In this document: piece by piece, positions 1 through 64,000 of the stretch
Layout: each line of letters starts with the position of its first letter
Numbering within the stretch: position 1 is the first letter of the stretch
Assembly (NCBI RefSeq): GCF_000022365.1
Contig: NC_012804.1
Coordinates: 868,001-932,000, forward strand
DNA: 64,000 nucleotides
Reading direction: 5' to 3'
DNA from: Thermococcus gammatolerans EJ3
GTDB lineage: Archaea > Methanobacteriota_B > Thermococci > Thermococcales > Thermococcaceae
Position numbers and translations under genes: made by a program
Notes under the pieces: model-generated
Database searches by the model: none
Told to the model about the DNA's origin: nothing
The model's input: the letters and a program-made list of their open reading frames with translations, nothing else

Positions 1-7
1 CGGGAGA

Positions 8-16
8 TTTTTAAAG
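8..16 (+). promoter_or_regulatory. TATA-like promoter, probably leaderless transcript
   Basis: A T/A-rich TATA-like element (TTTTTAAAG) lies about 25 bases before the ATG at 37. At that spacing transcription would begin at or next to the start codon, so the mRNA is probably leaderless. No Shine-Dalgarno sequence precedes the ATG, which fits. Confidence 0.45.
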
Positions 17-36
17 AGAATCCTTTAGTTCGCACT

Positions 37-627
37 ATGCTCGGCTTAATCCTCGCGTTTCCCGAAAAGCGGTGGGAAAACTACACCCTGCCCGTGAAAG
101 GAGAGCCCATCGTCAGGCTCACGGAGAGGAGGCTCTTAACCGCCAAAAGAATAAACAAAACGCTTACAATCGTCAGAAAGGACAAGCTGAAGACTTACTC
201 GCTCCACGTTTCAAACCCTGTCCCCGTGACTGCAAGAAACAAGATGGAGGCGCTCCTCAGGGCACTTCCTGACGAGCCTTTTTTCCTTGTCGAAGGCAAC
301 ATGCCCCTTATAATGCCCTTCTTCGTGAACTATCTCGTCGGTCTCTTCTACGAGGACGAGCCCGAGGCGCTAATCCCCGTCTGGAGCGATGGAAGTGCTG
401 AGGTATTCCACGCGGTTTACGAGGCAGATGCGCTGAGAGAGGCAATAGAATCGGCAATGGCAGAGGGATACAGGAGCTTTTCAAGGATTACAGAGTTCCT
501 TGATTACGAGTCAGTTTCGATTGAAGAGCTGGCAAGGAGGAACCCCAAGGTAACGCTGAGCTTCTTCAGGGTGAGGAGTGGCTTCGACGCGAAGTTTGCA
601 GATGAATCGCTTAGGTCTGGAGTTTAG
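37..627 (+). CDS. MobA-like nucleotidyltransferase-fold protein (degenerate)
   Basis: The 196-aa protein resembles MobA-type molybdenum cofactor guanylyltransferases. It opens with GLILA, like the family's first strand. It has an FFLVEGNMP segment where MobA has its metal-binding D-MP, then IPVW..G..EVFHAVY (compare the P..G..EPL.AVY region), and a C-terminal helix with an FFRV...D segment. The glycine-rich GG-S-RMG nucleotide loop is absent, and the Asp of the metal-binding motif is replaced by Gly-Asn. I therefore infer a MobA-fold protein that has lost or changed its catalysis, or a distant nucleotidyltransferase. The ATG at 37 is chosen because the reading frame and a TATA element at the right distance suggest a leaderless start. 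Molybdopterin partners are not visible in the window. The family assignment is by eye and moderate. Confidence 0.5.
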   Translation: MLGLILAFPEKRWENYTLPVKGEPIVRLTERRLLTAKRINKTLTIVRKDKLKTYSLHVSNPVPVTARNKMEALLRALPDEPFFLVEGNMPLIMPFFVNYLVGLFYEDEPEALIPVWSDGSAEVFHAVYEADALREAIESAMAEGYRSFSRITEFLDYESVSIEELARRNPKVTLSFFRVRSGFDAKFADESLRSGV

Positions 628-667
628 CAACCATAACGTTTAAGGGCCCTCCGCTGGAGTTTCCCCG

Positions 668-2560
668 GTGGTTGAGTTGAAGGGTGCGTACCTCGCGGCG
701 ATAACGCTCATGCTGCTCTTCTCTACCTTAGCCGGTGCCTCCGACTACTGGGTGGGCTTCTACGGCACGACCGGCTACGATGAGCTCAGGGCCGTTTCCA
801 TAATGCCGAACGGGGACATCGTGGCCGCTGGAAAGGCTTCTTTTAACGGTACAACCGCTCCCTGGGTGATACGGCTCGACCGTTACGGGAGGGTTCTGTG
901 GTCGAAGTACTACACGATCCCGGGCGTGGAGGCCGATGTGAGGGCTCTTGCCATCGATAACAACGGTAACATCATAGCGGTTGGATCCGTCAGGAGGAAA
1001 GCAGGTGAAACGCTGACCTCTGACCTTCTCGTCATGAAGCTCGACGGAGACGGAAACGTCCTTTGGGCGAGGGATTACGATGCAGGATCGCTTGAAGTTG
1101 CCAGTTCGATTGTGATTGACGGCAACGCCATCTTTGTGGGTGGCTACGCAACGCCCGAAAGCCCGGAGGTCTGGGTTCTCCGCTTGAACCCCTACGGTGA
1201 TGTCGTCTGGGGGAAAGTTTATCCTGCAGTTTACCCAACTTTCAAGCCGTTCCTCGCCCTCAACGGAAGTGCACTTTTGGCCCTAGGCCTGCTCGGATCG
1301 GGAAGTCCCGTTTTGATGAGGCTTAACCCCCTCAGCGGGGGGGTGATAGAGGCCACAGGGTGCTCAAACTTCCCTGTTTCGTCGCCCGTTCTTGCGGTTG
1401 GGGGGAATCACTCCTCAATACTGAACGGTAACGGGACTTGTTTGGCTGTTCTCCTGCCCTCGGGGGAATGGAGCTGCTACAACCCCGGCTTCGGAGGCGT
1501 TGACGTTGTCGGGGCGGGCTACTCAGATGATGGGACCCTCTACGCCCTGAGCGTTGCGAAGCCTTGGCCCGGGATCAACTTCTACGTTCTGGGCCTCAGG
1601 GGGGAATCCATCAAAGTGAGCAGGGCCTATCGGCTGAGCGATCTCGACATTCCAAGAGGGATGGAGGTTTCCCAGGATTCCCTGCTCATAGTCGGTTCAA
1701 GCGAACGCTTCTCCCGGGCCGTTAAAACAGAGGGCTTCGTCGCCAAGCTGCCGCTCAACGGCGCCATTGGAAGTTACGGATCGAAGGATGCGGATCCATC
1801 AATTTTCACCGGGAGTTCCAGGGTTGAGGGGGTAGATATCTCGTCTAGAACGCTCCTGCCGAAGGTTTTCACGCTTGAAGTCAGGGTCGGAGACATCAAA
1901 CCCGTTGGATTCCTGAGGATTGAAGTTGGGATAGACGAGCCTGTTAAGCTCTACATTGACGGCGAGTTCAGGGCCCTCTTGGGCCGGGAGGGCGTTTTGG
2001 TTCTCACTCCGGGGACACACGTGGTCAAGCTAACCGCCGATGGTTATTGGGACTACGAGGCGACGGTTTCGATATGGGATGGAATGGAGACTGTTCTCAA
2101 GGCCGAACTCAAGAGAAAGGCGGAGCACGGCATCCTACTCGTCAATTCAAGCCCCTCCCACGCGGCCGTTTACCTCAACGGCACTCTCGTTGGGTGGACC
2201 CCCTTAGCGCTGAACCTGAGCCCGGGGGAGTACATGGTGGAAGTAACGAAGGACGGGTACAGGACGTACAGGATGAAGGTGAAGGTAATCCCCGGTGAGA
2301 GGAAAGTCCTCTCGGCGGAGCTTGAAAGGATTCAAGTTTCGACGACCTCAACAACGAGCACGACCACAACAACCACGATATCAACGAGTTTCTCGACGAC
2401 TTCTAGTTCAGCAATTACGACCACAACAACCGGCTCATCAGCGGAGCCAAGATCCTCAACGACCAGGAAGAAAGGGGGCCTCTGCGGGCCGGCTGCAGTC
2501 GTTGTTCTCTCGGTTTTCCCACTCGTGCTGATGAGGGGATTTAGGAGGGGAACCCGGTAG
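668..2560 (+). CDS. Secreted beta-propeller/PEGA surface protein with C-terminal membrane anchor
   Basis: The 630-aa protein starts with a signal peptide (AYLAAITLMLLFSTLAGA). About 360 residues of propeller-like repeats follow, with blades of the type NGDIVAAGK...WVIRLDRYGRVLW. Two PEGA-type beta-sandwich repeats lie near residues 415-555; the second has VYLNGTLVGWTPL and GEYMVEVTKDGY. A Ser/Thr-rich stalk (about 560-600) and a hydrophobic C-terminal segment ending in basic RRGTR complete the anchor. It should stand on the outside of the cell with almost no cytoplasmic part. The architecture matches the sensor parts of the island at 31-64 kb, so this looks like a detached family member. The GTG at 668 is used; a TTG at 677, with GGTGG in front, is an equal alternative. 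It is probably a single-gene unit ahead of glmS. Confidence 0.8.
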   Translation: MVELKGAYLAAITLMLLFSTLAGASDYWVGFYGTTGYDELRAVSIMPNGDIVAAGKASFNGTTAPWVIRLDRYGRVLWSKYYTIPGVEADVRALAIDNNGNIIAVGSVRRKAGETLTSDLLVMKLDGDGNVLWARDYDAGSLEVASSIVIDGNAIFVGGYATPESPEVWVLRLNPYGDVVWGKVYPAVYPTFKPFLALNGSALLALGLLGSGSPVLMRLNPLSGGVIEATGCSNFPVSSPVLAVGGNHSSILNGNGTCLAVLLPSGEWSCYNPGFGGVDVVGAGYSDDGTLYALSVAKPWPGINFYVLGLRGESIKVSRAYRLSDLDIPRGMEVSQDSLLIVGSSERFSRAVKTEGFVAKLPLNGAIGSYGSKDADPSIFTGSSRVEGVDISSRTLLPKVFTLEVRVGDIKPVGFLRIEVGIDEPVKLYIDGEFRALLGREGVLVLTPGTHVVKLTADGYWDYEATVSIWDGMETVLKAELKRKAEHGILLVNSSPSHAAVYLNGTLVGWTPLALNLSPGEYMVEVTKDGYRTYRMKVKVIPGERKVLSAELERIQVSTTSTTSTTTTTTISTSFSTTSSSAITTTTTGSSAEPRSSTTRKKGGLCGPAAVVVLSVFPLVLMRGFRRGTR

Positions 2561-2620
2561 AAACTCTTTTAACGAGGGGCAGTTTATGTAACCCAAGCGT
2601 AAGAGGGCAAAGGTGAGACC

Positions 2621-4429
<1,809 letters not shown>

Positions 4430-4439
4430 GGTGATCGAG

Positions 4440-7403
4440 ATGGTTAAGAGCAAGGTAAAGAAAAAGGGAAAGGAGAAAGTCAAGAAGTCGACGGGGACTC
4501 GCAAAGAGCCAGAGAGCCTCAAGAAGATGGCCTCTGTTTATCCCAAGCTGAAAACCTACGGTCTGGCGATAATCACGCTGATAATCGCTTACTACGGCTA
4601 TCTCATCAGGATGAAGACGGCGAAGCTCAAGTACTTCATAGATCCCGATACGTTCTACCACTTCGAGATCTTTAGAGAGGCCGTTAAGCACGGTATACCG
4701 AGCTACTTCTCCCGTGCGAATCCCCCGACTGGCATAAAGCTGGGCGGATCGCTCGGCCTCTACGTCATCCCCGCCAAGGTTTACAGCTTAATCTTCAGCC
4801 ACCTCGGCTACACCGAGCTTGAGTTCTTTAAGATGTGGACACCGCTCGTTGGGGCTGTAACGATAGTCGGGGTTTATCTCTTGGGCAGAAAACTCCACTC
4901 GGACTGGGCAGGATTTTGGGCGGCGGCTTTCCTGGCATTCTCCTACGCCAACTACTCCAAGACCTACTCCGGAAACGCCAGGGGTGAGGCACCGTTCCTC
5001 ATGTTCTTCGTCTTCGCCCTGGTCGCGATGGCCTACTACCTCGACGAGAAGGCCGAGTGGAAGGACCTCTCGAAGTCCTGGAGGAAGATCCTCTGGGGAG
5101 CCCTATTCGTGATCCTCAGCTGGCTCTTCATGATGAGCTGGCAGGGAAGCGAGTTCGGAATCGGTGTACTGCTGCTCTTCATGGCTCTGTATCCAGTACT
5201 CCTCTTCGTCTTCGGAAAGATGCAGGAGCTCAAGCGCTTTGTCTACGATTTCTATCCGGTGATGCTGATTGTTCTCTTAGGTGCACTTCCGCTGACCGGA
5301 ATTCCCCTCATAGGATACAGGTCCTTCCTCGTGTTCGCGCTTGAAGTTTATCTTGCGATAGCAGCACTCACCGCCATAATGCTATTCGGGGAAAAGATCG
5401 GTCTCAACTACTCCGACAAAAAGCACAGGTTCGGAACTGTTCTGGCCGTTGGTGTTTTGGGCTTCGCTGGCGCGTACCTCTACTTCGGCCCTGACCTCTG
5501 GAAGTTCCTCGCTGGGGCCTACCAGTCAAACCCCCTATACCAGACCGTCGCTGAGCTGGCCAAGCCTGACTGGGCGTACATAAAGAACGTCTTCAGCATA
5601 CACTACGTCAGAGGGGCGGGTCAGGATGGGATGCTCTACGTGTTCTCGATCGTTGGCTTCATGATACTCCTCAGCAGGATTTCCTGGAAGCTCTACAGGG
5701 GAGATGTGACGGGCTACAAAGAGGTTTTCCTGGCGGTCTACTATGCTACGGCCACATACTTCCTCTGGACGGCGGTTAGGTTCAGCTTCCAAGCTTCCGG
5801 GGCTGTTATCCTCCTCGCTGGTGTTCTCCTCGGGGAGGTAATAGTGGCCATCGAGAGGATGGAAGAAAACCTCGGAACCAAGGCGATGTTCGCAGTTGTG
5901 CTCATCCTGCTCTTCATTCCCCTGCCTGTGATAGCGGCGAGGGACATGGGCACCCTCGCAAAGGCTCAGGCCGCCAATGAGGCCGTTCCAAAGTCATGGC
6001 AGGACACACTGCTCTGGTTGAAGAACAACAGCAACCCCCTCGACAGCGCGACGAGCTGGTGGGACTACGGCTACTGGATAGAGTCAAGCCTCCTGAGCAA
6101 CAGAAGAGCCTCAACGGACGGTGGACACGCGTACGACAGGAGGTACGTTCTGGCCAAGTTCTTCTCCCACAGCGGGAACGCGGGCGAGGTGGACTTTGAG
6201 GCGTGGGGCCTCAACTACCTCATAGCCTGGCAGAGCGACATCTTCAAGTTCAACGCCATAAGTTACCTCGGCGGCGCGATAACCTACGGCGAATACCGCG
6301 GAAACCCGATGTTCATGCCCGTCGGTCCGCAGTATGGCTCGACGATAGTCTACGATAACAAGACGAAGATCTACTACGTGCAGGTTTCCTACGGCGGAAG
6401 GGTTTACCAGTACATCCCCGACACGATAATAGACATGGGAACCGGCTCCGTTTACCAGAACAAGCAGCCCAACGTCCCATACGTGCTCTACGTATATCCC
6501 GGTAACTGGGGTGTCTTGGCCTATGACAAGATAGCCTTCAGCAACTTCGTCCAGCTGGCCTTCAACTACCTCAATCCCATGAACATAACAGAGTCAATGA
6601 AGCTCCGCTCCAACTTCGTCCCGATAAAGATGGAAAGTGGTGTCAACACTTATCGCTTCAGGCCCTTCGCGGTTTACAAGATCGATCTCCTCGTGAACGG
6701 CACCCCCTCCAATGGAACGTGGAGACAGGTATACTCTCCATTCCTGGCCATGAAACTGCCCATCGGCAACCATACCTTCCGGATACACCTCTCAGCCTTC
6801 GGAAGGGACGTTAAGAACGCCACCCTGATCTTCGAAGCCTATCGGAACGGAACCCTCGTGAAGAGGGAAACCCTCGCCGAGAACCTTCACATAGACCACC
6901 TCAACGAGACCCCGATTACAGTGAGCATAGACGTTCCCAACGCCACCAGCTACCGCATGGTGCTCGTCCAGAAGGGGCCCGTTGGAGTGCTCGACGGTCC
7001 CGTTAAGGTCAATGGAAAAGAAGTTAACCCGAGCTTCCCGATAGCTCCGGGCAAAAGCGGTGACATGGAGCTAACGGCGGCCTTCAGAAAGGACTACAAC
7101 GTCACATTTGCCCTTAGGGCGATGGTCACTTACTACGTCACTCCCAACGGGAGGGACATCTACAAGAAGGACTTCTACCTTGAACCACACCAGGACATCA
7201 TAACCTACGTCCCAATCAAAGAGCTGAGCGTCAAAGCCGGCGATAACAGGATAAGCGCCCACGTTAGCGTTCCGAGCGACATTTTCAGCACCTACGTGGA
7301 GAAGCTGAAGCAGAAGTACGGCGACAACGTTGTGGTTTACAGGAAGAGGCTCGAACCGGTCTTCATCACCGAGAAGGAGTACGTGGTTTGGGAGGGGAGT
7401 TAA
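4440..7403 (+). CDS. aglB: Dolichyl-phosphooligosaccharide-protein glycosyltransferase (archaeal oligosaccharyltransferase)
   Basis: AglB is the membrane STT3-type enzyme that moves lipid-linked glycans onto Asn of N-x-S/T sequons outside the cell. This 987-aa protein has a basic cytoplasmic N-terminus and about a dozen membrane segments in its first 500 residues. It has the acidic DPDTFYHFE motif in the first external loop and the catalytic WWDYGYW motif near residue 550. A large extracellular beta-rich C-terminal domain follows. The ATG at 4440 is preferred over an upstream in-frame start because GAGGTGATCG lies just before it. It follows glmS closely and probably shares its transcript. It ends with a 4-bp convergent overlap with a methyltransferase gene. 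The many N-x-S/T sites of the surface proteins in this window are plausible substrates. Confidence 0.95.
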   Translation: MVKSKVKKKGKEKVKKSTGTRKEPESLKKMASVYPKLKTYGLAIITLIIAYYGYLIRMKTAKLKYFIDPDTFYHFEIFREAVKHGIPSYFSRANPPTGIKLGGSLGLYVIPAKVYSLIFSHLGYTELEFFKMWTPLVGAVTIVGVYLLGRKLHSDWAGFWAAAFLAFSYANYSKTYSGNARGEAPFLMFFVFALVAMAYYLDEKAEWKDLSKSWRKILWGALFVILSWLFMMSWQGSEFGIGVLLLFMALYPVLLFVFGKMQELKRFVYDFYPVMLIVLLGALPLTGIPLIGYRSFLVFALEVYLAIAALTAIMLFGEKIGLNYSDKKHRFGTVLAVGVLGFAGAYLYFGPDLWKFLAGAYQSNPLYQTVAELAKPDWAYIKNVFSIHYVRGAGQDGMLYVFSIVGFMILLSRISWKLYRGDVTGYKEVFLAVYYATATYFLWTAVRFSFQASGAVILLAGVLLGEVIVAIERMEENLGTKAMFAVVLILLFIPLPVIAARDMGTLAKAQAANEAVPKSWQDTLLWLKNNSNPLDSATSWWDYGYWIESSLLSNRRASTDGGHAYDRRYVLAKFFSHSGNAGEVDFEAWGLNYLIAWQSDIFKFNAISYLGGAITYGEYRGNPMFMPVGPQYGSTIVYDNKTKIYYVQVSYGGRVYQYIPDTIIDMGTGSVYQNKQPNVPYVLYVYPGNWGVLAYDKIAFSNFVQLAFNYLNPMNITESMKLRSNFVPIKMESGVNTYRFRPFAVYKIDLLVNGTPSNGTWRQVYSPFLAMKLPIGNHTFRIHLSAFGRDVKNATLIFEAYRNGTLVKRETLAENLHIDHLNETPITVSIDVPNATSYRMVLVQKGPVGVLDGPVKVNGKEVNPSFPIAPGKSGDMELTAAFRKDYNVTFALRAMVTYYVTPNGRDIYKKDFYLEPHQDIITYVPIKELSVKAGDNRISAHVSVPSDIFSTYVEKLKQKYGDNVVVYRKRLEPVFITEKEYVVWEGS

Positions 7404-8071
7404 GCTTTCTCCCCCCTAACCGCTATGAAGGCCGCGATTCCTTTGCACTTTTTGTAACATTTTTTGTCCACCTTCTCCGCGAGATCGAGAAACGGCCAGA
7501 ATGAGGGGAAGAATATCACCCCTGCACTCTCAACGTTCTTGAAACCGGCTCCTCTCAGAAGGGCTTCGAGCTCCCTGGGCGTGTAAAAGCGCGCATAGCG
7601 GTAGGCAGTCTCCATGAAGAGGCTTTTAAGACGTTTGAAAAGGAACCAGAGGCTTCTACCGTTCATTGTGCCGATGAGCACTTCTCCCCCGGGCTTTAAA
7701 ACCCGGTAGATCTCGGCAAGAACTTTCTCGGGTTCGTGGATAAACTCAAACATCGTGACGCTCAGCACGAGGTCAAAGCTTTCGTCTGGGAATGGCAGGC
7801 TGTAGGCGTTGCCCTTGATGCAGTTCAGGCCCTTTGAGCGGGCTATCCTGAGCATTCCCTCGCTAGCGTCCAGGCCTATTACGTCGAAGCCTCTCCTCTT
7901 GAGTTCGAGGGTGTAGTTGCCCGTCCCACAGCCAAGGTCGAGGGCCTCTCCTGATTTCGTCCGGAGCATCGAGAAAACAAGCCACTTCTCGATCCTGTCC
8001 ACGTACCTTCCAGTTCTCGTCCTGTACCAGTCGTCGTACCTGTCCGCGATCCTGTCGAAGTACTCGGCCAT
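7400..8071 (-). CDS. Class I SAM-dependent methyltransferase
   Basis: The 223-aa protein is a UbiE/Methyltransf_11-like Rossmann methyltransferase. Motif I is LDLGCGTGNYTLEL, the acidic end of strand 2 is VIGLDASEGML, motif II is FDLVLSVTMFEF, and the post-motif is VLKPGGEVLIGT. Substrate cannot be told from sequence; small molecules, lipids or tRNA are all possible. The ATG at 8071 follows the stop of the thiamine-binding gene directly, so it is the last gene of a three-gene minus-strand operon with adk. The C-terminus carries a Lys/Cys cluster (KVDKKCYKKCKG) of unknown meaning. Confidence 0.85.
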   Translation of the reverse strand: MAEYFDRIADRYDDWYRTRTGRYVDRIEKWLVFSMLRTKSGEALDLGCGTGNYTLELKRRGFDVIGLDASEGMLRIARSKGLNCIKGNAYSLPFPDESFDLVLSVTMFEFIHEPEKVLAEIYRVLKPGGEVLIGTMNGRSLWFLFKRLKSLFMETAYRYARFYTPRELEALLRGAGFKNVESAGVIFFPSFWPFLDLAEKVDKKCYKKCKGIAAFIAVRGEKA

Positions 8072-8359
8072 TCAGACCCCCAGCTTACCCTCTATGCTGA
8101 GGGGTTTATCAATCCTGTCGTCTATCTTCAGGCTGATGACGACGCGCTTCGCCCCGGCCTTTAGGATAGCCTCGTGGCATTTTTTGACGAGCTCGAGAAT
8201 CTCATCAACGGATCCCTCGACAACCGTCCCCATAGGACAGACCATGTACTTGAGGCCGCTCTTTTCTATGACTTCGATGACAGGTTCGAGGTACCTCCCA
8301 ACGCTCGGGCTTTCGGTTCCGAGGGGAAAGAGGCACAGTTCGGCGACGGCCATAGGCAT
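8072..8359 (-). CDS. MTH1187/YkoF-family thiamine-binding protein
   Basis: The 95-aa protein matches the MTH1187 (DUF77) family of small ferredoxin-like-fold proteins, some of which bind thiamine or related pyrimidines. Recognisable parts are VAELCLFPLGT at the start, KYMVCPMGTVVEG in the middle and GAKRVVISLKIDDR near the end. The start is the ATG at 8359, which overlaps the adk stop by one base (TGATG) and has AGGAGC about 8 bases before it. Longer in-frame starts would run into adk coding sequence. It is translationally coupled between adk and the methyltransferase. The actual ligand is unknown. Confidence 0.85.
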   Translation of the reverse strand: MPMAVAELCLFPLGTESPSVGRYLEPVIEVIEKSGLKYMVCPMGTVVEGSVDEILELVKKCHEAILKAGAKRVVISLKIDDRIDKPLSIEGKLGV

Positions 8360-9033
8360 CACTCGTGCTCCTTTCTTTTCTTTTCCCTCTCGTGGATGTA
8401 GTCGAGGAGGGGTTTTATCCTTTTCCATACGTCCGGGATGAGGCCATCCCCGTCAACGCGGACGTAGATGCCTTTTGCCCTGTAAAACTTTATTATCGGT
8501 TCCATGTTTTTGATGTAGATCCGGTAGCGCTTTCTTACGACTTCCTCCCTATCATCGGTTCTCTGTATGAGCTTTGTTCCACAGACGTCGCAGATCCCCG
8601 GAACCTTTGGCGGGTTGTAGGTGATGTGGTAAACTGCCCCACAGTTCGGACATATCCTCCTGCCGGAGATTCTCTCAACGCTGGTATCCTCATCGATGAA
8701 TATCTCCAGTGCCAGATCGAGCCTTATCCCGTGGTCGTAGAGGTAGTTCTCAAGGGCTATAACCTGCTCGGGCGTTCTCGGATACCCGTCCAGTATGAAG
8801 TTTTCCCTCTGACGCCTCAGGCGGGAGATTATCAGGGTGTTTACTATCGTGTCGGGGATCAGGTCACCCCTGCTCAAATAGGCCGCCATCTCGAGACCGA
8901 GGGAGCTTTTCCTCTCTATCTCTCCTCTTATGAGGTCTCCCGAGGAGATGTACGTGAGGCCGTACTCTTCCACGATCCTTCGGGAGTGGGTGCTCTTTCC
9001 CGATCCCGGTGGTCCAAAGATCAGGATGTTCAT
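8359..9033 (-). CDS. adk: Adenylate kinase with zinc-binding LID
   Basis: Adenylate kinase interconverts 2 ADP with ATP plus AMP. The 224-aa protein has the P-loop GPPGSGKST at residues 7-15, the AMP-site region SSGDLIRGEI, the DGYPRTPEQ signature and a LID with ICPNCG...GICDVCG. The four Cys probably bind zinc, as in bacterial-type thermophilic enzymes. Start is the ATG at 9033, directly ahead of the P-loop strand MNILIFG, with GGTGGC upstream. It is the first gene of the minus-strand trio. The C-terminus is Lys/Glu-rich (EREKKRKEHE), common in hyperthermophile proteins. Confidence 0.95.
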   Translation of the reverse strand: MNILIFGPPGSGKSTHSRRIVEEYGLTYISSGDLIRGEIERKSSLGLEMAAYLSRGDLIPDTIVNTLIISRLRRQRENFILDGYPRTPEQVIALENYLYDHGIRLDLALEIFIDEDTSVERISGRRICPNCGAVYHITYNPPKVPGICDVCGTKLIQRTDDREEVVRKRYRIYIKNMEPIIKFYRAKGIYVRVDGDGLIPDVWKRIKPLLDYIHEREKKRKEHE

Positions 9034-9090
9034 GGGTAGCCACCAATAAGCATTTATGCACGAAAGTTGAATAATCTTTTGGTGATGGCC

Positions 9091-9537
9091 ATGAAGCTCA
9101 GCACGGGTTATGTCCGGGCCTCTGGCTACGCCCACAAGGTCAGGAGGGTTCTCTTTGCTCTCACGAGGGGAAAGGTCGATCCGAAGGAAGTTGTAAGGGC
9201 TGCGGGGGAGCTGAACCAGTACATCTTTGAGAGGTTTCAAGAGCTTGGAGTGGACAAGGCCGACGTCGTCCGGATAACCGTTCCCTTTGAGATCCAGGAC
9301 GGAAAGATCGTCTGGGACTACGGGAGTCTAAACATCGAGATCTACCGGAGGAGTGAGGAGGAGAAACTTGCGAAGGCCCTTGAGGAAGTTGAGGAGAGGG
9401 AAAAAGAGCTTGAAGAGCGTATCAGTGAGATTGAGGAAACCGCAACGAGGATTAAGAACCTTGTTGAGGAGCTCCTCGAGAAGATAGAACGCCTAAAGGA
9501 GGAACACACGTCGCTTAAGCTGAAGGCGGAGGAGTGA
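9091..9537 (+). CDS. DUF2258-like protein with C-terminal coiled coil
   Basis: The 148-aa protein has an N-terminal alpha/beta domain of about 95 residues (KLSTGYVRASGYA, RVLFALTRGKVDP, ADVVRITVPFEI) and a C-terminal coiled coil of about 50 residues, very rich in Glu and Lys with a Leu/Ile heptad pattern. I recall the N-terminal part as DUF2258, conserved in Thermococcales, and cannot give a firm function; a nucleic-acid-binding role has been suggested for such proteins. ATG 9091 is chosen because GGTGATGGCC precedes it. It is divergent from adk, with only about 60 bases between the starts. A T-rich run after the stop could end transcription. Confidence 0.65.
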   Translation: MKLSTGYVRASGYAHKVRRVLFALTRGKVDPKEVVRAAGELNQYIFERFQELGVDKADVVRITVPFEIQDGKIVWDYGSLNIEIYRRSEEEKLAKALEEVEEREKELEERISEIEETATRIKNLVEELLEKIERLKEEHTSLKLKAEE

Positions 9538-9668
9538 CTTTCTTCAAACTTTCGGCTTTCTTACTCTTTTAGAGTTCAATTTTTAAACTAGAGTCCTCAT
9601 AGGGAGGCCTATCCCCAAATACGCCGTGATGTTCTTTAAAATTCAACTCCAAGTTTAAAGCCGAGGTA

Positions 9669-9699
9669 TTTTCGGTTTTTCGCCGAAAAGCATTTATAT
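9669..9699 (+). promoter_or_regulatory. cstA promoter with adjoining inverted repeat
   Basis: A 7-bp inverted repeat (TTTTCGG at 9669-9675, CCGAAAA at 9683-9689) directly abuts the TATA element GCATTTATATT at 9690-9699. A repressor bound there would cover the BRE/TATA site. The ATG of cstA lies about 47 bases downstream with GGAGGTG in front, so the transcript has a short leader. The approximately 200-bp gap from 9538 holds nothing else that I recognise. Confidence 0.5.
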
Positions 9700-9745
9700 T
9701 CAAAAAATGTACACTGTAGTGCAAAACTTTAATGGAGGTGCAGAG

Positions 9746-11479
9746 ATGAACTCGGCTGTTGTAATCCTGATAGCCGCCGCCATATACGTCAGCATGTACT
9801 ACACCTACGGTAAAAGCCTGCAAAACAAGGTCGTCAAGGCCGATCCCAACAGGCCAACGCCGGCCCACAGGCTCTACGACGGCGTTGACTACGTTCCGGC
9901 GCACCCGCTTGTTCTCTATGGACACCACTTCGCTTCAATAGCAGGAGCTGGACCAATAGTCGGTCCGGCGGTGGCAATGGCCTGGGGATGGCTTCCGGGA
10001 CTGCTGTGGGTCTGGTTTGGAAACGTCTTCATTGGTGCGGTTCACGACTATCTGGCACTGATGTCATCGGTTCGCTACGATGGAAGATCAGTCCAGTGGA
10101 TTGCAGGAAAGCTCATGAGCAAGAGGACGGGAATTGCGTTCGAGCTTTACATCTGGTTCGCCCTGCTCCTCGTCGTGGCGGCATTCACTTCGGTCATAGC
10201 GGGCATCTTCACCAAGACCCCGGAGGCAGCGACTGCAGCACTGCTCTTCCTTGTATCAGCGGTAATCGTTGGATACCTGATGTACAAGACAAGCCTTCAC
10301 TTCGCAGGGGCTACGGCAATAGGACTTATCCTCGTGGCCCTCTCAGTGTGGCTCGGCTTCAAGTTCCCGATTCAAGCCACATACCACCAGTGGGCCCTGT
10401 TCCTCCTGGTGTACATTATCATTGCCGCATCACTTCCAGTGTGGGTACTACTGCAGCCTAGGGACTACCTCAACGCGTACATTCTGTGGTTCGGCCTCAT
10501 CCTTGGCGGCCTCGCGTTCATCCTGATAGGGGGTAAGGGAACCTTCACGGCCCCGGCCTACACCAGCTGGAGCGCCCACGTCGTCGGCGGAAAGCCCTCG
10601 CCGTTCTGGCCCACTATACCGCTGGTCATCGCGTGTGGGGCTTTGAGCGGATTCCACTCAATCGTCGGTTCGGGAACTTCGTCAAAGCAGCTTGACAACG
10701 AGCTCCACGGTCTGCTCGTTGGATACGGTGGAATGTTCACCGAGGGCTTCCTGTCAACTATAGTCATTACCTCGATAGCAGTCTACGGAATCAAGGTCTT
10801 CGCCGACGCTGGAATCGACATAAACGCGTCCAACTGGGCGGCCATCTATGCCCCCAAGGTTGCCAAGGTTGTTGGAAAGGTAGGCATCTTCGCCAAGAGC
10901 TACGCTTACGGTCTCAACGACGCCTTTGGAGTATCCCTTAAGACGGGAACTGTCTTCGCCAGCCTCTGGGTGTCAGCCTTTGCCCTGACGTCCCTCGATA
11001 CAGCCACGAGGCTCGGCCGCTTCGCCTGGCAGGAAGTCTTTGGAATGGTCGTTGACACCAGCGAGGGAATCTGGAAGACAATCACCAACAAGTGGGTAGC
11101 TTCTGCCGTAATCGCGGTTCTCGGCGTGATACTCGCGTGGGGCAACCAGTGGCTCATCCTCTGGCCGGCCTTCAGCGGCATGAACCAGATGCTCGCGAGC
11201 ATTGCAATGATGACCGCTGCCCTCTGGGTCACCAAGGTTCAGAGGGCCGGCAAGTGGAGCTGGGCCGTCCTCATTCCAGCGCTGTTCCTGTGGATTACAG
11301 TGACCCTCGCCCTTGCATGGTTCCTCGTGGTGGTGGTTCCAGGAATAAGCGATGCCTTCACCAAGTACTCCGTCGGACTGATAACCCTAATCGGCCTGCT
11401 CCTGAACCTCCTGCTGGCCTGGGACTTCTACGTTGCCTGGCAGAAGCCTGCAGAGGAGTACGAGGCGGCGAAGGCCTGA
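9746..11479 (+). CDS. cstA: Carbon starvation CstA-family transporter
   Basis: The 577-aa, very hydrophobic protein has about 16 predicted membrane segments. It carries CstA-family stretches: HRLYDGVDYVPAHPLVLYGHHFASIAGAGPI (read here as several short motifs around residues 35-65), GSGTSSKQL near 310 and SLDTATRL near 415. CstA proteins carry peptides or pyruvate across the cytoplasmic membrane. ATG 9746 is set by GGAGGTGCAGAG upstream. A promoter with an inverted repeat lies before it. Two small paralogous proteins, an ArsA-type ATPase and a MIP18-like protein follow on the same strand with little or no gap, so co-transcription is likely. Confidence 0.92.
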   Translation: MNSAVVILIAAAIYVSMYYTYGKSLQNKVVKADPNRPTPAHRLYDGVDYVPAHPLVLYGHHFASIAGAGPIVGPAVAMAWGWLPGLLWVWFGNVFIGAVHDYLALMSSVRYDGRSVQWIAGKLMSKRTGIAFELYIWFALLLVVAAFTSVIAGIFTKTPEAATAALLFLVSAVIVGYLMYKTSLHFAGATAIGLILVALSVWLGFKFPIQATYHQWALFLLVYIIIAASLPVWVLLQPRDYLNAYILWFGLILGGLAFILIGGKGTFTAPAYTSWSAHVVGGKPSPFWPTIPLVIACGALSGFHSIVGSGTSSKQLDNELHGLLVGYGGMFTEGFLSTIVITSIAVYGIKVFADAGIDINASNWAAIYAPKVAKVVGKVGIFAKSYAYGLNDAFGVSLKTGTVFASLWVSAFALTSLDTATRLGRFAWQEVFGMVVDTSEGIWKTITNKWVASAVIAVLGVILAWGNQWLILWPAFSGMNQMLASIAMMTAALWVTKVQRAGKWSWAVLIPALFLWITVTLALAWFLVVVVPGISDAFTKYSVGLITLIGLLLNLLLAWDFYVAWQKPAEEYEAAKA

Positions 11480-11519
11480 AGAGCTTTCTCCCTTTATTTC
11501 TTTACCGGAGGAAAAAGGA

Positions 11520-11801
11520 ATGGATGTAAGAAAACTTCTCTACTGGATTTCAACCCCAGTTAGAGTCCTGTGGGAGTTTCACAAGGGTTTTCAGCTGTAT
11601 TACCTTCAGGGGATTAAATGGGAGGAAGAGGAGCTGGAGAACATCTTTGCGCTCATACTCTTTGGTGACTACATAGGCCTTCCACACCCTCCAACCGATT
11701 TAACCTACCGCCTGTTGCCCTACGTCGTGAGGGAGCTGTACGTGATGCAGGAGAAGAGCACAAAGGATATTTCCCTTAAGACCGGCTGGATAGGTGTATG
11801 A
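11520..11801 (+). CDS. Small conserved protein, paralogue of the next gene
   Basis: I do not recognise a named family. The 93-aa protein has an N-terminal amphipathic stretch and a core reading EEELENIFALILFGDYIG, then LPHPPTDL, RLLPYVVREL and YVMQ. The next gene has the same core, so the two are tandem duplicates. Start is ATG 11520 after GGAGGAAAAAGGA. It lies 40 bases after cstA. The following ArsA-type ATPase suggests these proteins may be partners or membrane clients of that ATPase; this is inference from position only. Confidence 0.8.
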   Translation: MDVRKLLYWISTPVRVLWEFHKGFQLYYLQGIKWEEEELENIFALILFGDYIGLPHPPTDLTYRLLPYVVRELYVMQEKSTKDISLKTGWIGV

Positions 11802-11810
11802 GGTGGGAGT

Positions 11811-12092
11811 ATGGTAAAGAAGGTTATCGAGGACGTAAAAGCCTTTCTCAGGGGTTTTGGAGAGGCATTTAAGCATCAGTCAACCGAATACATAGAGTTC
11901 GAGGAGAGGGAGCTTGAGAACGTCTTCGCGCTGATCCTAATGGGGTCGTTCATAGGGATTCCAAGTCCACCAACCACGCTCGTGGTGAGGCTCATGCCCC
12001 ACATGGTCAGGGAGATATACGTGATGCAACAGAGGGCCGTTAACCTCGATGATATCTTCGGGGAAATAGCGGGGATGTTTGACATCGACTGA
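11811..12092 (+). CDS. Small conserved protein, second tandem paralogue
   Basis: The 93-aa protein repeats the core of its neighbour: ERELENVFALILMGSFIG, IPSPPTTL, RLMPHMVREI and YVMQ. The N-terminal third and the acidic C-terminus differ between the two. ATG 11811 has GGTGGGAGT before it. Ten bases separate it from the upstream paralogue and its stop lies 11 bases before the ATPase start. Equal size and a strongly conserved middle suggest a heteromeric pair. No function can be assigned. Confidence 0.8.
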   Translation: MVKKVIEDVKAFLRGFGEAFKHQSTEYIEFEERELENVFALILMGSFIGIPSPPTTLVVRLMPHMVREIYVMQQRAVNLDDIFGEIAGMFDID

Positions 12093-12102
12093 GGTGGTGA
12101 AA

Positions 12103-13113
12103 ATGAGGGACTTCCTCCTTCCAAAGAAGGGGTTCAGGACGATTTTCGTCATAGGAAAGGGTGGTGTCGGGAAAACAACAACAAGCGCCGCCCTCGCAAC
12201 GGCATTCGCGAAGATGGGATACAAGACGCTGATAGTTTCCCTCGACCCGGCCCACAACCTTGGAGACGTCTTCCTGGCGGAGCTGAAGGACGAACCGATA
12301 AAGCTCGCGGAGAACCTCTACGCAAGTGAACTCGACATGGAGAAACTGATACAGAGCTATCTGAAGCACCTCGAAACGAACCTCAAGAACATGTACAAGT
12401 ACTTGACGGTGATAAACCTTGAGAAGTACTTCGAAGTCCTGAGGTTCTCCCCAGGTATAGAAGAGTACGCCACCCTCGAGGCCATAAGGAACATCCTCGG
12501 CAGGGGTGAGGAGTGGGACATAATAGTCTTCGATACGCCGCCCACTGGCCTGACCCTTCGCGTTTTGGCCCTGCCGAGGATTTCGCTCATCTGGGCGGAC
12601 AAGCTGATAGAGATAAGGCGGAAAATCCTCGAACGGAGACGCATGATAGCCAAGATCCAGGGCGAGCAAAAGTTCCAGATTGAGGGACAGGAGTTCGTCC
12701 TTCCGAAGGAGGAGGAAGAGGACCCCGTTATGAGGGAGTTAAAGAGCTATCGCGAGGAGATAAAGTTCGTTGAGGACGTCATAACGGACCCAGACAGGAC
12801 GTCTGTTGTAGCGGTCATGAACCCCGAAATGCTCCCTCTTTACGAGACCGAGAGGGCCTATGAAAGCCTTAGGAAGTTCAAGGTCCCCTTCAACATGGTT
12901 ATTGTCAACAAGGTCATAACCGTAGGGCGGGAGATTCCCGAGATAAGAGTAAAGCTTGAGGCGCAGAGGAAGGTGCTCGAGGAAATTCCAAAGAAGTTCC
13001 CGAACGTTGAGATAATAAAAATCCCCATGTTCCCGAGGGAGCCGAGGGGCCTGGAGGAGCTTGAGAAACTCGGAGGTATGATACTTGAAGGTGGGAAGGA
13101 GGGAGATACTTGA
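12103..13113 (+). CDS. ArsA/Get3-family P-loop ATPase
   Basis: The 336-aa protein belongs to the ArsA/Get3 branch of SIMIBI ATPases. The deviant Walker A is GKGGVGKTTTSAALA near residue 20, followed by SLDPAHNLGD (switch I) and DTPPTGLTLRVL (switch II). The family delivers tail-anchored membrane proteins (Get3) or drives arsenite export. There is no ArsB here and no arsenic regulator, so a targeting or assembly role fits better. ATG 12103 follows GAGGTGGTGAAA. The next gene begins inside the end of this one, indicating translational coupling with a MIP18-like protein. Confidence 0.9.
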   Translation: MRDFLLPKKGFRTIFVIGKGGVGKTTTSAALATAFAKMGYKTLIVSLDPAHNLGDVFLAELKDEPIKLAENLYASELDMEKLIQSYLKHLETNLKNMYKYLTVINLEKYFEVLRFSPGIEEYATLEAIRNILGRGEEWDIIVFDTPPTGLTLRVLALPRISLIWADKLIEIRRKILERRRMIAKIQGEQKFQIEGQEFVLPKEEEEDPVMRELKSYREEIKFVEDVITDPDRTSVVAVMNPEMLPLYETERAYESLRKFKVPFNMVIVNKVITVGREIPEIRVKLEAQRKVLEEIPKKFPNVEIIKIPMFPREPRGLEELEKLGGMILEGGKEGDT

Positions 13114-13393
13114 ACTCCTGAAAAGCGTCAAGAACCCTTTCACGGACATGGACATTGTCAGTGAGGGGCTGGTAACGAAGGTTGAGGTGGACGAAGTTGA
13201 AAACAAGGTCAGGATATACGTTGCCTTCGCGAGGCACACCCCACCGCATCCGTTCGTAATGGCCGTGAACTGGCCCCTTCAGGCGAAGATAGTTAGGGAC
13301 ATGGTAAAGGTTTTAGAGGACAAGGTGGGATACCTTGAAATACTCGATGACACAACCCTTCAGAGGTACTACCCTCTGAACGACGAGGAATGA
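13085..13393 (+). CDS. MIP18/DUF59-like protein
   Basis: The 102-aa protein has the arrangement of DUF59/MIP18 domain proteins that act in iron-sulfur cluster assembly: an N-terminal helix (REILELLKSVKNPFTDMDIV), then GLVTKVEVDE, a beta strand KVRIYVAFARHTPPHP and a long helix. The conserved DPE/Cys signature of SufT-like members is not evident, so the function may differ. The TTG at 13085 is preferred because GGAGGT lies 7 bases before it, inside the ATPase gene. GTG 13091 is an alternative. It overlaps the ATPase gene by 29 bases, arguing for coupled translation. Confidence 0.7.
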   Translation: MKVGRREILELLKSVKNPFTDMDIVSEGLVTKVEVDEVENKVRIYVAFARHTPPHPFVMAVNWPLQAKIVRDMVKVLEDKVGYLEILDDTTLQRYYPLNDEE

Positions 13394-13411
13394 TAAAATG
13401 GGGGTTGAAGC

Positions 13412-14065
13412 ATGGAGCTTACATCCGGTTTGTTGCTGGCGATAATGGTGCTCGCTGCAGTCTCATCGATCCAGTTCTACAAGGGGAGAAAACTGAATCT
13501 ACAGCTGATGCAGCACTACCTCCGCTCGATTGAGGAAGTTGTGAAGCCCGAGGACAAGGACTACGTGTGGCTCGGCGGCTACATCGGCTTCAGGGCGAGC
13601 TATAAGGTGAACCGCGACAACCTAAGGAAGTTCGAATACACGCTAACGCTCCTCCCGAGGCACAGCATCCTTTACTTCCCGATAGCGCTCCTTACGAGCA
13701 GACACGACAAGATTTACTTCGTAATCAGGCCCTTCGCCGAGATTAGGCGCGAGGCACACCTCATCCAGAAGGGCTACTACAGGCTAAAACCGAAAATCGA
13801 AAACGAGGACTTTCTCCAGAGGGAGACGATTGAGATAGCGGGCAAGGAGTACGAGGCCCTCTTCGAAAAGAGGAGGGACGTTGAAAAGCTCAAGGAGCTC
13901 GTCGAGAACCTTTCAAAGCCCCACAACGTCAAGCACGTCTCCCTGACGCCGAAAACCAACGTCTTCTACGTTTTCATGAAACCCGAGCCCGACACTATAG
14001 AGGAGGACGTCAAAAAGCTCGTTCGCTTCACCAACGAGAGGCTCAAGGAAAGCCCGTTCTCCTGA
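13412..14065 (+). CDS. Membrane-anchored hypothetical protein
   Basis: I do not recognise a family. The 217-aa protein has one N-terminal hydrophobic segment (about residues 5-20) and then a soluble, mixed alpha/beta region of about 190 residues. Most of it is charged, and the C-terminal helix is rich in Lys and Glu. The topology suggests a domain tethered to the inner face of the membrane. ATG 13412 is preceded by GGGGGTTGAAGC. It sits 18 bases after the MIP18-like gene and is probably the last gene of the cstA-to-MIP18 transcript. Confidence 0.7.
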   Translation: MELTSGLLLAIMVLAAVSSIQFYKGRKLNLQLMQHYLRSIEEVVKPEDKDYVWLGGYIGFRASYKVNRDNLRKFEYTLTLLPRHSILYFPIALLTSRHDKIYFVIRPFAEIRREAHLIQKGYYRLKPKIENEDFLQRETIEIAGKEYEALFEKRRDVEKLKELVENLSKPHNVKHVSLTPKTNVFYVFMKPEPDTIEEDVKKLVRFTNERLKESPFS

Positions 14066-14085
14066 GTTCTTTTGCCCTTTCTTCG

Positions 14086-14095
14086 AAAGCTTTAT
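14086..14095 (+). promoter_or_regulatory. TATA-like promoter of the VapBC pair
   Basis: AAAGCTTTAT lies about 25-30 bases before the region of the antitoxin start and follows a T-rich stretch (TTCTTTTGCCCTTTCTTC) that may end the upstream transcript. Confidence 0.35.
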
Positions 14096-14129
14096 TTCGT
14101 TGAACCGCAAGTTATACATGGTGATACCT

Positions 14130-14405
14130 TTGGTTAGCATACGCCTCAAGGTTGGGCCCAAGGGACAGATAGTAATCCCCAAGGTTTTCCGCGAGGCCTA
14201 CGGTATAAAGGAGGGCGGGGAAGTGATAGTCGAGCCTACGGAGGAGGGTCTCGTTATTAAAAAGCCGCCGAGCAAAGAGGAACTCCTAAGAAAGCTCAAG
14301 GAGTATCACGAGAAGCGAAAAGGCACTAAGCCGGCAAAACTGGGAGAGCTCAAAGGGATAAGCCTCGAAGACGAGTTCGACGAGGTCTGGGGGATTGAGG
14401 AATGA
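14130..14405 (+). CDS. vapB: VapB-type antitoxin, AbrB/MazE-like swapped-hairpin DNA binding
   Basis: The protein starts with an AbrB-type swapped-hairpin domain: RLKVGPKGQIVIPKVFREAYGIKEGGEV... (read in short pieces), ending in EEGLVIKKP. A charged C-terminal tail (about 45 residues, ending DEFDEVWGIEE) should wrap the toxin. The TTG at 14130 is preceded by GGTGATACC. An ATG at 14118 would add four residues and cannot be excluded. The toxin gene overlaps the stop by 4 bases, the usual coupling in TA operons. Such antitoxins usually repress their own promoter. Confidence 0.85.
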   Translation: MVSIRLKVGPKGQIVIPKVFREAYGIKEGGEVIVEPTEEGLVIKKPPSKEELLRKLKEYHEKRKGTKPAKLGELKGISLEDEFDEVWGIEE

Positions 14406-14809
14406 AGCTCTTCCTTGATACCAACCTTTTCGTTTACCTTAACTCGAGAATTCCAGAGGATATCGCCAACGAGCTCGATGAATTCTACGCGGACCTTACT
14501 CAGAAGCATGAGCTCTACACGGATGTGCTGGTTCTCGATGAGCTAATCCACGTCTCAAAGCGCAAGTATGGAATAGCTTACAAGGATACTCTCGAATTCA
14601 TAGACGACATTGTTCTGCCCGCGGTTAGAGTCCTTCCCCTGACATTTCAGGACTATTTAACAGCCAAGGGAATTATCCTCCAATACGGCCTCCGCCCTTC
14701 GGATGCCCTTCACGTTGCGGTTATCGAGAACAACGGCCTGCAGGTGATAGTAAGCGAGGATGAGGATTTTGACGTTCTTCCGCTCAAACGGGTTTGGCTG
14801 GGTGGTTGA
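14402..14809 (+). CDS. vapC: VapC-type PIN-domain ribonuclease toxin
   Basis: The 135-aa PIN-domain protein has the acidic metal-binding residues in order: FLDTNLFVY, VLDELIHV, LRPSDALHVAV and VSEDEDFD. PIN toxins cleave tRNA or rRNA when not held by the antitoxin. The gene overlaps vapB by four bases (ATGA). It ends one base before the start of a lipase-like hydrolase. The full set of acidic residues suggests an active enzyme. Confidence 0.88.
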   Translation: MKLFLDTNLFVYLNSRIPEDIANELDEFYADLTQKHELYTDVLVLDELIHVSKRKYGIAYKDTLEFIDDIVLPAVRVLPLTFQDYLTAKGIILQYGLRPSDALHVAVIENNGLQVIVSEDEDFDVLPLKRVWLGG

Positions 14810-14810
14810 G

Positions 14811-15599
14811 ATGGGGGTTTACAAGGTCAAGTTCGGCGAACCAGAGCTCGGTTGGGTTGTCCTCGTTCACGGTCTTGGGGAGCACAGCGGGAGGTATGGG
14901 AGACTGATTAGGGAGCTCAACGAAGCTGGCTTTGCCATTTACGCCTTCGACTGGCCCGGCCACGGTAAAAGCCCCGGTAAGAGGGGACACACCAGCGTCG
15001 AAGAGGCCATGGAAATAATTGATTCCATAATTGAGGAATTAGGTGAGAAGCCTTTCCTCTTCGGCCATAGCCTCGGCGGTTTAACGGTTGTCAGATACGC
15101 CGAGACGAGGCCTGACAAAATTAGGGGTGTAATCGCTTCATCACCTGCACTCGCCAAGAGCCCCGAGACGCCTGGCTTCATGGTTGCCCTCGCAAAGTTC
15201 CTCGGAAGGGTCGCCCCTGGCCTTGTTCTCTCCAACGGCATAAGGCCGGAGCTCCTCTCAAGGAGCAGAGACGCCGTAAGGAAGTACGTTGAAGACCCGC
15301 TTGTCCACGACAGGATTTCTGCCAAACTCGGAAGGAGCATCTTCGTGAACATGGAGCTTGCTCACAGAGAGGCGGAAAGGATCAGAGTTCCCGTTCTCCT
15401 GCTCGTTGGTACTGCGGATATCATAACTCCACCGGAAGGCGCGAGAAAGCTTTTCAAAAGGCTTAAGGTTGAGGACAAAACGCTCAGGGAGTTTGAAGGT
15501 GCCTACCATGAGATATTTGAAGATCCCGAGTGGGCGGATGAGTTCCATAGGGCAATCGTTGAATGGCTTGTTGAGCGTGTTCGAAATAAACCAAGATAA
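14811..15599 (+). CDS. Alpha/beta hydrolase, monoacylglycerol lipase/lysophospholipase-like
   Basis: The 262-aa protein has the full triad of Hydrolase_4 enzymes: nucleophile Ser in FGHSLGG, Asp in VGTADIITPPEG, and His in AYHEIFEDPEW. The oxyanion-hole motif VLVHGLGEHSGRY and the YAFDWPGHGKSPG strand are typical of monoglyceride lipases. It probably cleaves esters of fatty acids or a similar small substrate; archaeal lipids are ether-linked, so the natural substrate is open. ATG 14811 follows GGTGGTTGAG, whose TGA is the vapC stop. Confidence 0.87.
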   Translation: MGVYKVKFGEPELGWVVLVHGLGEHSGRYGRLIRELNEAGFAIYAFDWPGHGKSPGKRGHTSVEEAMEIIDSIIEELGEKPFLFGHSLGGLTVVRYAETRPDKIRGVIASSPALAKSPETPGFMVALAKFLGRVAPGLVLSNGIRPELLSRSRDAVRKYVEDPLVHDRISAKLGRSIFVNMELAHREAERIRVPVLLLVGTADIITPPEGARKLFKRLKVEDKTLREFEGAYHEIFEDPEWADEFHRAIVEWLVERVRNKPR

Positions 15600-15611
15600 A
15601 AGGGTGAGTTC

Positions 15612-16556
15612 ATGAGGGTGCTTGTTTACAGAAGGTATTCGAAGAGGTACGTGATTTTTATTATCGTACTCTTCGTGCTAATCACTGCGGTTATGCTCAA
15701 AGTCGCTCTCATCGCCCCCTCCCAAGTTGCACCCTCCTTCCATGCTCTCGCGGCAGTGGTTACAGCTGTTTCCATTGCGATTGTCTTGTTCGCGTTCAGG
15801 AACTATCGCGCTGAAGATAACGCGCTTGGAGCACTCCCAGATCAAGTGATGGGTTGGAAGATAGTCTTCCCCGCCCAGATAGAGTACGAGGTCGGGGTTT
15901 ACAGGAGCAGGGGAGAATGGAGGAGGGGAGGAAGGGGAAACTATGTATGGTCTCATTCGTTCGATGTCCGTTCGAGGGGAATGGGGTCGGAAGTGGAACT
16001 CCCGGAAGGGCCCTTCCTAATTACAGTGAAGAGGAACGGGGACGGCTTCATTGAGTTTCCGGCTCTGAGGATTGTCTCCGGGCCCGGTGAGGGTTTGCTC
16101 ATGCTCGTGGCGACGCGCGAAGGTGAAGTCACCGGTTCGGGCAGGATAGTTGCCACATGGGAAAACGATGAGGCTGAGCTTGTATTCGAGGGCAGGGGTA
16201 AAACGATAGAGGGCAGCGTCTACGGGAACCTGCTCAAGGCGCGGAAGGCCAAGGTCGAGATCTTTCACTCGGCCCTTGAATCAAACGTTTTCAGGATTGG
16301 GGAGGGCATCAACTTTTCCTTTTCGAAGAGACTCCTCCCTGAGGACGACGTTCTGATCATAGCCCATCGCACCATCTCCCCAAGGGAACTCCTCCGCCTG
16401 CTCGTGAGGGAGGATCCCTTTGGGGAGGACGGCTTTGAGTGCATAGCCGGTCACGGGAGGTATGGGATACGGCTCGCACTCGACGTTCCCCTCAGACTGG
16501 ACATCGGCGAGGAAGGCAAATTTGAGGTGGTGTTAAGGAAAAGTGAAACTAAATGA
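15612..16556 (+). CDS. Two-TM hypothetical membrane protein
   Basis: I do not recognise a family. The 314-aa protein begins with a basic stretch, followed by two hydrophobic segments (about residues 13-36 and 42-62) that form a membrane hairpin. About 250 soluble residues follow, mostly beta-strand in character. ATG 15612 has GGGTGAGTTC before it. It lies 12 bases after the hydrolase gene and is likely co-transcribed. Its end overlaps purA by 8 bases in convergent orientation. Confidence 0.7.
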
Positions 16557-17568
16557 CCTCCCTCCTGTCGATGATGTGCTCCAGTTCGGGCCCCGTTTTT
16601 ATGAGCCCGACGGGCACACCTACGCGCCCTTCTATTTCTTCCACGAACTCCCTGGCCTTTTTTGGAAGCCTATCGTAGTCGGTTACACCGAAGGCGTTCT
16701 TATCGTACTTGTCGAGCATCGTGAGCGCTATCATGGTTGCTCCATTGATTCTCGCCGAATAGCGGGCGAAATCAAAGTCGAACCAGCCGACGCGTCTCCT
16801 CCTTCCAGTCACCGTCCCGTACTCGACGAGGCCAAGTTTTTCAGCTTCCTCCTGGCTCATCTCCGTCGGGAAAGGTCCAGCGCCGACCCTCGTTGGAAAG
16901 CTCTTGAAGACGACTATAACGTCGTCAACCCTCGTCGGGCCTATTCCGACGTCGCTTGCTATGGCGGAGGCTGTGGTGTCCTTGGAGGTCACGTAGGGGT
17001 AGGTGCCGTAGTAGAGGCTCAGCCCGAAGCCCTGGGTTCCCTCGATGAGGACGAGCTTTCCCTCGTCGAGCGCGTCGTTGATTTCCTGGGCCACGTCGGT
17101 TAGATAAGGTTCGAGCTCGGGAACCTCCTTTGCGAGCTTTGCCTTTCGCATGACCCTGTCCGCATTAGCAGGTCCGCAACCGCTTCCCGTCGTCCCTATC
17201 TTGTCGTGGAGGTGGCTGTTGGAGCGATCAAGCTGTTTATGCTTCTCCTCGATTATCGCACAGCGGTGGTCTATCCCCACCCTCCCGGCGACGTTGAAGT
17301 CCTTGAGGTGCTCAAGCTCGTGGAAGAACACCTCAGGATCGACAAGAACGCCTGCTCCGATGAGGAGCCTCGCTTTGGTCTGTATAAAGCCGGTCGGGAG
17401 CTGTCTCACCGCGTATCTCTTCCCGTTGATAAAAACGCTGTGTCCCGCGTTCGTTCCAACACCGCCACGCGCTATGACCTCGGGTTCGTCTTTTAGGGCG
17501 AGGTAGGCTATGATAGAACCCTTACCTTCATCTCCCCATTGACCGCCAACGACGATGTAGCTCGGCAT
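16549..17568 (-). CDS. purA: Adenylosuccinate synthetase (short archaeal form)
   Basis: PurA joins IMP and aspartate using GTP, the first committed step to AMP. The 339-aa length is that of the Thermococcales/Pyrococcus form, shorter than the approximately 430 aa bacterial enzyme. Signature pieces are [11 protein letters not shown] at residues 8-18, [32 protein letters not shown] and [18 protein letters not shown] 17568 follows GGTAAGGAGCC. The promoter is shared divergently with the epimerase gene. Confidence 0.95.
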
Positions 17569-17600
17569 GGCTCCTTACCAACGTTTAAGTCAAGAGGGCC

Positions 17601-17654
17601 CTTATAATGGTTTCGAATTGGACATTTCAATGTTAATGGAAGACGGGAAATGTC
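17601..17654. promoter_or_regulatory. Divergent purA/epimerase intergenic control region
   Basis: The minus-strand TATA CCATTATAAG (17601-17610) lies about 35 bases from the purA ATG. An 8-bp perfect inverted repeat, GACATTTC at 17621-17628 and GAAATGTC at 17647-17654, sits between the two divergent genes with an 18-bp spacer. It could be an operator or a weak hairpin. Confidence 0.35.
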
Positions 17655-17701
17655 TGAAAAAGATTAAAACTCTTGATTAACACCAACGGTTGGGGATTGG
17701 A

Positions 17702-18634
17702 ATGAGAAACAGGCTGGTAGTTATCACTGGCGGGGCCGGCTTCATAGGCTCACACATAGCCTGGGAACTCGTCAAGGACAACGAGGTCATCGTGATCGAC
17801 AACCTCTACACTGGTAGGGCCGAGAACGTCCCGCCGGGGGCGAAGCTCGTCAAGGCCGACATAAGGGACTACGACGCGATAGCCGAGCTGATAAGTCATG
17901 CTGACTACGTCTTCCACGAGGCGGCACAGGTGAGCGTCGTCGAGAGCATACGCGATCCGGTCTTTACAGAGGAGGTGAACGTCCTCGGAACGCTCAACAT
18001 CCTCAGGGCCCTTCTCGAAGGACACGGAAAGCTCATATTTGCATCATCAGCGGCTGTTTACGGCGATAACCCCAACCTCCCGCTGAAGGAGACCGAACGG
18101 CCGAGACCGCTTTCACCATATGGCGTGACGAAGGCAACGGCCGAGGAGTACCTTCGCGTTTATCACGAGCTCTACGGTTTGCCCGTCGTCGCGCTCCGCT
18201 ACTTCAACGTCTTCGGTCCGAGGCAAAGCGCCAACCAGTACGCTGGCGTTATAAGCATCTTCATAAAAAGGGCTTTAGCCGGAGAGCCTCTCGTAATCTT
18301 CGGCGACGGCAAACAGACGCGCGACTTCATCTACGTGAAGGACGTGGTTAAAGCTAACCTCCTCGTTGCTGAGAGCAGGCGTGCCAACGGTAGGGTCTTC
18401 AATGTCGCAACCGGAAGGCAAACGAGCATCCTAGAACTCGCAATGAAGATCGTTGAGATAACAGGAACGACGAGCTCGATAATCTTTGATAAGCCCAGAC
18501 CAGGGGATATTAGACACAGCCTCGCAGACATAGGCGAGATTAGAAAGCTCGGCTTCGAGCCGGAGTTTTCGCTTGAGGAGGGGCTTAAGAGGACCGTTGA
18601 ATTCTTCCGGAAAACGGGGGAAGGTGCTGAGTGA
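17702..18634 (+). CDS. NAD-dependent epimerase/dehydratase (UDP-glucose 4-epimerase-like)
   Basis: The 310-aa protein is an extended short-chain dehydrogenase. It has GGAGFIGSHIAWEL at the N-terminus, an NLYTGRAENV turn after strand 2, the active-site SSAAVYG and YGVTK (Tyr-x-x-x-Lys), and RYFNVFGPRQ. These are typical of UDP-glucose/UDP-GlcNAc 4-epimerases. The exact sugar nucleotide cannot be read from sequence. ATG 17702 is used, with GGTTGGGG upstream, rather than a TTG 12 bases earlier. It may feed the glycan pathway that AglB uses. Confidence 0.88.
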   Translation: MRNRLVVITGGAGFIGSHIAWELVKDNEVIVIDNLYTGRAENVPPGAKLVKADIRDYDAIAELISHADYVFHEAAQVSVVESIRDPVFTEEVNVLGTLNILRALLEGHGKLIFASSAAVYGDNPNLPLKETERPRPLSPYGVTKATAEEYLRVYHELYGLPVVALRYFNVFGPRQSANQYAGVISIFIKRALAGEPLVIFGDGKQTRDFIYVKDVVKANLLVAESRRANGRVFNVATGRQTSILELAMKIVEITGTTSSIIFDKPRPGDIRHSLADIGEIRKLGFEPEFSLEEGLKRTVEFFRKTGEGAE

Positions 18635-18637
18635 GGT

Positions 18638-20077
18638 TTATCCTGGTGGTGAGGGATAGTATACTAGGGCCCCATACCAGTGACCAACTGTGACAGTCGG
18701 TTCGGGGGAGGCATGCTTCCTTATGGCTATCCAATCATACTCGCTGGGGGTTCTTCCCGTTATCTGACCGAAGCCGAAGGGCCCACTTGTGACGTACGAG
18801 GGATTCAGGGTGTACCAGACTACAAGAGTTCCATCTTGATACGTATATACTGTACTGTTTGAGTTTACGTAAATTTCGAAGATGCTCCAGGTGTTGAGGG
18901 TGTAGGGATTGTTTATATAATCTAAAACTGTTCCGCTTCCATTTATTATGCTCCTCTTGGTCAGGGCATCGTATTCGTTCAGGTTATTGTCGTACTCTAT
19001 GGTTTCACCATATCCTATCCCGGAGGTTGCATTTATGTAAATCGCGTAAAAAGGACCGGGGGTAAAGCTATTACTCCCAAAGGCAATCCCCCAGTCAGGA
19101 TAAGAGAGACTCGCGTTCATTATGACCTCATAGGAGGAGGGCAGGTTTATTTTTGTCCAGATCCACGTGGAATTCCCATATATCCGGGGATAGAACCATC
19201 CTATTTGATAGACACCGCTCATGTAAAGGATCCCGCCACTCACTGATGGGGTTCCATGAACGTTCCATCTAGTTGTGTTTACGCTGGTTCCATCGAAGTC
19301 ATCGAAGAGCAGGAACGTCCTGTGCGGGTCATTGTAGGATGAGTATGGATTGGTGCCACCGTAGTGCATGCACACCACGACGCTTTCACCCGCTGGTATG
19401 TAGGGAACTTTCACCCAGAGAACGGCGTGCTCATTTGTGGAGTCCAGCTGTTGCACCCAATAATAGAGGGGACTCCCAGTGGATGTGGTAAAATATACGT
19501 TTGTTGAGTTGATATACCCCCAGAGAACGTCAGAGGTTGAGTTGAGGGCAACCTTTATGGTGTAGTTGTAGAGAGGGGCTATACCCGGGTTGTTTACAGC
19601 TATTGGATTGCAGATATCCCCGGCAAACAGTCCCACTCCTATTTTCTTCACCAGAAGCTGGAAACTGCCGGCACCGGAAACGTAGTCTGGTGAATCGAGA
19701 ACGATGTGAATGTCTGAAACGTCGTAGATGCTGACTTGAGTGGATGGGGAGACGTTGATCTCCTCCAAGGCGGGGAGAACCCGTGTCAAAGTTCTGCTCC
19801 AGACTGCTATTAAGGCCCCACTCGAGTTGTAAAGCTTGACGTATATCGTCGTTCCAGCACTCAGGTTGTCGGCGAACATCAGTGTAACGTTCAGAATGTT
19901 ATACGTTGCCGTTGAGATCCAGAAGTAGAAGCCTCCCGAACCCGTAGGGCTGTACACGGGGGTTGTTGAGCTTCCAACCCCCTGAACCTGAACGCTAATG
20001 TTAGGCACGGCTAACCCGAGAACGGCAAGGGCTGTGAGAATGAGCATCAGCACTGTTGCGGATTTTAGGACCCTCAT
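18638..20077 (-). CDS. Secreted DUF2341 protein
   Basis: The 479-aa protein has a signal peptide (MRVLKSATVLMLILTALAVLGLA, residues 1-23), a beta-rich N-terminal domain and a C-terminal DUF2341-like region. The latter has the hallmark WVQQLDSTNEHAVLWVKVPYI, VCMHYGG and FLLFDDFDG, followed by a concanavalin-like fold of about 200 residues. No C-terminal anchor is visible. The same DUF2341 plus concanavalin-like pair occurs inside the giant surface protein at 35.5-44.6 kb. A TATA-like CGTTTTAAGA 24-33 bases upstream implies a leaderless start at ATG 20077. It converges with the epimerase gene with only 3 bases between them. Carbohydrate or surface binding is likely, but unproven. Confidence 0.75.
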   Translation of the reverse strand: MRVLKSATVLMLILTALAVLGLAVPNISVQVQGVGSSTTPVYSPTGSGGFYFWISTATYNILNVTLMFADNLSAGTTIYVKLYNSSGALIAVWSRTLTRVLPALEEINVSPSTQVSIYDVSDIHIVLDSPDYVSGAGSFQLLVKKIGVGLFAGDICNPIAVNNPGIAPLYNYTIKVALNSTSDVLWGYINSTNVYFTTSTGSPLYYWVQQLDSTNEHAVLWVKVPYIPAGESVVVCMHYGGTNPYSSYNDPHRTFLLFDDFDGTSVNTTRWNVHGTPSVSGGILYMSGVYQIGWFYPRIYGNSTWIWTKINLPSSYEVIMNASLSYPDWGIAFGSNSFTPGPFYAIYINATSGIGYGETIEYDNNLNEYDALTKRSIINGSGTVLDYINNPYTLNTWSIFEIYVNSNSTVYTYQDGTLVVWYTLNPSYVTSGPFGFGQITGRTPSEYDWIAIRKHASPEPTVTVGHWYGALVYYPSPPG

Positions 20078-20100
20078 TAATTACGGATATGGCTTGAGGG

Positions 20101-20130
20101 TCTTAAAACGGTTCCCCAAGGTTTATTAAC
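20101..20130. promoter_or_regulatory. Back-to-back promoters
   Basis: Minus-strand CGTTTTAAGA (20101-20110) serves the DUF2341 gene. Plus-strand GTTTATTAAC (20121-20130) serves the HTH-CBS regulator. Both sit about 25 bases from plausible starts. Confidence 0.4.
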
Positions 20131-20163
20131 TAAAAACCCAAGATATAACTGGTGGTCATTACG

Positions 20164-20739
20164 GTGATCATACCCCGGCCCATCGACCCCTCCATCATCA
20201 GGAAGATCAGAAAAGAGCTCGGCATAACTCAGGAAGAGCTCGCCAGAAAAGCTGGGGTTACTCAGGCTTATATAGCGAAGCTTGAGAGCGGCAAAGTCGA
20301 TCCAAGGTTATCAACCTTTAACCGTATTCTCCAGGCCCTTTTGGAGTGCAAGAGGGCACTTCCAAAGGCCAAGGATGTTATGTCCTCGCCCGTCATATCA
20401 GTTAAACCCTATGAGAAAGTTGAGACCGTGATAAAGCTCATGAACTCCCACAACATTTCCCAGATCCCCGTTATAAGTGGGAGCAAGGTCGTTGGTTCGG
20501 TCACCGAGCGCTCACTCGTTCGCCGAAGCCTCGAGTACGAGGACATCTACGACAGGAAGGTTCTGGAGGTAATGGACGAACCCTTCCCAATCGTGAACGA
20601 GGAGGAGGATCTGGAGGTTGTTAAATACCTCCTTGAGGAACACCCGGCGGTTCTCGTTCAGGACAGGACGGGCAGAATCGTGGGGATAATAACAAGGGTT
20701 GATATCTTCAAGGGCAGAACCGCTGCGGAAAGCCTTTAA
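20164..20739 (+). CDS. HTH-CBS transcriptional regulator
   Basis: The 191-aa protein has an N-terminal XRE-type helix-turn-helix ([21 protein letters not shown]...[12 protein letters not shown], in pieces) and two C-terminal CBS motifs ([20 protein letters not shown] and [18 protein letters not shown]). CBS pairs bind adenosyl ligands, so this is likely an energy- or nucleotide-sensing regulator. GTG 20164 is chosen because GGTGG lies 8 bases before it. A leaderless GTG at 20152 is possible, given the TATA at 20121. It is 32 bases upstream of the prefoldin gene. Confidence 0.88.
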
Positions 20740-20771
20740 ACCACCCCTCCCAATTCTCCCAGGTGATTCGA

Positions 20772-21194
20772 ATGGGAGAGAACGTAAAGAAAAGGGAAGA
20801 GCTTGAGAAGCTCGCGTACGAGTATCAGCTCCTTCAGGCTCAGGCTCAGCTGCTGGCCCAGAACCTTGAGCTCCTGACCATTGCGAGGAACGAGCTTAGT
20901 GCCCTTAAGGAGACCCTTGAAGGACTGAAGAACATAGACTCGGAGAATCCCGAGATCCTCGTGCCGATTGGTGGAGGTTCCTTTCTCAAGGGCACCATAT
21001 TGGACAAGGAGCGGGCCGTTGTTAGCATAGGGGCAGGGTATTCCGCGGAGATGCCCCTTGAGAACGCCATAGAACTGATCAATAGGAGGATCAATGAGTA
21101 CGACACTGCGATTCAGAAAACTCAGGAGGCGCTCAGGAGGCTCGACGGGCAGCTCCAGGAGCTGGCAAAGCGCGCTCAGTCACTTGAGAGATGA
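20772..21194 (+). CDS. pfdA: Prefoldin subunit alpha
   Basis: Prefoldin is a hexameric chaperone that hands unfolded proteins to the thermosome. The 140-aa protein has two long coiled coils flanking a beta hairpin: helices at about 1-55 and 95-140, and strands with [13 protein letters not shown] and [14 protein letters not shown] between them. This is the alpha-type arrangement. ATG 20772 follows GGTGATTCGA. The beta subunit is not in this window. Confidence 0.93.
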
Positions 21195-21361
21195 TTTTCC
21201 GTTCTATTTTCAAACCTTTGTAAAAATTTTAATAGTTTCCCGCAAGTGAATCAACAACGTTGGATTTCTCCTAACGGACTGACCAGATATGTAGGCATTT
21301 ATGTAGGTGCATGGTGAATTTCCAAAGAGGTTTTTCTGACCCTGGATATCTTGAACAAAAA

Positions 21362-21376
21362 AGCTTATATATGGCT
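21362..21376 (+). promoter_or_regulatory. Strong TATA-like promoter of a probable RNA gene
   Basis: AGCTTATATATGGC, preceded by an A-rich BRE-like stretch (GAACAAAAAA), is among the best TATA elements in the window. No protein-coding frame begins downstream, so it probably drives the RNA at about 21400. Confidence 0.5.
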
Positions 21377-21399
21377 TTTTCTACCGTTTTGCGATTGAG

Positions 21400-21535
21400 T
21401 AATCCTTAAAATCAAGATATCGATAAAATTGGCGGCGATCCCACCCTTACCGGGGTGGTATGGTCTTGGTGGATCAAATAAGGGGGCTAAAACTCACGAT
21501 CTGTTAGAATAACGAAAGCTTAAGTGCGGCTTTTT
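21400..21535 (+). ncRNA. Candidate structured non-coding RNA
   Basis: The approximately 350-base gap between pfdA and the phosphoesterase holds no open frame on the plus strand. It has a GC-rich block at 21431-21492 in an otherwise AT-rich stretch. Its centre can fold as a tight hairpin, CCACCC with GGGGTGG around a short loop. The alternative is a longer stem in which GATCCCACC pairs with GGTGGATC with one bulge. A strong TATA box sits about 30 bases before it, and an AAAGC/GCTTT hairpin plus T-rich run (about 21515-21548) could end it. It resembles in kind the GC-rich RNAs (Hgc family) known from Pyrococcus. I cannot confirm identity with any of them. Confidence 0.55.
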
Positions 21536-21547
21536 GTTTGCTTTTGT

Positions 21548-22204
21548 CTATCCTTTCATTCGTATTTTTCCGAGGTAAACCCCCTCGGGTAGAAAAATGT
21601 CAATATATTCAACGTCCCTCAGGAATGGGACCATTTTTAGACCCTCCTCAAGGGGAAATCCATCTATGTAAGGGTTCACAGTTGGGAGTATGAGGTAACT
21701 CCCCGTTCGCGCGAAGACCTTTACTTTTCTTTTGGCCCCACCGGCCTTGAACACGTACGCAGGATGGATGTGCCCGAGGTAAATTTCAGCGAATTTGCCC
21801 TTCGGAAGTTGAGTGTGGCCGTGGAGGAACAGCATATCGTCTAGGACAAAATATTGAACAACCTCGACATTCCTGAAGGGTTTAACGGCCTCTTCTATCC
21901 GGCCATCATGATTTCCCTTTGTGATGACCGTTGGGATCCCCTTGAGCTCCGAAAAGAACTCCATGAGAATCTTTTTGAGTCCAAAAGGGAGACCTAATGG
22001 TTCCTTCACGTCCCCGAGAATTATTAGAAGGTCGGGATCTTCTTCCGCGATGAACCGGGCGAGGGCATGCTCAAACCTCGTTCTGATCCTTAATCCCCTG
22101 GAGAGCTCGAATCCGATGTGGAGATCCGCGAGAACGAGGGTTCTTCCCCTGGAGGTCTGGAGTTCAAGTGAAAGGTCATTGAAAGAAAAGGGAGAAACCC
22201 CCAT
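21548..22204 (-). CDS. Metallophosphoesterase, COG1407-like
   Basis: The 218-aa protein has the five metal-binding motifs of calcineurin-like phosphoesterases in order: LADLHIG, LGDVKE, KGNHDGR, FLHGHTQ and LGHIHPAY. The early position of the first motif and the short length match the archaeal COG1407 group, often found next to DNA repair or helicase genes. Here the upstream neighbour is the L41e gene. ATG 22204 follows CGGTGGTTAT. Longer in-frame starts would read through the L41e gene in another frame and are rejected. The substrate is unknown. Confidence 0.88.
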   Translation of the reverse strand: MGVSPFSFNDLSLELQTSRGRTLVLADLHIGFELSRGLRIRTRFEHALARFIAEEDPDLLIILGDVKEPLGLPFGLKKILMEFFSELKGIPTVITKGNHDGRIEEAVKPFRNVEVVQYFVLDDMLFLHGHTQLPKGKFAEIYLGHIHPAYVFKAGGAKRKVKVFARTGSYLILPTVNPYIDGFPLEEGLKMVPFLRDVEYIDIFLPEGVYLGKIRMKG

Positions 22205-22227
22205 ATAACCACCGAAGGGAAGAGGGG

Positions 22228-22341
22228 TCAGATGAGACCGCGCTCTTTCTTCCTCTGTCTCTTGAGCCTGCGTATTCTCTTCTTGATCCACTTCCACCTC
22301 ATCCTGCCCTTCTTCTTCCACTTCCTTGGACGCCTCTTCAT
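22228..22341 (-). CDS. rpl41e: Ribosomal protein L41e
   Basis: This 37-codon gene encodes [19 protein letters not shown], then [18 protein letters not shown]. More than half of the residues are Lys or Arg, and the pattern is that of the tiny archaeal/eukaryotic large-subunit protein L41e. The ATG at 22341 has GGTGACGATC directly before it. A TATA-like GCTTAAAAAC lies about 30-45 bases upstream. The stop is 24 bases before the start of the phosphoesterase, so the two are probably co-transcribed. It is easily missed because of its length. Confidence 0.93.
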
Positions 22342-22676
22342 GATCGTCACCAGCTCCGGGTTCCCGGGAGGGTTTTTAAGCTTTTTCCCTTTGACTCCCT
22401 CTTCCGCTTCCTTACTGGTCTCTAAACTGAAAAAAGCCGCTCATCTGTCCTTTCATGAATTCTCGCATAAACGCCTATTTAAAGGCTCTACTCTAGATTT
22501 AGGGAATAAAAACCATCGATAATCATTAGTGCGTTGGAATTCAAAACGCATTGGTGATTTAAGACCGAGATATTATCTAAAAATGTGATTTGCCAGATTA
22601 AAACCATTTTCTAAACCTCATCTTGTCCACGACAACTTTATTTACTCCAATCACATAGGTGCTCAAGGTGGGAGAA
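22342..22676. other. Intergenic region with two divergent promoters
   Basis: This stretch of about 335 bases holds the L41e promoter (minus strand, GCTTAAAAAC around 22371-22387) and the nitrilase promoter (plus strand, AACTTTATTT around 22635-22644). A small inverted repeat TGCGTT...AACGCA lies near 22529-22549. No open frame, tRNA or clear RNA motif was found in it. Confidence 0.4.
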
Positions 22677-23468
22677 ATGGTAAAGGTCGCTTTTGGCCAG
22701 ATGAGACCCGTGCTGCTCGATCCAGAGGCCAACTACTCCAGGGCGGAGAGACTGGTAGCTGAAGCCGCCGAGAACGAAGTCCGGCTCATTGTTCTTCCTG
22801 AGCTCTTTGATACTGGCTATAATTTCAAAAACAGGGCTGAGGTTGAGGAAGTTGCCTCCCCCATACCTGATGGTAAAACGACCCGCTTTCTCGTACGCCT
22901 TGCGAGGCGGTACAGGATATTCATAATTGCTGGAACGGCAGAAAAAGATCGCTTCGGCAGGCTTTACAACTCCGCAGTCATAGTCGGTCCGACCGGCTAC
23001 ATCGGAAGGTACCGAAAAGTTCACCTCTTTGCCCGGGAGAAGGAGTTCTTCGAGCCGGGAAACCTCGGGTTTGAGGTCTTTAACCTCGGCTTTGTCCGAG
23101 TGGGGGTTATGATATGCTTTGACTGGTTCTTCCCGGAGAGTGCCAGAACCCTTGCCCTAAAGGGGGCCGAGATAATAGCCCATCCAGCCAACTTGGTTAT
23201 GCCCTACGCTCCTAGGGCCATGCCGATAAGGGCCCTTGAGAACAGGGTCTACACGATAACCGCGGATCGTGTGGGTGAGGAAAGGGGCCTCAGGTTCATC
23301 GGTAGAAGTCAGATAAATTCGCCTCTGGCCGAGACCCTGGTGGAGGGGAGCGAGGACGGGGAGGAGGTTGGAATAGCGGAGATAGACCTGAGTCTTGCCC
23401 GGAACAAGAGGCTCAACGACTACAACGACGTTTTCAGGGACAGGAGGCCCGAATATTACGCCCGGTGA
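22677..23468 (+). CDS. Carbon-nitrogen hydrolase (nitrilase superfamily)
   Basis: The 263-aa protein has the Glu-Lys-Cys triad: E42 in VLPELFDTGY, K114 in YRKVHLF and C147 in VMICFDWFFPE. Length and sequence character match the P. abyssi nitrilase, a thermostable enzyme acting on small aliphatic nitriles, though amidase activity is as likely. ATG 22677 follows AAGGTGGGAGAA. A TATA element lies about 35 bases upstream. It ends with a 13-bp convergent overlap with a methyltransferase gene. Confidence 0.9.
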   Translation: MVKVAFGQMRPVLLDPEANYSRAERLVAEAAENEVRLIVLPELFDTGYNFKNRAEVEEVASPIPDGKTTRFLVRLARRYRIFIIAGTAEKDRFGRLYNSAVIVGPTGYIGRYRKVHLFAREKEFFEPGNLGFEVFNLGFVRVGVMICFDWFFPESARTLALKGAEIIAHPANLVMPYAPRAMPIRALENRVYTITADRVGEERGLRFIGRSQINSPLAETLVEGSEDGEEVGIAEIDLSLARNKRLNDYNDVFRDRRPEYYAR

Positions 23469-24226
23469 GGGAAGGCACCGTAGACAACATCGTCCACCCC
23501 AACGATTCCGTGTTCATTCTTTGAAACGATACCAACCCTCTCAAAGGCCATCGAGACCATTCCCGCAATTCCTGCTAGGTCCCAGAGTCTGATCTCGGCC
23601 CTCTCAACGGGCTCCCAGCCGGGAAGTTTGTAAAATCCAACGAGCATAGTGCCGTTCTTTCGTGAGTATCCTTCGTCGAGGGAGACCAGCGTCCAGTCAT
23701 CGCCCCGTGCCTCGACGTGGGGACTGCGATACCTTCCCCTGTAGAATAGCCTCTCGAAGTTGTCTGTTTCCTCTATCAGGAACACCCCATCATGGCCCAG
23801 AGCTTTCGCGACCCTCCGAAAGAGTTCCGCCGCCTGAAACGGGTTGAAGTGAGCCATACTGTGCCCCCAAAGCAGGGCAACATCGAAGTCCCTCAGCTTT
23901 GGGAGCTCTGTGAGGCAGTCCCCGACGATTCCAATGACTTCCCTCTCACCCGACAGCCATTCCTCAACCAGGAGGAGGTCCTCCTTTCTTTTTTCAATAA
24001 GGGTCAGCGAGGCCTCTATGCCCCACTCGGTGAGGGTCTCCAAGAGAGCGGCCCCGGCTATCCCGGTTCCAGCGCACAGGTCAAGAACTCTGAGCTCCCT
24101 CTTTCTGGGTACGAGTTTCTCTTTGAGGGCCCAGTTAAAGAAACTCCTTATCGCCACGTACCTCTTCTGGGCAATCTCGCTGGACGGATCCATAGGCAAT
24201 CTCATGTAATCGTAGAGGGAAGCCAT
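23456..24226 (-). CDS. SAM-dependent methyltransferase
   Basis: The 256-aa protein has the class I methyltransferase core: VLDLCAGTGIAGAAL (motif I), TLIEKRKEDL (end of strand 2), DFDVALLWGHSMAHF (motif II region) and HDGVFLIEE. The N-terminal approximately 45 residues are helical. The substrate cannot be inferred. It lies alone on the minus strand, 38 bases downstream of the proline dehydrogenase beta gene, and may share its transcript. Confidence 0.82.
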   Translation of the reverse strand: MASLYDYMRLPMDPSSEIAQKRYVAIRSFFNWALKEKLVPRKRELRVLDLCAGTGIAGAALLETLTEWGIEASLTLIEKRKEDLLLVEEWLSGEREVIGIVGDCLTELPKLRDFDVALLWGHSMAHFNPFQAAELFRRVAKALGHDGVFLIEETDNFERLFYRGRYRSPHVEARGDDWTLVSLDEGYSRKNGTMLVGFYKLPGWEPVERAEIRLWDLAGIAGMVSMAFERVGIVSKNEHGIVGVDDVVYGAFPHRA

Positions 24227-24264
24227 AAAACCACCGGGTAAATTTGGAAAGAAGGGTTAAAAAC

Positions 24265-25425
24265 TCAACCCATCTGAAGAGCCTGCCCGCGGAGTTCACC
24301 GCGCTCGAAGCGGTACGGGTCGTACCACTCGACCGGCAGGTCGGTCTTGCCCTTGGTAATCAGGTCCGCTACCATCTCTGCCACTGCTGGGGCCATCATG
24401 AAGCCGTGCCCGCTGAAGCCGGCGGCAATGTAGTAGTCGCTCAGCTCCTCAATTTTCCCTATCGCGGGGTTGCTGTCGGGAGTTTTGGCGTAGTAGCCGG
24501 CCCACGTCCTCAATATTAGGAGCTCCCTCAAAGCGGGGATAATCTTGGTGAAGTAGTAGCTCACCTCGCGGAGGAACTCGTAGGTTGGATTGAGGTCGTA
24601 GGTTGGCCCGAGCTCGTAGCCGACCCCACCGACGACGCCACCGTGTGAGGTCTGGGTGAGGTATGCATGCCCGTACTTGAAGGAGATGACCATCGGCCTG
24701 ATGGTTCCCTTCTTTATTGGTTGAGTTATTACCGCCTGGTGCTTGTAGGGCTCTATTGGAATCCTCACGCTTATCCCTGCCATCGCATTGATGAGCTTGG
24801 CCCAGGCGTTGGTCGCGTTGACCACTATCCCCGTTTTTATGACCCCTCTACTCGTCTTCAGCCCCTTAATCTCGCCGTTCTCGATTATGAAGTCCTTGAC
24901 CTCGGTATACTCGACGAGCTTTGCCCCAAACTCCTCGGCCTTTATGGCGAACTTTGCCGTTGACGTGAAGGGGCTCGCCTTTCCGTCCGTGGGGTTCCAG
25001 GACGCGGCAATAACCTCGCTGATGTCGAGGAGCGGGACTATCTCCTTGGCTTCCTCGGGCGTTATGAGCCTCGTCGGAACGCCGAAGCGGTTCTGTATCG
25101 CGATGTTGCGCTTGAAGGTTTCCACTTCCTCATCGTCGTAGAGCAGGAAGAGGTAGCCCGTCTGCTCGAAGGGGAAGTCGTACTCCTCACTATAGCGCTT
25201 CCACAGCTCGACCGAGCGCTTCATAACCTGGACGTTGGCCTCGTCGTTGAACTGCTGTCTTATGCCCGTTCCGCAGCGGAAGGTAGAGCCCGAACCTATG
25301 AAACGCTTCTCTATGACCGTAACCTCCTCACCGCGCTTGGCCAATTCGTGCGCTATCGTAACGCCGACTATTCCGCCACCGATAATCGTTATCTCGCTCC
25401 TCTCAGGGAGTTCCTTCGTCGGCAT
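24265..25425 (-). CDS. FAD-dependent L-proline dehydrogenase beta subunit-like oxidoreductase
   Basis: The 386-aa DAO-family flavoprotein starts with the dinucleotide motif ITIIGGGIVGVTIAHEL and VTVIEKR, then the RCGTGIRQQF segment. It ends with GFSGHGFMMAPAVAEMVADL, as in sarcosine oxidase beta, glycine oxidase and proline dehydrogenase beta. Immediately upstream is an alpha-type subunit, and upstream of that a sodium/proline-type symporter. This matches the dye-linked L-proline dehydrogenase (alpha4-beta4, PDH1 type) of Thermococcales. ATG 25425 follows GGAGGGATTGAAG, which lies in the last codons of the alpha gene. The substrate could also be another N-alkyl amino acid. Confidence 0.85.
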   Translation of the reverse strand: MPTKELPERSEITIIGGGIVGVTIAHELAKRGEEVTVIEKRFIGSGSTFRCGTGIRQQFNDEANVQVMKRSVELWKRYSEEYDFPFEQTGYLFLLYDDEEVETFKRNIAIQNRFGVPTRLITPEEAKEIVPLLDISEVIAASWNPTDGKASPFTSTAKFAIKAEEFGAKLVEYTEVKDFIIENGEIKGLKTSRGVIKTGIVVNATNAWAKLINAMAGISVRIPIEPYKHQAVITQPIKKGTIRPMVISFKYGHAYLTQTSHGGVVGGVGYELGPTYDLNPTYEFLREVSYYFTKIIPALRELLILRTWAGYYAKTPDSNPAIGKIEELSDYYIAAGFSGHGFMMAPAVAEMVADLITKGKTDLPVEWYDPYRFERGELRGQALQMG

Positions 25426-25427
25426 CT

Positions 25428-26906
25428 TCAATCCCTCCTCGCGGGAACCTTCATCTTGACGTTCTTAATTGGCGGTCTCGCGACGGGAATGTCAAGTTTA
25501 TCCATCGGCGTTCCGGTTCTCTGGGAGACCACCACTGCACCGTTGAAGAGGCAGAAGCGTCCCTGACAGAAGCCCATCGCAAGGTGTGTCAGCCTTTTGA
25601 TTATCTGGAGGTCGGTGATGCCGGACTTCACCACGTCGTCGACCTTTCTCAGCGTCACGTCGCAGCCGCAGATGTGAACGTCTTGGCTGTTAAACTCATC
25701 CAATGGAAGCCTGTGGACTGGAACGGCTATCGGCTCGTAGTTCTTGAGCCTCTCCTCGTAGACGCACGGCTCGGCCTCAAAGCCGAACTCCCTGAGGATG
25801 TAAGCGCCGACGAGTCTTCCCTCGAGGTAGTTCGCGTAGTGGGGCTTTATTGAAACCGCACTGCCTGCAACGTAGATTCCCTCGCGGATTCTGTGGTTCG
25901 AGTCAATTACGGGCCTGTAGTAACCGCGCTTGAAGTAAAGCCTTCCCCCCGCCTGGGTTATGGGGTTTATATCGGGCCTCCTGCCGTCGGACATGATGAC
26001 GGCATCAACGTCGTAAACGATACCGTTTGCATCTATGAGCCTCTCGACCTTCTCGTTCCCTTCAACGCGCTTCGGGTTGGGCACGACGACGTACTCAATC
26101 CCCCAGCGGTCGAGCTCGGCCGTTATCTCCTCGGGAAACGCTCCAACGACGGCAACCTTCCTTCCAGGAGCCACTCCCCAGACGTTCATAACCTCGAGCG
26201 CGTCGCTCCTCCTGAAGACGCCGGGGTAGTCGTTGTTCTCGAAGAGCATGATGTTGTCAACCGCTCCGGTAGCTAAAACCACGCGCTTGGCGAGAATTTC
26301 AATCAGCTGGTCACCCCTCACTATCGGCACGAGGAAGTATTCACCCTTGTCAAAAACTCCAATGGCGACGCTCTTCAGGAAGACGCGGGTGTTCTCAGGC
26401 AAATCAGAGAGCTCATTCAGGGCCTCTTTGGGGTCTCCAAAGCCCTCCTGCTCGACGCCCTTGAGCTTTAAGTCCCCACCGAGCCAGCCCCTCTCCTCGA
26501 TTATCGCTGTCGTAAGCCTTCCGCCGATTTCCTTGACGACGCCGAGACCAGCCGGACCGGCGCCGATAACGGCCACGTCAACCACGTACTGAAGAACGGG
26601 CTTACCTTCATCAATTTCCACGTTCTCCTGGAAATCGTCGTAGCCTTGCCTTTCGAGCCTCATACCGTCCTTTACAGCGGTTTTCCTCGCGTTGACGTTC
26701 TTGACGCCGTTGACGACCATCGGGACGGGGCCAAAGGTGAAGGCACCTCTCCTTCTTCCCCCCGTGCTCGTCGTGAGCCAGTATATGCCGTTCGCGAGCA
26801 GGGCAACGGTAACTTTCTCTCCCTCGTATGCCTCAAGGGGTTGCCCCTCAAAGTAAATCGTGACTCTCTTAGAAGGGTCCTTTTCAGTTAGGTCGAGCGG
26901 TCTCAT
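25428..26906 (-). CDS. L-proline dehydrogenase alpha subunit-like flavoprotein
   Basis: The 492-aa protein has an N-terminal domain like the 2Fe-2S domain of sarcosine oxidase alpha but without its cysteines. A pyridine nucleotide-disulfide oxidoreductase-like core follows (AVIGAGPAGLGVV, VVLATGAVDN, KVAVVGAFPEE, GIYVAGSA). The C-terminal Cys-rich domain (HICGCDVTLR and GFCQGRFC) should carry a [2Fe-2S] cluster. It would pass electrons from the beta subunit to an acceptor. ATG 26906 follows GGGGTGGGAGC. Two minus-strand TATA-like elements lie 35-60 bases upstream, so the pair can be transcribed separately from putP. Confidence 0.85.
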   Translation of the reverse strand: MRPLDLTEKDPSKRVTIYFEGQPLEAYEGEKVTVALLANGIYWLTTSTGGRRRGAFTFGPVPMVVNGVKNVNARKTAVKDGMRLERQGYDDFQENVEIDEGKPVLQYVVDVAVIGAGPAGLGVVKEIGGRLTTAIIEERGWLGGDLKLKGVEQEGFGDPKEALNELSDLPENTRVFLKSVAIGVFDKGEYFLVPIVRGDQLIEILAKRVVLATGAVDNIMLFENNDYPGVFRRSDALEVMNVWGVAPGRKVAVVGAFPEEITAELDRWGIEYVVVPNPKRVEGNEKVERLIDANGIVYDVDAVIMSDGRRPDINPITQAGGRLYFKRGYYRPVIDSNHRIREGIYVAGSAVSIKPHYANYLEGRLVGAYILREFGFEAEPCVYEERLKNYEPIAVPVHRLPLDEFNSQDVHICGCDVTLRKVDDVVKSGITDLQIIKRLTHLAMGFCQGRFCLFNGAVVVSQRTGTPMDKLDIPVARPPIKNVKMKVPARRD

Positions 26907-26940
26907 GCTCCCACCCCGAAAATTTTCCGGTCGCGTTCGA

Positions 26941-26995
26941 CCTTATACACCAATGCTTATAAACGTTAGGTTGTCCAAAAATGGTTAAAAAAGGA
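26941..26995 (-). promoter_or_regulatory. putP terminator and dehydrogenase promoter
   Basis: On the minus strand the putP stop is followed by CCTTTTTTAACC, a likely T-run terminator. Then come TATA-like GTTTATAAGC (about 26955-26964) and GTGTATAAGG (26941-26950), which precede the dehydrogenase alpha start. Confidence 0.45.
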
Positions 26996-26996
26996 A

Positions 26997-28613
26997 TCAG
27001 GCGAGACCGCGCTCGATGAGGAAGTCGGCGACGTTCTCGACCTGGCTCTTGGCCCTGGTCTCGGTGATGCTTTTCTTTCCGGTCTCGATGGGAACCTTCC
27101 TGAAGAGCTCCTCGTGGAGCTTGACGATGTCTTCCGGCGGCTTCGTGAAGAGGCTGACGACGATTATGATGAACAGGGTAATGAAGAAGTTGATGAAGAA
27201 CACCGGAACGCCGTTGAACCATGAGCCGATTGTTCCGAAAATTCCTGGGGCATCCGGGTTGAAGGCCCAGCCGTAGACCTTGGCCTCAAGAATGACTTCG
27301 CTGACAAGGCCGTAGGCCATGCCGACGATTGCGCCTTCTTTGGTGACGCGCTTCCACCAGAGGCTCAGCACGAGAATCGGGCCGAAGCCGACTGCGAGAC
27401 CGCCCCAAGCGGTTGCGACCATCTGGTAGATGACCTTAGGCCCAGTCAACGCGAACCAGAGGCCAACGAGGGCGACAACTGCAACGACAACCCTCGATAT
27501 GTTGACCATCTGTTTCTTGCCGACCTCTTTGCCGAGAACCTTGTGGTAGAAGTCCCTCGCTATGGCGGAGGAAGCGACGAGAAGCTGTGAGTCGGCGGTG
27601 CTCATCACTGCCGAAATTATACCTGCTATGACGAAGCCAGCTAACCAGCCGGGCATGAGCTCAACGGCCATCGCGGGGATTACCTTCTCCGGGTCGCTGA
27701 CATTGAGGATTCCAGCCTGGTACATCGCGAAACCGAGGAATCCGGCGAAGAATGCACCCCAGAGGACGATTATTGTCCAGGTTCCGCTGATGAAGATTCC
27801 GGGCCTTCTGAGCTTCCTTGGATCCTCAACGCTCATGTAGCGCGTAACTATGTGTGGCTGGCCGAGGTAACCGACTATCCAAGAGGCGTAGCCGATGGCG
27901 AATATTATCGCGGCCCAGCCGGTTGCCCCTCCGAAGGGGTCGAGCTTGGTCGGGTCTGCTTGGGCTATTATCTGGGTAGCCTTGTCGAAACCACCTATTT
28001 TGGCAAGCGCAAGGAATGGGACGATTATCAGAGTCAGGAGCATGAACATTGCCTGAACGACGTCGGTCCAGACAACCGCGAAGAAGCCGCCGGTTATGAC
28101 GTATGCCGTTAGGATTATCACTGTGAGGATTATTCCCGCGTTGTCACTGATCCCAAAACCCTCAGCGAACGTCTTTCCACCGGCCGTGAACTGGGCGGCA
28201 ACGTAGGCGGTCATGAATATGAGGATTATCAGCGCGCTGAGAATTCTTATCAGCTTGGTGTTGTCTTTGAGCCTTGCCTCAAGGTAGTCCGGAACTGTTA
28301 TCGCCCTGAACTTACCGGCGTAGATTCTCAGCCTCGGGCCGATTAGAACGTAGTCCGCGAGCGTTCCAAAGAGACAGCCCACCGCAGCCCAAAAGGCACC
28401 GAGACCGGCTTTGAAGGCGCTTCCAGGATAACCGAGCATCAGCCAGCCACTGAAGTCGCTCGCCTTATCGGAGAGTGTAGCGGCCAGGACATGAACCTTT
28501 CTTCCGCCCACGAAGTACTGGTCCTCGGTCTTGGTGTACTTGTTGGCCCACCAGCCGATGTAGGCCAGCAACGCGAGGTAGAATAAGAAGCCGATCAGTA
28601 TCCCTGTGTTCAT
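26997..28613 (-). CDS. putP: Sodium:solute symporter, PutP-like (sodium/proline)
   Basis: The 538-aa protein has about 13 membrane segments of the SSS family. The N-terminus has ADKYTKTEDQYFVGGRKV-like features (here NKYTKTEDQYFVGGR), followed by the GYPGSAF region and SADSQLL-type sodium-site residues (MSTADSQLLVASSAI). Proline or a related amino acid is the best guess from the adjoining dehydrogenase genes. The gene starts at ATG 28613, overlapping the small upstream membrane protein by 4 bases. Confidence 0.9.
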   Translation of the reverse strand: MNTGILIGFLFYLALLAYIGWWANKYTKTEDQYFVGGRKVHVLAATLSDKASDFSGWLMLGYPGSAFKAGLGAFWAAVGCLFGTLADYVLIGPRLRIYAGKFRAITVPDYLEARLKDNTKLIRILSALIILIFMTAYVAAQFTAGGKTFAEGFGISDNAGIILTVIILTAYVITGGFFAVVWTDVVQAMFMLLTLIIVPFLALAKIGGFDKATQIIAQADPTKLDPFGGATGWAAIIFAIGYASWIVGYLGQPHIVTRYMSVEDPRKLRRPGIFISGTWTIIVLWGAFFAGFLGFAMYQAGILNVSDPEKVIPAMAVELMPGWLAGFVIAGIISAVMSTADSQLLVASSAIARDFYHKVLGKEVGKKQMVNISRVVVAVVALVGLWFALTGPKVIYQMVATAWGGLAVGFGPILVLSLWWKRVTKEGAIVGMAYGLVSEVILEAKVYGWAFNPDAPGIFGTIGSWFNGVPVFFINFFITLFIIIVVSLFTKPPEDIVKLHEELFRKVPIETGKKSITETRAKSQVENVADFLIERGLA

Positions 28614-28783
28614 GCCGCTCCCTCCTGCTGTTTAATTAGGTCTTCGTCGTATGCTAAAATGTCGTCGTCAACGTAGTACTCCTCGCCGGTTATTCTGTCC
28701 CAAAAACCATAGAGGAGCATCGTTGCTATTCCCAAAAGGGTTGGAACCAGTAGCAATGCCCATCCACCGGCACTGAGCCCCAT
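28610..28783 (-). CDS. Small symporter-associated membrane protein
   Basis: The 57-aa protein has one membrane helix (about residues 6-26: GWALLLVPTLLGIATMLLYG) and an acidic, Tyr-rich tail (EEYYVDDDILAYDEDL). It overlaps putP by ATGA, so the two are translationally coupled. Such small accessory subunits accompany some SSS-family symporters. ATG 28783 is chosen over a longer frame because GGAGGG lies 6 bases before it. Confidence 0.82.
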   Translation of the reverse strand: MGLSAGGWALLLVPTLLGIATMLLYGFWDRITGEEYYVDDDILAYDEDLIKQQEGAA

Positions 28784-28805
28784 ATTGAACCCTCCTGCAT
28801 ATATA

Positions 28806-28824
28806 TGCTGGCCAATGGCCAGCA
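28806..28824. promoter_or_regulatory. Perfect 19-bp palindrome at the putP operon start (candidate operator)
   Basis: TGCTGGCCA-A-TGGCCAGCA is a perfect inverted repeat with a single central base. A minus-strand TATA element, GGTTTATAAC, lies at 28845-28854. The palindrome would thus cover the predicted transcription start of the symporter operon. Just beside it is a second small palindrome, GCATATATATGC (28798-28808). Confidence 0.6.
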
Positions 28825-28932
28825 CTGTATATTATTGCCAAAAAGTTATAAACCTACCGTTCAAAACTATATGTTGAATAGTTTGGGAAAATTTGGGAAG
28901 CTGAATTAGTACAAACCGTTACGGTGTTGAGC

Positions 28933-29415
28933 ATGAACCGGGTAAAAGTCATGCGCCCTATATTCCGTCCTGAGATAGAATCAGGCTTCGTTTTGTATCC
29001 ATACAGGATATACCACCTCAGGCTCTACTACAAGAGGTTGGGAATGAGGGATAAGGTCTTCGATTACTTCGCCTACGTTGACCTCTACCGACTCGGCGCG
29101 GAGAGAGGGGACAGGTTCATAGAACTCTATGAGTGGGAGGTGGATGAAAAGGTCGTTATGAACCCGCTCGTTGGAGATGAGGAAGCCAGAATGAAGGCCT
29201 TTGAGAGCGCCATAACCTGGGGAAACTCGCGCGTAATCTCGTGGTGGCTCCCAAGGATTGAGGTTGTTCGAGAAGAACTCGCCTACAAGGTCTTCTGGCT
29301 CTATGAGAAGAATGGTGAGAGGTTAATCCTCGACAGCCTCGACGGAAGTGAGTACAGCCTTGATGTACTGACCGGGAAGGGAAGAAGAACCTGCGAGGGG
29401 CCGTTCTGCCGCTAA
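28933..29415 (+). CDS. Hypothetical protein
   Basis: I do not recognise a family. The 160-aa protein is soluble and mixed alpha/beta, rich in aromatic residues (YPYRIYHLRLYYKR, VISWWLPRI) and ends with a Cys pair (RTCEGPFCR). ATG 28933 follows GGTGTTGAGC. It is divergent from the symporter operon and converges, with a 4-bp overlap, on the first MIT-AAA ATPase gene of the island. Confidence 0.65.
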   Translation: MNRVKVMRPIFRPEIESGFVLYPYRIYHLRLYYKRLGMRDKVFDYFAYVDLYRLGAERGDRFIELYEWEVDEKVVMNPLVGDEEARMKAFESAITWGNSRVISWWLPRIEVVREELAYKVFWLYEKNGERLILDSLDGSEYSLDVLTGKGRRTCEGPFCR

Positions 29416-30563
29416 TTTCGTCCTCCAAATTCCTCCGCCCACTTTTCATAGCGTTCAATGTCCTTCTTCGTCAGCGGGCTCTTGATCTTCTTGAACGCGA
29501 TCTCAAAATCTTCCATCTCAAGCGGCCTGACCTTCAGCTGAAGGTCTTTGATTCCAGCACTGGAGAGTCTCTCTAAATCGGCCAGCTCTGGATTGACGTC
29601 CTCCAGCATGTGATGAATGGCCATACTGCAGAGGTTGGCTATCTCCCTTCCTGAGTACAGCCGTCTAACGCTTTCTTCTGCTATTGCCTCAAGGTCGAGC
29701 CTGCTCGTGTCCAGCCCCCGGGTGTGTATCCTCACTATTTCCCTGGCCGCTTCCTTGTCCGGTAACGGCACGTAAATCCTTACGGGGAACCTGCTGAGCA
29801 GAGCCTCGTCGAGGTCCCAGGGGGTGTTAGTTGCCACCAGTGTGAGCACGAATTTCTCTCCATCGCCTTTGAAACCATCTATCTCAGCCAGAAGGGTGGC
29901 GAGAGTTCTTCTCGTTGCCTCGTGGACATTCTCCCTTTTCAGGCTCAATGCATCAACCTCATCGATGAAAATTATGCTCGGTGCTTTTTCTTTTGCGACT
30001 CCATAGAGGACGCTTATCAGTTTCGATGACTCCCCATAGTATTTACTCAGAACGTCGCTGGCTTTGACGTTGAAGAAGGTTGCCTTCAGGCTTCCAGCGG
30101 CGGCGCTTGCGAGTAGCGTTTTGCCTGTCCCCGGTGGCCCAAAAAGAAGGATTCCTCTCCAAGGTTTTATTGCCTCGGGCTTCTTTGCGAAAGCTAGTGC
30201 GACGTTCTGAGCCAGAAGTTTTTTGACCTCGTGAAGCCCACCTATGTCATTCCACGTGACTGTTGAGGTGGATATGAGCCCTTCCACGTAGGTGCGGTAC
30301 TCATCTTCTGAACCCGCTCCCCGAGTGTTGCCTTGGGGCACCGGGCTCGGAGGCCTTGCCTCAAGCTCCCGCGCAGCTTTCTCCCAGCTCTCCGCCTTTT
30401 CCAGGTAGAACTCCCTCTTCCCCGGGACTTTCTCGGCGAGAGCCTTAAGGATTCGAGCGCATTTAAGAGCATAGTCCCTCGCGGCTTCAGGATCACCCCT
30501 GCCGAGGGCCCTCTCGTACTTCCTCTTGAATTCCTCAAAAAGTGAGAGGTGGAGGGACTGCAT
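29412..30563 (-). CDS. MIT-domain AAA ATPase, Vps4/CdvC-like (copy 1)
   Basis: The 383-aa protein has three parts. An N-terminal three-helix MIT-like domain covers about 1-70 (FEEFKRKYERALGRGD, DYALKCARILKAL, FYLEKAESWEKAA). A linker follows, then an AAA domain with Walker A FGPPGTGKTLLA, Walker B IIFIDEVDAL, the sensor ATNTPWDLDEALLSRFP and arginine fingers. The C-terminal helix KKDIERYEKWAEEFGG is the Vps4-type ending. Vps4/CdvC enzymes pull apart ESCRT-III filaments through MIT-MIM contacts. The gene directly upstream, 2 bases away, encodes a Snf7-like protein, so the pair forms a minimal ESCRT module. ATG 30563 follows GGGGTTGAT. A second copy lies at 45.6-46.8 kb. Confidence 0.88.
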   Translation of the reverse strand: MQSLHLSLFEEFKRKYERALGRGDPEAARDYALKCARILKALAEKVPGKREFYLEKAESWEKAARELEARPPSPVPQGNTRGAGSEDEYRTYVEGLISTSTVTWNDIGGLHEVKKLLAQNVALAFAKKPEAIKPWRGILLFGPPGTGKTLLASAAAGSLKATFFNVKASDVLSKYYGESSKLISVLYGVAKEKAPSIIFIDEVDALSLKRENVHEATRRTLATLLAEIDGFKGDGEKFVLTLVATNTPWDLDEALLSRFPVRIYVPLPDKEAAREIVRIHTRGLDTSRLDLEAIAEESVRRLYSGREIANLCSMAIHHMLEDVNPELADLERLSSAGIKDLQLKVRPLEMEDFEIAFKKIKSPLTKKDIERYEKWAEEFGGRN

Positions 30564-30564
30564 A

Positions 30565-31131
30565 TCAACCCCTCATCGCGTCTTCAATCTGTTTCAACCT
30601 GCTCTTCGGTTCCAGGTCTGAGGATGCTGAGGCCTCAAACAGCGAAGTTGCCTCCTCTATGGTCTCGGCGTCGAAGTCTCCGGTCAGTATGCTCTCGCTC
30701 GTCAGGTCGAGCATCGTGCTCAGAGCATCATCGAGCCCCTCGACCTTTGTCATTGCCTTCTCGAACTCAACCTGCATCTTGGCCACATCCTCCGCCCCGG
30801 GCCCCTCGGCTATGCTCTCAACGATGTCCCTGCTGAACTGGATGAAGTTGGCCGACACTTTCACGAGTTCCCTCTGGATCTCGGCCTCCTCCATGAGGAG
30901 GAGAAGCCTCTTTGCCTGCTTTATCCTCTCTTCCAGGGCGAGGTATTTCATGGCACTCCGTTTTAGGAGAGCCTCGTCGCCGAGCTTTGCGGCCTCCTTT
31001 CCCTGGAGGAAGACCTTTCTCTTCAGGTTTTCGAGGTTGTTGATGTACTGCTTAAGGGCCATCTTCGCCTTCCTCATTCTGACCTTGCGCTCGATATCCC
31101 TCTCCTCCTTGGACTTCCAGAACCGAACCAC
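30565..31131 (-). CDS. Snf7/ESCRT-III-like (CdvB-like) protein
   Basis: The 188-aa, nearly all-helical protein has the layout of ESCRT-III subunits. The N-terminus is basic (RFWKSKEERDIERKVRMRKAK). A long alpha1-alpha2 hairpin covers about 20-110 (NLENLKRKVFLQGKEAA, LKRSAMKYLALEERIKQ). Then come shorter helices with FEKAMTKVEGLDDALSTMLD and an acidic C-terminal half. The last residues, DLEPKSRLKQIEDAMRG, resemble a MIM1 motif (D..x..RL..I), which binds MIT domains. The neighbouring gene encodes an MIT-AAA ATPase. I infer a membrane-remodelling filament. GTG 31131 is used. The family call rests on pattern only; a generic coiled-coil protein is the alternative. Confidence 0.72.
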   Translation of the reverse strand: MVRFWKSKEERDIERKVRMRKAKMALKQYINNLENLKRKVFLQGKEAAKLGDEALLKRSAMKYLALEERIKQAKRLLLLMEEAEIQRELVKVSANFIQFSRDIVESIAEGPGAEDVAKMQVEFEKAMTKVEGLDDALSTMLDLTSESILTGDFDAETIEEATSLFEASASSDLEPKSRLKQIEDAMRG

Positions 31132-31135
31132 GCTA

Positions 31136-33967
31136 TCACGCCCCGTTTTCCCTCTTTATGTTGTGAATCAACACCTTAAGTCTTTCTATGAAGTCGTCAC
31201 TCACCGGAAGGTTCTCCTTGATGAGAAGCTCCACCGTGTTTATCGCATTGGTGAGATCGACAAGGTTCTGAACCGTGTAGAACTTGAGGTCGTTGAGGGT
31301 GTTCAAAAGCTCCGCCTTCCTGTTGAGCTCGGCATAAGCCAGAGCCAGCCTGCCGAGCGTCTCAACCACGAGCCTTCTGTTCCTCAGGGTCTCCTCAACT
31401 GTGGTGCTCCTCTTGAGAGCCTGAACGCTCTTTGAGAGGGTCTTCTTGAGCTCTTCGACTTCCTTTTCCAGCTCGGCCCTCTTTTTTTCCACTTCATCAA
31501 GCTTCTCCAAGTCTTTAAGAAACTCCTCAACACTCTGGTACCGCTCCTCCTTCCTCTTCGCGAGGAGCTTCTCGAAGATGCCGTCGTACTTGGCAAGCGC
31601 TGGATTAATCTTTGAGGGTGGCGTGAAGCGGTAGCTCTCATCTGTTATTTTGCCGAAGACTTCTTCGTAAGTGTAGCCTTCAAAAGGTAGTTTGCCGGTT
31701 AACAGCTCGTAGAAGGTAACGCCTAACTGCCAGATGTCGGTTCTCCAATCGGTATGCCCGTACTTGCCCGGCATCAGGTGTTCGGGGGAAGCGTAGAGAG
31801 GGGTGTATCCAAGGACGCTCCTGCCAGAGCTCATCGTCCCGAGCTTCGCCAGTCCCCAGTCGGTAATCTTTGGCGTTAAGTCACTCTTCAAGAGGATGTT
31901 GAGCGGTTTCAAATCGCGGTGGTAGATGCCTTTTGAATGTGCGTGTTTGAGGCCCTCAGCGATGCCTTTGATGAGTTTCAAAGCAGTCTTCTCGTCAACG
32001 GGCTTCGGATATCCTCCCAGATCCCTGACCGTTTTTCCATCGACGTTAACACCCTCAACGAACTCCATCTCAAGGTAGGGAACTGGCAGGATGTCAACGT
32101 CATACAAGCGAACGATGTTCGGATGGTCGAGTTGCAACCATGCCGTGATTTCTTTGAGGAATGTTTTGCTCGTCCTCTCATCAATGCGCGGGATTTTCAG
32201 GGCGACGATCTTTCCGTCTTTCTTTCTCCTGGCCTTGAATACTTTGGCGAAGCCACCTTCGCCTAGGAATTCGAGGGGCTCGTATTTATCCAAGAGCTCG
32301 GGCGGGAAGCCCGGGACTGGGATTTCTTGGTGGGCGTGCTTCCTCGCTGGCACCGCCAGTTCTTCAGGTCTTTTATCCTCTATCGGTGCCGGCTCTGGCT
32401 TCGGCTTCTCTCTGGATTTTCCGCCTCTAGCTTTCGCCATAACACCACCTACCAAGAGGAGTCCGATTAGTGCTCCTGCGATGTAGATTGGGTTAAAGTT
32501 TGAACCGCCTGAGGTTTGAGCTGGAGCAGGAGTTTCTGAAGTGAAGGCGGGAGGAGTTGTGGTAGTAGTTGTTGTAGTGGTTGATGTGGTTGTGATTCCT
32601 GAGGCTGTTGTGGTGCTTGAGGTTGGTGGGAGTAGGAGTACGAGGGAAGTACTCAACGTTTTCTTTTCTCCCGCTGTGATGGTCACGGTTTTCGTGTACT
32701 CCTTGTAACCATCCTTTTTGATCTTCACTTCATGCTCGCCCGGAGAAAGCTTGTAATTCGTTAGAGGGGTTGTTCCGACGTAATTACCATCAATGTAAAC
32801 ATCAGCCCCAGCGGGTTCTGAGGTAACGCTCAAGAATCCATAAGCTGGTGTCAGACTCGGAGAAAGTGTCTTACTCTCCCCGGGCGAGAGGGTTACCTTG
32901 AGCGTGTAATCCTGATAACCCTCCTTGGAGAGTTTTATTGAGTAAGTTCCCATCATTAGATCAACAGTCAATGGGGTCTTCCCTTTGTATGTTTCGTTTA
33001 TATAAATGCTTGCTCCCGGTGGATCAGACTTAATAGTCAAATGCGCGTAGTTTGGAGTCAGAGTAATGTTAAGAGTTTTAGTTTCATTTGGTTGGAGCAT
33101 GAAAGTCGTGGTGTACTCACCGTGATCTTCCTTCGATACCCTTAGATTGTAGGTTCCAGGCTTAATAGTCAGATGGAGTGGGGTTTTACCTCTATACGTT
33201 CCATTGACATAGACTTCTGATCCAGACGGAACTGAGTTTATTATCAAGTGTGATGGAAGAGGCGTTAATGTAATTGCTAAGTTTGTCTCTTCACCGGGAT
33301 GTATTGTTACATTTGTCACGTAACTTTCATAATTTTTCATCCTGAGGATTACCGTATGGGCTCCGGTTGAGAGTTTATAATGGCTAATTGGTGTTCTACC
33401 AATGTATTCATCATTAATGTATACATTCGCCCCTGGAGGTTCTGTTGTAATTTTTAGATATCCGAATTCTGGCGTGAGTACTGCTGTTATCGTCTTCTTC
33501 TCACCCGCGGAGATGGCTACCTTTGTTGTATAGTCATAATAGCCATTTTTTGAAAACCTTACCGAATAATTTCCGGGGAGAAGGGACAATGTTAAGGGTG
33601 TTGTCCCTTTGTAATCTCCGTTTAAATACACACTTGCTCCTGATGGAGTGGACTTAAAAGTCAATGTGCCAAGAGTTGTTAAGTTCATATCGTCGACAAG
33701 ATAGAATGTAATCCTTGCAATTGTACTGTCGTCAATGCCCACAAATACTGAATCTAATCTCATGTCAAATCCTTTAAGAGTACTGTTGTAGGCGCGCTCT
33801 CCTTCATGAAGTAAGATATGTTCGTTAGTCTTTTCTGCGATATTGTAAACTTCTACCAGTGCTGTAACTTTATCCATATCCATGTCAACATTCAGAAGCG
33901 TTATTAAGTACAGACCTGAATTGTTCTTAACTATTAGACGTTTTTCCCCCAACATGGAGCCAGACAT
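31136..33967 (-). CDS. PEGA-repeat transmembrane Ser/Thr protein kinase
   Basis: The 943-aa protein has a beta-rich start (1-100), five PEGA repeats (about 101-446; each has VYxNGxYxGxTPL and GxYxVxxSKxGY), and a Thr-rich stalk (447-490). One membrane helix follows (about 493-515, IYIAGALIGLLLVGGVM), then a Hanks-type kinase (about 570-835) and a helical tail (840-943). Kinase motifs are LGEGGFAKVF, VALKIP, HRDLKPLNILL, ITDWGLAKL (DWG for DFG) and YASPEHL. The PEGA part must be outside, but this frame has no signal peptide. The upstream gene, which overlaps by 41 bases in another frame, has one; see that entry. The Snf7-like gene follows 4 bases after the stop. The tail is shared with the TIR protein. 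Confidence 0.9.
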   Translation of the reverse strand: MSGSMLGEKRLIVKNNSGLYLITLLNVDMDMDKVTALVEVYNIAEKTNEHILLHEGERAYNSTLKGFDMRLDSVFVGIDDSTIARITFYLVDDMNLTTLGTLTFKSTPSGASVYLNGDYKGTTPLTLSLLPGNYSVRFSKNGYYDYTTKVAISAGEKKTITAVLTPEFGYLKITTEPPGANVYINDEYIGRTPISHYKLSTGAHTVILRMKNYESYVTNVTIHPGEETNLAITLTPLPSHLIINSVPSGSEVYVNGTYRGKTPLHLTIKPGTYNLRVSKEDHGEYTTTFMLQPNETKTLNITLTPNYAHLTIKSDPPGASIYINETYKGKTPLTVDLMMGTYSIKLSKEGYQDYTLKVTLSPGESKTLSPSLTPAYGFLSVTSEPAGADVYIDGNYVGTTPLTNYKLSPGEHEVKIKKDGYKEYTKTVTITAGEKKTLSTSLVLLLPPTSSTTTASGITTTSTTTTTTTTTPPAFTSETPAPAQTSGGSNFNPIYIAGALIGLLLVGGVMAKARGGKSREKPKPEPAPIEDKRPEELAVPARKHAHQEIPVPGFPPELLDKYEPLEFLGEGGFAKVFKARRKKDGKIVALKIPRIDERTSKTFLKEITAWLQLDHPNIVRLYDVDILPVPYLEMEFVEGVNVDGKTVRDLGGYPKPVDEKTALKLIKGIAEGLKHAHSKGIYHRDLKPLNILLKSDLTPKITDWGLAKLGTMSSGRSVLGYTPLYASPEHLMPGKYGHTDWRTDIWQLGVTFYELLTGKLPFEGYTYEEVFGKITDESYRFTPPSKINPALAKYDGIFEKLLAKRKEERYQSVEEFLKDLEKLDEVEKKRAELEKEVEELKKTLSKSVQALKRSTTVEETLRNRRLVVETLGRLALAYAELNRKAELLNTLNDLKFYTVQNLVDLTNAINTVELLIKENLPVSDDFIERLKVLIHNIKRENGA

Positions 33968-35483
33968 TCTCTATTTTTAATTGTTGTAATGTCACCGAGA
34001 TATTTTTCACGTCTCCCCTGCTTAGGGTCACGTTGACCAAATATTCCCGATATCCATCTTTAACTATTTTCACAAGGTATCTACCGGGATCTAAATTCAA
34101 AGTTAGTGGGGTTTTTCCTTTGTAAGTCCCGTTGATATAGACATTTGATTCAGGAGGAGTGGAATAAACATTCAAGGTCGCTCTGAGTCCTGCGCATTGT
34201 GTTTCTATATGAGGATTCCATGGAGTTGGGTAAACATAGATGTTTTCCGTTACCTTAATCGATGGTTGTGAAATTGTTGCTTCACTTGTGCCTATTGTAA
34301 TCCCGAGGAACGCTGTCTCAACGTTAGACGCTTTACAAACTTCACACCCCGGTACTCCGCCACTGGACGGAAGCTTGAGAACCCAAACGTCTTTGCCACC
34401 AGCGCCGAAGCTATCAGTGTAGCCTGCCACTATTACGTCCCCGTTATCTGCAACGGCAACTGCATAAGCCTCCTCCTCGTCACTCCCGCCGTATGTTTTT
34501 TGCCATTTAACATTACCATTCTCATCAAGACTGAGGATCCAAACGTCATCATAAGCGCCGAAGCTTTCAGTGTAGCCTGCTACAATAATGTCTCCGTTTG
34601 GTACGAGAGCAACAGCGTTACTGCCAACGTTTTTTGCCCAGATCACGTTTCCGTTTGCATCAAGTCGCACTGTGAAGGAGCCTGTGATGATGATGTCTCC
34701 GTTTGGCGCGAGAGCAACCGCGTGAGCCTCATCCCGACCGCTCCCGCCGTAGGTTTTTTGCCATTTCACGTTCCCATTCTCGTCCAAGCGAAGAACCCAA
34801 AAGTCATAATAGCCAGCGCCGAAGCTATCAGTGTAGCCTGCCACTATTACGTCCCCGTTATCTGCAACGGCAACCGCGAAAGCCTTCTCCCAATAGCTCC
34901 CGCCGTAAGTCTTCTGCCACTTCACGTTTCCCTGGCCATCAAGCCTGAGAACCCAAACGTCTTTCCAGTCAGCGCCGAAGCTTTCCGTATAACCTGCGAC
35001 AATAACGTCCCCGTTCTCTGCAACGGCAACCGCATTAGCCACATCATTGGAGCCTCCGCCGTAGGTCTTCTGCCATTTCACGTTCCCATTAGCATCAAGC
35101 CTGAGAACCCAAACGTCACTTTTTCCAGCGCCGAAGCTGGAAGTTCCTCCAGCCACTATGATATCCCCGTTGTCAGCTATTGCAACCGCGTTACCATAAT
35201 CATCTTTATTCCCTCCGTAAGTTTTTGCCCATTCTACTTCTCCTTCTGGCGAAAACTTCATGACGAGGACATCTTTACCTCCAGCTCCGGTTGAATCTGT
35301 GGAACCCACAGCGATAATGCTTCCATCCGGCAGAACCTTAACGTCATTGATAACCTCATCACCGCTACCGCCATAGCTCTTAACCCAGTAAACCTGACTC
35401 CCATCGGCCTCAATCCCGGGGGCACTGACCCCCAACAGGGCAACCGCGATCAGCAGGATCAGCGCAACTGGGAGTTTCCTCAT
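33927..35483 (-). CDS. Secreted seven-bladed beta-propeller with PEGA repeat (possible 5' part of the receptor kinase)
   Basis: The 518-aa protein has a signal peptide (MRKLPVALILLIAVALLGVSA) and seven propeller blades of the form NGDVIVAGYTESFGA..DVWVLRLDENGNVKWQKTYGG; blade five is shortened. After the blades comes a GCEVC motif, then one PEGA repeat (about 435-500), then a short end. It stops soon after the G5A5 run at 33941-33950 (plus-strand coordinates). The next gene's frame continues with more PEGA repeats from this point. A +1 shift there would join them into a receptor kinase of about 1450 aa with signal peptide, propeller, six PEGA repeats, TM and kinase. ATG 35483 follows GGGGTGGTAGT, with TATA-like CTTTATTATC upstream. 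Confidence 0.85.
   Translation of the reverse strand: MRKLPVALILLIAVALLGVSAPGIEADGSQVYWVKSYGGSGDEVINDVKVLPDGSIIAVGSTDSTGAGGKDVLVMKFSPEGEVEWAKTYGGNKDDYGNAVAIADNGDIIVAGGTSSFGAGKSDVWVLRLDANGNVKWQKTYGGGSNDVANAVAVAENGDVIVAGYTESFGADWKDVWVLRLDGQGNVKWQKTYGGSYWEKAFAVAVADNGDVIVAGYTDSFGAGYYDFWVLRLDENGNVKWQKTYGGSGRDEAHAVALAPNGDIIITGSFTVRLDANGNVIWAKNVGSNAVALVPNGDIIVAGYTESFGAYDDVWILSLDENGNVKWQKTYGGSDEEEAYAVAVADNGDVIVAGYTDSFGAGGKDVWVLKLPSSGGVPGCEVCKASNVETAFLGITIGTSEATISQPSIKVTENIYVYPTPWNPHIETQCAGLRATLNVYSTPPESNVYINGTYKGKTPLTLNLDPGRYLVKIVKDGYREYLVNVTLSRGDVKNISVTLQQLKIENVWLHVGGKTSNS
33941..33950 (-). other. Possible frameshift site (G5A5 homopolymers)
   Basis: On the minus strand GGGGGAAAAA lies inside the 41-bp overlap of the propeller-PEGA gene and the PEGA-kinase gene. 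A +1 change of frame here removes the early stop and fuses the two. It could be a sequencing error, a true mutation, or a programmed slip. Confidence 0.5.
34399..34874 (-). repeat. 62-bp identical direct repeats inside the propeller gene
   Basis: Positions 34399-34460 and 34813-34874 are identical over 62 bases, within different blades of the same propeller. Such identity at the DNA level, beyond protein conservation, points to recent duplication or gene conversion between blades. Confidence 0.75.
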
Positions 35484-35538
35484 ACTACCACCCCACTGAC
35501 TACTGTCATAGAGGATAATAAAGCAAAAACGAAAATGC

Positions 35539-38500
35539 TCATTCCTCCGAATTTTCCGGATTTGCGGTCTCGGCAGTAGTCTGCCCGGGGTTTAAGAGGG
35601 AGTCTATCTCTCTGATAATCGCCTCCTTGAGTTCACTATATTCTCTCCGTTTCTCTTCGATGGCGTGAATATGAGTCAGGACTTCTTCCTTAATGCGCTG
35701 AAGTTCACTTCTGTTCTTCTTTCTGTACTCCCTGTTTGCCGACTCCAGGAGGGATTCAAGCGCTTTCCTGTTCTCCTCGGCTTCCTCGGGAATGAGGCCG
35801 TTGAGGGCTGCGTTCACAGTTGTCACAATGCTTCCATATAGCCTCCTGAGGCGCTGTCTCCTCACGAGGAGTGCCACGAGGGTTATCAGCAACAGCAGAA
35901 CAATCCCAGCCGCACCGTAGAGGATGTAGTTGTTAATCGATGGGAACGGATCCTCCTCATTTAGAATACCGTCCCCGTCAACGTCTCTGGCTTTCTCTGC
36001 CGCGTTAAGTGCGAACGACTTTGCGCTCTCAAAGTCCCCGTTCCTCAGTTTTTCAACTGCCTCATTCAGGAGATTTTCCGCTTCGGAGGGATCAAGCCCT
36101 AAGGATTTTGCGGAGTCGATGGCCTTCCTTGCCTGGTCAATGTCAGCCAGTACCTCATTGCACTTGTTTTCTCTCTCGTTGAGGGTGTTCCCAGCGTTCT
36201 GGAGCTCTCCTCTTGACGCGGTGAAGTTCCCCGCTTTGAGATACTCAAGGGCCTTGTTAAGGCTCTCCTCGATGTCTGAAACGGGACAGCCCTTCTTCTT
36301 CATGTCTTCTGTCTCGGAGAGGACGCTTTCTATGTCTTTCTTTAGAGAGGTGCCTTCCTCTCTGCACTGATCGATCGCACCAAGGGCCTCCACCGCAAGG
36401 TTGAGAGCCTCCCTGTACTCATCCTTATTGAAGCGCTCCCTCGCCAGTCTTAACGTGGAGTTTCCATATGGACATCCGATCCCCTCGTTCTGGAGGGATG
36501 TGAGGTTTGCGGTAACCTTGTTGATGACATTCTCCGAGTAAGTTTTCTCGACTTCTTTGAGGTCTCCCAGTATCGAGAGTGCGGAGTTCCTTGCCTTTAG
36601 TGCGTTGGTTGTGGCATGGGGATACTTCCCTTCGCTGTACAGGGTTCTTGCTGAATCTAGCACTGACATCGCCAGCTGAAGTTTGTTTTTCTCCTCGTCC
36701 ACGGGGAAGCCGAGCTTCTCGAGCGTTGACAGGGTTTTTGACACGTTTTCTATGGTCTCATTGGCAAGTTTGATTTCATTTTCAGCCTCGATTCTGTAGT
36801 TCTCTACCGTCTTATTGGCCATGCTCAGCGCCTGCGTGGCCAGGGTAGAGGCCTCCAGGTACAGGCCACCCCTAAGCTTCTCGACGGCCTCGTTTAGGAC
36901 GTTCTTTGCGTTTCCAACGTCGAGTCCGTGCTTCACCGCCCAGGTTATGGTCTCATTTGCCTCAGCTATTCTGTTAAGGGCTTCTTCCCTGTACGACTGG
37001 AGCTTATCGTTGAGTGATGAGACCACAGCCTCGGCCTTCGTCCTCGCGCTTTCGGCCTTTGTTATGGCGTCGGTGTACCTGCCAGCGTTGTAGAGATCCA
37101 CGGCCGTGCTGAGCATTTCTCTGGCCTTATTGAGCTTGTCCTCGTACGTTTTGGTATCAATGCCGGCGTCCTCAGCTGAGGTAATCAGGCCTTCAGCTTT
37201 GACGATTGACTGGTTCGCAGCGTTTATTGACTCTGTGGCCTGAGTCCGGACTTGGGCGAGTGTGTTCAAACAGCTTTCCTTGGCTTTCTGGGCGTACTCC
37301 TTTGCCTGCTTGTATTCGCCGTTGTTAAGGGCCTCCTTCGCTTGGTTCAGGAGCGACTGGGCCTCGGAGACATCTATCCCCTTCTCAACGGTTTCGTTTA
37401 TTGTGGTCTCAGCGTCCTTAATTACAGCCTCAGCCTCCGCCTTCATAGCCGCGAGTTTGGCTTGTTCAGCCAGTTCTTGGGCCTTTGTATAGTCTCCGCT
37501 GTTGAGGGCTTCCCTCGCCTGGTTCAGGAGGTCCTCGGCATAGGTTGTGTTCGCCCCCGCGTCCTTGGCCATTTTTATTATTTCTGTTGCATTCTCTATG
37601 GCGACTGAGGCGTTGTATCTCTTAAGGAGGTTCATTGCCGCATTCTCTGCGTTTCTCGCGATCTCCTCAGCCGTCGGATAATATCCTCCTGTATAGTTCT
37701 CAAGGGCCTTTGATAGAAGTGACTCTGCCATCGACGTGTTAAGACCGAGGGTTCTGGCTTGGTTTATAGTTTCGTTGGCGTCTTCAATTGCGCTCCACGC
37801 GTCCTCTTTCGCTTGGGAGATGGCTTCCTGGGTTAAGTTATAGGCCTGGTCTGCGTGTTCCTTCGCGGCAGAGTACAGTCCTGAAGAATACTCACTTTTT
37901 GCGATGTTCAGCATATTCTCGGCGTCACTCACGTTTATTCCGTGATTTACGGCGTAGTTTATGAGGTTCTCCGCCTGCTGGATTGCATTTTCGGCGTCTG
38001 CTTTCATCTGGATCTCTTCGATCGGGTTCATGTAATACACTTTGTCCGCACCTATGACGACGTTTCCGGTTTCCCTGGCGAGGGTCATGTCCCATACTCT
38101 TGAACCGAGAGAATTGGCCCAGATTACGTTTCCTTCTGAATCAAAAAGGACAACGAGTCCACGCTGCGTTCCGGCGATGGCATATTTTCCATCCGGAGTC
38201 AGCAGCACCTTGGTAACGCCGCCATTATTGAGATTTTTCTCCCACAGCAGCTTTCCACCCTTGCTTAACTTATAAACATGTCCGTTCCAGTTCCCCGCAA
38301 AAACCTCGTTTCCGTTAGAGGTTATCGCCACCGTTCCAACGTCGTTCCCGGTATAGTATGTCCAGAGAAGGCCTCCAGACTTCGTGAACAGATACACGTA
38401 GTCCGAATACGAGCCCACGGCTATGTACTCTGCATTGGCCGAGAGGGCGATGTCCCTGACCTCGCCCGGTAGCACACGTGACCACAGGAGGGTTCCGTCT

Positions 38501-41500
38501 GTCCCCAAGAGGTAGAGCTTTCCGTCCTGCGTTCCAGCAGCTATGTAGTTACCTGATATCTCCACGTCGAGAACGCCCGCATTCGAGGGGATACCACCGC
38601 TCGACGGATACCTCCACAGTAGCTCTCCCGTTCTACCGTCAAACACGTATACCGAAGCATCACGGGAGCCCACGACTACGTACCTTCCATCGTCCGACAC
38701 CGCAACGCTCCACACTTCCCACTTGGTGGTGCCCATCCAGAGGAGCTCCCCGTTCCTGTTGAAGGCGTAGACGTTGTGATCCACCGAACCGGCGACGACC
38801 ATCGACCCGTCGGGCGTGATGGCGACATCACTTATTGTGTCCTCGGCCCTAAAGCTCCACAGAGCCGATCCGTTGCCCTCGAGAAGGTAAACATCGTTTC
38901 CCGAGCCCACCACGACGTACTTTCCGTCAGGGGTAGTGTCGACGGTCGAAACTGATGAGGGACTCGGCCACTGCCAGGATACGTTTCCGCTACCTTCATG
39001 GATCGCGGAGGATGGGGTGAGCGTAACCGTTACCTCGGTCGTTTTATCGGCTTCCACAGTTATCTTGGTTATGTAGGTTACGTAGCCTCTCTTTGCGATC
39101 CCGAGCGAGTACACACCCGGTGAAACAGGGTATCCATCTATCGGCGTGTCCCCGATGTAAGTTCCGTTGAGGTAAACCGCCGCCCCGGAGGGGGTTGTGT
39201 GGACAGCAAGGTAGCCCGGTTTTAGCGTTAGATCGACGTTAAGGGTTCTGTTCTCTCCGGGATTCAGCGTTATTGTTGTGCTGTACTCGGTGTAACCCTC
39301 CTTGCTGACCCGGATTGAGTATTTGCCCGGGAAGAGGCTAAGGGTTAGGGGGGTTTCACCCCTGTATGAGCCGTTGATGTAGACTTTTGCTCCGGAGGGA
39401 TTGGAGTTTACCGTCAAACTCACCGGTAAGGGCTGGAGGACGGCGTTAACTGTAACTTTTCCCCCGGGTGACACTTCCACGGTTTGAGTATACTCTTCAT
39501 ACCCGAATTTGGTGAGCTTTACCGTGTACACTCCCGCGTTTATTTTGTAGTTCTGGAGGGGTGTCTGCCCGACCCACGTCCCGTTAATGTAGACATCGGC
39601 CCCTGAGGGAGTGGAGTAAACGTCCAGAGTGCCCGGTAAGGGCGTTAACGTTGCCGATACGACCGTGGTTTTGTCCGCCTCGATGGTTACGGTTGTGGAG
39701 TAGTCCTCGTAGCCGTCTTTCCTGAGGAGGAGCTGGTACTTGCCTATTGAGAGTTCAAGGTTCTCGATGGGTGTTAAACCGGCGTAGGTTCCGTTTATAT
39801 AAACCTCTGCTCCTGACGGATCGGTTTTTACCGTCAGGTAACCGTGGGCTACGGTCAGGTCAACGGAGATCGTCCTGGTCTCGTTTGGCTGGAGGGTAAT
39901 CGTTGTGGTGTAGTCATCGTAACCTTCCTTGCTGACCCTCAAACTGTAAGTTCCGGGCTGGAGGGTTAGCGTCAGGGGGGTTACGCCCCGGTAAGTGCCG
40001 TTAATGTAGACCCCCGCCCCGGAGGGATTTGAGTTAATCGTTAAATGTGCCGGGAGGGGGGTTAGTTTGATGTTTAAGGTTTTGTTTTCCCCGGGTGAGA
40101 GGGTTATCGTCGTCGTGTAATCCTTGTAATCCTCCTTGGAGAGCTTTATCGTGTATGTTCCGGCCATTAAATCAAGAGTCAAAGGTGTTTCACCCTTGTA
40201 AGTTCCATTGATGTAAACGCTTGCCCCCGAGGGATCGGATTTAATGGTTAAGTGCGATATTGTGGGTGTTAAATTCACGCTGAGTGCCGTTTTCCCTCCG
40301 GGTTTTATCGTTACAGTTGTTTTATAATCCGTGTAGTTTTCTTTTTTGAGCGTTACCTCGTAGGTTCCCACTGACAGGTTTGTGGTGAGGGGAGTTGTTC
40401 CGGCGTAGGTTCCGTTGATGTAAACCTCTGCTCCAGAGGGGTTTGTAGTGACGCTAAGGGTTCCGATGGAGATGTACTGGGTCTCCACGGTGAGATCCAC
40501 TGATCCGGGACTGGCATAAGTAGTTTGCACGTTCGCGTTGGTGTCCTGGACAGTCGCGCTGGAGTCGCTCACCTGAACGTTTGGGGTGCTGATGCTTGCG
40601 TTTGAGTTACTACAGAGGTCACAGTAGAGTAGGTTTCCGTCTGGTGGAAGGCGAAGAACCCAAACGTCATAACTACCAGCGCCGAAGCTGTCAGTCCTGC
40701 CTGCCACTATAACGTCCCCGTTGTCCGCAATGGCAACCGCGGTAGCCTCATCCCAGTCACTTCCCCCGTATGTTTTTTGCCATTTTACGTTTCCATTTTT
40801 GTCAATATTAAGGGCCCAAAAGTCGGTATACCCGTTACCAAAGCTGGTAGTTCCGCCCGTAACAATGATATCTCCTGTGGAAGTCAGGTGGATACCGTTT
40901 GCGTAGTCATAGTTGCTTCCGCCATAGGTTTTTTGCCATTTTATACTGCCGTTTTCATCCAAGTAGAGAACCCAGAGATCATCTTTACCAACGCCGAAGC
41001 TATAACTCCATGCGGCGATGATCAAATCTCCCGTGTCTGTGACTGCCACATCCTGAGGTCTCTCCCATTGACTTCCCCCATAAGTCTTCTGCCACAACAC
41101 ATTCCCGGAGCTGTCCAGCTTGAGAACCCAGACATCTCCCCCTCCAGCGCCAAAGCTGGTAGTATCTCCAATAAGGTATGTGTATCCATCTGGGGAACCG
41201 GCTACTATAACTCTGCCATAATCTAACCCATTAGTAGAGCTGTCGGAACTGCTTCCACCATAGCTTTTCTGCCAAAGGATATCACCATCCGAGTTCAATT
41301 TTAGCATCCATAGGTCGTTGTCCCCGGCACCATAGCTGTTTGTTACTCCTGCAACCAAGATATCTCCTGACGACAATACATAGACGTCCTTAGCAACTTC
41401 ATCATTGCTTCCCCCATAGGTCTTCTGCCATCTTATGCCCCCGTTCTCATCCAAGCGTAGGAGCCAGATGTCTTTACCTCCAGCCCCGGAACTGTTGGTG

Positions 41501-44500
41501 TAGCCTGCCACTATAATGTCACCGTTTGGAGCAACGGCAACCGCGTATGCCTCTTCGGATCCGCTGCTTCCATAGGTCTTTGCCCATATTATTTTACCAT
41601 CAGACGAAAGCCTCATTACGAGGACGTCATTTCCTCCAGCTCCACTTGACTTTGTGTATCCCACGGCAATAATGCTTCCGTCTGGCAGGGTCTTAACATC
41701 GTTTATGACATCTTCATTACTCCCACCGTAGCTCCTAACCCAGTACGGAGGCTTTTTGACCTTGAGTTCCTCTCCGACTGTTGCGATGGGGTCTTTGGGG
41801 GCGTATTTGCGGACGAAGATCCAGTCTGCGTAGAATGGCTTATTTGGGTCTTCGTTGTCTGTCCATATCATAATGTACTTGAATGTCGTGAATTCTCCAT
41901 CTTGAGCACTCTGGCACCAGTTATCTACACAGTATTTGATAATGCCTTCCTTATTAATTGCTAGTTTTAGAATTCTCCAATTTTCCAAATTTGGTGAGCC
42001 TTCCCCCTCTTTTAGATTAACATAACTTCCGTCACCTTTGAATTTTGTTATTGTCCATGTTCCATCTGGATATGGAGAACTCTCTCCTAAATATCCATTG
42101 AATGGATGACCTCCATCATCAAAACCATCACTGAACACTCCCAAACCCTCTTGGTCATTCCTGTAATACTGTAGAGGTTGTATCCCTCTCATCTCTATTA
42201 TAAATGGAACTGTGAGGTCTACTGGGGCGTATAATATATTGTTTTTTGTATTGTCAGTTTCTGAAATTTTCACGACTGAGTCTCCGTCATACGTTGTCAC
42301 AGTTGCTTTTGCATAACTAGTTTTCCACTTGTTCTTGGTTAGGGTAATGAAGTCGTCAAAGAACTCAAACACCTTGTCCCCATCACTTCTGCTCTGGGCG
42401 TTTGGATTCCCGTAGTAGAGCCTCAGCTTAACTTCTCCATTAGCGGGAATCCTTGGGATTATCGTCCAGATCTTTGCCCTCTTTGCCGTCAAGTTCCACT
42501 CCTCAATCCAATAAGGCAAAAAGTTGCCGTTCTCGTCAACGATTCTGATGTCGCTACCGTCTGGTTTGGCTTTAGAAAAGTCGAAGTTAGTGGAATCGAG
42601 TTCGATTAAAACCTGGAAGTTCTCTAAAGTCTCGCCCGACTGCTCTTTTATAGTAACTTCACGGTAGTACTTCCACAGGGAAAGGTCCTCAGGAGTGAGG
42701 TACTCAACAACCTTGCCAACACCCTGCTCGTACAGAGCCTTAACTTCCCCCTCACTTAAAGCACGGTTGTAGATGCGGACTTCGTCAAGTAAACCTTTGA
42801 GTTGTTGGCTGGAGTCCCAGCATCCTCCAACGCAGTCTTGATCATTTCCTATCCACAGTCCATCCTCGGCTATTTTAATCCCGTCTCCGGAACCCTCGTC
42901 GCTCTGGTTTACGAGGTTTCCATTAATGTAAATTTTGGAGGATGTTGGAGTTACTACAACAGTCACCATCTTCCAATTGTCATCGTTAATGGGTGGAGAG
43001 TACATTATGGATTTGCCATGGATATGGAATTTGATTCTACCCATGTATTCTTCGTACATGGGATCAGAGGGGACAGTGCCCATGAATATTAGAAATTCAT
43101 TATCCCAGTCATAATTTGCTCCTGTGAGAATGCCTTGAACCCCATTTGTTGTTTTGATCCAGAAGTTTACGGTTACATATTTTAATCCGTCCAGATCTGC
43201 GTGTGGGAGTTTAATCCTGTCCCCGTATTCTTGAAACTCAAACGCCTTCCCGATAACTCCATCAATGCACTCTGGATTCCCGTAGATAGTCCCATCGTGC
43301 CCGTTACCGCTATCGTCCCGAGCGTCACAGTGGTCAAAGGAGTAGTACGCAACCAGGCCACGATTGAGATCAATCTGATCCTGCTGGAAAGAGCTCGGTG
43401 TTAGGAGGGGGGAACTCCCTATCTCGCTGGCTCCCTCTATCTGTCCCGCCCATCCGCCAATGCGGATGTAGTCTCCCGAAATGTTGCCGACGATGTATAT
43501 AGCGGTTGCTTCGCTGGGGTTGTCGGCCCTGTCGGAGAAACGGTATATGTGGCCTCCCGGTAACGTCCCCACGTAGTCGATAGTTCCGTTTATTCCATAG
43601 TCTTTGTATATTTTTACGTCGCTCTCGGCGTAGAATACGAGCTCGTGATTTACAGTATGAGTTCCCACGGGGTAAATGAAGCCGAAGAGCGTTGAGTTCT
43701 CGGCTGGCTTCACCGCCGTTGCGCTCATTGCGTACCTCGGTGCATCGTTTCCCCAGGGGTCTTTGTAGTAGTATGTCCTGAACACAAAAACCGCGGAGTC
43801 CGAGAGGGAGAGCACCTCCGGATCAGTTGGGAGGCTCTCGTTCTTGACGATCTGACCGTTCGAGTTAACCACCACGTAGTACTCGTTGACTTCTACGGCG
43901 TTTGCATCAGTTGCGTACTCCTTCTCGGAACAGGGTATCAGGAACTTTCCGGTCATCGGGGGCATCAGCGGAAATGCGTACGTTCTGCTGCGGTCGTCCG
44001 CGTCTCCATAGGCCGCTACCGCGACCACAGGTTCATCGGAGGTTATCACGACGGTCTGGGGCGTTGTGAAGTTTCTAATCATGACATCACCGAACTTTAC
44101 ATTACCCGCATACTCTCCGTTTATGTAGACAGTAGCATCCTGAGAAAATGGAGTGATGTACAGCCATCTTACATTAGCTCCGAGCAGTCTGGTTCCTGGC
44201 ATTGGTACAGAGTATTCGAGGCCGCCATCTTCATAGTCTCCAAAGTCTGCAGAGAGGTAATAGAATTCCACCTGGATCGGCTTGTTTGAATACAGAGCAA
44301 TGGGATCCCTATCCCAGTATATCTTCTTGAAATCCGATGAAACATCCGGAAAGTCCCCTATGTAAACCCTCTCTCCAGCCGTGAGCTGAACTTCGGTATC
44401 AGAGTCATCTAGACCATTGAAATTTCCGTCAATTATAATAACAGTATCTGGATCAGTGGCGTATACAACGATCCCACTCCCATACCAGCTCGGTCCCCAC

Positions 44501-44646
44501 AGCGATTTCAGATGAACCAGAGGAAACACGTACTTGTACTTGTAGTCAACCGTCCCTGCGGAGACGAGTCCACTCTGGTTCTGGGTTGGAGGGATCAAGC
44601 TTGAGATCAGTAACACAACCCATATCACCACAAGGTACTTCCTCAT
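35539..44646 (-). CDS. Giant multidomain surface protein (LamG, DUF2341, two propellers, seven PEGA, helical repeats, TM, cytoplasmic tail)
   Basis: The approximately 3035-aa protein starts with a signal peptide (MRKYLVVIWVVLLISSLI). Approximate order: a beta-rich N-terminal domain (30-430); LamG-like fold (442-632, LVAYYSFDHCDARDDSGNG); DUF2341 (652-958, YWIEEWN, LRLYYGN); propeller of the NGDIIVAGY type (962-1335); CDLC motif; seven PEGA repeats (1390-1882); a second, WD/PQQ-like propeller (1885-2200); about ten helical repeats with the pattern AE..L..A.E.L..G.Y..A...A (2215-2882); a calcium-type DVDGDGILNEEDP loop; a membrane helix near 2905; and a charged tail of about 105 residues inside. 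The tail resembles that of the PEGA protein at 62.4-64 kb. ATG 44646 (second Met) has GGGAGGAG at good spacing. It is probably an adhesin or mechanosensor that passes a signal inward. Confidence 0.88.
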   Translation of the reverse strand: MRKYLVVIWVVLLISSLIPPTQNQSGLVSAGTVDYKYKYVFPLVHLKSLWGPSWYGSGIVVYATDPDTVIIIDGNFNGLDDSDTEVQLTAGERVYIGDFPDVSSDFKKIYWDRDPIALYSNKPIQVEFYYLSADFGDYEDGGLEYSVPMPGTRLLGANVRWLYITPFSQDATVYINGEYAGNVKFGDVMIRNFTTPQTVVITSDEPVVAVAAYGDADDRSRTYAFPLMPPMTGKFLIPCSEKEYATDANAVEVNEYYVVVNSNGQIVKNESLPTDPEVLSLSDSAVFVFRTYYYKDPWGNDAPRYAMSATAVKPAENSTLFGFIYPVGTHTVNHELVFYAESDVKIYKDYGINGTIDYVGTLPGGHIYRFSDRADNPSEATAIYIVGNISGDYIRIGGWAGQIEGASEIGSSPLLTPSSFQQDQIDLNRGLVAYYSFDHCDARDDSGNGHDGTIYGNPECIDGVIGKAFEFQEYGDRIKLPHADLDGLKYVTVNFWIKTTNGVQGILTGANYDWDNEFLIFMGTVPSDPMYEEYMGRIKFHIHGKSIMYSPPINDDNWKMVTVVVTPTSSKIYINGNLVNQSDEGSGDGIKIAEDGLWIGNDQDCVGGCWDSSQQLKGLLDEVRIYNRALSEGEVKALYEQGVGKVVEYLTPEDLSLWKYYREVTIKEQSGETLENFQVLIELDSTNFDFSKAKPDGSDIRIVDENGNFLPYWIEEWNLTAKRAKIWTIIPRIPANGEVKLRLYYGNPNAQSRSDGDKVFEFFDDFITLTKNKWKTSYAKATVTTYDGDSVVKISETDNTKNNILYAPVDLTVPFIIEMRGIQPLQYYRNDQEGLGVFSDGFDDGGHPFNGYLGESSPYPDGTWTITKFKGDGSYVNLKEGEGSPNLENWRILKLAINKEGIIKYCVDNWCQSAQDGEFTTFKYIMIWTDNEDPNKPFYADWIFVRKYAPKDPIATVGEELKVKKPPYWVRSYGGSNEDVINDVKTLPDGSIIAVGYTKSSGAGGNDVLVMRLSSDGKIIWAKTYGSSGSEEAYAVAVAPNGDIIVAGYTNSSGAGGKDIWLLRLDENGGIRWQKTYGGSNDEVAKDVYVLSSGDILVAGVTNSYGAGDNDLWMLKLNSDGDILWQKSYGGSSSDSSTNGLDYGRVIVAGSPDGYTYLIGDTTSFGAGGGDVWVLKLDSSGNVLWQKTYGGSQWERPQDVAVTDTGDLIIAAWSYSFGVGKDDLWVLYLDENGSIKWQKTYGGSNYDYANGIHLTSTGDIIVTGGTTSFGNGYTDFWALNIDKNGNVKWQKTYGGSDWDEATAVAIADNGDVIVAGRTDSFGAGSYDVWVLRLPPDGNLLYCDLCSNSNASISTPNVQVSDSSATVQDTNANVQTTYASPGSVDLTVETQYISIGTLSVTTNPSGAEVYINGTYAGTTPLTTNLSVGTYEVTLKKENYTDYKTTVTIKPGGKTALSVNLTPTISHLTIKSDPSGASVYINGTYKGETPLTLDLMAGTYTIKLSKEDYKDYTTTITLSPGENKTLNIKLTPLPAHLTINSNPSGAGVYINGTYRGVTPLTLTLQPGTYSLRVSKEGYDDYTTTITLQPNETRTISVDLTVAHGYLTVKTDPSGAEVYINGTYAGLTPIENLELSIGKYQLLLRKDGYEDYSTTVTIEADKTTVVSATLTPLPGTLDVYSTPSGADVYINGTWVGQTPLQNYKINAGVYTVKLTKFGYEEYTQTVEVSPGGKVTVNAVLQPLPVSLTVNSNPSGAKVYINGSYRGETPLTLSLFPGKYSIRVSKEGYTEYSTTITLNPGENRTLNVDLTLKPGYLAVHTTPSGAAVYLNGTYIGDTPIDGYPVSPGVYSLGIAKRGYVTYITKITVEADKTTEVTVTLTPSSAIHEGSGNVSWQWPSPSSVSTVDTTPDGKYVVVGSGNDVYLLEGNGSALWSFRAEDTISDVAITPDGSMVVAGSVDHNVYAFNRNGELLWMGTTKWEVWSVAVSDDGRYVVVGSRDASVYVFDGRTGELLWRYPSSGGIPSNAGVLDVEISGNYIAAGTQDGKLYLLGTDGTLLWSRVLPGEVRDIALSANAEYIAVGSYSDYVYLFTKSGGLLWTYYTGNDVGTVAITSNGNEVFAGNWNGHVYKLSKGGKLLWEKNLNNGGVTKVLLTPDGKYAIAGTQRGLVVLFDSEGNVIWANSLGSRVWDMTLARETGNVVIGADKVYYMNPIEEIQMKADAENAIQQAENLINYAVNHGINVSDAENMLNIAKSEYSSGLYSAAKEHADQAYNLTQEAISQAKEDAWSAIEDANETINQARTLGLNTSMAESLLSKALENYTGGYYPTAEEIARNAENAAMNLLKRYNASVAIENATEIIKMAKDAGANTTYAEDLLNQAREALNSGDYTKAQELAEQAKLAAMKAEAEAVIKDAETTINETVEKGIDVSEAQSLLNQAKEALNNGEYKQAKEYAQKAKESCLNTLAQVRTQATESINAANQSIVKAEGLITSAEDAGIDTKTYEDKLNKAREMLSTAVDLYNAGRYTDAITKAESARTKAEAVVSSLNDKLQSYREEALNRIAEANETITWAVKHGLDVGNAKNVLNEAVEKLRGGLYLEASTLATQALSMANKTVENYRIEAENEIKLANETIENVSKTLSTLEKLGFPVDEEKNKLQLAMSVLDSARTLYSEGKYPHATTNALKARNSALSILGDLKEVEKTYSENVINKVTANLTSLQNEGIGCPYGNSTLRLARERFNKDEYREALNLAVEALGAIDQCREEGTSLKKDIESVLSETEDMKKKGCPVSDIEESLNKALEYLKAGNFTASRGELQNAGNTLNERENKCNEVLADIDQARKAIDSAKSLGLDPSEAENLLNEAVEKLRNGDFESAKSFALNAAEKARDVDGDGILNEEDPFPSINNYILYGAAGIVLLLLITLVALLVRRQRLRRLYGSIVTTVNAALNGLIPEEAEENRKALESLLESANREYRKKNRSELQRIKEEVLTHIHAIEEKRREYSELKEAIIREIDSLLNPGQTTAETANPENSEE

Positions 44647-44686
44647 GTTCATCTCCTCCCATTCAGGTGTTGGTTATGCTCATCAA

Positions 44687-44694
44687 TATAACCG
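44687..44694 (-). promoter_or_regulatory. TATA-like element of the giant gene
   Basis: GGTTATAT on the minus strand lies about 45 bases before the start codon of the giant surface protein, within a 178-base gap that holds nothing else recognised. Confidence 0.4.
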
Positions 44695-44824
44695 ATTGAA
44701 AATAATGAGAACATAGGATTCCAAAAACCTTTCGTTCGTGTTTTAGGATATCTCAATACATACGGGAATCGTTCAGTTGACTTTACGGCTCTGTTTTGGA
44801 CATTTGATATTTCCGGATGTTGCC

Positions 44825-45610
44825 TCATTGTCGTTCCCTCCTGATTTCCAGACTTACGGCAAAATTTGGATAATGATCAACGTATATTGCATAGTCAATG
44901 GTTTTGACGCCGCTGTTAGAATTTCCAAAGATTAGGTAGTACGTTCCCGGGTTGAGAAAGTTTGATATGTGGTAAACACCGCTGGTGGCCCTTTTCTCGA
45001 TGAAATAAGCCCTTGCAGTGCCTCCTTCCTTCCAAACTTTGAACTCGTACTCGCTGAAGAAGTATACCTCAACTGTTCCTGCCTCCCGTATGCTCAGATG
45101 AAGATTAACGTTGGTATCATCCGGCCATTCCATGGGAATCTTGCTGGCGAGGTATTTGTAGGACTTTACTACCACGGTATCCCCCAGTAGATACTTCTGT
45201 TTGGGCAGTACTCCCCCGAACACAAAGTAATATTCCCCCTTTTGGAGGTGAACTCTATAACTTCCATCCTTTGCGTTCCAAATGATCCACGAAAAGTTGA
45301 CAAGACTTGGATTGAAGACATGTTTTTCCCAGTTCATTAGTTCCTTGGAGGGTATTATGCCTATATACCTGAAAGAAGTGTTCTCAATGTTGAAACTGGA
45401 CTTGATTGTTATAATTATAGTGGAATCCGAATCAAGATAAAATTCCTTGTGAGTTTGTCCTACGGATTCAAAGAGAGTTTTTAGAATAGGGGTATCGCTT
45501 GGTGTACTTGGTGTCCATCCATGATCACTCTTGGTGTTACCCAAGCATCCACTCGCAGAGAGTATGACTAACAGAACTACCATAATAGAGATCATATCCT
45601 TACCCCTCAC
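44825..45610 (-). CDS. Lipoprotein with duplicated beta domain
   Basis: The protein (about 261 aa) has a lipoprotein signal: a hydrophobic stretch ISIMVVLLVILSASGC with the lipobox LSASGC. After a Ser/Thr/Pro-rich linker come two beta-sandwich-like halves, ending in GEYYFVFGGV and GTYYLIFGNSN, so the domain is probably duplicated. It should be tethered to the outer face of the membrane. Start GTG 45610 (GGTGATGCTT before it) is used; ATG 45616 or ATG 45595 are possible. It lies between the second MIT-AAA gene and the giant surface protein gene and is likely part of the same system. No family recognised. Confidence 0.72.
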   Translation of the reverse strand: MRGKDMISIMVVLLVILSASGCLGNTKSDHGWTPSTPSDTPILKTLFESVGQTHKEFYLDSDSTIIITIKSSFNIENTSFRYIGIIPSKELMNWEKHVFNPSLVNFSWIIWNAKDGSYRVHLQKGEYYFVFGGVLPKQKYLLGDTVVVKSYKYLASKIPMEWPDDTNVNLHLSIREAGTVEVYFFSEYEFKVWKEGGTARAYFIEKRATSGVYHISNFLNPGTYYLIFGNSNSGVKTIDYAIYVDHYPNFAVSLEIRRERQ

Positions 45611-45642
45611 AAGCATCACCCTAATTTGTTAAAAAGATAAAA

Positions 45643-46845
45643 TCACCCCCCAAACTCCTCCGCCCACTTCTCATATCTTTCAATGTCCTTCCGCGTCAGC
45701 GGGCTCTTGATCTTCTTGAACGCCTCCTCAAAGTCCCTCATCTCAAGCGGTCTCGTCCGCAGCGAGCGCCTCCTGAGCTTCTCGTAGGGCAGTTCCGCCA
45801 GCTTGTGGAGGTCCGGGTTCTCCTCGCGAATCATGTTCCACACCGCCTCCTGGCAGAGGTTCTTGATGTCCCTGCCCGAGTAAAGCCTTCTGACGCTCTC
45901 CTCCGCTATTGCATCGAGGTCGAGCCTGCTTATGTCCAGCCCGCGCGTGTTGATTTTGATGATCTCCTTCGTGGCCTTCTTGTCGGGTAAAGGCACGTAG
46001 ATCCTCCTCGGGAACCTCGACAGGACGGCCTCGTCCAGGTCCCAGGGAGTATTCGTGGCGGCTAAGGTTAGGACAAGAATATCGCTCTTCTTGTCCTGAA
46101 AGCCGTCGAGTTCGGTGAGAAGGGTAGAGAGCATCCTCCTGCTCGCCTCGCTCTGCTCACCGGAGCGCTTGGTCGTTAGGGCGTCTATCTCATCCATGAA
46201 GACTATGCTCGGGGCCCTCTCGCGGGCGACCTCGTAGAGGGCTGTTATTATCTTGGTGGACTCACCGAAGTACTTGCTCAGCACGTTGCTGGCCTTGACG
46301 CTGAAGAAGGTCGCGTTCAAACTTCCTGCGGCGGCGCTCGCAAGAAGAGTCTTACCAGTTCCCGGCGGGCCGAAGAGCAGAATACCCTTCCAGGGCTGGA
46401 TGGACTGGGGCCTCTGCAGGGCCGAGATGACGACTGTCTCCATTATGAGCCTCTTCACCTCCTCCAGCCCACCGATGTCGCTCCACTTCACCTTCGACTT
46501 GGCAATGAGGTTCTCCACGTAGCGCTTGAACTGGTCTCCCTCGTCTGCGCCCGCTTCGCTTCCTCCCCTGCCACTCTTTCCACCCTCCTTTATCGGTTTC
46601 TGCTTCCTTTTGACGCCGTAGTGACCCTCCTCGACTTCCTTCGCTATGGCCTCCCACTTCTTCGCCTTCTTCAGGTAGCTCTCGCGGTTGAACTCGTCGT
46701 ACTTTGAGAGCTGCTTCAGTATCCTTGCGCACTCAAGGGCCTTCTTTTTGGCGGTCTCCTTATCGCCCTTCTTTATTGCCTCCTCAAACTCCTTCTTGGC
46801 CTTCCTAAAGGCCGACATCAGGGGTCCGGACAGATCGACGGGCAT
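45643..46845 (-). CDS. MIT-domain AAA ATPase, Vps4/CdvC-like (copy 2)
   Basis: The 400-aa protein is a close paralogue of the ATPase at 29.4 kb. The MIT-like helices are at about 8-75 (MSAFRKAKKEFEEAIKKGD, KKKALECARILKQL, SYLKKAKKWEAIA), followed by a longer basic linker. The AAA domain has FGPPGTGKTLLA, IVFMDEIDAL, the NTPWDLDEAVLSRFPRR segment and the ending RKDIERYEKWAEEFGG. The start ATG 46845 has AGGAGGTG six bases before it. It lies 12 bases after the K+ channel gene. Two MIT-AAA copies with one Snf7-like protein suggest different clients for the two ATPases, or one acting on the channel/surface complex. Confidence 0.88.
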   Translation of the reverse strand: MPVDLSGPLMSAFRKAKKEFEEAIKKGDKETAKKKALECARILKQLSKYDEFNRESYLKKAKKWEAIAKEVEEGHYGVKRKQKPIKEGGKSGRGGSEAGADEGDQFKRYVENLIAKSKVKWSDIGGLEEVKRLIMETVVISALQRPQSIQPWKGILLFGPPGTGKTLLASAAAGSLNATFFSVKASNVLSKYFGESTKIITALYEVARERAPSIVFMDEIDALTTKRSGEQSEASRRMLSTLLTELDGFQDKKSDILVLTLAATNTPWDLDEAVLSRFPRRIYVPLPDKKATKEIIKINTRGLDISRLDLDAIAEESVRRLYSGRDIKNLCQEAVWNMIREENPDLHKLAELPYEKLRRRSLRTRPLEMRDFEEAFKKIKSPLTRKDIERYEKWAEEFGG

Positions 46846-46857
46846 CTCAAACACCTC

Positions 46858-47985
46858 CTAACGGATCAGCTTTCTGCTCATCACAACAACGAAAAACGCC
46901 ATCAGGAACGCTCCTATGAAGGCTTCGCTCCCGGCCAGCAGTCTGTAGCCGGGGAGCGGCGTCACGTCTCCGTACCCGACTGTGGTGAAGGTCACCACGC
47001 TGAAGTAAAGGCACTCCACCATCGATGAGCTCCCCACCGCCCCGGTTATCCAGTACAGGAACGAGTAGAGCGCGATGATGAACACCGTGGAGACGAAGAT
47101 TCTCCAGGGACTTTCCCCGTAGTTCGACGTGAGACGGTAGAGCACGTTTGCCAGCCATCTGAGCTTGCCCTCTATGAAAATCAGCCACCTCTTTCCCGTT
47201 CTGGAGGAGAGGGGAACGAAATCCCGAACCTCCTCCGGGTCGGGGGAGAGATGGGCCACCCTCTGGAGCTTTCCGCGAACCCTCCACTCCCCAACGGAAT
47301 ATGCACTCGCCTTGTCGTAGAGTCCGCCCCGCCTGAAGGCCTCCTTCAGCACAAGGTAAACCGACAAGGCCTTTTTGTAGGATGCAATGGCCTCCCCTAA
47401 GTTGCCCTCCCCCACCAGCCTGTCACCTTCCCTCTCCTCAACGGCTTCAACGTCGATGAGGGCGTTTTCGAGGTTTCTGACGTTCTTCAGGGAAGCCCCA
47501 TAGAGCCTCGCCCCCCTCAGGTCCGTACCCAGAACGTTGGTCTCGTCGAGAATCGCCCCGTACAGGTCAACCCCCCTGAGGTTCGCCCTGATCAGGTTGG
47601 TGCCCCTGAGATCCGCGAGTGATAGGTTGGCCCCCTCCAGAACGGCCGCCGAGAGGTCGGCGTCCCTCAAATCCGCCCGGGTGAAGTCCGCTTCCCGGGC
47701 ACTCGCACCGCTCAAATCCGCCCCAACGAGGGACGCCCAGCTGAGGTCTGCGTTGTCGAGTGTCGCATCGCTCAGGTCGGCCCACCGAAGGTTTGCACCG
47801 CTGAGCCTGGCACCCCTGAGGTTCGCCTCGCTGAGGTAGGCCTCCTCCAGGTCTTCATCTTCCAGCATCGCTCCCTCGAAGTCCTTTCCCCCCTCCGGGA
47901 GGTGGAAGATGCAGTAGGGCAGATCACCCACGGCCTCTCTCGGGCATTCCTTCACCGAGTGGGAGTATTCATAGGCGCACCTCAA
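46858..47985 (-). CDS. Pentapeptide-repeat potassium channel
   Basis: The 375-aa protein starts with a small Cys/His motif (C3, C14, C24 and H27: CAYEYSHSVKEC, YCIFH), probably a zinc site. About 28 pentapeptide repeats (A(D/N)LSG type, 35-175) form a right-handed beta helix. A helical linker comes next, then a two-TM ion channel (about 295-375) with the pore motif TFTTVGYGDVTPLPG, the K+ selectivity filter. The TTG start at 47985 is supported by GGAGGTG five bases before it. It directly follows the propeller-kinase gene and precedes an MIT-AAA gene. Opening may be controlled by phosphorylation from the neighbouring kinases; this is inference. Confidence 0.9.
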   Translation of the reverse strand: MRCAYEYSHSVKECPREAVGDLPYCIFHLPEGGKDFEGAMLEDEDLEEAYLSEANLRGARLSGANLRWADLSDATLDNADLSWASLVGADLSGASAREADFTRADLRDADLSAAVLEGANLSLADLRGTNLIRANLRGVDLYGAILDETNVLGTDLRGARLYGASLKNVRNLENALIDVEAVEEREGDRLVGEGNLGEAIASYKKALSVYLVLKEAFRRGGLYDKASAYSVGEWRVRGKLQRVAHLSPDPEEVRDFVPLSSRTGKRWLIFIEGKLRWLANVLYRLTSNYGESPWRIFVSTVFIIALYSFLYWITGAVGSSSMVECLYFSVVTFTTVGYGDVTPLPGYRLLAGSEAFIGAFLMAFFVVVMSRKLIR

Positions 47986-47987
47986 CG

Positions 47988-50861
47988 TTACACCTCCCCA
48001 AACCCCAGGCTCACCTTGTGTGCTATTACCTCGGCCTTCGCTAAGAGCTCCTCACCGGCGAAGCTCAGGCCTTCCTCAAGTCTGAGCTTAATCTGCTCCG
48101 CCAAGCTTTCCACGTCCTTTGTGAGCTCTCCGCGCGCGTAGAACTTCAGGTCGCTTGCGTACTTGTATGCCTCCTTGAGGTCCCCCATCTTGAGGAACAT
48201 CAGCATCAGCTTGCCCGCGTAGAAGGCCGCCCTCGGGGCGTCGTTTACGGTTATTGAGCGCTTCAGCTCTCTCTTATAGCGCACGCCGAGATAGGTAGCC
48301 AGCTCGAACTGAAGCTCCGCAACGCTCTGGTAGCGCTCCTCCATGTCCTTCCGCAGGCAGGTGAGGATTATGTGCTCGACGTCCTTTGCCTCGGGGTTGA
48401 GCTCGCCCGGCGGAATCGGCTCGTCGGTGGCTATCCTTGAGACGACCTCAATCAGGTCGTCTCCTTCGAAGGGAAGCCTTCCAGTGACGAGCTGGTAGAA
48501 GATGACACCGAGCTGCCAGATGTCGCTCCTGTGGTCGGGCTTTCCGAAACGCCTTGAAGTCTGCTCGGGAGAGGCGTAGAAGGGCGTGAAGCTGGCTAAA
48601 GTCGTTGAATGGGTTTCCGTCATTACCTTGCTCAGTCCCCAGTCGGAGATTTTTGGCGTGCCATTTTTGAGGAGAATGTTTGAGGGCTTCAGGTCGCGGT
48701 GGATTATGCCCTTTGAATGCGCGTACTTCAGGCCTTCCGCTATGTTGAAGACGATGTATGAGGCAACCTCAACGGGTAAAGGCTTGGGGAGCTTTTCGAG
48801 CGAGGATTCGCAGTACTCCATCTCAAGGAAGGGAATCGGGAGGATGTTCGCATCGTACAGGCGGACGATGTTCGGATGCTTGAGGTGGAGCCAGTTGGTT
48901 ATTTCCCTGAGGAAGGCTTTGCCAGTGTTCTCGTCGAGGCTGAGCGGGATTTTTACTGCCACAACTTTGCCGTCCTTGCGTTTGGCCTTATACACGCGAG
49001 CGAAGCCACCTTTGCCTATCAGCTCGACGTCGGCGTATTTGTATGCCAGCTGGGGCGGGAAATCTGCTGGGAGCTGAACTCCAGCGGGGGAGGGTGTTGG
49101 AGTTGGGGTTACTGGCTGGGGTGTTGGTGGTGTTGCTGGAGTTTGAGGCATGGCGTAGGCCTGAGCCGTCCTCTCGGCGACTTCGACCGGGATTACCTTC
49201 TCGGTCTCAAGCTCGATGCCGTCGGCTATGGCTTTGATTTTGACGCGGAAATCGAAGCTCCCGGCGTACTTCGGTGTTATCACGAGGCTCTTTGAGACCT
49301 TCTGGCCCTTCTTCAGCTCGGGGAATTCGAGGTTTGTGGTTTCAAGGTCAAGGAAGTCGTTGGAGCTTAAATCGAGGGAGAGTTTGAGGGAGTTCGTGAA
49401 GTCGTTTTTGGCTGTGAGCTTAATGATTGAGTCGGCGCCTTCGACGAGCTGGGGAATGTTGAAGGAGATGGAGTTCTGGATGTTTTGTTTTATTTCTGGA
49501 TTAAAGTAATACTGAACCTCTGGGGTTATTTTTAGTGATTTGACTGTCGCTTTTGAGTTCATAACCACTAAGGGAGCTTTTTCTGTGCGCCACTCCTTTC
49601 GTTTCTTCTTAAAGATTAAGCCTTCCTCCACTTCAACCTGGTATTTTCTCACACCGCTCAGAACTTCGCAGTGAGTGTTATGAACCTCAGCGTTAGTGTC
49701 CATTACTTGGGCGTTTGAATCATTGCAGAAGTCACAGCCAGGCAGGTTTCCGTCTGGTGGAAGGCGGAGAAGCCAAATATTCTCACCAGTGCCAGTGCTG
49801 TAAGTCCTGCCTGCAACGATAATGTCCTCATTGGGAGTTATTGCAACCGCATTGGCCTTATCATCATCACCTTTACTGAATGTTTTTTGCCATTTCACGT
49901 TTCCATTCTTATCAAGCCTCAGAACCCAAACATTAGGCACGCCAGCACTGAATTCCCAAGTCCAAGTAGCGACAACAATACTTCCATCTGGTAAAGTGGT
50001 AATGCTAACTTTGTCACTTGGATCCTCACTATCACCTTTGTAGGATTTCTGCCATTTAATGTTTCCATTTGAATCCAATTTAAGAATCCACGGCAGTACT
50101 AGTTTTTCATTCTCTTCCTCCAAAGTGACTCGGCCCCCAACTACAATGTCTCCATTCGGTAGAACGCTAACGGAATAAAATCCTGCCCATTCTTGAGGCA
50201 CTTTGTATACCTTCTGCCATTTTACGTTGCCGTGCTTATCAAGACACAAGAGCCAAGCTCCATCAAAGCTGGAAGTGTGGCCTGCCACGATGATGTCACC
50301 GTTTGGAGCAACGGCAACCGCGTTAGCCTCATCGTCGTCGCTCCCACCGTACATTTTCTGCCACTTAACATTACCCTGGCTATCTAACCGAAGAACCCAA
50401 ACGTTTGAAGTAAATCCCCACCGTTTAATTTCTCCAACTCCAAAGCTTCTGGTTTCACCTGCAACGATAATATCTCCATTCTCTGCAATTGCAACGGCAT
50501 TGGCGTAATCATGATCAGGACCCCCATAAGTTTTCTGCCACTTCACTTTGCCATTAGAATCAAGCCTGAGAACCCAAACATCTTCACCTCCAGCACCAAA
50601 GCTGTCAGTATCACCCACTACAATAATGTCCCCATTTGACGCAATCTTAACATCTTTGAATCTATCCCATTTATATTCTTTTTTACTTCCAGTATCGTAT
50701 ACTTTGAACCACTTCACATTCCCGTCCCTGTCCAGTCGGGCGACGAAACCGTCGTCCTTGTCGTCTTTCTCCACATACCCAGCCACAATAATATCCCCGT
50801 TCTTATCAACCGCAACGGCTTTAGCAACGCCCGGCCCGTACGTCTTGGCCCAGTACGGCAT
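47988..50861 (-). CDS. Soluble beta-propeller Ser/Thr protein kinase
   Basis: The 957-aa protein has seven propeller blades (about 1-370), a GCDFC motif and a linker. An Ig-like beta domain (about 445-555) and a Pro/Thr linker follow, then a Hanks-type kinase (about 605-870) and a helical tail (870-957). Kinase motifs: IGKGGFARVY, VAVKIP, HRDLKPSNILL, ISDWGLSKV (DWG), FYASPEQ. It starts MPYWAKTYGP without any signal peptide, and no membrane helix is visible. The propeller that is extracellular in its relatives is therefore cytoplasmic here. ATG 50861 follows GGAGGTGGTCTG. A 12-bp inverted repeat lies just upstream. Stop is 2 bases before the channel gene start. Confidence 0.9.
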   Translation of the reverse strand: MPYWAKTYGPGVAKAVAVDKNGDIIVAGYVEKDDKDDGFVARLDRDGNVKWFKVYDTGSKKEYKWDRFKDVKIASNGDIIVVGDTDSFGAGGEDVWVLRLDSNGKVKWQKTYGGPDHDYANAVAIAENGDIIVAGETRSFGVGEIKRWGFTSNVWVLRLDSQGNVKWQKMYGGSDDDEANAVAVAPNGDIIVAGHTSSFDGAWLLCLDKHGNVKWQKVYKVPQEWAGFYSVSVLPNGDIVVGGRVTLEEENEKLVLPWILKLDSNGNIKWQKSYKGDSEDPSDKVSITTLPDGSIVVATWTWEFSAGVPNVWVLRLDKNGNVKWQKTFSKGDDDKANAVAITPNEDIIVAGRTYSTGTGENIWLLRLPPDGNLPGCDFCNDSNAQVMDTNAEVHNTHCEVLSGVRKYQVEVEEGLIFKKKRKEWRTEKAPLVVMNSKATVKSLKITPEVQYYFNPEIKQNIQNSISFNIPQLVEGADSIIKLTAKNDFTNSLKLSLDLSSNDFLDLETTNLEFPELKKGQKVSKSLVITPKYAGSFDFRVKIKAIADGIELETEKVIPVEVAERTAQAYAMPQTPATPPTPQPVTPTPTPSPAGVQLPADFPPQLAYKYADVELIGKGGFARVYKAKRKDGKVVAVKIPLSLDENTGKAFLREITNWLHLKHPNIVRLYDANILPIPFLEMEYCESSLEKLPKPLPVEVASYIVFNIAEGLKYAHSKGIIHRDLKPSNILLKNGTPKISDWGLSKVMTETHSTTLASFTPFYASPEQTSRRFGKPDHRSDIWQLGVIFYQLVTGRLPFEGDDLIEVVSRIATDEPIPPGELNPEAKDVEHIILTCLRKDMEERYQSVAELQFELATYLGVRYKRELKRSITVNDAPRAAFYAGKLMLMFLKMGDLKEAYKYASDLKFYARGELTKDVESLAEQIKLRLEEGLSFAGEELLAKAEVIAHKVSLGFGEV

Positions 50862-50874
50862 CAGACCACCTCCT

Positions 50875-50931
50875 ATAAAGGGGTCATTTTGGCCCGTTTA
50901 TGACCCCTTTATGACTCGTTTGACCCCTTTA
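50875..50931 (-). promoter_or_regulatory. Inverted repeat plus third copy upstream of the propeller kinase
   Basis: ATAAAGGGGTCA (50875-50886) and TGACCCCTTTAT (50901-50912) are perfect 12-bp inverted arms. A third copy, TGACCCCTTTA, is at 50921-50931 inside the end of the preceding gene. It can be an operator array, or a hairpin 7 bases upstream of the GGAGG of the kinase gene. Confidence 0.55.
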
Positions 50932-52405
50932 GGATATACCTAACACTCCTTCCAGTTTCTCCTATTTTCTTAAATATCCCAGCATCAACCAGTTCTTTCA
51001 AATCCCGCTTGGCAGTCTCCTTTGAAACCCCAAACATCTCCCTGTACTCCCTGTTCGTTATGCTTCCCTTCTCCTTGACGTAGAGAACGGCTTTAACCTG
51101 CCTCTCGTTCAGTCCGAGCTCCCTCAGTCTCTCCTCGGTCAGCCAGTCCCTGTAGAAAACCACCTGAAAGCCGCCGAAGGCCTCCTTAAATTCCGGTCTC
51201 GGCAGTTTGGCATCCTCAAATGCCCTCAGAATCCTCAGCGTCCCGCTTCCCCACTTCTCAACGTATCCCGCTAAGTGGAAAACCTCGGCGATAAGCCTGT
51301 TCCTCGGCTTCGATGGGTGCTCGCGGTAGAGGTCTTCCTCGGTCAGACCGACCGGAAGACCACCCGGGTTCCAGAAGATTATCCTGTCGTCGAGAACCTT
51401 TATCTGCACCTCCTCGGGCATCCTGTAGTCCTTGTGCATCACCGCGTTTACCACCGCTTCCCTCACGGCCTCAAGCGGGTAGTCCCAGACCTCTTCCCTC
51501 ACCAGCCCCTTTATCACGTACCTCCTGCTCATGTGCTTCTTTATTGCATTCACCGCTCCCTCGACCTGCTCGAAGAGGTTTCCTTCAACGTTAACCGAAT
51601 CAAGAATTTCACTGCCCTTAAATCTCCCAACCCTGACCTTCGCCTGCGGGAAGAACTCCTGAGGGTCTTTGCCGAAGAGCAGTATCAGGGCTCTCGTAAC
51701 CTTTCCGTTCCTAATCAGCCTGAGCTTTTTGAGAACCTTTAGAATCCAAACATTCCAGCCATTAACTCCGAAGCTGTTAGTCCAGCCTGCCACGATAATG
51801 TCCCCGTTCGGAGCTATAGCGACCGTGAAAGCCCAATCACTGCCACTTCCACTGTAAGTCTTCTGCCAGATAACATTGCCATTGGAATCTAGCTTGAGGA
51901 TCCAAACATCTTTACCATCAGAACTGAAGCTTTCAGTGTAGCCTGCTACTATGATATCTCCGTTTGACGCTAAAGCAACCGCATTAGCCCGCTCAAATTT
52001 GGCATCTTTAGAGCCTCCGTAAGTTTTCTGCCACTTAATATTACCACTACTGTCTAATCTTAGAACCCAGATTCTTGATTTGATGTCCTTCCATCCAGAT
52101 ACAAAACTCCAAGTAGTTCCTACAATAACTATATCCCCATTCGGGGCAACCTTCACATCATTGAACCGATCTCCTTTACCCCCACCAAGAATCCTAACCC
52201 ACTTCACGTTCCCTTCCCTGTCAAGCCTCGCAACCAGCCCGCTTGATTTGGCGTCCTTTCCCTTTGACTCAATGCTCCCGGCAATTACTATGTCGCCATT
52301 CGGCATCAGGGCAACAGCGTTAGCTTCAGCTTCCATTCCTTTAAACTCATACCTTTTTATCCAGTACTTCTTATCAGACGTTTCCGAAATTGTAACGGGC
52401 TTCAT
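50909..52405 (-). CDS. Truncated beta-propeller fused to Schlafen/RecG-like (COG2865) regulator
   Basis: The 498-aa protein is a chimera. Residues 1-220 are four propeller blades (GDIVIAGSIESKG..., NGDIIVAGYTESF...). They break off in NVWILKV and continue directly as the C-terminal part of a COG2865 protein: LLFGKDPQEFFP, VREAVVNAVMHKDYR, IIFWNPGGLPVGLT, HLAGYVEKWGSGT. A C-terminal winged helix follows (TNREYREMFGVSKETAKRDLKEL). The usual N-terminal AlbA_2/Schlafen domain is missing. COG2865 proteins are thought to be transcription regulators or helicase-like. ATG 52405 overlaps the TIR gene by 4 bases. It may be functional as a propeller-guided regulator, or a recombination relic. Confidence 0.85.
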   Translation of the reverse strand: MKPVTISETSDKKYWIKRYEFKGMEAEANAVALMPNGDIVIAGSIESKGKDAKSSGLVARLDREGNVKWVRILGGGKGDRFNDVKVAPNGDIVIVGTTWSFVSGWKDIKSRIWVLRLDSSGNIKWQKTYGGSKDAKFERANAVALASNGDIIVAGYTESFSSDGKDVWILKLDSNGNVIWQKTYSGSGSDWAFTVAIAPNGDIIVAGWTNSFGVNGWNVWILKVLKKLRLIRNGKVTRALILLFGKDPQEFFPQAKVRVGRFKGSEILDSVNVEGNLFEQVEGAVNAIKKHMSRRYVIKGLVREEVWDYPLEAVREAVVNAVMHKDYRMPEEVQIKVLDDRIIFWNPGGLPVGLTEEDLYREHPSKPRNRLIAEVFHLAGYVEKWGSGTLRILRAFEDAKLPRPEFKEAFGGFQVVFYRDWLTEERLRELGLNERQVKAVLYVKEKGSITNREYREMFGVSKETAKRDLKELVDAGIFKKIGETGRSVRYILKGSNES

Positions 52406-53181
52406 TCTTTCACCCCCGAACGTTTCTGGGTAGAAGATTCCCGCTCTAAGACTACCTCGTGAAGAACAATCTCTAGCTCCCTAATGAATTCAGGACTGAT
52501 TTGGAGATCTTCTCTTATGTAGATTTTCAGGTAATCAATCAGAGCTTCCATCTTGGTTCTATGGATTGTTGTGTAAAGGTGTAGTTTCTGTAGGGTTTTA
52601 ACAAGCTCCATTTTTTTGTTCGCTTTGGCTTCAAGAATGGCCATCTCAACGAGCAAGGTTATATCTTGATGATCTACATGGTAATTTTGAGAATTGCCTT
52701 TTGGTTGTATTACATCCCGAGTTTGGGACAAATGTCCAATAACTAGTCTTCTTTTTTGATATCTCTCCAACGTCAAGATTACTTTTGAGTTCAACTCAGA
52801 TTTATCCCTCCATTCAATTACCTGTTTCTCAGAGATTCCGGGAAATGCTGGCTCAATACGGGTGAGGATATTCCCAACACTCTCCCCCACTGGCATATAC
52901 ACACATGCGATTATGGTTTTTCCCAGTCTCTTGGCGTATTTGTATTCTTCTCTGGTCCATTTTCTTGTTTCAGCACCTGGAGTGTATAGTAGGATGAAGT
53001 ATTTGATATGAGGTAGAACATAGTTGAAAATTATGTCCTTCCAGTGTTCCCCAGGAAGGATATTGTGGTGTGCCAAGAATGCTTTCCATCCATTGTCTCT
53101 CAACGCCTTTTTGAGCTCTTCTGCATAATCTAAACCCGTTCTCGTGTAGTAGCTGAGGAATATCTCGAAGTCTTTCTCCAT
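52402..53181 (-). CDS. TIR-domain protein with kinase-type C-terminal helical domain
   Basis: The 259-aa protein has a TIR-like N-terminal domain (about 5-130): IFLSYYTRTGLDYAEEL, GWKAFLAHHNILPGEHW, YFILLYTPGA, and TREEYKYAKRLGK with a candidate catalytic Glu. TIR domains often cleave NAD or act as adaptors. The C-terminal part (about 175-245: VKTLQKLHLYTTIHRTK, YIREDLQISPEFIREL, IVLHEV) resembles the tails of the Ser/Thr kinases in the same cluster. This suggests shared regulation or direct complex formation. ATG 53181 follows GGGGGTGA. It is coupled by ATGA to the following propeller-Schlafen gene. Confidence 0.8.
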   Translation of the reverse strand: MEKDFEIFLSYYTRTGLDYAEELKKALRDNGWKAFLAHHNILPGEHWKDIIFNYVLPHIKYFILLYTPGAETRKWTREEYKYAKRLGKTIIACVYMPVGESVGNILTRIEPAFPGISEKQVIEWRDKSELNSKVILTLERYQKRRLVIGHLSQTRDVIQPKGNSQNYHVDHQDITLLVEMAILEAKANKKMELVKTLQKLHLYTTIHRTKMEALIDYLKIYIREDLQISPEFIRELEIVLHEVVLERESSTQKRSGVKE

Positions 53182-53185
53182 TCAT

Positions 53186-54511
53186 TCACCCCCTAACCAG
53201 CCTTTCCAAATCATCCAAATCCATCATCTCTCCAGTTTTGCCATCAATCCTCTTGGCGATGAGCAGAAACCTCTTTTTGCCCTCAAAGCGCTCCGCCTTT
53301 TCCTTCAGCTCTTCAAGAATCCTCTTGGCCTCCTTCCTCTTCAGCTCACTCCACTTCACCTCAGCGAAGAGCAGACCATCATCAAGCTCCGCCACAGTAT
53401 CCACCTCTTTGCCCTTGTGCCACCATCTTGCGACCCTTCTCTGCTCGAGGTCAATTATTTTCTGGCGGAGCATCTCCCGTATAAGTCTCTCAAACATCCT
53501 CCCGTAGTAGGCGTTGAGCTCCCGCTCAATCTTCGCCCAGACCTCATCAAGCAAGCCGAGCTCCAAATCAGCTAAGTTGGGATACACGAAGCGGAACCAG
53601 AAGTTGAAGAAGTTGTCCTTGATGTAGTAGCGCCCCCTCTTCCTCTTCCCGTATGGGAGCTCGTAACTAACTATGTCGAGCCTCTCAAGGACGTCAAGGT
53701 ATTTGGAAAGGTTCCCCCTGTCAAGACCGGTAAAGCTCACGAGCTCCCCGAGCGTTTCGTAACCGAGGGCAAGTCCCTTGAGAATCAGCTTGTAAACCCT
53801 CGGCTCCCTCAGCTGCTCCCGCAGGAGAAACTCGGGCTCCTCGTAGAGGACTTCGCCCTTCCTCAGAACCTTCTCCCTTATGGCATCTTCAACCCTCAAA
53901 TCTTTCACGAGGTCGAGGTAGAATGGAACGCCGCCGAAGACCGCATAGACCTTTACGAGCTCCTCCATGCTCCCCTCGGGAAGCATCTCAGCTATGCCTC
54001 TTATGTCAAAGGGCTCAACCTTCCACTGCCCTGTTCTTCTCCCGTAGAGCGGACTCTTGTACTCCATGACCCGCTCCATCAATCCTATTGAAGAACCACA
54101 GAGCACGAGAAATATCTCTGTATCCTTAAGGTGCTCATCCCAAACCTTTTGGAGAACGCTCAAAATTCCCGGTTCAAGGCTCATCAAATATTGAAACTCG
54201 TCCAGAACGACGGCGATCCTCTGGTTTTTTATTTCATCCCCAAGATAAAGGAAGAGCCTTCCAAAGTCTTTAACCTCCCTGAAGTATCCTCTTCCGGTCA
54301 GCTCCCCGAACTTATCGGCAAGTCCTTTAACGTTCTCGCCCATTGAATCGGCGGTGGCGAGGAAGTAAACGCCCTTCTTACCCTCCAGAAACTCCTTGAG
54401 GAGCATCGTCTTACCTACCCTTCTGCGCCCGTAGATTATTATCAGCTGTGCACCATTTTCCCCCCACTTCCTTTCGAGGAACTCAAGCTCCCGCTTCCTG
54501 TTCACGAACAC
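53186..54511 (-). CDS. Archaeal P-loop ATPase with DUF234/nuclease-like C-terminus
   Basis: The 441-aa protein is of the archaeal ATPase (ATPase_2/DUF234) group. Walker A is IYGRRRVGKTMLLKEF, Walker B VVLDEFQYLM, then a sensor (LVLCGSSIGLMER) and a winged helix (ETLGELVSFTGLDRGNLS). The C-terminal domain has a PD-(D/E)xK-like pattern (GKEVDTVAELDDG and FAEVKWS). GTG 54511 is chosen because GGTGATACC precedes it. A TATA-like GTATTATACT lies about 30 bases upstream, so this gene can begin its own transcript. Function is unknown; roles in defence or mobile elements have been proposed for the group. Confidence 0.85.
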   Translation of the reverse strand: MFVNRKRELEFLERKWGENGAQLIIIYGRRRVGKTMLLKEFLEGKKGVYFLATADSMGENVKGLADKFGELTGRGYFREVKDFGRLFLYLGDEIKNQRIAVVLDEFQYLMSLEPGILSVLQKVWDEHLKDTEIFLVLCGSSIGLMERVMEYKSPLYGRRTGQWKVEPFDIRGIAEMLPEGSMEELVKVYAVFGGVPFYLDLVKDLRVEDAIREKVLRKGEVLYEEPEFLLREQLREPRVYKLILKGLALGYETLGELVSFTGLDRGNLSKYLDVLERLDIVSYELPYGKRKRGRYYIKDNFFNFWFRFVYPNLADLELGLLDEVWAKIERELNAYYGRMFERLIREMLRQKIIDLEQRRVARWWHKGKEVDTVAELDDGLLFAEVKWSELKRKEAKRILEELKEKAERFEGKKRFLLIAKRIDGKTGEMMDLDDLERLVRG

Positions 54512-54540
54512 GGTATCACCACACAAAATGATGTTGCCAA

Positions 54541-54550
54541 AGTATAATAC
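54541..54550 (-). promoter_or_regulatory. TATA-like internal promoter
   Basis: GTATTATACT on the minus strand lies 30-39 bases before the GTG start of the ATPase gene at 54511, a good archaeal promoter distance with a short leader. Confidence 0.5.
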
Positions 54551-54555
54551 TTTCC

Positions 54556-56040
54556 CTACAGCATTTTATCCTCAACCAGAACCACCCCCAGTCTTTCTGC
54601 GACCTTCTGGGCCTTTTCCGTGAAGCCCGAGCGGGAGAACATAACCATAACCGGTTCCCTGAACTCTGCCCTCGCCTTCCTGGCGAACCTCTCCACGTCC
54701 TTCGCTCCAACGGGTCTGTTCCTCCACTTTATTTCGAGGACGTAGGTCTTCCCGCCAAAGGCAACGCCGTCGAATTCAACGTCGCCCCTCCTGTAGGGCT
54801 CGAACTTCACTCCAAAGCGTTTCCCGAGCTCTTCCCTGACCATGAACTCGGCCGCCTTTCCGAGTTCCGTCTTGGCTTTGAGGTACTTCTCCTCAAGCTC
54901 CGCCACCAGCTCCTTGAGCAGCTTCTCCCTCCTCAGCTCAAGCTCGGTTATGCCGAGGTACGTTTTTGCGAGCCAGAAGCGCATGAGCTTATCGGTGAAG
55001 TAGTAGCGGTTGTTCTCCTTCGTTATCAAGTCCGTTCTCAGGAGGAACTTCATGTAGTTTGAAATCTCCCCGCTCGGCTTTCCAAGCCTCTTCGATATCT
55101 CCGAGAGGGTGAGCCCTTCCTCCCTGGCGAGTATGAGCAGTATCTCCCTGTGGACGGCTCCCTTGTATGCCCTGGAGAGCGACTCGTTGAAGACGTAGTC
55201 GAGGTGGCTGTAGATGTCGCCGCTCTCGCTCAGCAGCTCGGTGAGGAATGCCGTATAAACCTTCCTGCTCCCAGCCCTCTCAAACCCCTCCTCCGCGAGC
55301 CGCCTGCAGACCGCCGAGATGTAGAAGGGGTTCCCACCTGTAAGCCGGTGTATCAGCTCAAGGGCGGCATTGCTCGCCTTAACATCGCCCAGCATCGCCT
55401 TTGCCAGTTCGATTGAATCCTCCTTCGGCAGACCGCCAAGGTAGAGCCGCCTGAACTGTCCGAAAAAGGGCTTCTCCGGCGAGAGTATCTCCTCCATCAT
55501 CCTCACGGCGGAGCCCGAGATAACGTAGGCAATCGCCCTCTGCTTTTCGACGGTGGAGCGCATGATTTCAAGGAAGTTTGAGAACCTCACGGTATCCTGA
55601 AACTCGTCGAGGATAAAGATGGCTTTTAAATCGAGCTTTTTGAGGATTTCCTCCTGCAGTTCGAAGAGCTCGCCGACTGAACCCCTCTTTACCGCCGCCA
55701 CTTCCTCCTCAACCCCGAGCTTCGCCCCGAGAACGAGCAGGCCGTCCCAGTCCACCAGCCTGCTCCTTTCGACGTTAACTCCCTTCTTTTTCGCCGCTTC
55801 GTAAAGCAACTCCCGTAGGTAGGCAAACTTAAACGATTCAACGCTTCCAGTCCTCTGGACGTTGAGGTAGGGGATTATACATCCAGTTTTGCCTTCGTGG
55901 ATTTCCTTGAACTTCAGGAGCAGTTCGGTCTTGCCTATCCTTCTCGGCCCTATCACCGCTATGTTGAGCTTCTCCCCCCTCATTAGGGATTTCAGCACAC
56001 CCTCCAGTACTCCCAGCTCCTTTCTCCTGTCCACGAACAT
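54556..56040 (-). CDS. Archaeal P-loop ATPase with PD-(D/E)xK-like C-terminus
   Basis: The 494-aa protein starts MFVDRRKELGVLE, has Walker A AVIGPRRIGKTELL at about 28-41, Walker B IFILDEFQDTV, and ISGSAVRMMEE as sensor region. A winged helix follows (LTLSEISKRLGKPSGEIS). The C-terminal domain has a DVEFDG and YVLEIKWRNR pair typical of PD-(D/E)xK nuclease folds. ATG 56040 follows AAAGGTGGTTGAT. A three-unit 15-bp repeat precedes it. It is related to the next ATPase gene but not a recent copy. Confidence 0.85.
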   Translation of the reverse strand: MFVDRRKELGVLEGVLKSLMRGEKLNIAVIGPRRIGKTELLLKFKEIHEGKTGCIIPYLNVQRTGSVESFKFAYLRELLYEAAKKKGVNVERSRLVDWDGLLVLGAKLGVEEEVAAVKRGSVGELFELQEEILKKLDLKAIFILDEFQDTVRFSNFLEIMRSTVEKQRAIAYVISGSAVRMMEEILSPEKPFFGQFRRLYLGGLPKEDSIELAKAMLGDVKASNAALELIHRLTGGNPFYISAVCRRLAEEGFERAGSRKVYTAFLTELLSESGDIYSHLDYVFNESLSRAYKGAVHREILLILAREEGLTLSEISKRLGKPSGEISNYMKFLLRTDLITKENNRYYFTDKLMRFWLAKTYLGITELELRREKLLKELVAELEEKYLKAKTELGKAAEFMVREELGKRFGVKFEPYRRGDVEFDGVAFGGKTYVLEIKWRNRPVGAKDVERFARKARAEFREPVMVMFSRSGFTEKAQKVAERLGVVLVEDKML

Positions 56041-56053
56041 ATCAACCACCTTT

Positions 56054-56098
56054 GCATTATTGTTTTATGCATTACACTTTTATGCATTGCTGTTTTAT
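56054..56098. repeat. Three tandem 15-bp repeats (GCATT...TTTTAT)
   Basis: Units at 56054-56068, 56069-56083 and 56084-56098 share GCATT-n5-TTTTAT with changes only in the middle. On the minus strand each unit holds a GCATAAAA TATA-like element. The stop of the upstream kinase lies in one unit. The array spans nearly all of the gap before the next gene's ribosome binding site. Confidence 0.75.
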
Positions 56099-57720
56099 GC
56101 TCTACCAATCTCATGCACGAGCACCTCCGCGCGCTCAACGAGCTCCTCTGGAACCGGCAGTCCCTCCCTGAGCCGGACTTCCAGCTCTTCAATGAGCCTT
56201 TCGAGTTCTTTCCTCGCATCTCCTCTTGCGTACCTTTTCATATCGATGGCATATTTGAGGGCCTCCTTTGTGTCGCCGAGCTTCATGTGGAGGATGAGAA
56301 GCTGACCGGCGTAGTAGGCCGAACGCGAGAAATCAACGCTCTTCCTGAGTTCCTCGCGGTATCTGCCGCCGAGCAGATTGGCTAGATCCCTCTGAAGCTC
56401 CTTAACCGACTGGTAGCGCTCCTCCTTCCTCTTTGCAAGGCACTTCATTATCACAGGTTCGAGGGGCTTTGAATCGGGATTAAGCTCGCTCGGCGGCGTC
56501 GGTTCGTCCATTACTATCTTCCCGGCTATCTCGACGAAGTCCTCACCCTCAAAGGGAACCTTCCCCGTGACGAGTTCGTACATGAGAACGCCGAGCTGCC
56601 AGATATCGGTTCTCTCGTCGGTTTTTCCAAAGCGGGACGGGCTTATCTGCTCCGGAGCGGCGTAAAGGGGTGTGAAGGACGTCGTTGTGGAACCGCTCTC
56701 CGTTAAAACTTTGCTCAGTCCCCAATCGGAGATTTTTGGGGTCCCGTTCTTGATAAGGATGTTTGAGGGCTTCAAATCGCGGTGGATTATCTCCCTTGAA
56801 TGGGCATACTTAAGACCATCGCAGATACCAAAGGCAATTTCCGCGACCTTCTCCCAGTGGAGGGGCTTCTTCAACCCAGCGAGGGAGCCCTCGCAGTATT
56901 CCATCTCAAGGTACGGAACCGGGACTATGTTGGCGTCGTAGAGTTCAACGATGTTCCTGTGCTTAAGTCCGCTCCAAACGGCCACCTCACGCAGAAACGT
57001 CCGACCTGCCTGCTCGGTTAGGTAATGGGGAATTTTGAGGGCCACGATTTTGCCGTCCTTTCTTTTGGCCCTGTAAACCCTCGCGAAGCCTCCCGCCCCT
57101 ATGGGCTCAACCTCCGTGTAGCGGGAGAAGAGGAGTCGGAGGTTTGGAACACCGTAGTCCTCTCCTTTGTCCTCCTCGGTTATCGGGACTTCGTAAGCTT
57201 TTTCCTCCCTGCTTTTTCTTCCCTTAACCTCCATCACAACTGGAACCTTAACCCTCGTGCTTCCGGATCTCACCTCGAGATTCACCGTGAGCGTTCCCCC
57301 GCTCCTTGGGGTGAACCTGACGAACGAGTACTCCATCTCTCCCGGCCCCAGCGAGAACCTCAGCCTGGCCGGAGAAACCTCGCCGTACCTGTTGAAGCGT
57401 TCGAGGTTGATCTCAACCTCCATCAGCCGAGAGGAGCTGTTTCTAAAACCCACCTTGAGCTTCCCCTCGTTTCCGGCCCTGAGCTCGCGGGCCTCGAATA
57501 TCAGACCCCTCCTTAGCAGGGTCGGGAGGGCAATGGAAGTGAGAACGTCCCCAACTCGGGGAAAGCCGGATCTCTCAAGCTCCCGGACGACCTCGCGGAT
57601 AAGCGGCATGAATATGAAGATCGAGATGAGTAAACCAAATCCTCCAAGGAGGTACACGAGGAAAACTGAGACGATGAGGCGGCCGAGGAAGTCCTCTCCG
57701 AGACTTTTTTTTCGTGGCAT
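56095..57720 (-). CDS. Membrane-anchored Ser/Thr protein kinase
   Basis: The 541-aa protein has a long N-terminal hydrophobic region (about 13-45, IVSVFLVYLLGGFGLLISIFIFMPL) that may cross the membrane once or as a hairpin. Then come an Ig-like beta domain (about 80-165), a charged linker, a Hanks-type kinase (about 205-465) and the shared helical tail (465-541). Motifs: IGAGGFARVY, VALKIP, HRDLKPSNILI, ISDWGLSKV, YAAPEQI. The kinase half is close to that of the soluble propeller kinase. ATG 57720 follows GGAGGAAGTGCT. Confidence 0.9.
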   Translation of the reverse strand: MPRKKSLGEDFLGRLIVSVFLVYLLGGFGLLISIFIFMPLIREVVRELERSGFPRVGDVLTSIALPTLLRRGLIFEARELRAGNEGKLKVGFRNSSSRLMEVEINLERFNRYGEVSPARLRFSLGPGEMEYSFVRFTPRSGGTLTVNLEVRSGSTRVKVPVVMEVKGRKSREEKAYEVPITEEDKGEDYGVPNLRLLFSRYTEVEPIGAGGFARVYRAKRKDGKIVALKIPHYLTEQAGRTFLREVAVWSGLKHRNIVELYDANIVPVPYLEMEYCEGSLAGLKKPLHWEKVAEIAFGICDGLKYAHSREIIHRDLKPSNILIKNGTPKISDWGLSKVLTESGSTTTSFTPLYAAPEQISPSRFGKTDERTDIWQLGVLMYELVTGKVPFEGEDFVEIAGKIVMDEPTPPSELNPDSKPLEPVIMKCLAKRKEERYQSVKELQRDLANLLGGRYREELRKSVDFSRSAYYAGQLLILHMKLGDTKEALKYAIDMKRYARGDARKELERLIEELEVRLREGLPVPEELVERAEVLVHEIGRA

Positions 57721-57786
57721 AGCACTTCCTCCATCAACGGCAAATATGCAAAAAAAGAAAATTGATGGTATCAGCCGTTTATACCC

Positions 57787-60381
57787 TCATTTCTTGAGTT
57801 TTGGATGCTTGTAGAGCACGACTGTGATGTTGTCCGTGCTACCGAAGCTGTAAGCCTTTTCAATCAGTGCGTCAACGGCCTCTTCCAGCGATGGGGAAGC
57901 TAGGACGGTCTTCGCTATCTCTTCGTCTGTTAATGCATCGCTGAGACCATCTGAACACAGGAGAAGGTAATCCCCCTCCTTCAGCTGGATCGTTTTTATA
58001 TCCTCTGGGTCAATTTTTATTTCTGGGGATATTCCTAGGGCTTTCGTTAAGATGTTCTTCTGGGGGTGTACCCTGGCCTCGGCTTCAGTGATCTCTCCTC
58101 TATCCACTAGCTCTTGGACGAAGGAATGATCTTTGGTCAACCTTTTGATCATGCCATCTCTGATGAGGTATGTTCTGCTGTCACCGATATTTCCAATCGT
58201 GGCGTTGTTTCCTCTGATGATCGCGGCAGTTAGCGTTGTTCCCATGTTGTACCTCTCCGGGTGGTCGGGGTCGTGGCCCATCAGATAAATCTCGTCGTTG
58301 GCCTTTTTGATTGCCTCTCTCAGTATCTTTTCTGGATCCTCTGCCTTATCACGCTCCAGAGTTTTCTCCAAGATCTCAATGGCCTTTCTGCTGGCGACCT
58401 CCCCGGCAAGGTGACCGCCCATCCCATCCGCTACCGCAAGAAGGATGTTGCCTCCAATTTTCTTGGCGGTGTAATAGTCTTCGTTGTTGTCCCTTCTCCC
58501 TATGTAGCTCTTGGTGGCTACGTGCCGCTTGAATTCGTCGTCTCTCAGATTGAACGTTGTTTCATAGGGCTCGATAATCGAGTTCAATTTGATGGCCAAT
58601 GTACTGAACTTGTCCTGTAACCTAACTGGATCCACGTAGTTTTTCCTTTTAAGGCTGGTTGCGGCCCTCGAATAAATCTGTTGCATCTCAGTTAGCAGGT
58701 TCCTTACTGTTGGGGAGTCCGAGATCCCTAGGCGTTTTACTTTTTTCTCTAAATCGCTTAGAATTTCTCTCATGATTTTTACAGCTTCTTCCGCAGCCTT
58801 TATTCTGGTTCTCTCTTGTTTCTTTTGCTTGTAATCGTAGTATATCCCCGGCAAAAACCATATCGCCGCAAGGAGCGCAAGGATCCCCAGTATGCCTAAA
58901 AGTACCTTCTTCAAGATTGATCCCCAGTTGGTTCCCCCCGAGCTCTTGGAGGATGTTGTCGACCCCGTCATGTTCCCGGTTGTTGAGTTCGTTGTCGTTG
59001 AGTTCGTGGGCGGTTTTGGGGTTGTAGCCGTAGTAGTTGTAGTGGTTGTTGTGGTCGTCGTGCTTCCCGGTGACGGTACAGAGGGGCTTGAGAAGATAAT
59101 TTTCAGCACATTATCGAGTCCTCCTGTAACGGAGGAGTAGTTTTTATCCGTTATGGCCTGTGATAGCCGTTGTAGTTCGTTCTTGATTGTCTGGTTCTCT
59201 GTTTTATTGGCGAGGTTGCGTAAGTAATCCTCCAAGCTCTCCCAGAAATTATCTAACATCCGCTGGCTTAAGGTTAAGTTGCCATTCCTCATTCCCTGGC
59301 TGGCGTTTGTAATGGTATCTTCCAAGGCGGTCAGATCGAGTGTGAGATTGCTCTCGTATTTTTTGAGAATTGAAATGGTTGTATTGGCTGAGTCTAGATC
59401 TTTCTTTAGCGAGACACATTGCTCAATTTTATCCTTGGTCTCGTTAATCGTCTTTATCCTGTCGATTACTGAGCTCCAGTCGTGGCTTTTCATGACTTCT
59501 TTGATGTCAATTCCGGGAATGAGCTTGATGTAGGGACAGAATGACTGTACCTTGCGTACATCGGCGTTGACATCCTTTATCTTTTCATTGATAAACTCGA
59601 GTAACCGTCTCTGCCCTGTGGATACCTCATTGAAAGCTTTGGTTACGTTTCCTGGATCTCCGGACTTGATGCGTTTATCAACCTCATTTAGCAGATCCTT
59701 GAACCCCTTACTCTCGTTCTCCGGCAGAAGCCAGGAACTTGCGTTTAATACATTCCTTATGAAAGTTTCCTTGGTTTTTATAATTCTAATCTTGTTGACT
59801 CTTTGAATGCAGGAATCCAATTCATTTTTAATTTTCGGGATCTCTGACTTGATCAAGGCGAGCTGTTTCAGTGTCTCGTTGACCGCAGTGGCATTGTGGA
59901 ACTCTCCGGGTAAACTTTCAAGTTTTTCTGTCTCGTTGTTGATCTTATCTATAACCCTTGAGCATTCCGTGGAATAATTCGATGCCCTCTCTTTGAGGCC
60001 TGAGAGGCTTTCGTTGAGTTCTCCTACTTTTGAATTTATGATGCTGGTTATGTTATGCCAAACCGCGGAAATTGTCTCATTGGCACAGGTAAGGTTTCCC
60101 TCGTCTAAGAATATCTTGGCCTGGCGAGTTTCGTTTTGAAGCTTTTCAATTTCGGTCATGTTGAATCCAAGTAAAGATGAATAGTTTCCGAGCAGTATTA
60201 GGCTCTGGTTTGCCTCCGAGATGCTTTGATTCACGTCCAGAACAGCGTTTCCAGGGGGGGTGGGGACTGCAGTTGCCGGCGCGATGGGCAGTAGACTGGA
60301 GATAATCAAAAAGATGAAAAACTGTGCCCAATTCCGTTTAAACGCTTTCGGGTCTTTTTTCAGCACCCTCAACACCTCCAT
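57787..60381 (-). CDS. Transmembrane PP2C-type Ser/Thr phosphatase
   Basis: The 864-aa protein has an N-terminal hydrophobic segment (about 18-38, signal or anchor) and a long helical, Asn-glycosylation-site-rich outer domain (45-430). A Thr-rich stalk (about 445-480) and a second membrane helix (about 490-510) follow. A basic coiled linker leads to a cytoplasmic PP2C domain (620-864) with GRRDNNEDYY, VADGMGGHLAGEVAS, IGNIGDSRTYL, LLLCSDGLSDAL and DNITVVLY, all metal-binding Asp present. It should remove phosphates placed by the kinases on either side. ATG 60381 is one base after the kinase stop; coupled translation is likely. Confidence 0.92.
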   Translation of the reverse strand: MEVLRVLKKDPKAFKRNWAQFFIFLIISSLLPIAPATAVPTPPGNAVLDVNQSISEANQSLILLGNYSSLLGFNMTEIEKLQNETRQAKIFLDEGNLTCANETISAVWHNITSIINSKVGELNESLSGLKERASNYSTECSRVIDKINNETEKLESLPGEFHNATAVNETLKQLALIKSEIPKIKNELDSCIQRVNKIRIIKTKETFIRNVLNASSWLLPENESKGFKDLLNEVDKRIKSGDPGNVTKAFNEVSTGQRRLLEFINEKIKDVNADVRKVQSFCPYIKLIPGIDIKEVMKSHDWSSVIDRIKTINETKDKIEQCVSLKKDLDSANTTISILKKYESNLTLDLTALEDTITNASQGMRNGNLTLSQRMLDNFWESLEDYLRNLANKTENQTIKNELQRLSQAITDKNYSSVTGGLDNVLKIIFSSPSVPSPGSTTTTTTTTTTTATTPKPPTNSTTTNSTTGNMTGSTTSSKSSGGTNWGSILKKVLLGILGILALLAAIWFLPGIYYDYKQKKQERTRIKAAEEAVKIMREILSDLEKKVKRLGISDSPTVRNLLTEMQQIYSRAATSLKRKNYVDPVRLQDKFSTLAIKLNSIIEPYETTFNLRDDEFKRHVATKSYIGRRDNNEDYYTAKKIGGNILLAVADGMGGHLAGEVASRKAIEILEKTLERDKAEDPEKILREAIKKANDEIYLMGHDPDHPERYNMGTTLTAAIIRGNNATIGNIGDSRTYLIRDGMIKRLTKDHSFVQELVDRGEITEAEARVHPQKNILTKALGISPEIKIDPEDIKTIQLKEGDYLLLCSDGLSDALTDEEIAKTVLASPSLEEAVDALIEKAYSFGSTDNITVVLYKHPKLKK

Positions 60382-60382
60382 T

Positions 60383-62350
60383 TCATACCCACCTCTTGAG
60401 TATCAGCTTAGCTTCCTTTAGGGTCTCCTCTGAAGGCTTGGCCCCCATTTCTGCCATCGTCTTCAACTGCTCCATCAGGTTTTTGATCGAGGGATCACCC
60501 GTCTCAAGGTGTAACTCTTCCAGATCTCTCACTATCTCGGCGAATTCCTCTGTGACGTTCATTACAGACCCTTCAATCACTGTTGTAAGTCTGAGAAGAA
60601 CGTTCTCGGCGATAATCCTGGCGCGCTCTCTCGTCCCCAGACTTGCTTTTATCCTCACTCCCATCCGGATGAGAACGTCCTTTATGTCATTCTGGAGCTC
60701 TTTAACAGTTTGATAGCGTTTTTCTGGATCCTTTTCGAGCATTTTCATGACAATATCATCAAAGGGAAGTGCCTTGGGATTGTGATGGGATGGGGGAGCA
60801 GGATTCTCGGTGAGTATCTTGTGCATGATCGTACCTTCATAGTCAGCGCTGAACGGATGAATCCCGGTCAGGAGTTCGTAGAAGACTATGCCCAGCTGGA
60901 AAATATCGCTTCTTGCGTCCAGATTTTCTGGATTGACTATTTGCTCGGGGGATGAGTAGAGTATCGTCTTGTGTCTGACAAGAGAGGACTTTCTCGTGGC
61001 CCGGGAGGCAAGTCTCGCGAGTCCCCAGTCACCCAGCTTTACCCGCTCAATGGAGCCAAAGAACAGCATGTTGCTTGGCTTTATATCCCTGTGGATTATG
61101 CCGTTAGAGTGGGCATGGTGCAGGGCCCTGCTGACCTCGAATATTACCTTACCCGCGACTATCGGTTCCAAGGGCTTCCGCACATCGTCTATGTTACCAC
61201 TCGCGAGTTCCATTTCAAGGTAGCCCAGTCTCGGGTCGGCCCTGTATACCTTGACAATGTTCTCGTGGTTGAGTTTCTGTGCTGCCGCGAACTCACGCAT
61301 AAACGATGAAGTTGATTCCTTGTCGAGATACTTCAACACCTTGAGGGCTATCTTCTGACCTCTCGGGTTCTTGGCTTCGTAGACGTAGGAGAACGCCCCC
61401 TCACCGATGAGCCGGGTGATCACGTACTTCTCTTTGATCTGCTCCAGGCGGGTCTCGAAGTTTATGGAATGATCGAAGAACTCCTCCTCGATGGTTTCTT
61501 CCGTTATCTTGAAGCTCTCTTTGCTTGGAATACGTAGTTTCCAGCCTTTAGGAGCTTCACCGCTGTACAGAAGTTCCTCAATTCCACGGAGGTTCTCATT
61601 GCATGCCTTTAGGAGCTCACCGATCATGCCGACTTCTTCTTCAAGCTGGTATTTTTTGGCGGTGTTGAGTAGATTCTCAAGTATCTGCTTGGCCTTTTCA
61701 AAGGCTTTCTTGGCTGAATACCAGTTTTCCTCCTTGAACTTCGATGCGGCGTCGGTCATGAGGTCAACAACACCTTGAAGCTGGAGGCGGATTATCTTCT
61801 TGTGTGCCGTTAGAATTGCATCAAACCTGTCGTCCTCCATGGGGACTTCTGCCTTTTCAAGTTCTTTGAGGGCATCCCAGAGCTCCTTCTCCGTCTTTGC
61901 ATCCTTTATCTTTTTGAATATCATTCTGAAGTTGGCTATGTTACGGAGATTTCTCGTTGTTTCAAGAGTGTTCCGGAGTTTTCTGGCCCTTTCACCGTCT
62001 TCCTCTTCTCTAATGTATACAATTTCAATTGCTTCTGAGTATCTATTTATTGCTTCATCAAATTTTGCGATCGCGTCTTTGAACTTCTTCGATCTGAGCA
62101 GTTTTTCACCATCGTGCCTTAACTTCAGGGCATTGCTGAGTATGAACTCCGGATCCGGAGCAACGTGGTAGAAAGCCTCCTTGGCGAGTTTAAGCGCGCG
62201 TTCCGTGTCATCAAGCTGGAGGGCGGCTTTTATATCCTCTAAATATCTTTTCGAGGTCTCCGGGTCGGAACCTGGAAGGTCAAGCCGCATGTAGCGGGCT
62301 ATTCTGGGGAGGTATTTCTCCACCTCTTTAAGCTGTCCCAAACTTGCCAT
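60383..62350 (-). CDS. Soluble Ser/Thr protein kinase with helical N-terminus
   Basis: The 655-aa protein has about 270 residues of helical repeats, TPR/MIT-like in part (EKLLRSKKFKDAIAKFDEAI). Then come a Hanks-type kinase (about 315-575) and a C-terminal helical region (575-655) that aligns loosely with the tails of the other kinases. Motifs: IGEGAFSYVY, IALKVL, HRDIKPSNMLF, LGDWGLARL and YSSPEQI. No membrane segment. The N-terminal repeats could bind the cytoplasmic tail of the PEGA protein encoded immediately upstream, or MIM-type motifs. ATG 62350 follows GGAGGGGATGTGA. It is coupled to the phosphatase gene. Confidence 0.9.
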   Translation of the reverse strand: MASLGQLKEVEKYLPRIARYMRLDLPGSDPETSKRYLEDIKAALQLDDTERALKLAKEAFYHVAPDPEFILSNALKLRHDGEKLLRSKKFKDAIAKFDEAINRYSEAIEIVYIREEEDGERARKLRNTLETTRNLRNIANFRMIFKKIKDAKTEKELWDALKELEKAEVPMEDDRFDAILTAHKKIIRLQLQGVVDLMTDAASKFKEENWYSAKKAFEKAKQILENLLNTAKKYQLEEEVGMIGELLKACNENLRGIEELLYSGEAPKGWKLRIPSKESFKITEETIEEEFFDHSINFETRLEQIKEKYVITRLIGEGAFSYVYEAKNPRGQKIALKVLKYLDKESTSSFMREFAAAQKLNHENIVKVYRADPRLGYLEMELASGNIDDVRKPLEPIVAGKVIFEVSRALHHAHSNGIIHRDIKPSNMLFFGSIERVKLGDWGLARLASRATRKSSLVRHKTILYSSPEQIVNPENLDARSDIFQLGIVFYELLTGIHPFSADYEGTIMHKILTENPAPPSHHNPKALPFDDIVMKMLEKDPEKRYQTVKELQNDIKDVLIRMGVRIKASLGTRERARIIAENVLLRLTTVIEGSVMNVTEEFAEIVRDLEELHLETGDPSIKNLMEQLKTMAEMGAKPSEETLKEAKLILKRWV

Positions 62351-62371
62351 TCACATCCCCTCCATCAAAAA

Positions 62372-64000
62372 TCACCCTTCACGGTCTTTACCCCCCATCG
62401 ATGCTCCCGCTCCAGGGGAGGAGCCCATGGTGAGTATGTTGGTGATCTGGTTAATAACCTCTTCCTTTGTTGTACTGTATTTGGAATATATCTCCTTTAC
62501 CGTGGAGGCATATTGGGAAATTTCCTCCCGAATCCGGGATAGTTTTTCTCTGTTACCTTTCTTGTATGCATCGTCGAGCTCAGCCCGGAGTTCCTGCAGT
62601 TTTACTAGAATGTCCCTAGTTTCATCTATGAAGGAGGATTTTTCGGCCTCCTCAATGAGGTTTATAGATTCGAGATAGCTGGCTTTTAAAGCTCGCCTCT
62701 GGTTGAACTTCAACCCAATTCCACCGATTCCGAGAAGTAGCAGTACTATTGCTATCAATGGGAACCCCGAGTGGAAGGGTATAATTCCGCCGTATGCTCG
62801 GGCAGAGGGCTCGTCCGTACTTGAGGGAGTTGGAGTGGAGCTTTCCATGCTCCGAGTTAAGCTCTCACTGGTACTCTCGGATTTGGTTCTCTGAACAGGG
62901 ATCAAGTTAAATTTGAGGGTGGTTTCCTCTCCCCCTTTAATGGACACGCTGTACTCCTTATCTTGGTATCCATCCATCCTCAGTACTATCGTGTGAGTTC
63001 CCACTGGCATTCTGTACTTCTCAAGGGGAGTTCTTCCAACATTTTGGCCGTCTATGATAACGGTTGCTCCGGAGGGATCCGAGTTTATAGTCACGTATCC
63101 GAACTCTGGAACCAGTATGGCCGACAGGTTTACAACTCCATTGGGACCTAGTACAACGACTTTGGAGTAGTTCCTGTAACCTTCCTTGGACACCTCAACG
63201 AGGTACTTACCCGGTGCCAGTCTGAGGCTCAGGGGAGTCGTGGCAATGTATGAGCCGTTTACGTAAACATCCGCATTGGGAGTATCAGATTTAACGTTCA
63301 GAAGCCCCTCCTCAGGTATGAGAGTCACGTTAAGGGTTTTCTTTTGACCGGGCTTAAGCGTTACTGTGATGCTGTACCCCTCGTAGTTTTCTTTCTCAAC
63401 TTTGATGCTGTGCTCTCCGGAGGAGAGGTTGTGATTCTCAATGGGGGTAGTCCCAACGTATGAACCGTCTATGTACACCTTTGCCTCCGCGGGGGAGGAT
63501 ACAATGGTCAGAGAAGCAGGAAGGGGCGTTAGCGTTGCGGAGATCGTCCTTTTGTCACCTCCATTCAGGCTAACGCTTGTTTTGTACGGTTTATACCCTT
63601 CCAGAGCCACTTCCACGGAGTAAGTCCCGGGTGACAAGTTCAGGGAGAGCGGGGTCTTTCCCCTGTTTACGCTGTTTATGTATACCCTAGCTCCAGAAGG
63701 TTCCGACTCAATGGTTAGAGTTGCATGCTCGGGAACAAGTGCCCTATTAATCTTCGTGGTTTCCTCGGGGTTTATCAGAACGCCAACTTCCTGTGAAATG
63801 TATCCGTCCTTGGACAGCTTCACCACGTGATGTCCGATTGAAAGCTGGTAGTTTTCTATGGGTGTTGTTCCTATGTACTTGCCATCCACGTAGACCTTAG
63901 CTCCTGAGGGGGAGGTATGAACCGTGAGGTAGCCCTGTGCAGAGGTCAATGTTGCTGAGATCATTCTGTGCTCACCCGGGGAGAGGGTTACGGTCGTAGT
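62372..64000 (-). CDS. PEGA-repeat membrane protein, 5' end outside the window
   Basis: The frame is open to the window edge, so the N-terminus is missing. The visible 542 residues hold the end of one PEGA repeat (TVTLSPGEHR) and five complete repeats (each about 69 aa with VYxxGxYxGTTP and GxxxVxxxKxGY). A Ser/Thr-rich stalk, a membrane helix (LIAIVLLLLGIGGIGL) and a helical cytoplasmic tail of about 115 residues (LVKLQELRAELDDAYKKGN, LSRIREEISQY) follow. The tail resembles the end of the giant surface protein. The kinase gene follows 21 bases after the stop. It is likely the receptor for that kinase. A signal peptide is expected beyond 64000. Confidence 0.88.
   Translation of the reverse strand, partial: TTTVTLSPGEHRMISATLTSAQGYLTVHTSPSGAKVYVDGKYIGTTPIENYQLSIGHHVVKLSKDGYISQEVGVLINPEETTKINRALVPEHATLTIESEPSGARVYINSVNRGKTPLSLNLSPGTYSVEVALEGYKPYKTSVSLNGGDKRTISATLTPLPASLTIVSSPAEAKVYIDGSYVGTTPIENHNLSSGEHSIKVEKENYEGYSITVTLKPGQKKTLNVTLIPEEGLLNVKSDTPNADVYVNGSYIATTPLSLRLAPGKYLVEVSKEGYRNYSKVVVLGPNGVVNLSAILVPEFGYVTINSDPSGATVIIDGQNVGRTPLEKYRMPVGTHTIVLRMDGYQDKEYSVSIKGGEETTLKFNLIPVQRTKSESTSESLTRSMESSTPTPSSTDEPSARAYGGIIPFHSGFPLIAIVLLLLGIGGIGLKFNQRRALKASYLESINLIEEAEKSSFIDETRDILVKLQELRAELDDAYKKGNREKLSRIREEISQYASTVKEIYSKYSTTKEEVINQITNILTMGSSPGAGASMGGKDREG

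Follow-up and report, generated by a model that had tools for sequence, protein, structure and literature searches.

A predicted ESCRT-III protein and a Vps4-type ATPase at one end of a kinase-rich island in Thermococcus gammatolerans

Described ESCRT systems and the T. gammatolerans island

In 2024, Makarova et al. described a 'Main' euryarchaeal ESCRT system and named the Thermococcales as members of its clade (PMC10936438). As set out in the main text of that paper, Main systems contain Vps4, ESCRT-III, arCOG09748-like and arCOG08177-like genes, membrane Ser/Thr kinases and a phosphatase, while the solo Vps4 of the Thermococcales is named as a separate long-branch clade. The same paper argues that complex ESCRT systems do not serve cytokinesis (PMC10936438). 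Reviews of 2018 and 2021 had considered the Thermococcales to be without ESCRT-III (PMC6524685, PMC10117752).

We analyzed a stretch of 64,000 nucleotides (the window) from T. gammatolerans EJ3, whose genome is a single contig of 2,045,438 bp; a Thermococcus-type host had been read correctly from the letters. The work was computational and covered the gene pair, the predicted folds, the MIT match, the conserved tail, synteny and co-occurrence. The original prediction singled out two adjacent genes, one for an ESCRT-III-like protein (here E1) and one for a Vps4-like ATPase (Vps4a). Both genes are real. However, the pair only marks where a larger island ends; this island, of an already published system type, spans 45 kb on the minus strand, was missed by the prediction and reaches ∼74.5 kb in window numbering, beyond the window. 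The features of the island are as follows.

29412..30563 (-): Vps4a, MIT–AAA–Vps4_C ATPase paired with E1, 383 aa, ATG start (Pfam, MIT model)
30565..31131 (-): E1, predicted ESCRT-III protein, 188 aa, GTG start (AF2, Foldseek, weak Snf7, 30 orthologues)
31136..33967 (-): PEGA repeats, TM helix (493-511), Ser/Thr kinase and C-terminal helical domain, 943 aa (Pfam PEGA, Pkinase)
33927..35483 (-): signal peptide, propeller repeats and PEGA (fused to the kinase in relative G032)
35539..44652 (-): giant surface protein, 3037 aa, with propeller, PEGA and coiled coil, a TM helix near the C-terminus and a cytoplasmic tail
45643..46854 (-): Vps4b, second MIT-Vps4 (61% identical), 403 aa, corresponding to the Vps4 of the conserved core
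46858..47985 (-): pentapeptide-repeat ion-channel protein (Pfam Pentapeptide, Ion_trans_2)
47988..50861 (-): propeller Ser/Thr kinase that has the shared domain at its C-terminus
52402..53181 (-): protein with a TIR domain and the C-terminal helical domain of the kinases (TIR_2 1.8e-10; 42.6 bits)
56095..57720 (-): membrane Ser/Thr kinase that corresponds to the STK of the core
57787..60381 (-): membrane PP2C protein phosphatase
60383..62350 (-): Ser/Thr kinase lacking a TM helix
62372..64000 (-): LamG-like/PEGA surface protein, extending to 66469 outside the window
66549-67163 (-): E2, ESCRT-III-like, outside the window
67163-67774 (-): E3, ESCRT-III-like, in tandem with E2, outside the window
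67802-68606 (-): MNT/HEPN pair, outside the window
68608-70443 (-): arCOG09748-like winged-helix coiled-coil protein, outside the window
70436-70966 (-): arCOG08177-like Cas2/TBP-like protein, outside the window
71271-74537 (-): kinase, outside the window

Vps4 and ESCRT-III are thus encoded together with 09748-like and 08177-like proteins, the gene set of the Main clade, the last two calls being based on length, coiled coil, gene order and homology to G002 in comparison with the published descriptions, and not on arCOG profiles. Judged by the description in the main text of Makarova et al., the island is a Main system, and hence its kind has been known since 2024 (PMC10936438). It differs from the Main systems presented there in that its genes, spread over 45 kb, include two for Vps4, three for ESCRT-III-like proteins and five for Ser/Thr kinases, besides those for a TIR protein and for surface proteins of very large size; a PP2C phosphatase and two archaeal ATPases are also present. 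The main text of PMC10936438 makes no mention of a second Vps4 paired with E1, nor of TIR. Apparently new with respect to that text are the Vps4a–E1 pairing (11 species), a MIM1-like tail on E1, and a TIR protein that carries the C-terminal domain of the kinases, although the locus may already figure in the supplementary tables.

The 42.6-bit score of the TIR protein was obtained with a profile built from the C-terminal domains of four island kinases, and it is this common helical domain that ties the TIR protein to the ESCRT locus. When profiles of the ESCRT-III-like proteins were compared, E2 and E3 proved related (98.6%), whereas E1 matched E2 and E3 with a probability of only 10-11%; kinship of E1 with the other two therefore lacks sequence support.

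Several minor features of the island were also recorded. The propeller-PEGA and PEGA-kinase ORFs overlap in different frames (33927-33967) at a GGGGGAAAAA run, and their counterpart in G032 is a single protein of 1352 aa. Since the kinase ORF by itself has no signal peptide, the change of frame at this point may reflect a frameshift, slippage or an error in sequencing. The ORF at 50909-52405 (-) combines propeller repeats with a RecG-type C-terminal/DeoR HTH protein, and an insertion may have fused the two genes. E3 is separated from the 09748-like gene by the nucleotidyltransferase/HEPN toxin-antitoxin-like pair, which the compact loci described below do not have. The surface proteins at 35539-44652 and 62372-66469 (-) are homologous in their TM helix and in the helical tail on its cytoplasmic side (47 bits over 101 residues).

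E1, Vps4a and the tail that may join them

E1 was described beforehand as a helical, ESCRT-III-like protein with a basic N-terminus and an acidic C-terminal half, and the charges agree: residues 1-60 hold 18 K+R versus 8 D+E, and residues 108-188 hold 7 versus 20. It is not a chance ORF, because orthologues occur in 30 of 94 Thermococcales genomes and purifying selection is strong (dN/dS ∼0.03 for 32 unsaturated pairs). An AlphaFold model built from 26 sequences (pLDDT 81.8, pTM 0.68) has helices at 8-50, 53-107, 113-149, 155-166 and 175-187, of which the first three make up a predicted ESCRT-III helical core, that is, a long helix 1–2 hairpin with a following helix. We compared this model to ∼350,000 PDB chains with Foldseek. 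The top three matches were all CdvB of Sulfolobus islandicus, albeit weak ones (E 0.02-0.05, TM ∼0.4), and CdvB2 filaments were found within the top 15. Among Pfam families, Snf7 is the one matched repeatedly by E1 relatives, over most of their length. For E1 itself the match is weak (E 0.0063, 16.6 bits) and under the cut-off of 27.3 bits, and for a close relative it comes to 26.9 bits (E 4.5e-6); the control genome of Sulfolobus acidocaldarius likewise stays under the cut-off, and the most distant E1 members give no Snf7 match.

Could E1 instead be another long helical protein, BAR-like or a plain coiled coil, that adjoins a Vps4-type ATPase by chance? The sub-threshold Snf7 score would suit such a protein, as would the BAR domains that come close behind CdvB in the fold ranking, and PDB sequence searches with E1 and E1 profiles matched no solved ESCRT-III structure. 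We nevertheless regard coincidence as very unlikely, given that CdvB chains head the ranking, that the relatives match Snf7 along most of their length, that a conserved MIM1-like tail sits next to an MIT ATPase, and that distant genomes also place E1 beside Vps4 and 09748-like genes. The assignment of E1 as an ESCRT-III protein, which draws on the modelled fold, conservation and adjacency to Vps4 in distant archaea, is well supported, and gene neighborhood is its strongest support.

Just downstream of E1 on the minus strand lies Vps4a, as had been foreseen, except that the intervening gap is one base and not two (TGA, T, ATG). The PEGA-kinase gene upstream ends 4 bases before E1. With gaps this small, kinase, E1 and Vps4a look like one transcription unit. 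Both AAA (PF00004, 5.8e-38) and Vps4_C (PF09336, 1.5e-8) exceed their cut-offs in Vps4a; Walker A, sensor 1, the SRF arginine-finger and sensor 2 are present, and Walker B (IIFIDEVDAL) can be read in the translation. The Pfam MIT profile did not match Vps4a. When modelled separately, residues 1-80 fold into a bundle of three helices, which in the PDB best matches the MIT domains of Sulfolobus Vps4 (2v6y/2w2u; TM 0.77-0.82, rmsd 1.6). Thus, the MIT-like bundle and Vps4-type C-terminal helix claimed at the outset both hold up, and membership of Vps4a in the Vps4 family, with a modelled N-terminal MIT domain, is well supported. The gene evolves with dN/dS ∼0.11. We also considered IetA as an identity for Vps4a and rejected it, as the matches reflected general AAA homology and were weaker than those to CdvC.

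MIT domains bind the MIM1 motif, for which the eukaryotic consensus is of the (D/E)xxLxxRLxxL(K/R) type. The last helix of E1 (residues 175-187), which is conserved and follows a variable linker, resembles this motif. A search with the pattern [DE]xx[LIVMPA]xx[RKN]Lxx[ILVM][EKRD] found it in 26 of the 30 Thermococcales E1 proteins, and relatives in Archaeoglobales/Halobacteriota have a MIM1-like tail as well. In the Thermococcales the tail departs from MIM1 in having P instead of L and E instead of K/R; its residues L179 and I182 are invariant. The tail of the Geoglobus MAG protein, DARIEERLREVE, is the one that we take to be nearest to the eukaryotic consensus. The MIT domain of Vps4a may bind the E1 tail. 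An earlier survey of Euryarchaeota found no such protein-interaction motif (PMC8970359).

The pair can be set beside two better-known systems. It resembles Sulfolobus Cdv (CdvA, CdvB, CdvC) in that the predicted fold of E1 is CdvB-like and Vps4a is a CdvC-like ATPase with MIT. It differs in that no CdvA-like gene was recognized in the island, E1 has no fused wH, its tail is MIM1-like rather than of the MIM2 type, and FtsZ is present. With eukaryotic ESCRT-III of the MIM1-bearing Vps2/CHMP type and Vps4, the pair has in common a helical core, a linker, a C-terminal helix and an MIT-bearing ATPase, although it is very distant in sequence and the Thermococcales motif shows the substitutions noted above.

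Occurrence and gene order

Among 94 Thermococcales genomes, 30 have E1 (∼75-96% identity), 39 have E2 and 49 have Vps4 homologues; one further E1 match, in G034, is marginal (E 0.005) and is not counted among the 30. Two thirds of the genomes are without E1, and every genome with E1 also has E2. ESCRT-III is therefore present in about one third (by E1) to two fifths (by E2) of the Thermococcales genomes searched, in contrast to the statements of the 2018 and 2021 reviews. A compact core of ∼8 kb, consisting of 08177, 09748, E3, E2, STK, Vps4, PP2C and E1, is seen in G070, G086 and G002 (the E3 of G070 is hidden by an overlapping ORF in the locus map and appeared in other searches). Farther afield, the Halobacteriota genome G436 has the order 08177-like gene, 09748-like gene, E1 (46% identical), MIT-type Vps4.

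Vps4a directly follows E1 in 11 genomes. In a tree of Vps4 proteins from the Thermococcales and G436, with Cdc48, Vps4b forms one clade (99/100) and Vps4a is either a clade or a grade. We read Vps4a as a paralogue dedicated to E1. A solo-type Vps4 occurs in 17 genomes; these proteins belong to the same AAA family (52-58% identical), but they fall on separate branches of the tree and have no ESCRT-III gene alongside.

Two more E1 homologues came from metagenome-assembled genomes. One (L148:4989-5522, 'Candidatus Nitrosothermus koennekii') is 56% identical over the alignment, has no MIM-like tail and no Vps4 within the surrounding 7 kb, and is the sole copy among 300 genomes of its class; because it stands alone, we treated it as a transfer or mis-binning. 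A copy in an Archaeoglobus MAG (79%) is suspect on the same grounds of transfer or mis-binning.

Kinase-gated membrane remodelling and other readings

The reading we favor, with a probability of roughly 0.7, is that E1 serves as an ESCRT-III subunit of a Main system, with Vps4a as its disassembly ATPase, and that the two carry out kinase-gated remodelling of the cell membrane other than division. E1 would polymerize at the inner face of the membrane, using the helical hairpin and the basic first helix; its MIM1-like C-terminal helix would be captured by the MIT domain of Vps4a; and a Vps4a hexamer would thread E1 subunits through its pore, so that filaments turn over and the membrane is remodelled. 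Gating by phosphorylation is favored because a phosphatase belongs to the core and because the E1-proximal kinase joins its catalytic domain to PEGA repeats and a TM helix. Since assembly is probably gated by kinases whose PEGA/propeller domains face outward and whose catalytic domains face inward, the role is likely to be signal-dependent remodelling, in which surface proteins are sorted or shed or the membrane is repaired. That the two large surface proteins are cargo or anchor proteins is speculation.

A more specific function, extracellular vesicle or nanotube release, had been suggested from the start. It has a precedent in Sulfolobus, whose vesicles require ESCRT-III and Vps4, and T. gammatolerans does produce vesicles (PMC10117752). 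However, T. kodakarensis also makes vesicles (PMC10117752), and its presumed genome (G023, KOD1) has only a solo-type Vps4, with no E1 or E2 homologue found. Moreover, disruption of the Vps4 homologues in that species left vesicle production unchanged (unpublished, reported in PMC10117752), and vesicle composition is alike across species. As T. kodakarensis forms vesicles without the island, release finds no support as a general function, and we consider it unlikely that the pair drives it as ESCRT does in Sulfolobus. By the same token, Vps4 disruptions in T. kodakarensis are no test of the ESCRT-III system, because the species appears to be without one. In species that bear the island, candidate roles are the release of vesicles, the sorting of surface proteins and the repair of membranes.

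Bolder, and in our estimation improbable, is the idea that the island encodes an ESCRT machine driven by receptor kinases, with a task in membrane surveillance or defense. Here, surface sensors and the TIR protein, which have one docking domain in common, would switch on the ESCRT-III/Vps4 pair, which would seal or shed damaged or attacked membrane in an archaeon that carries FtsZ.

Finally, although homologous proteins divide Sulfolobus cells (PMC10936438), a part for E1 and Vps4a in cytokinesis is barely credible, in line with the original prediction, as the T. gammatolerans genome has three FtsZ/tubulin-family genes, the island genes include no recognizable CdvA (a search that covered the island), so that neither CdvA nor division without FtsZ marks this system as Cdv-like, and E1 is patchy in occurrence and absent from most Thermococcales. 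FtsZ-carrying archaea with compact ESCRT loci offer a clean setting in which to study ESCRT function outside division.
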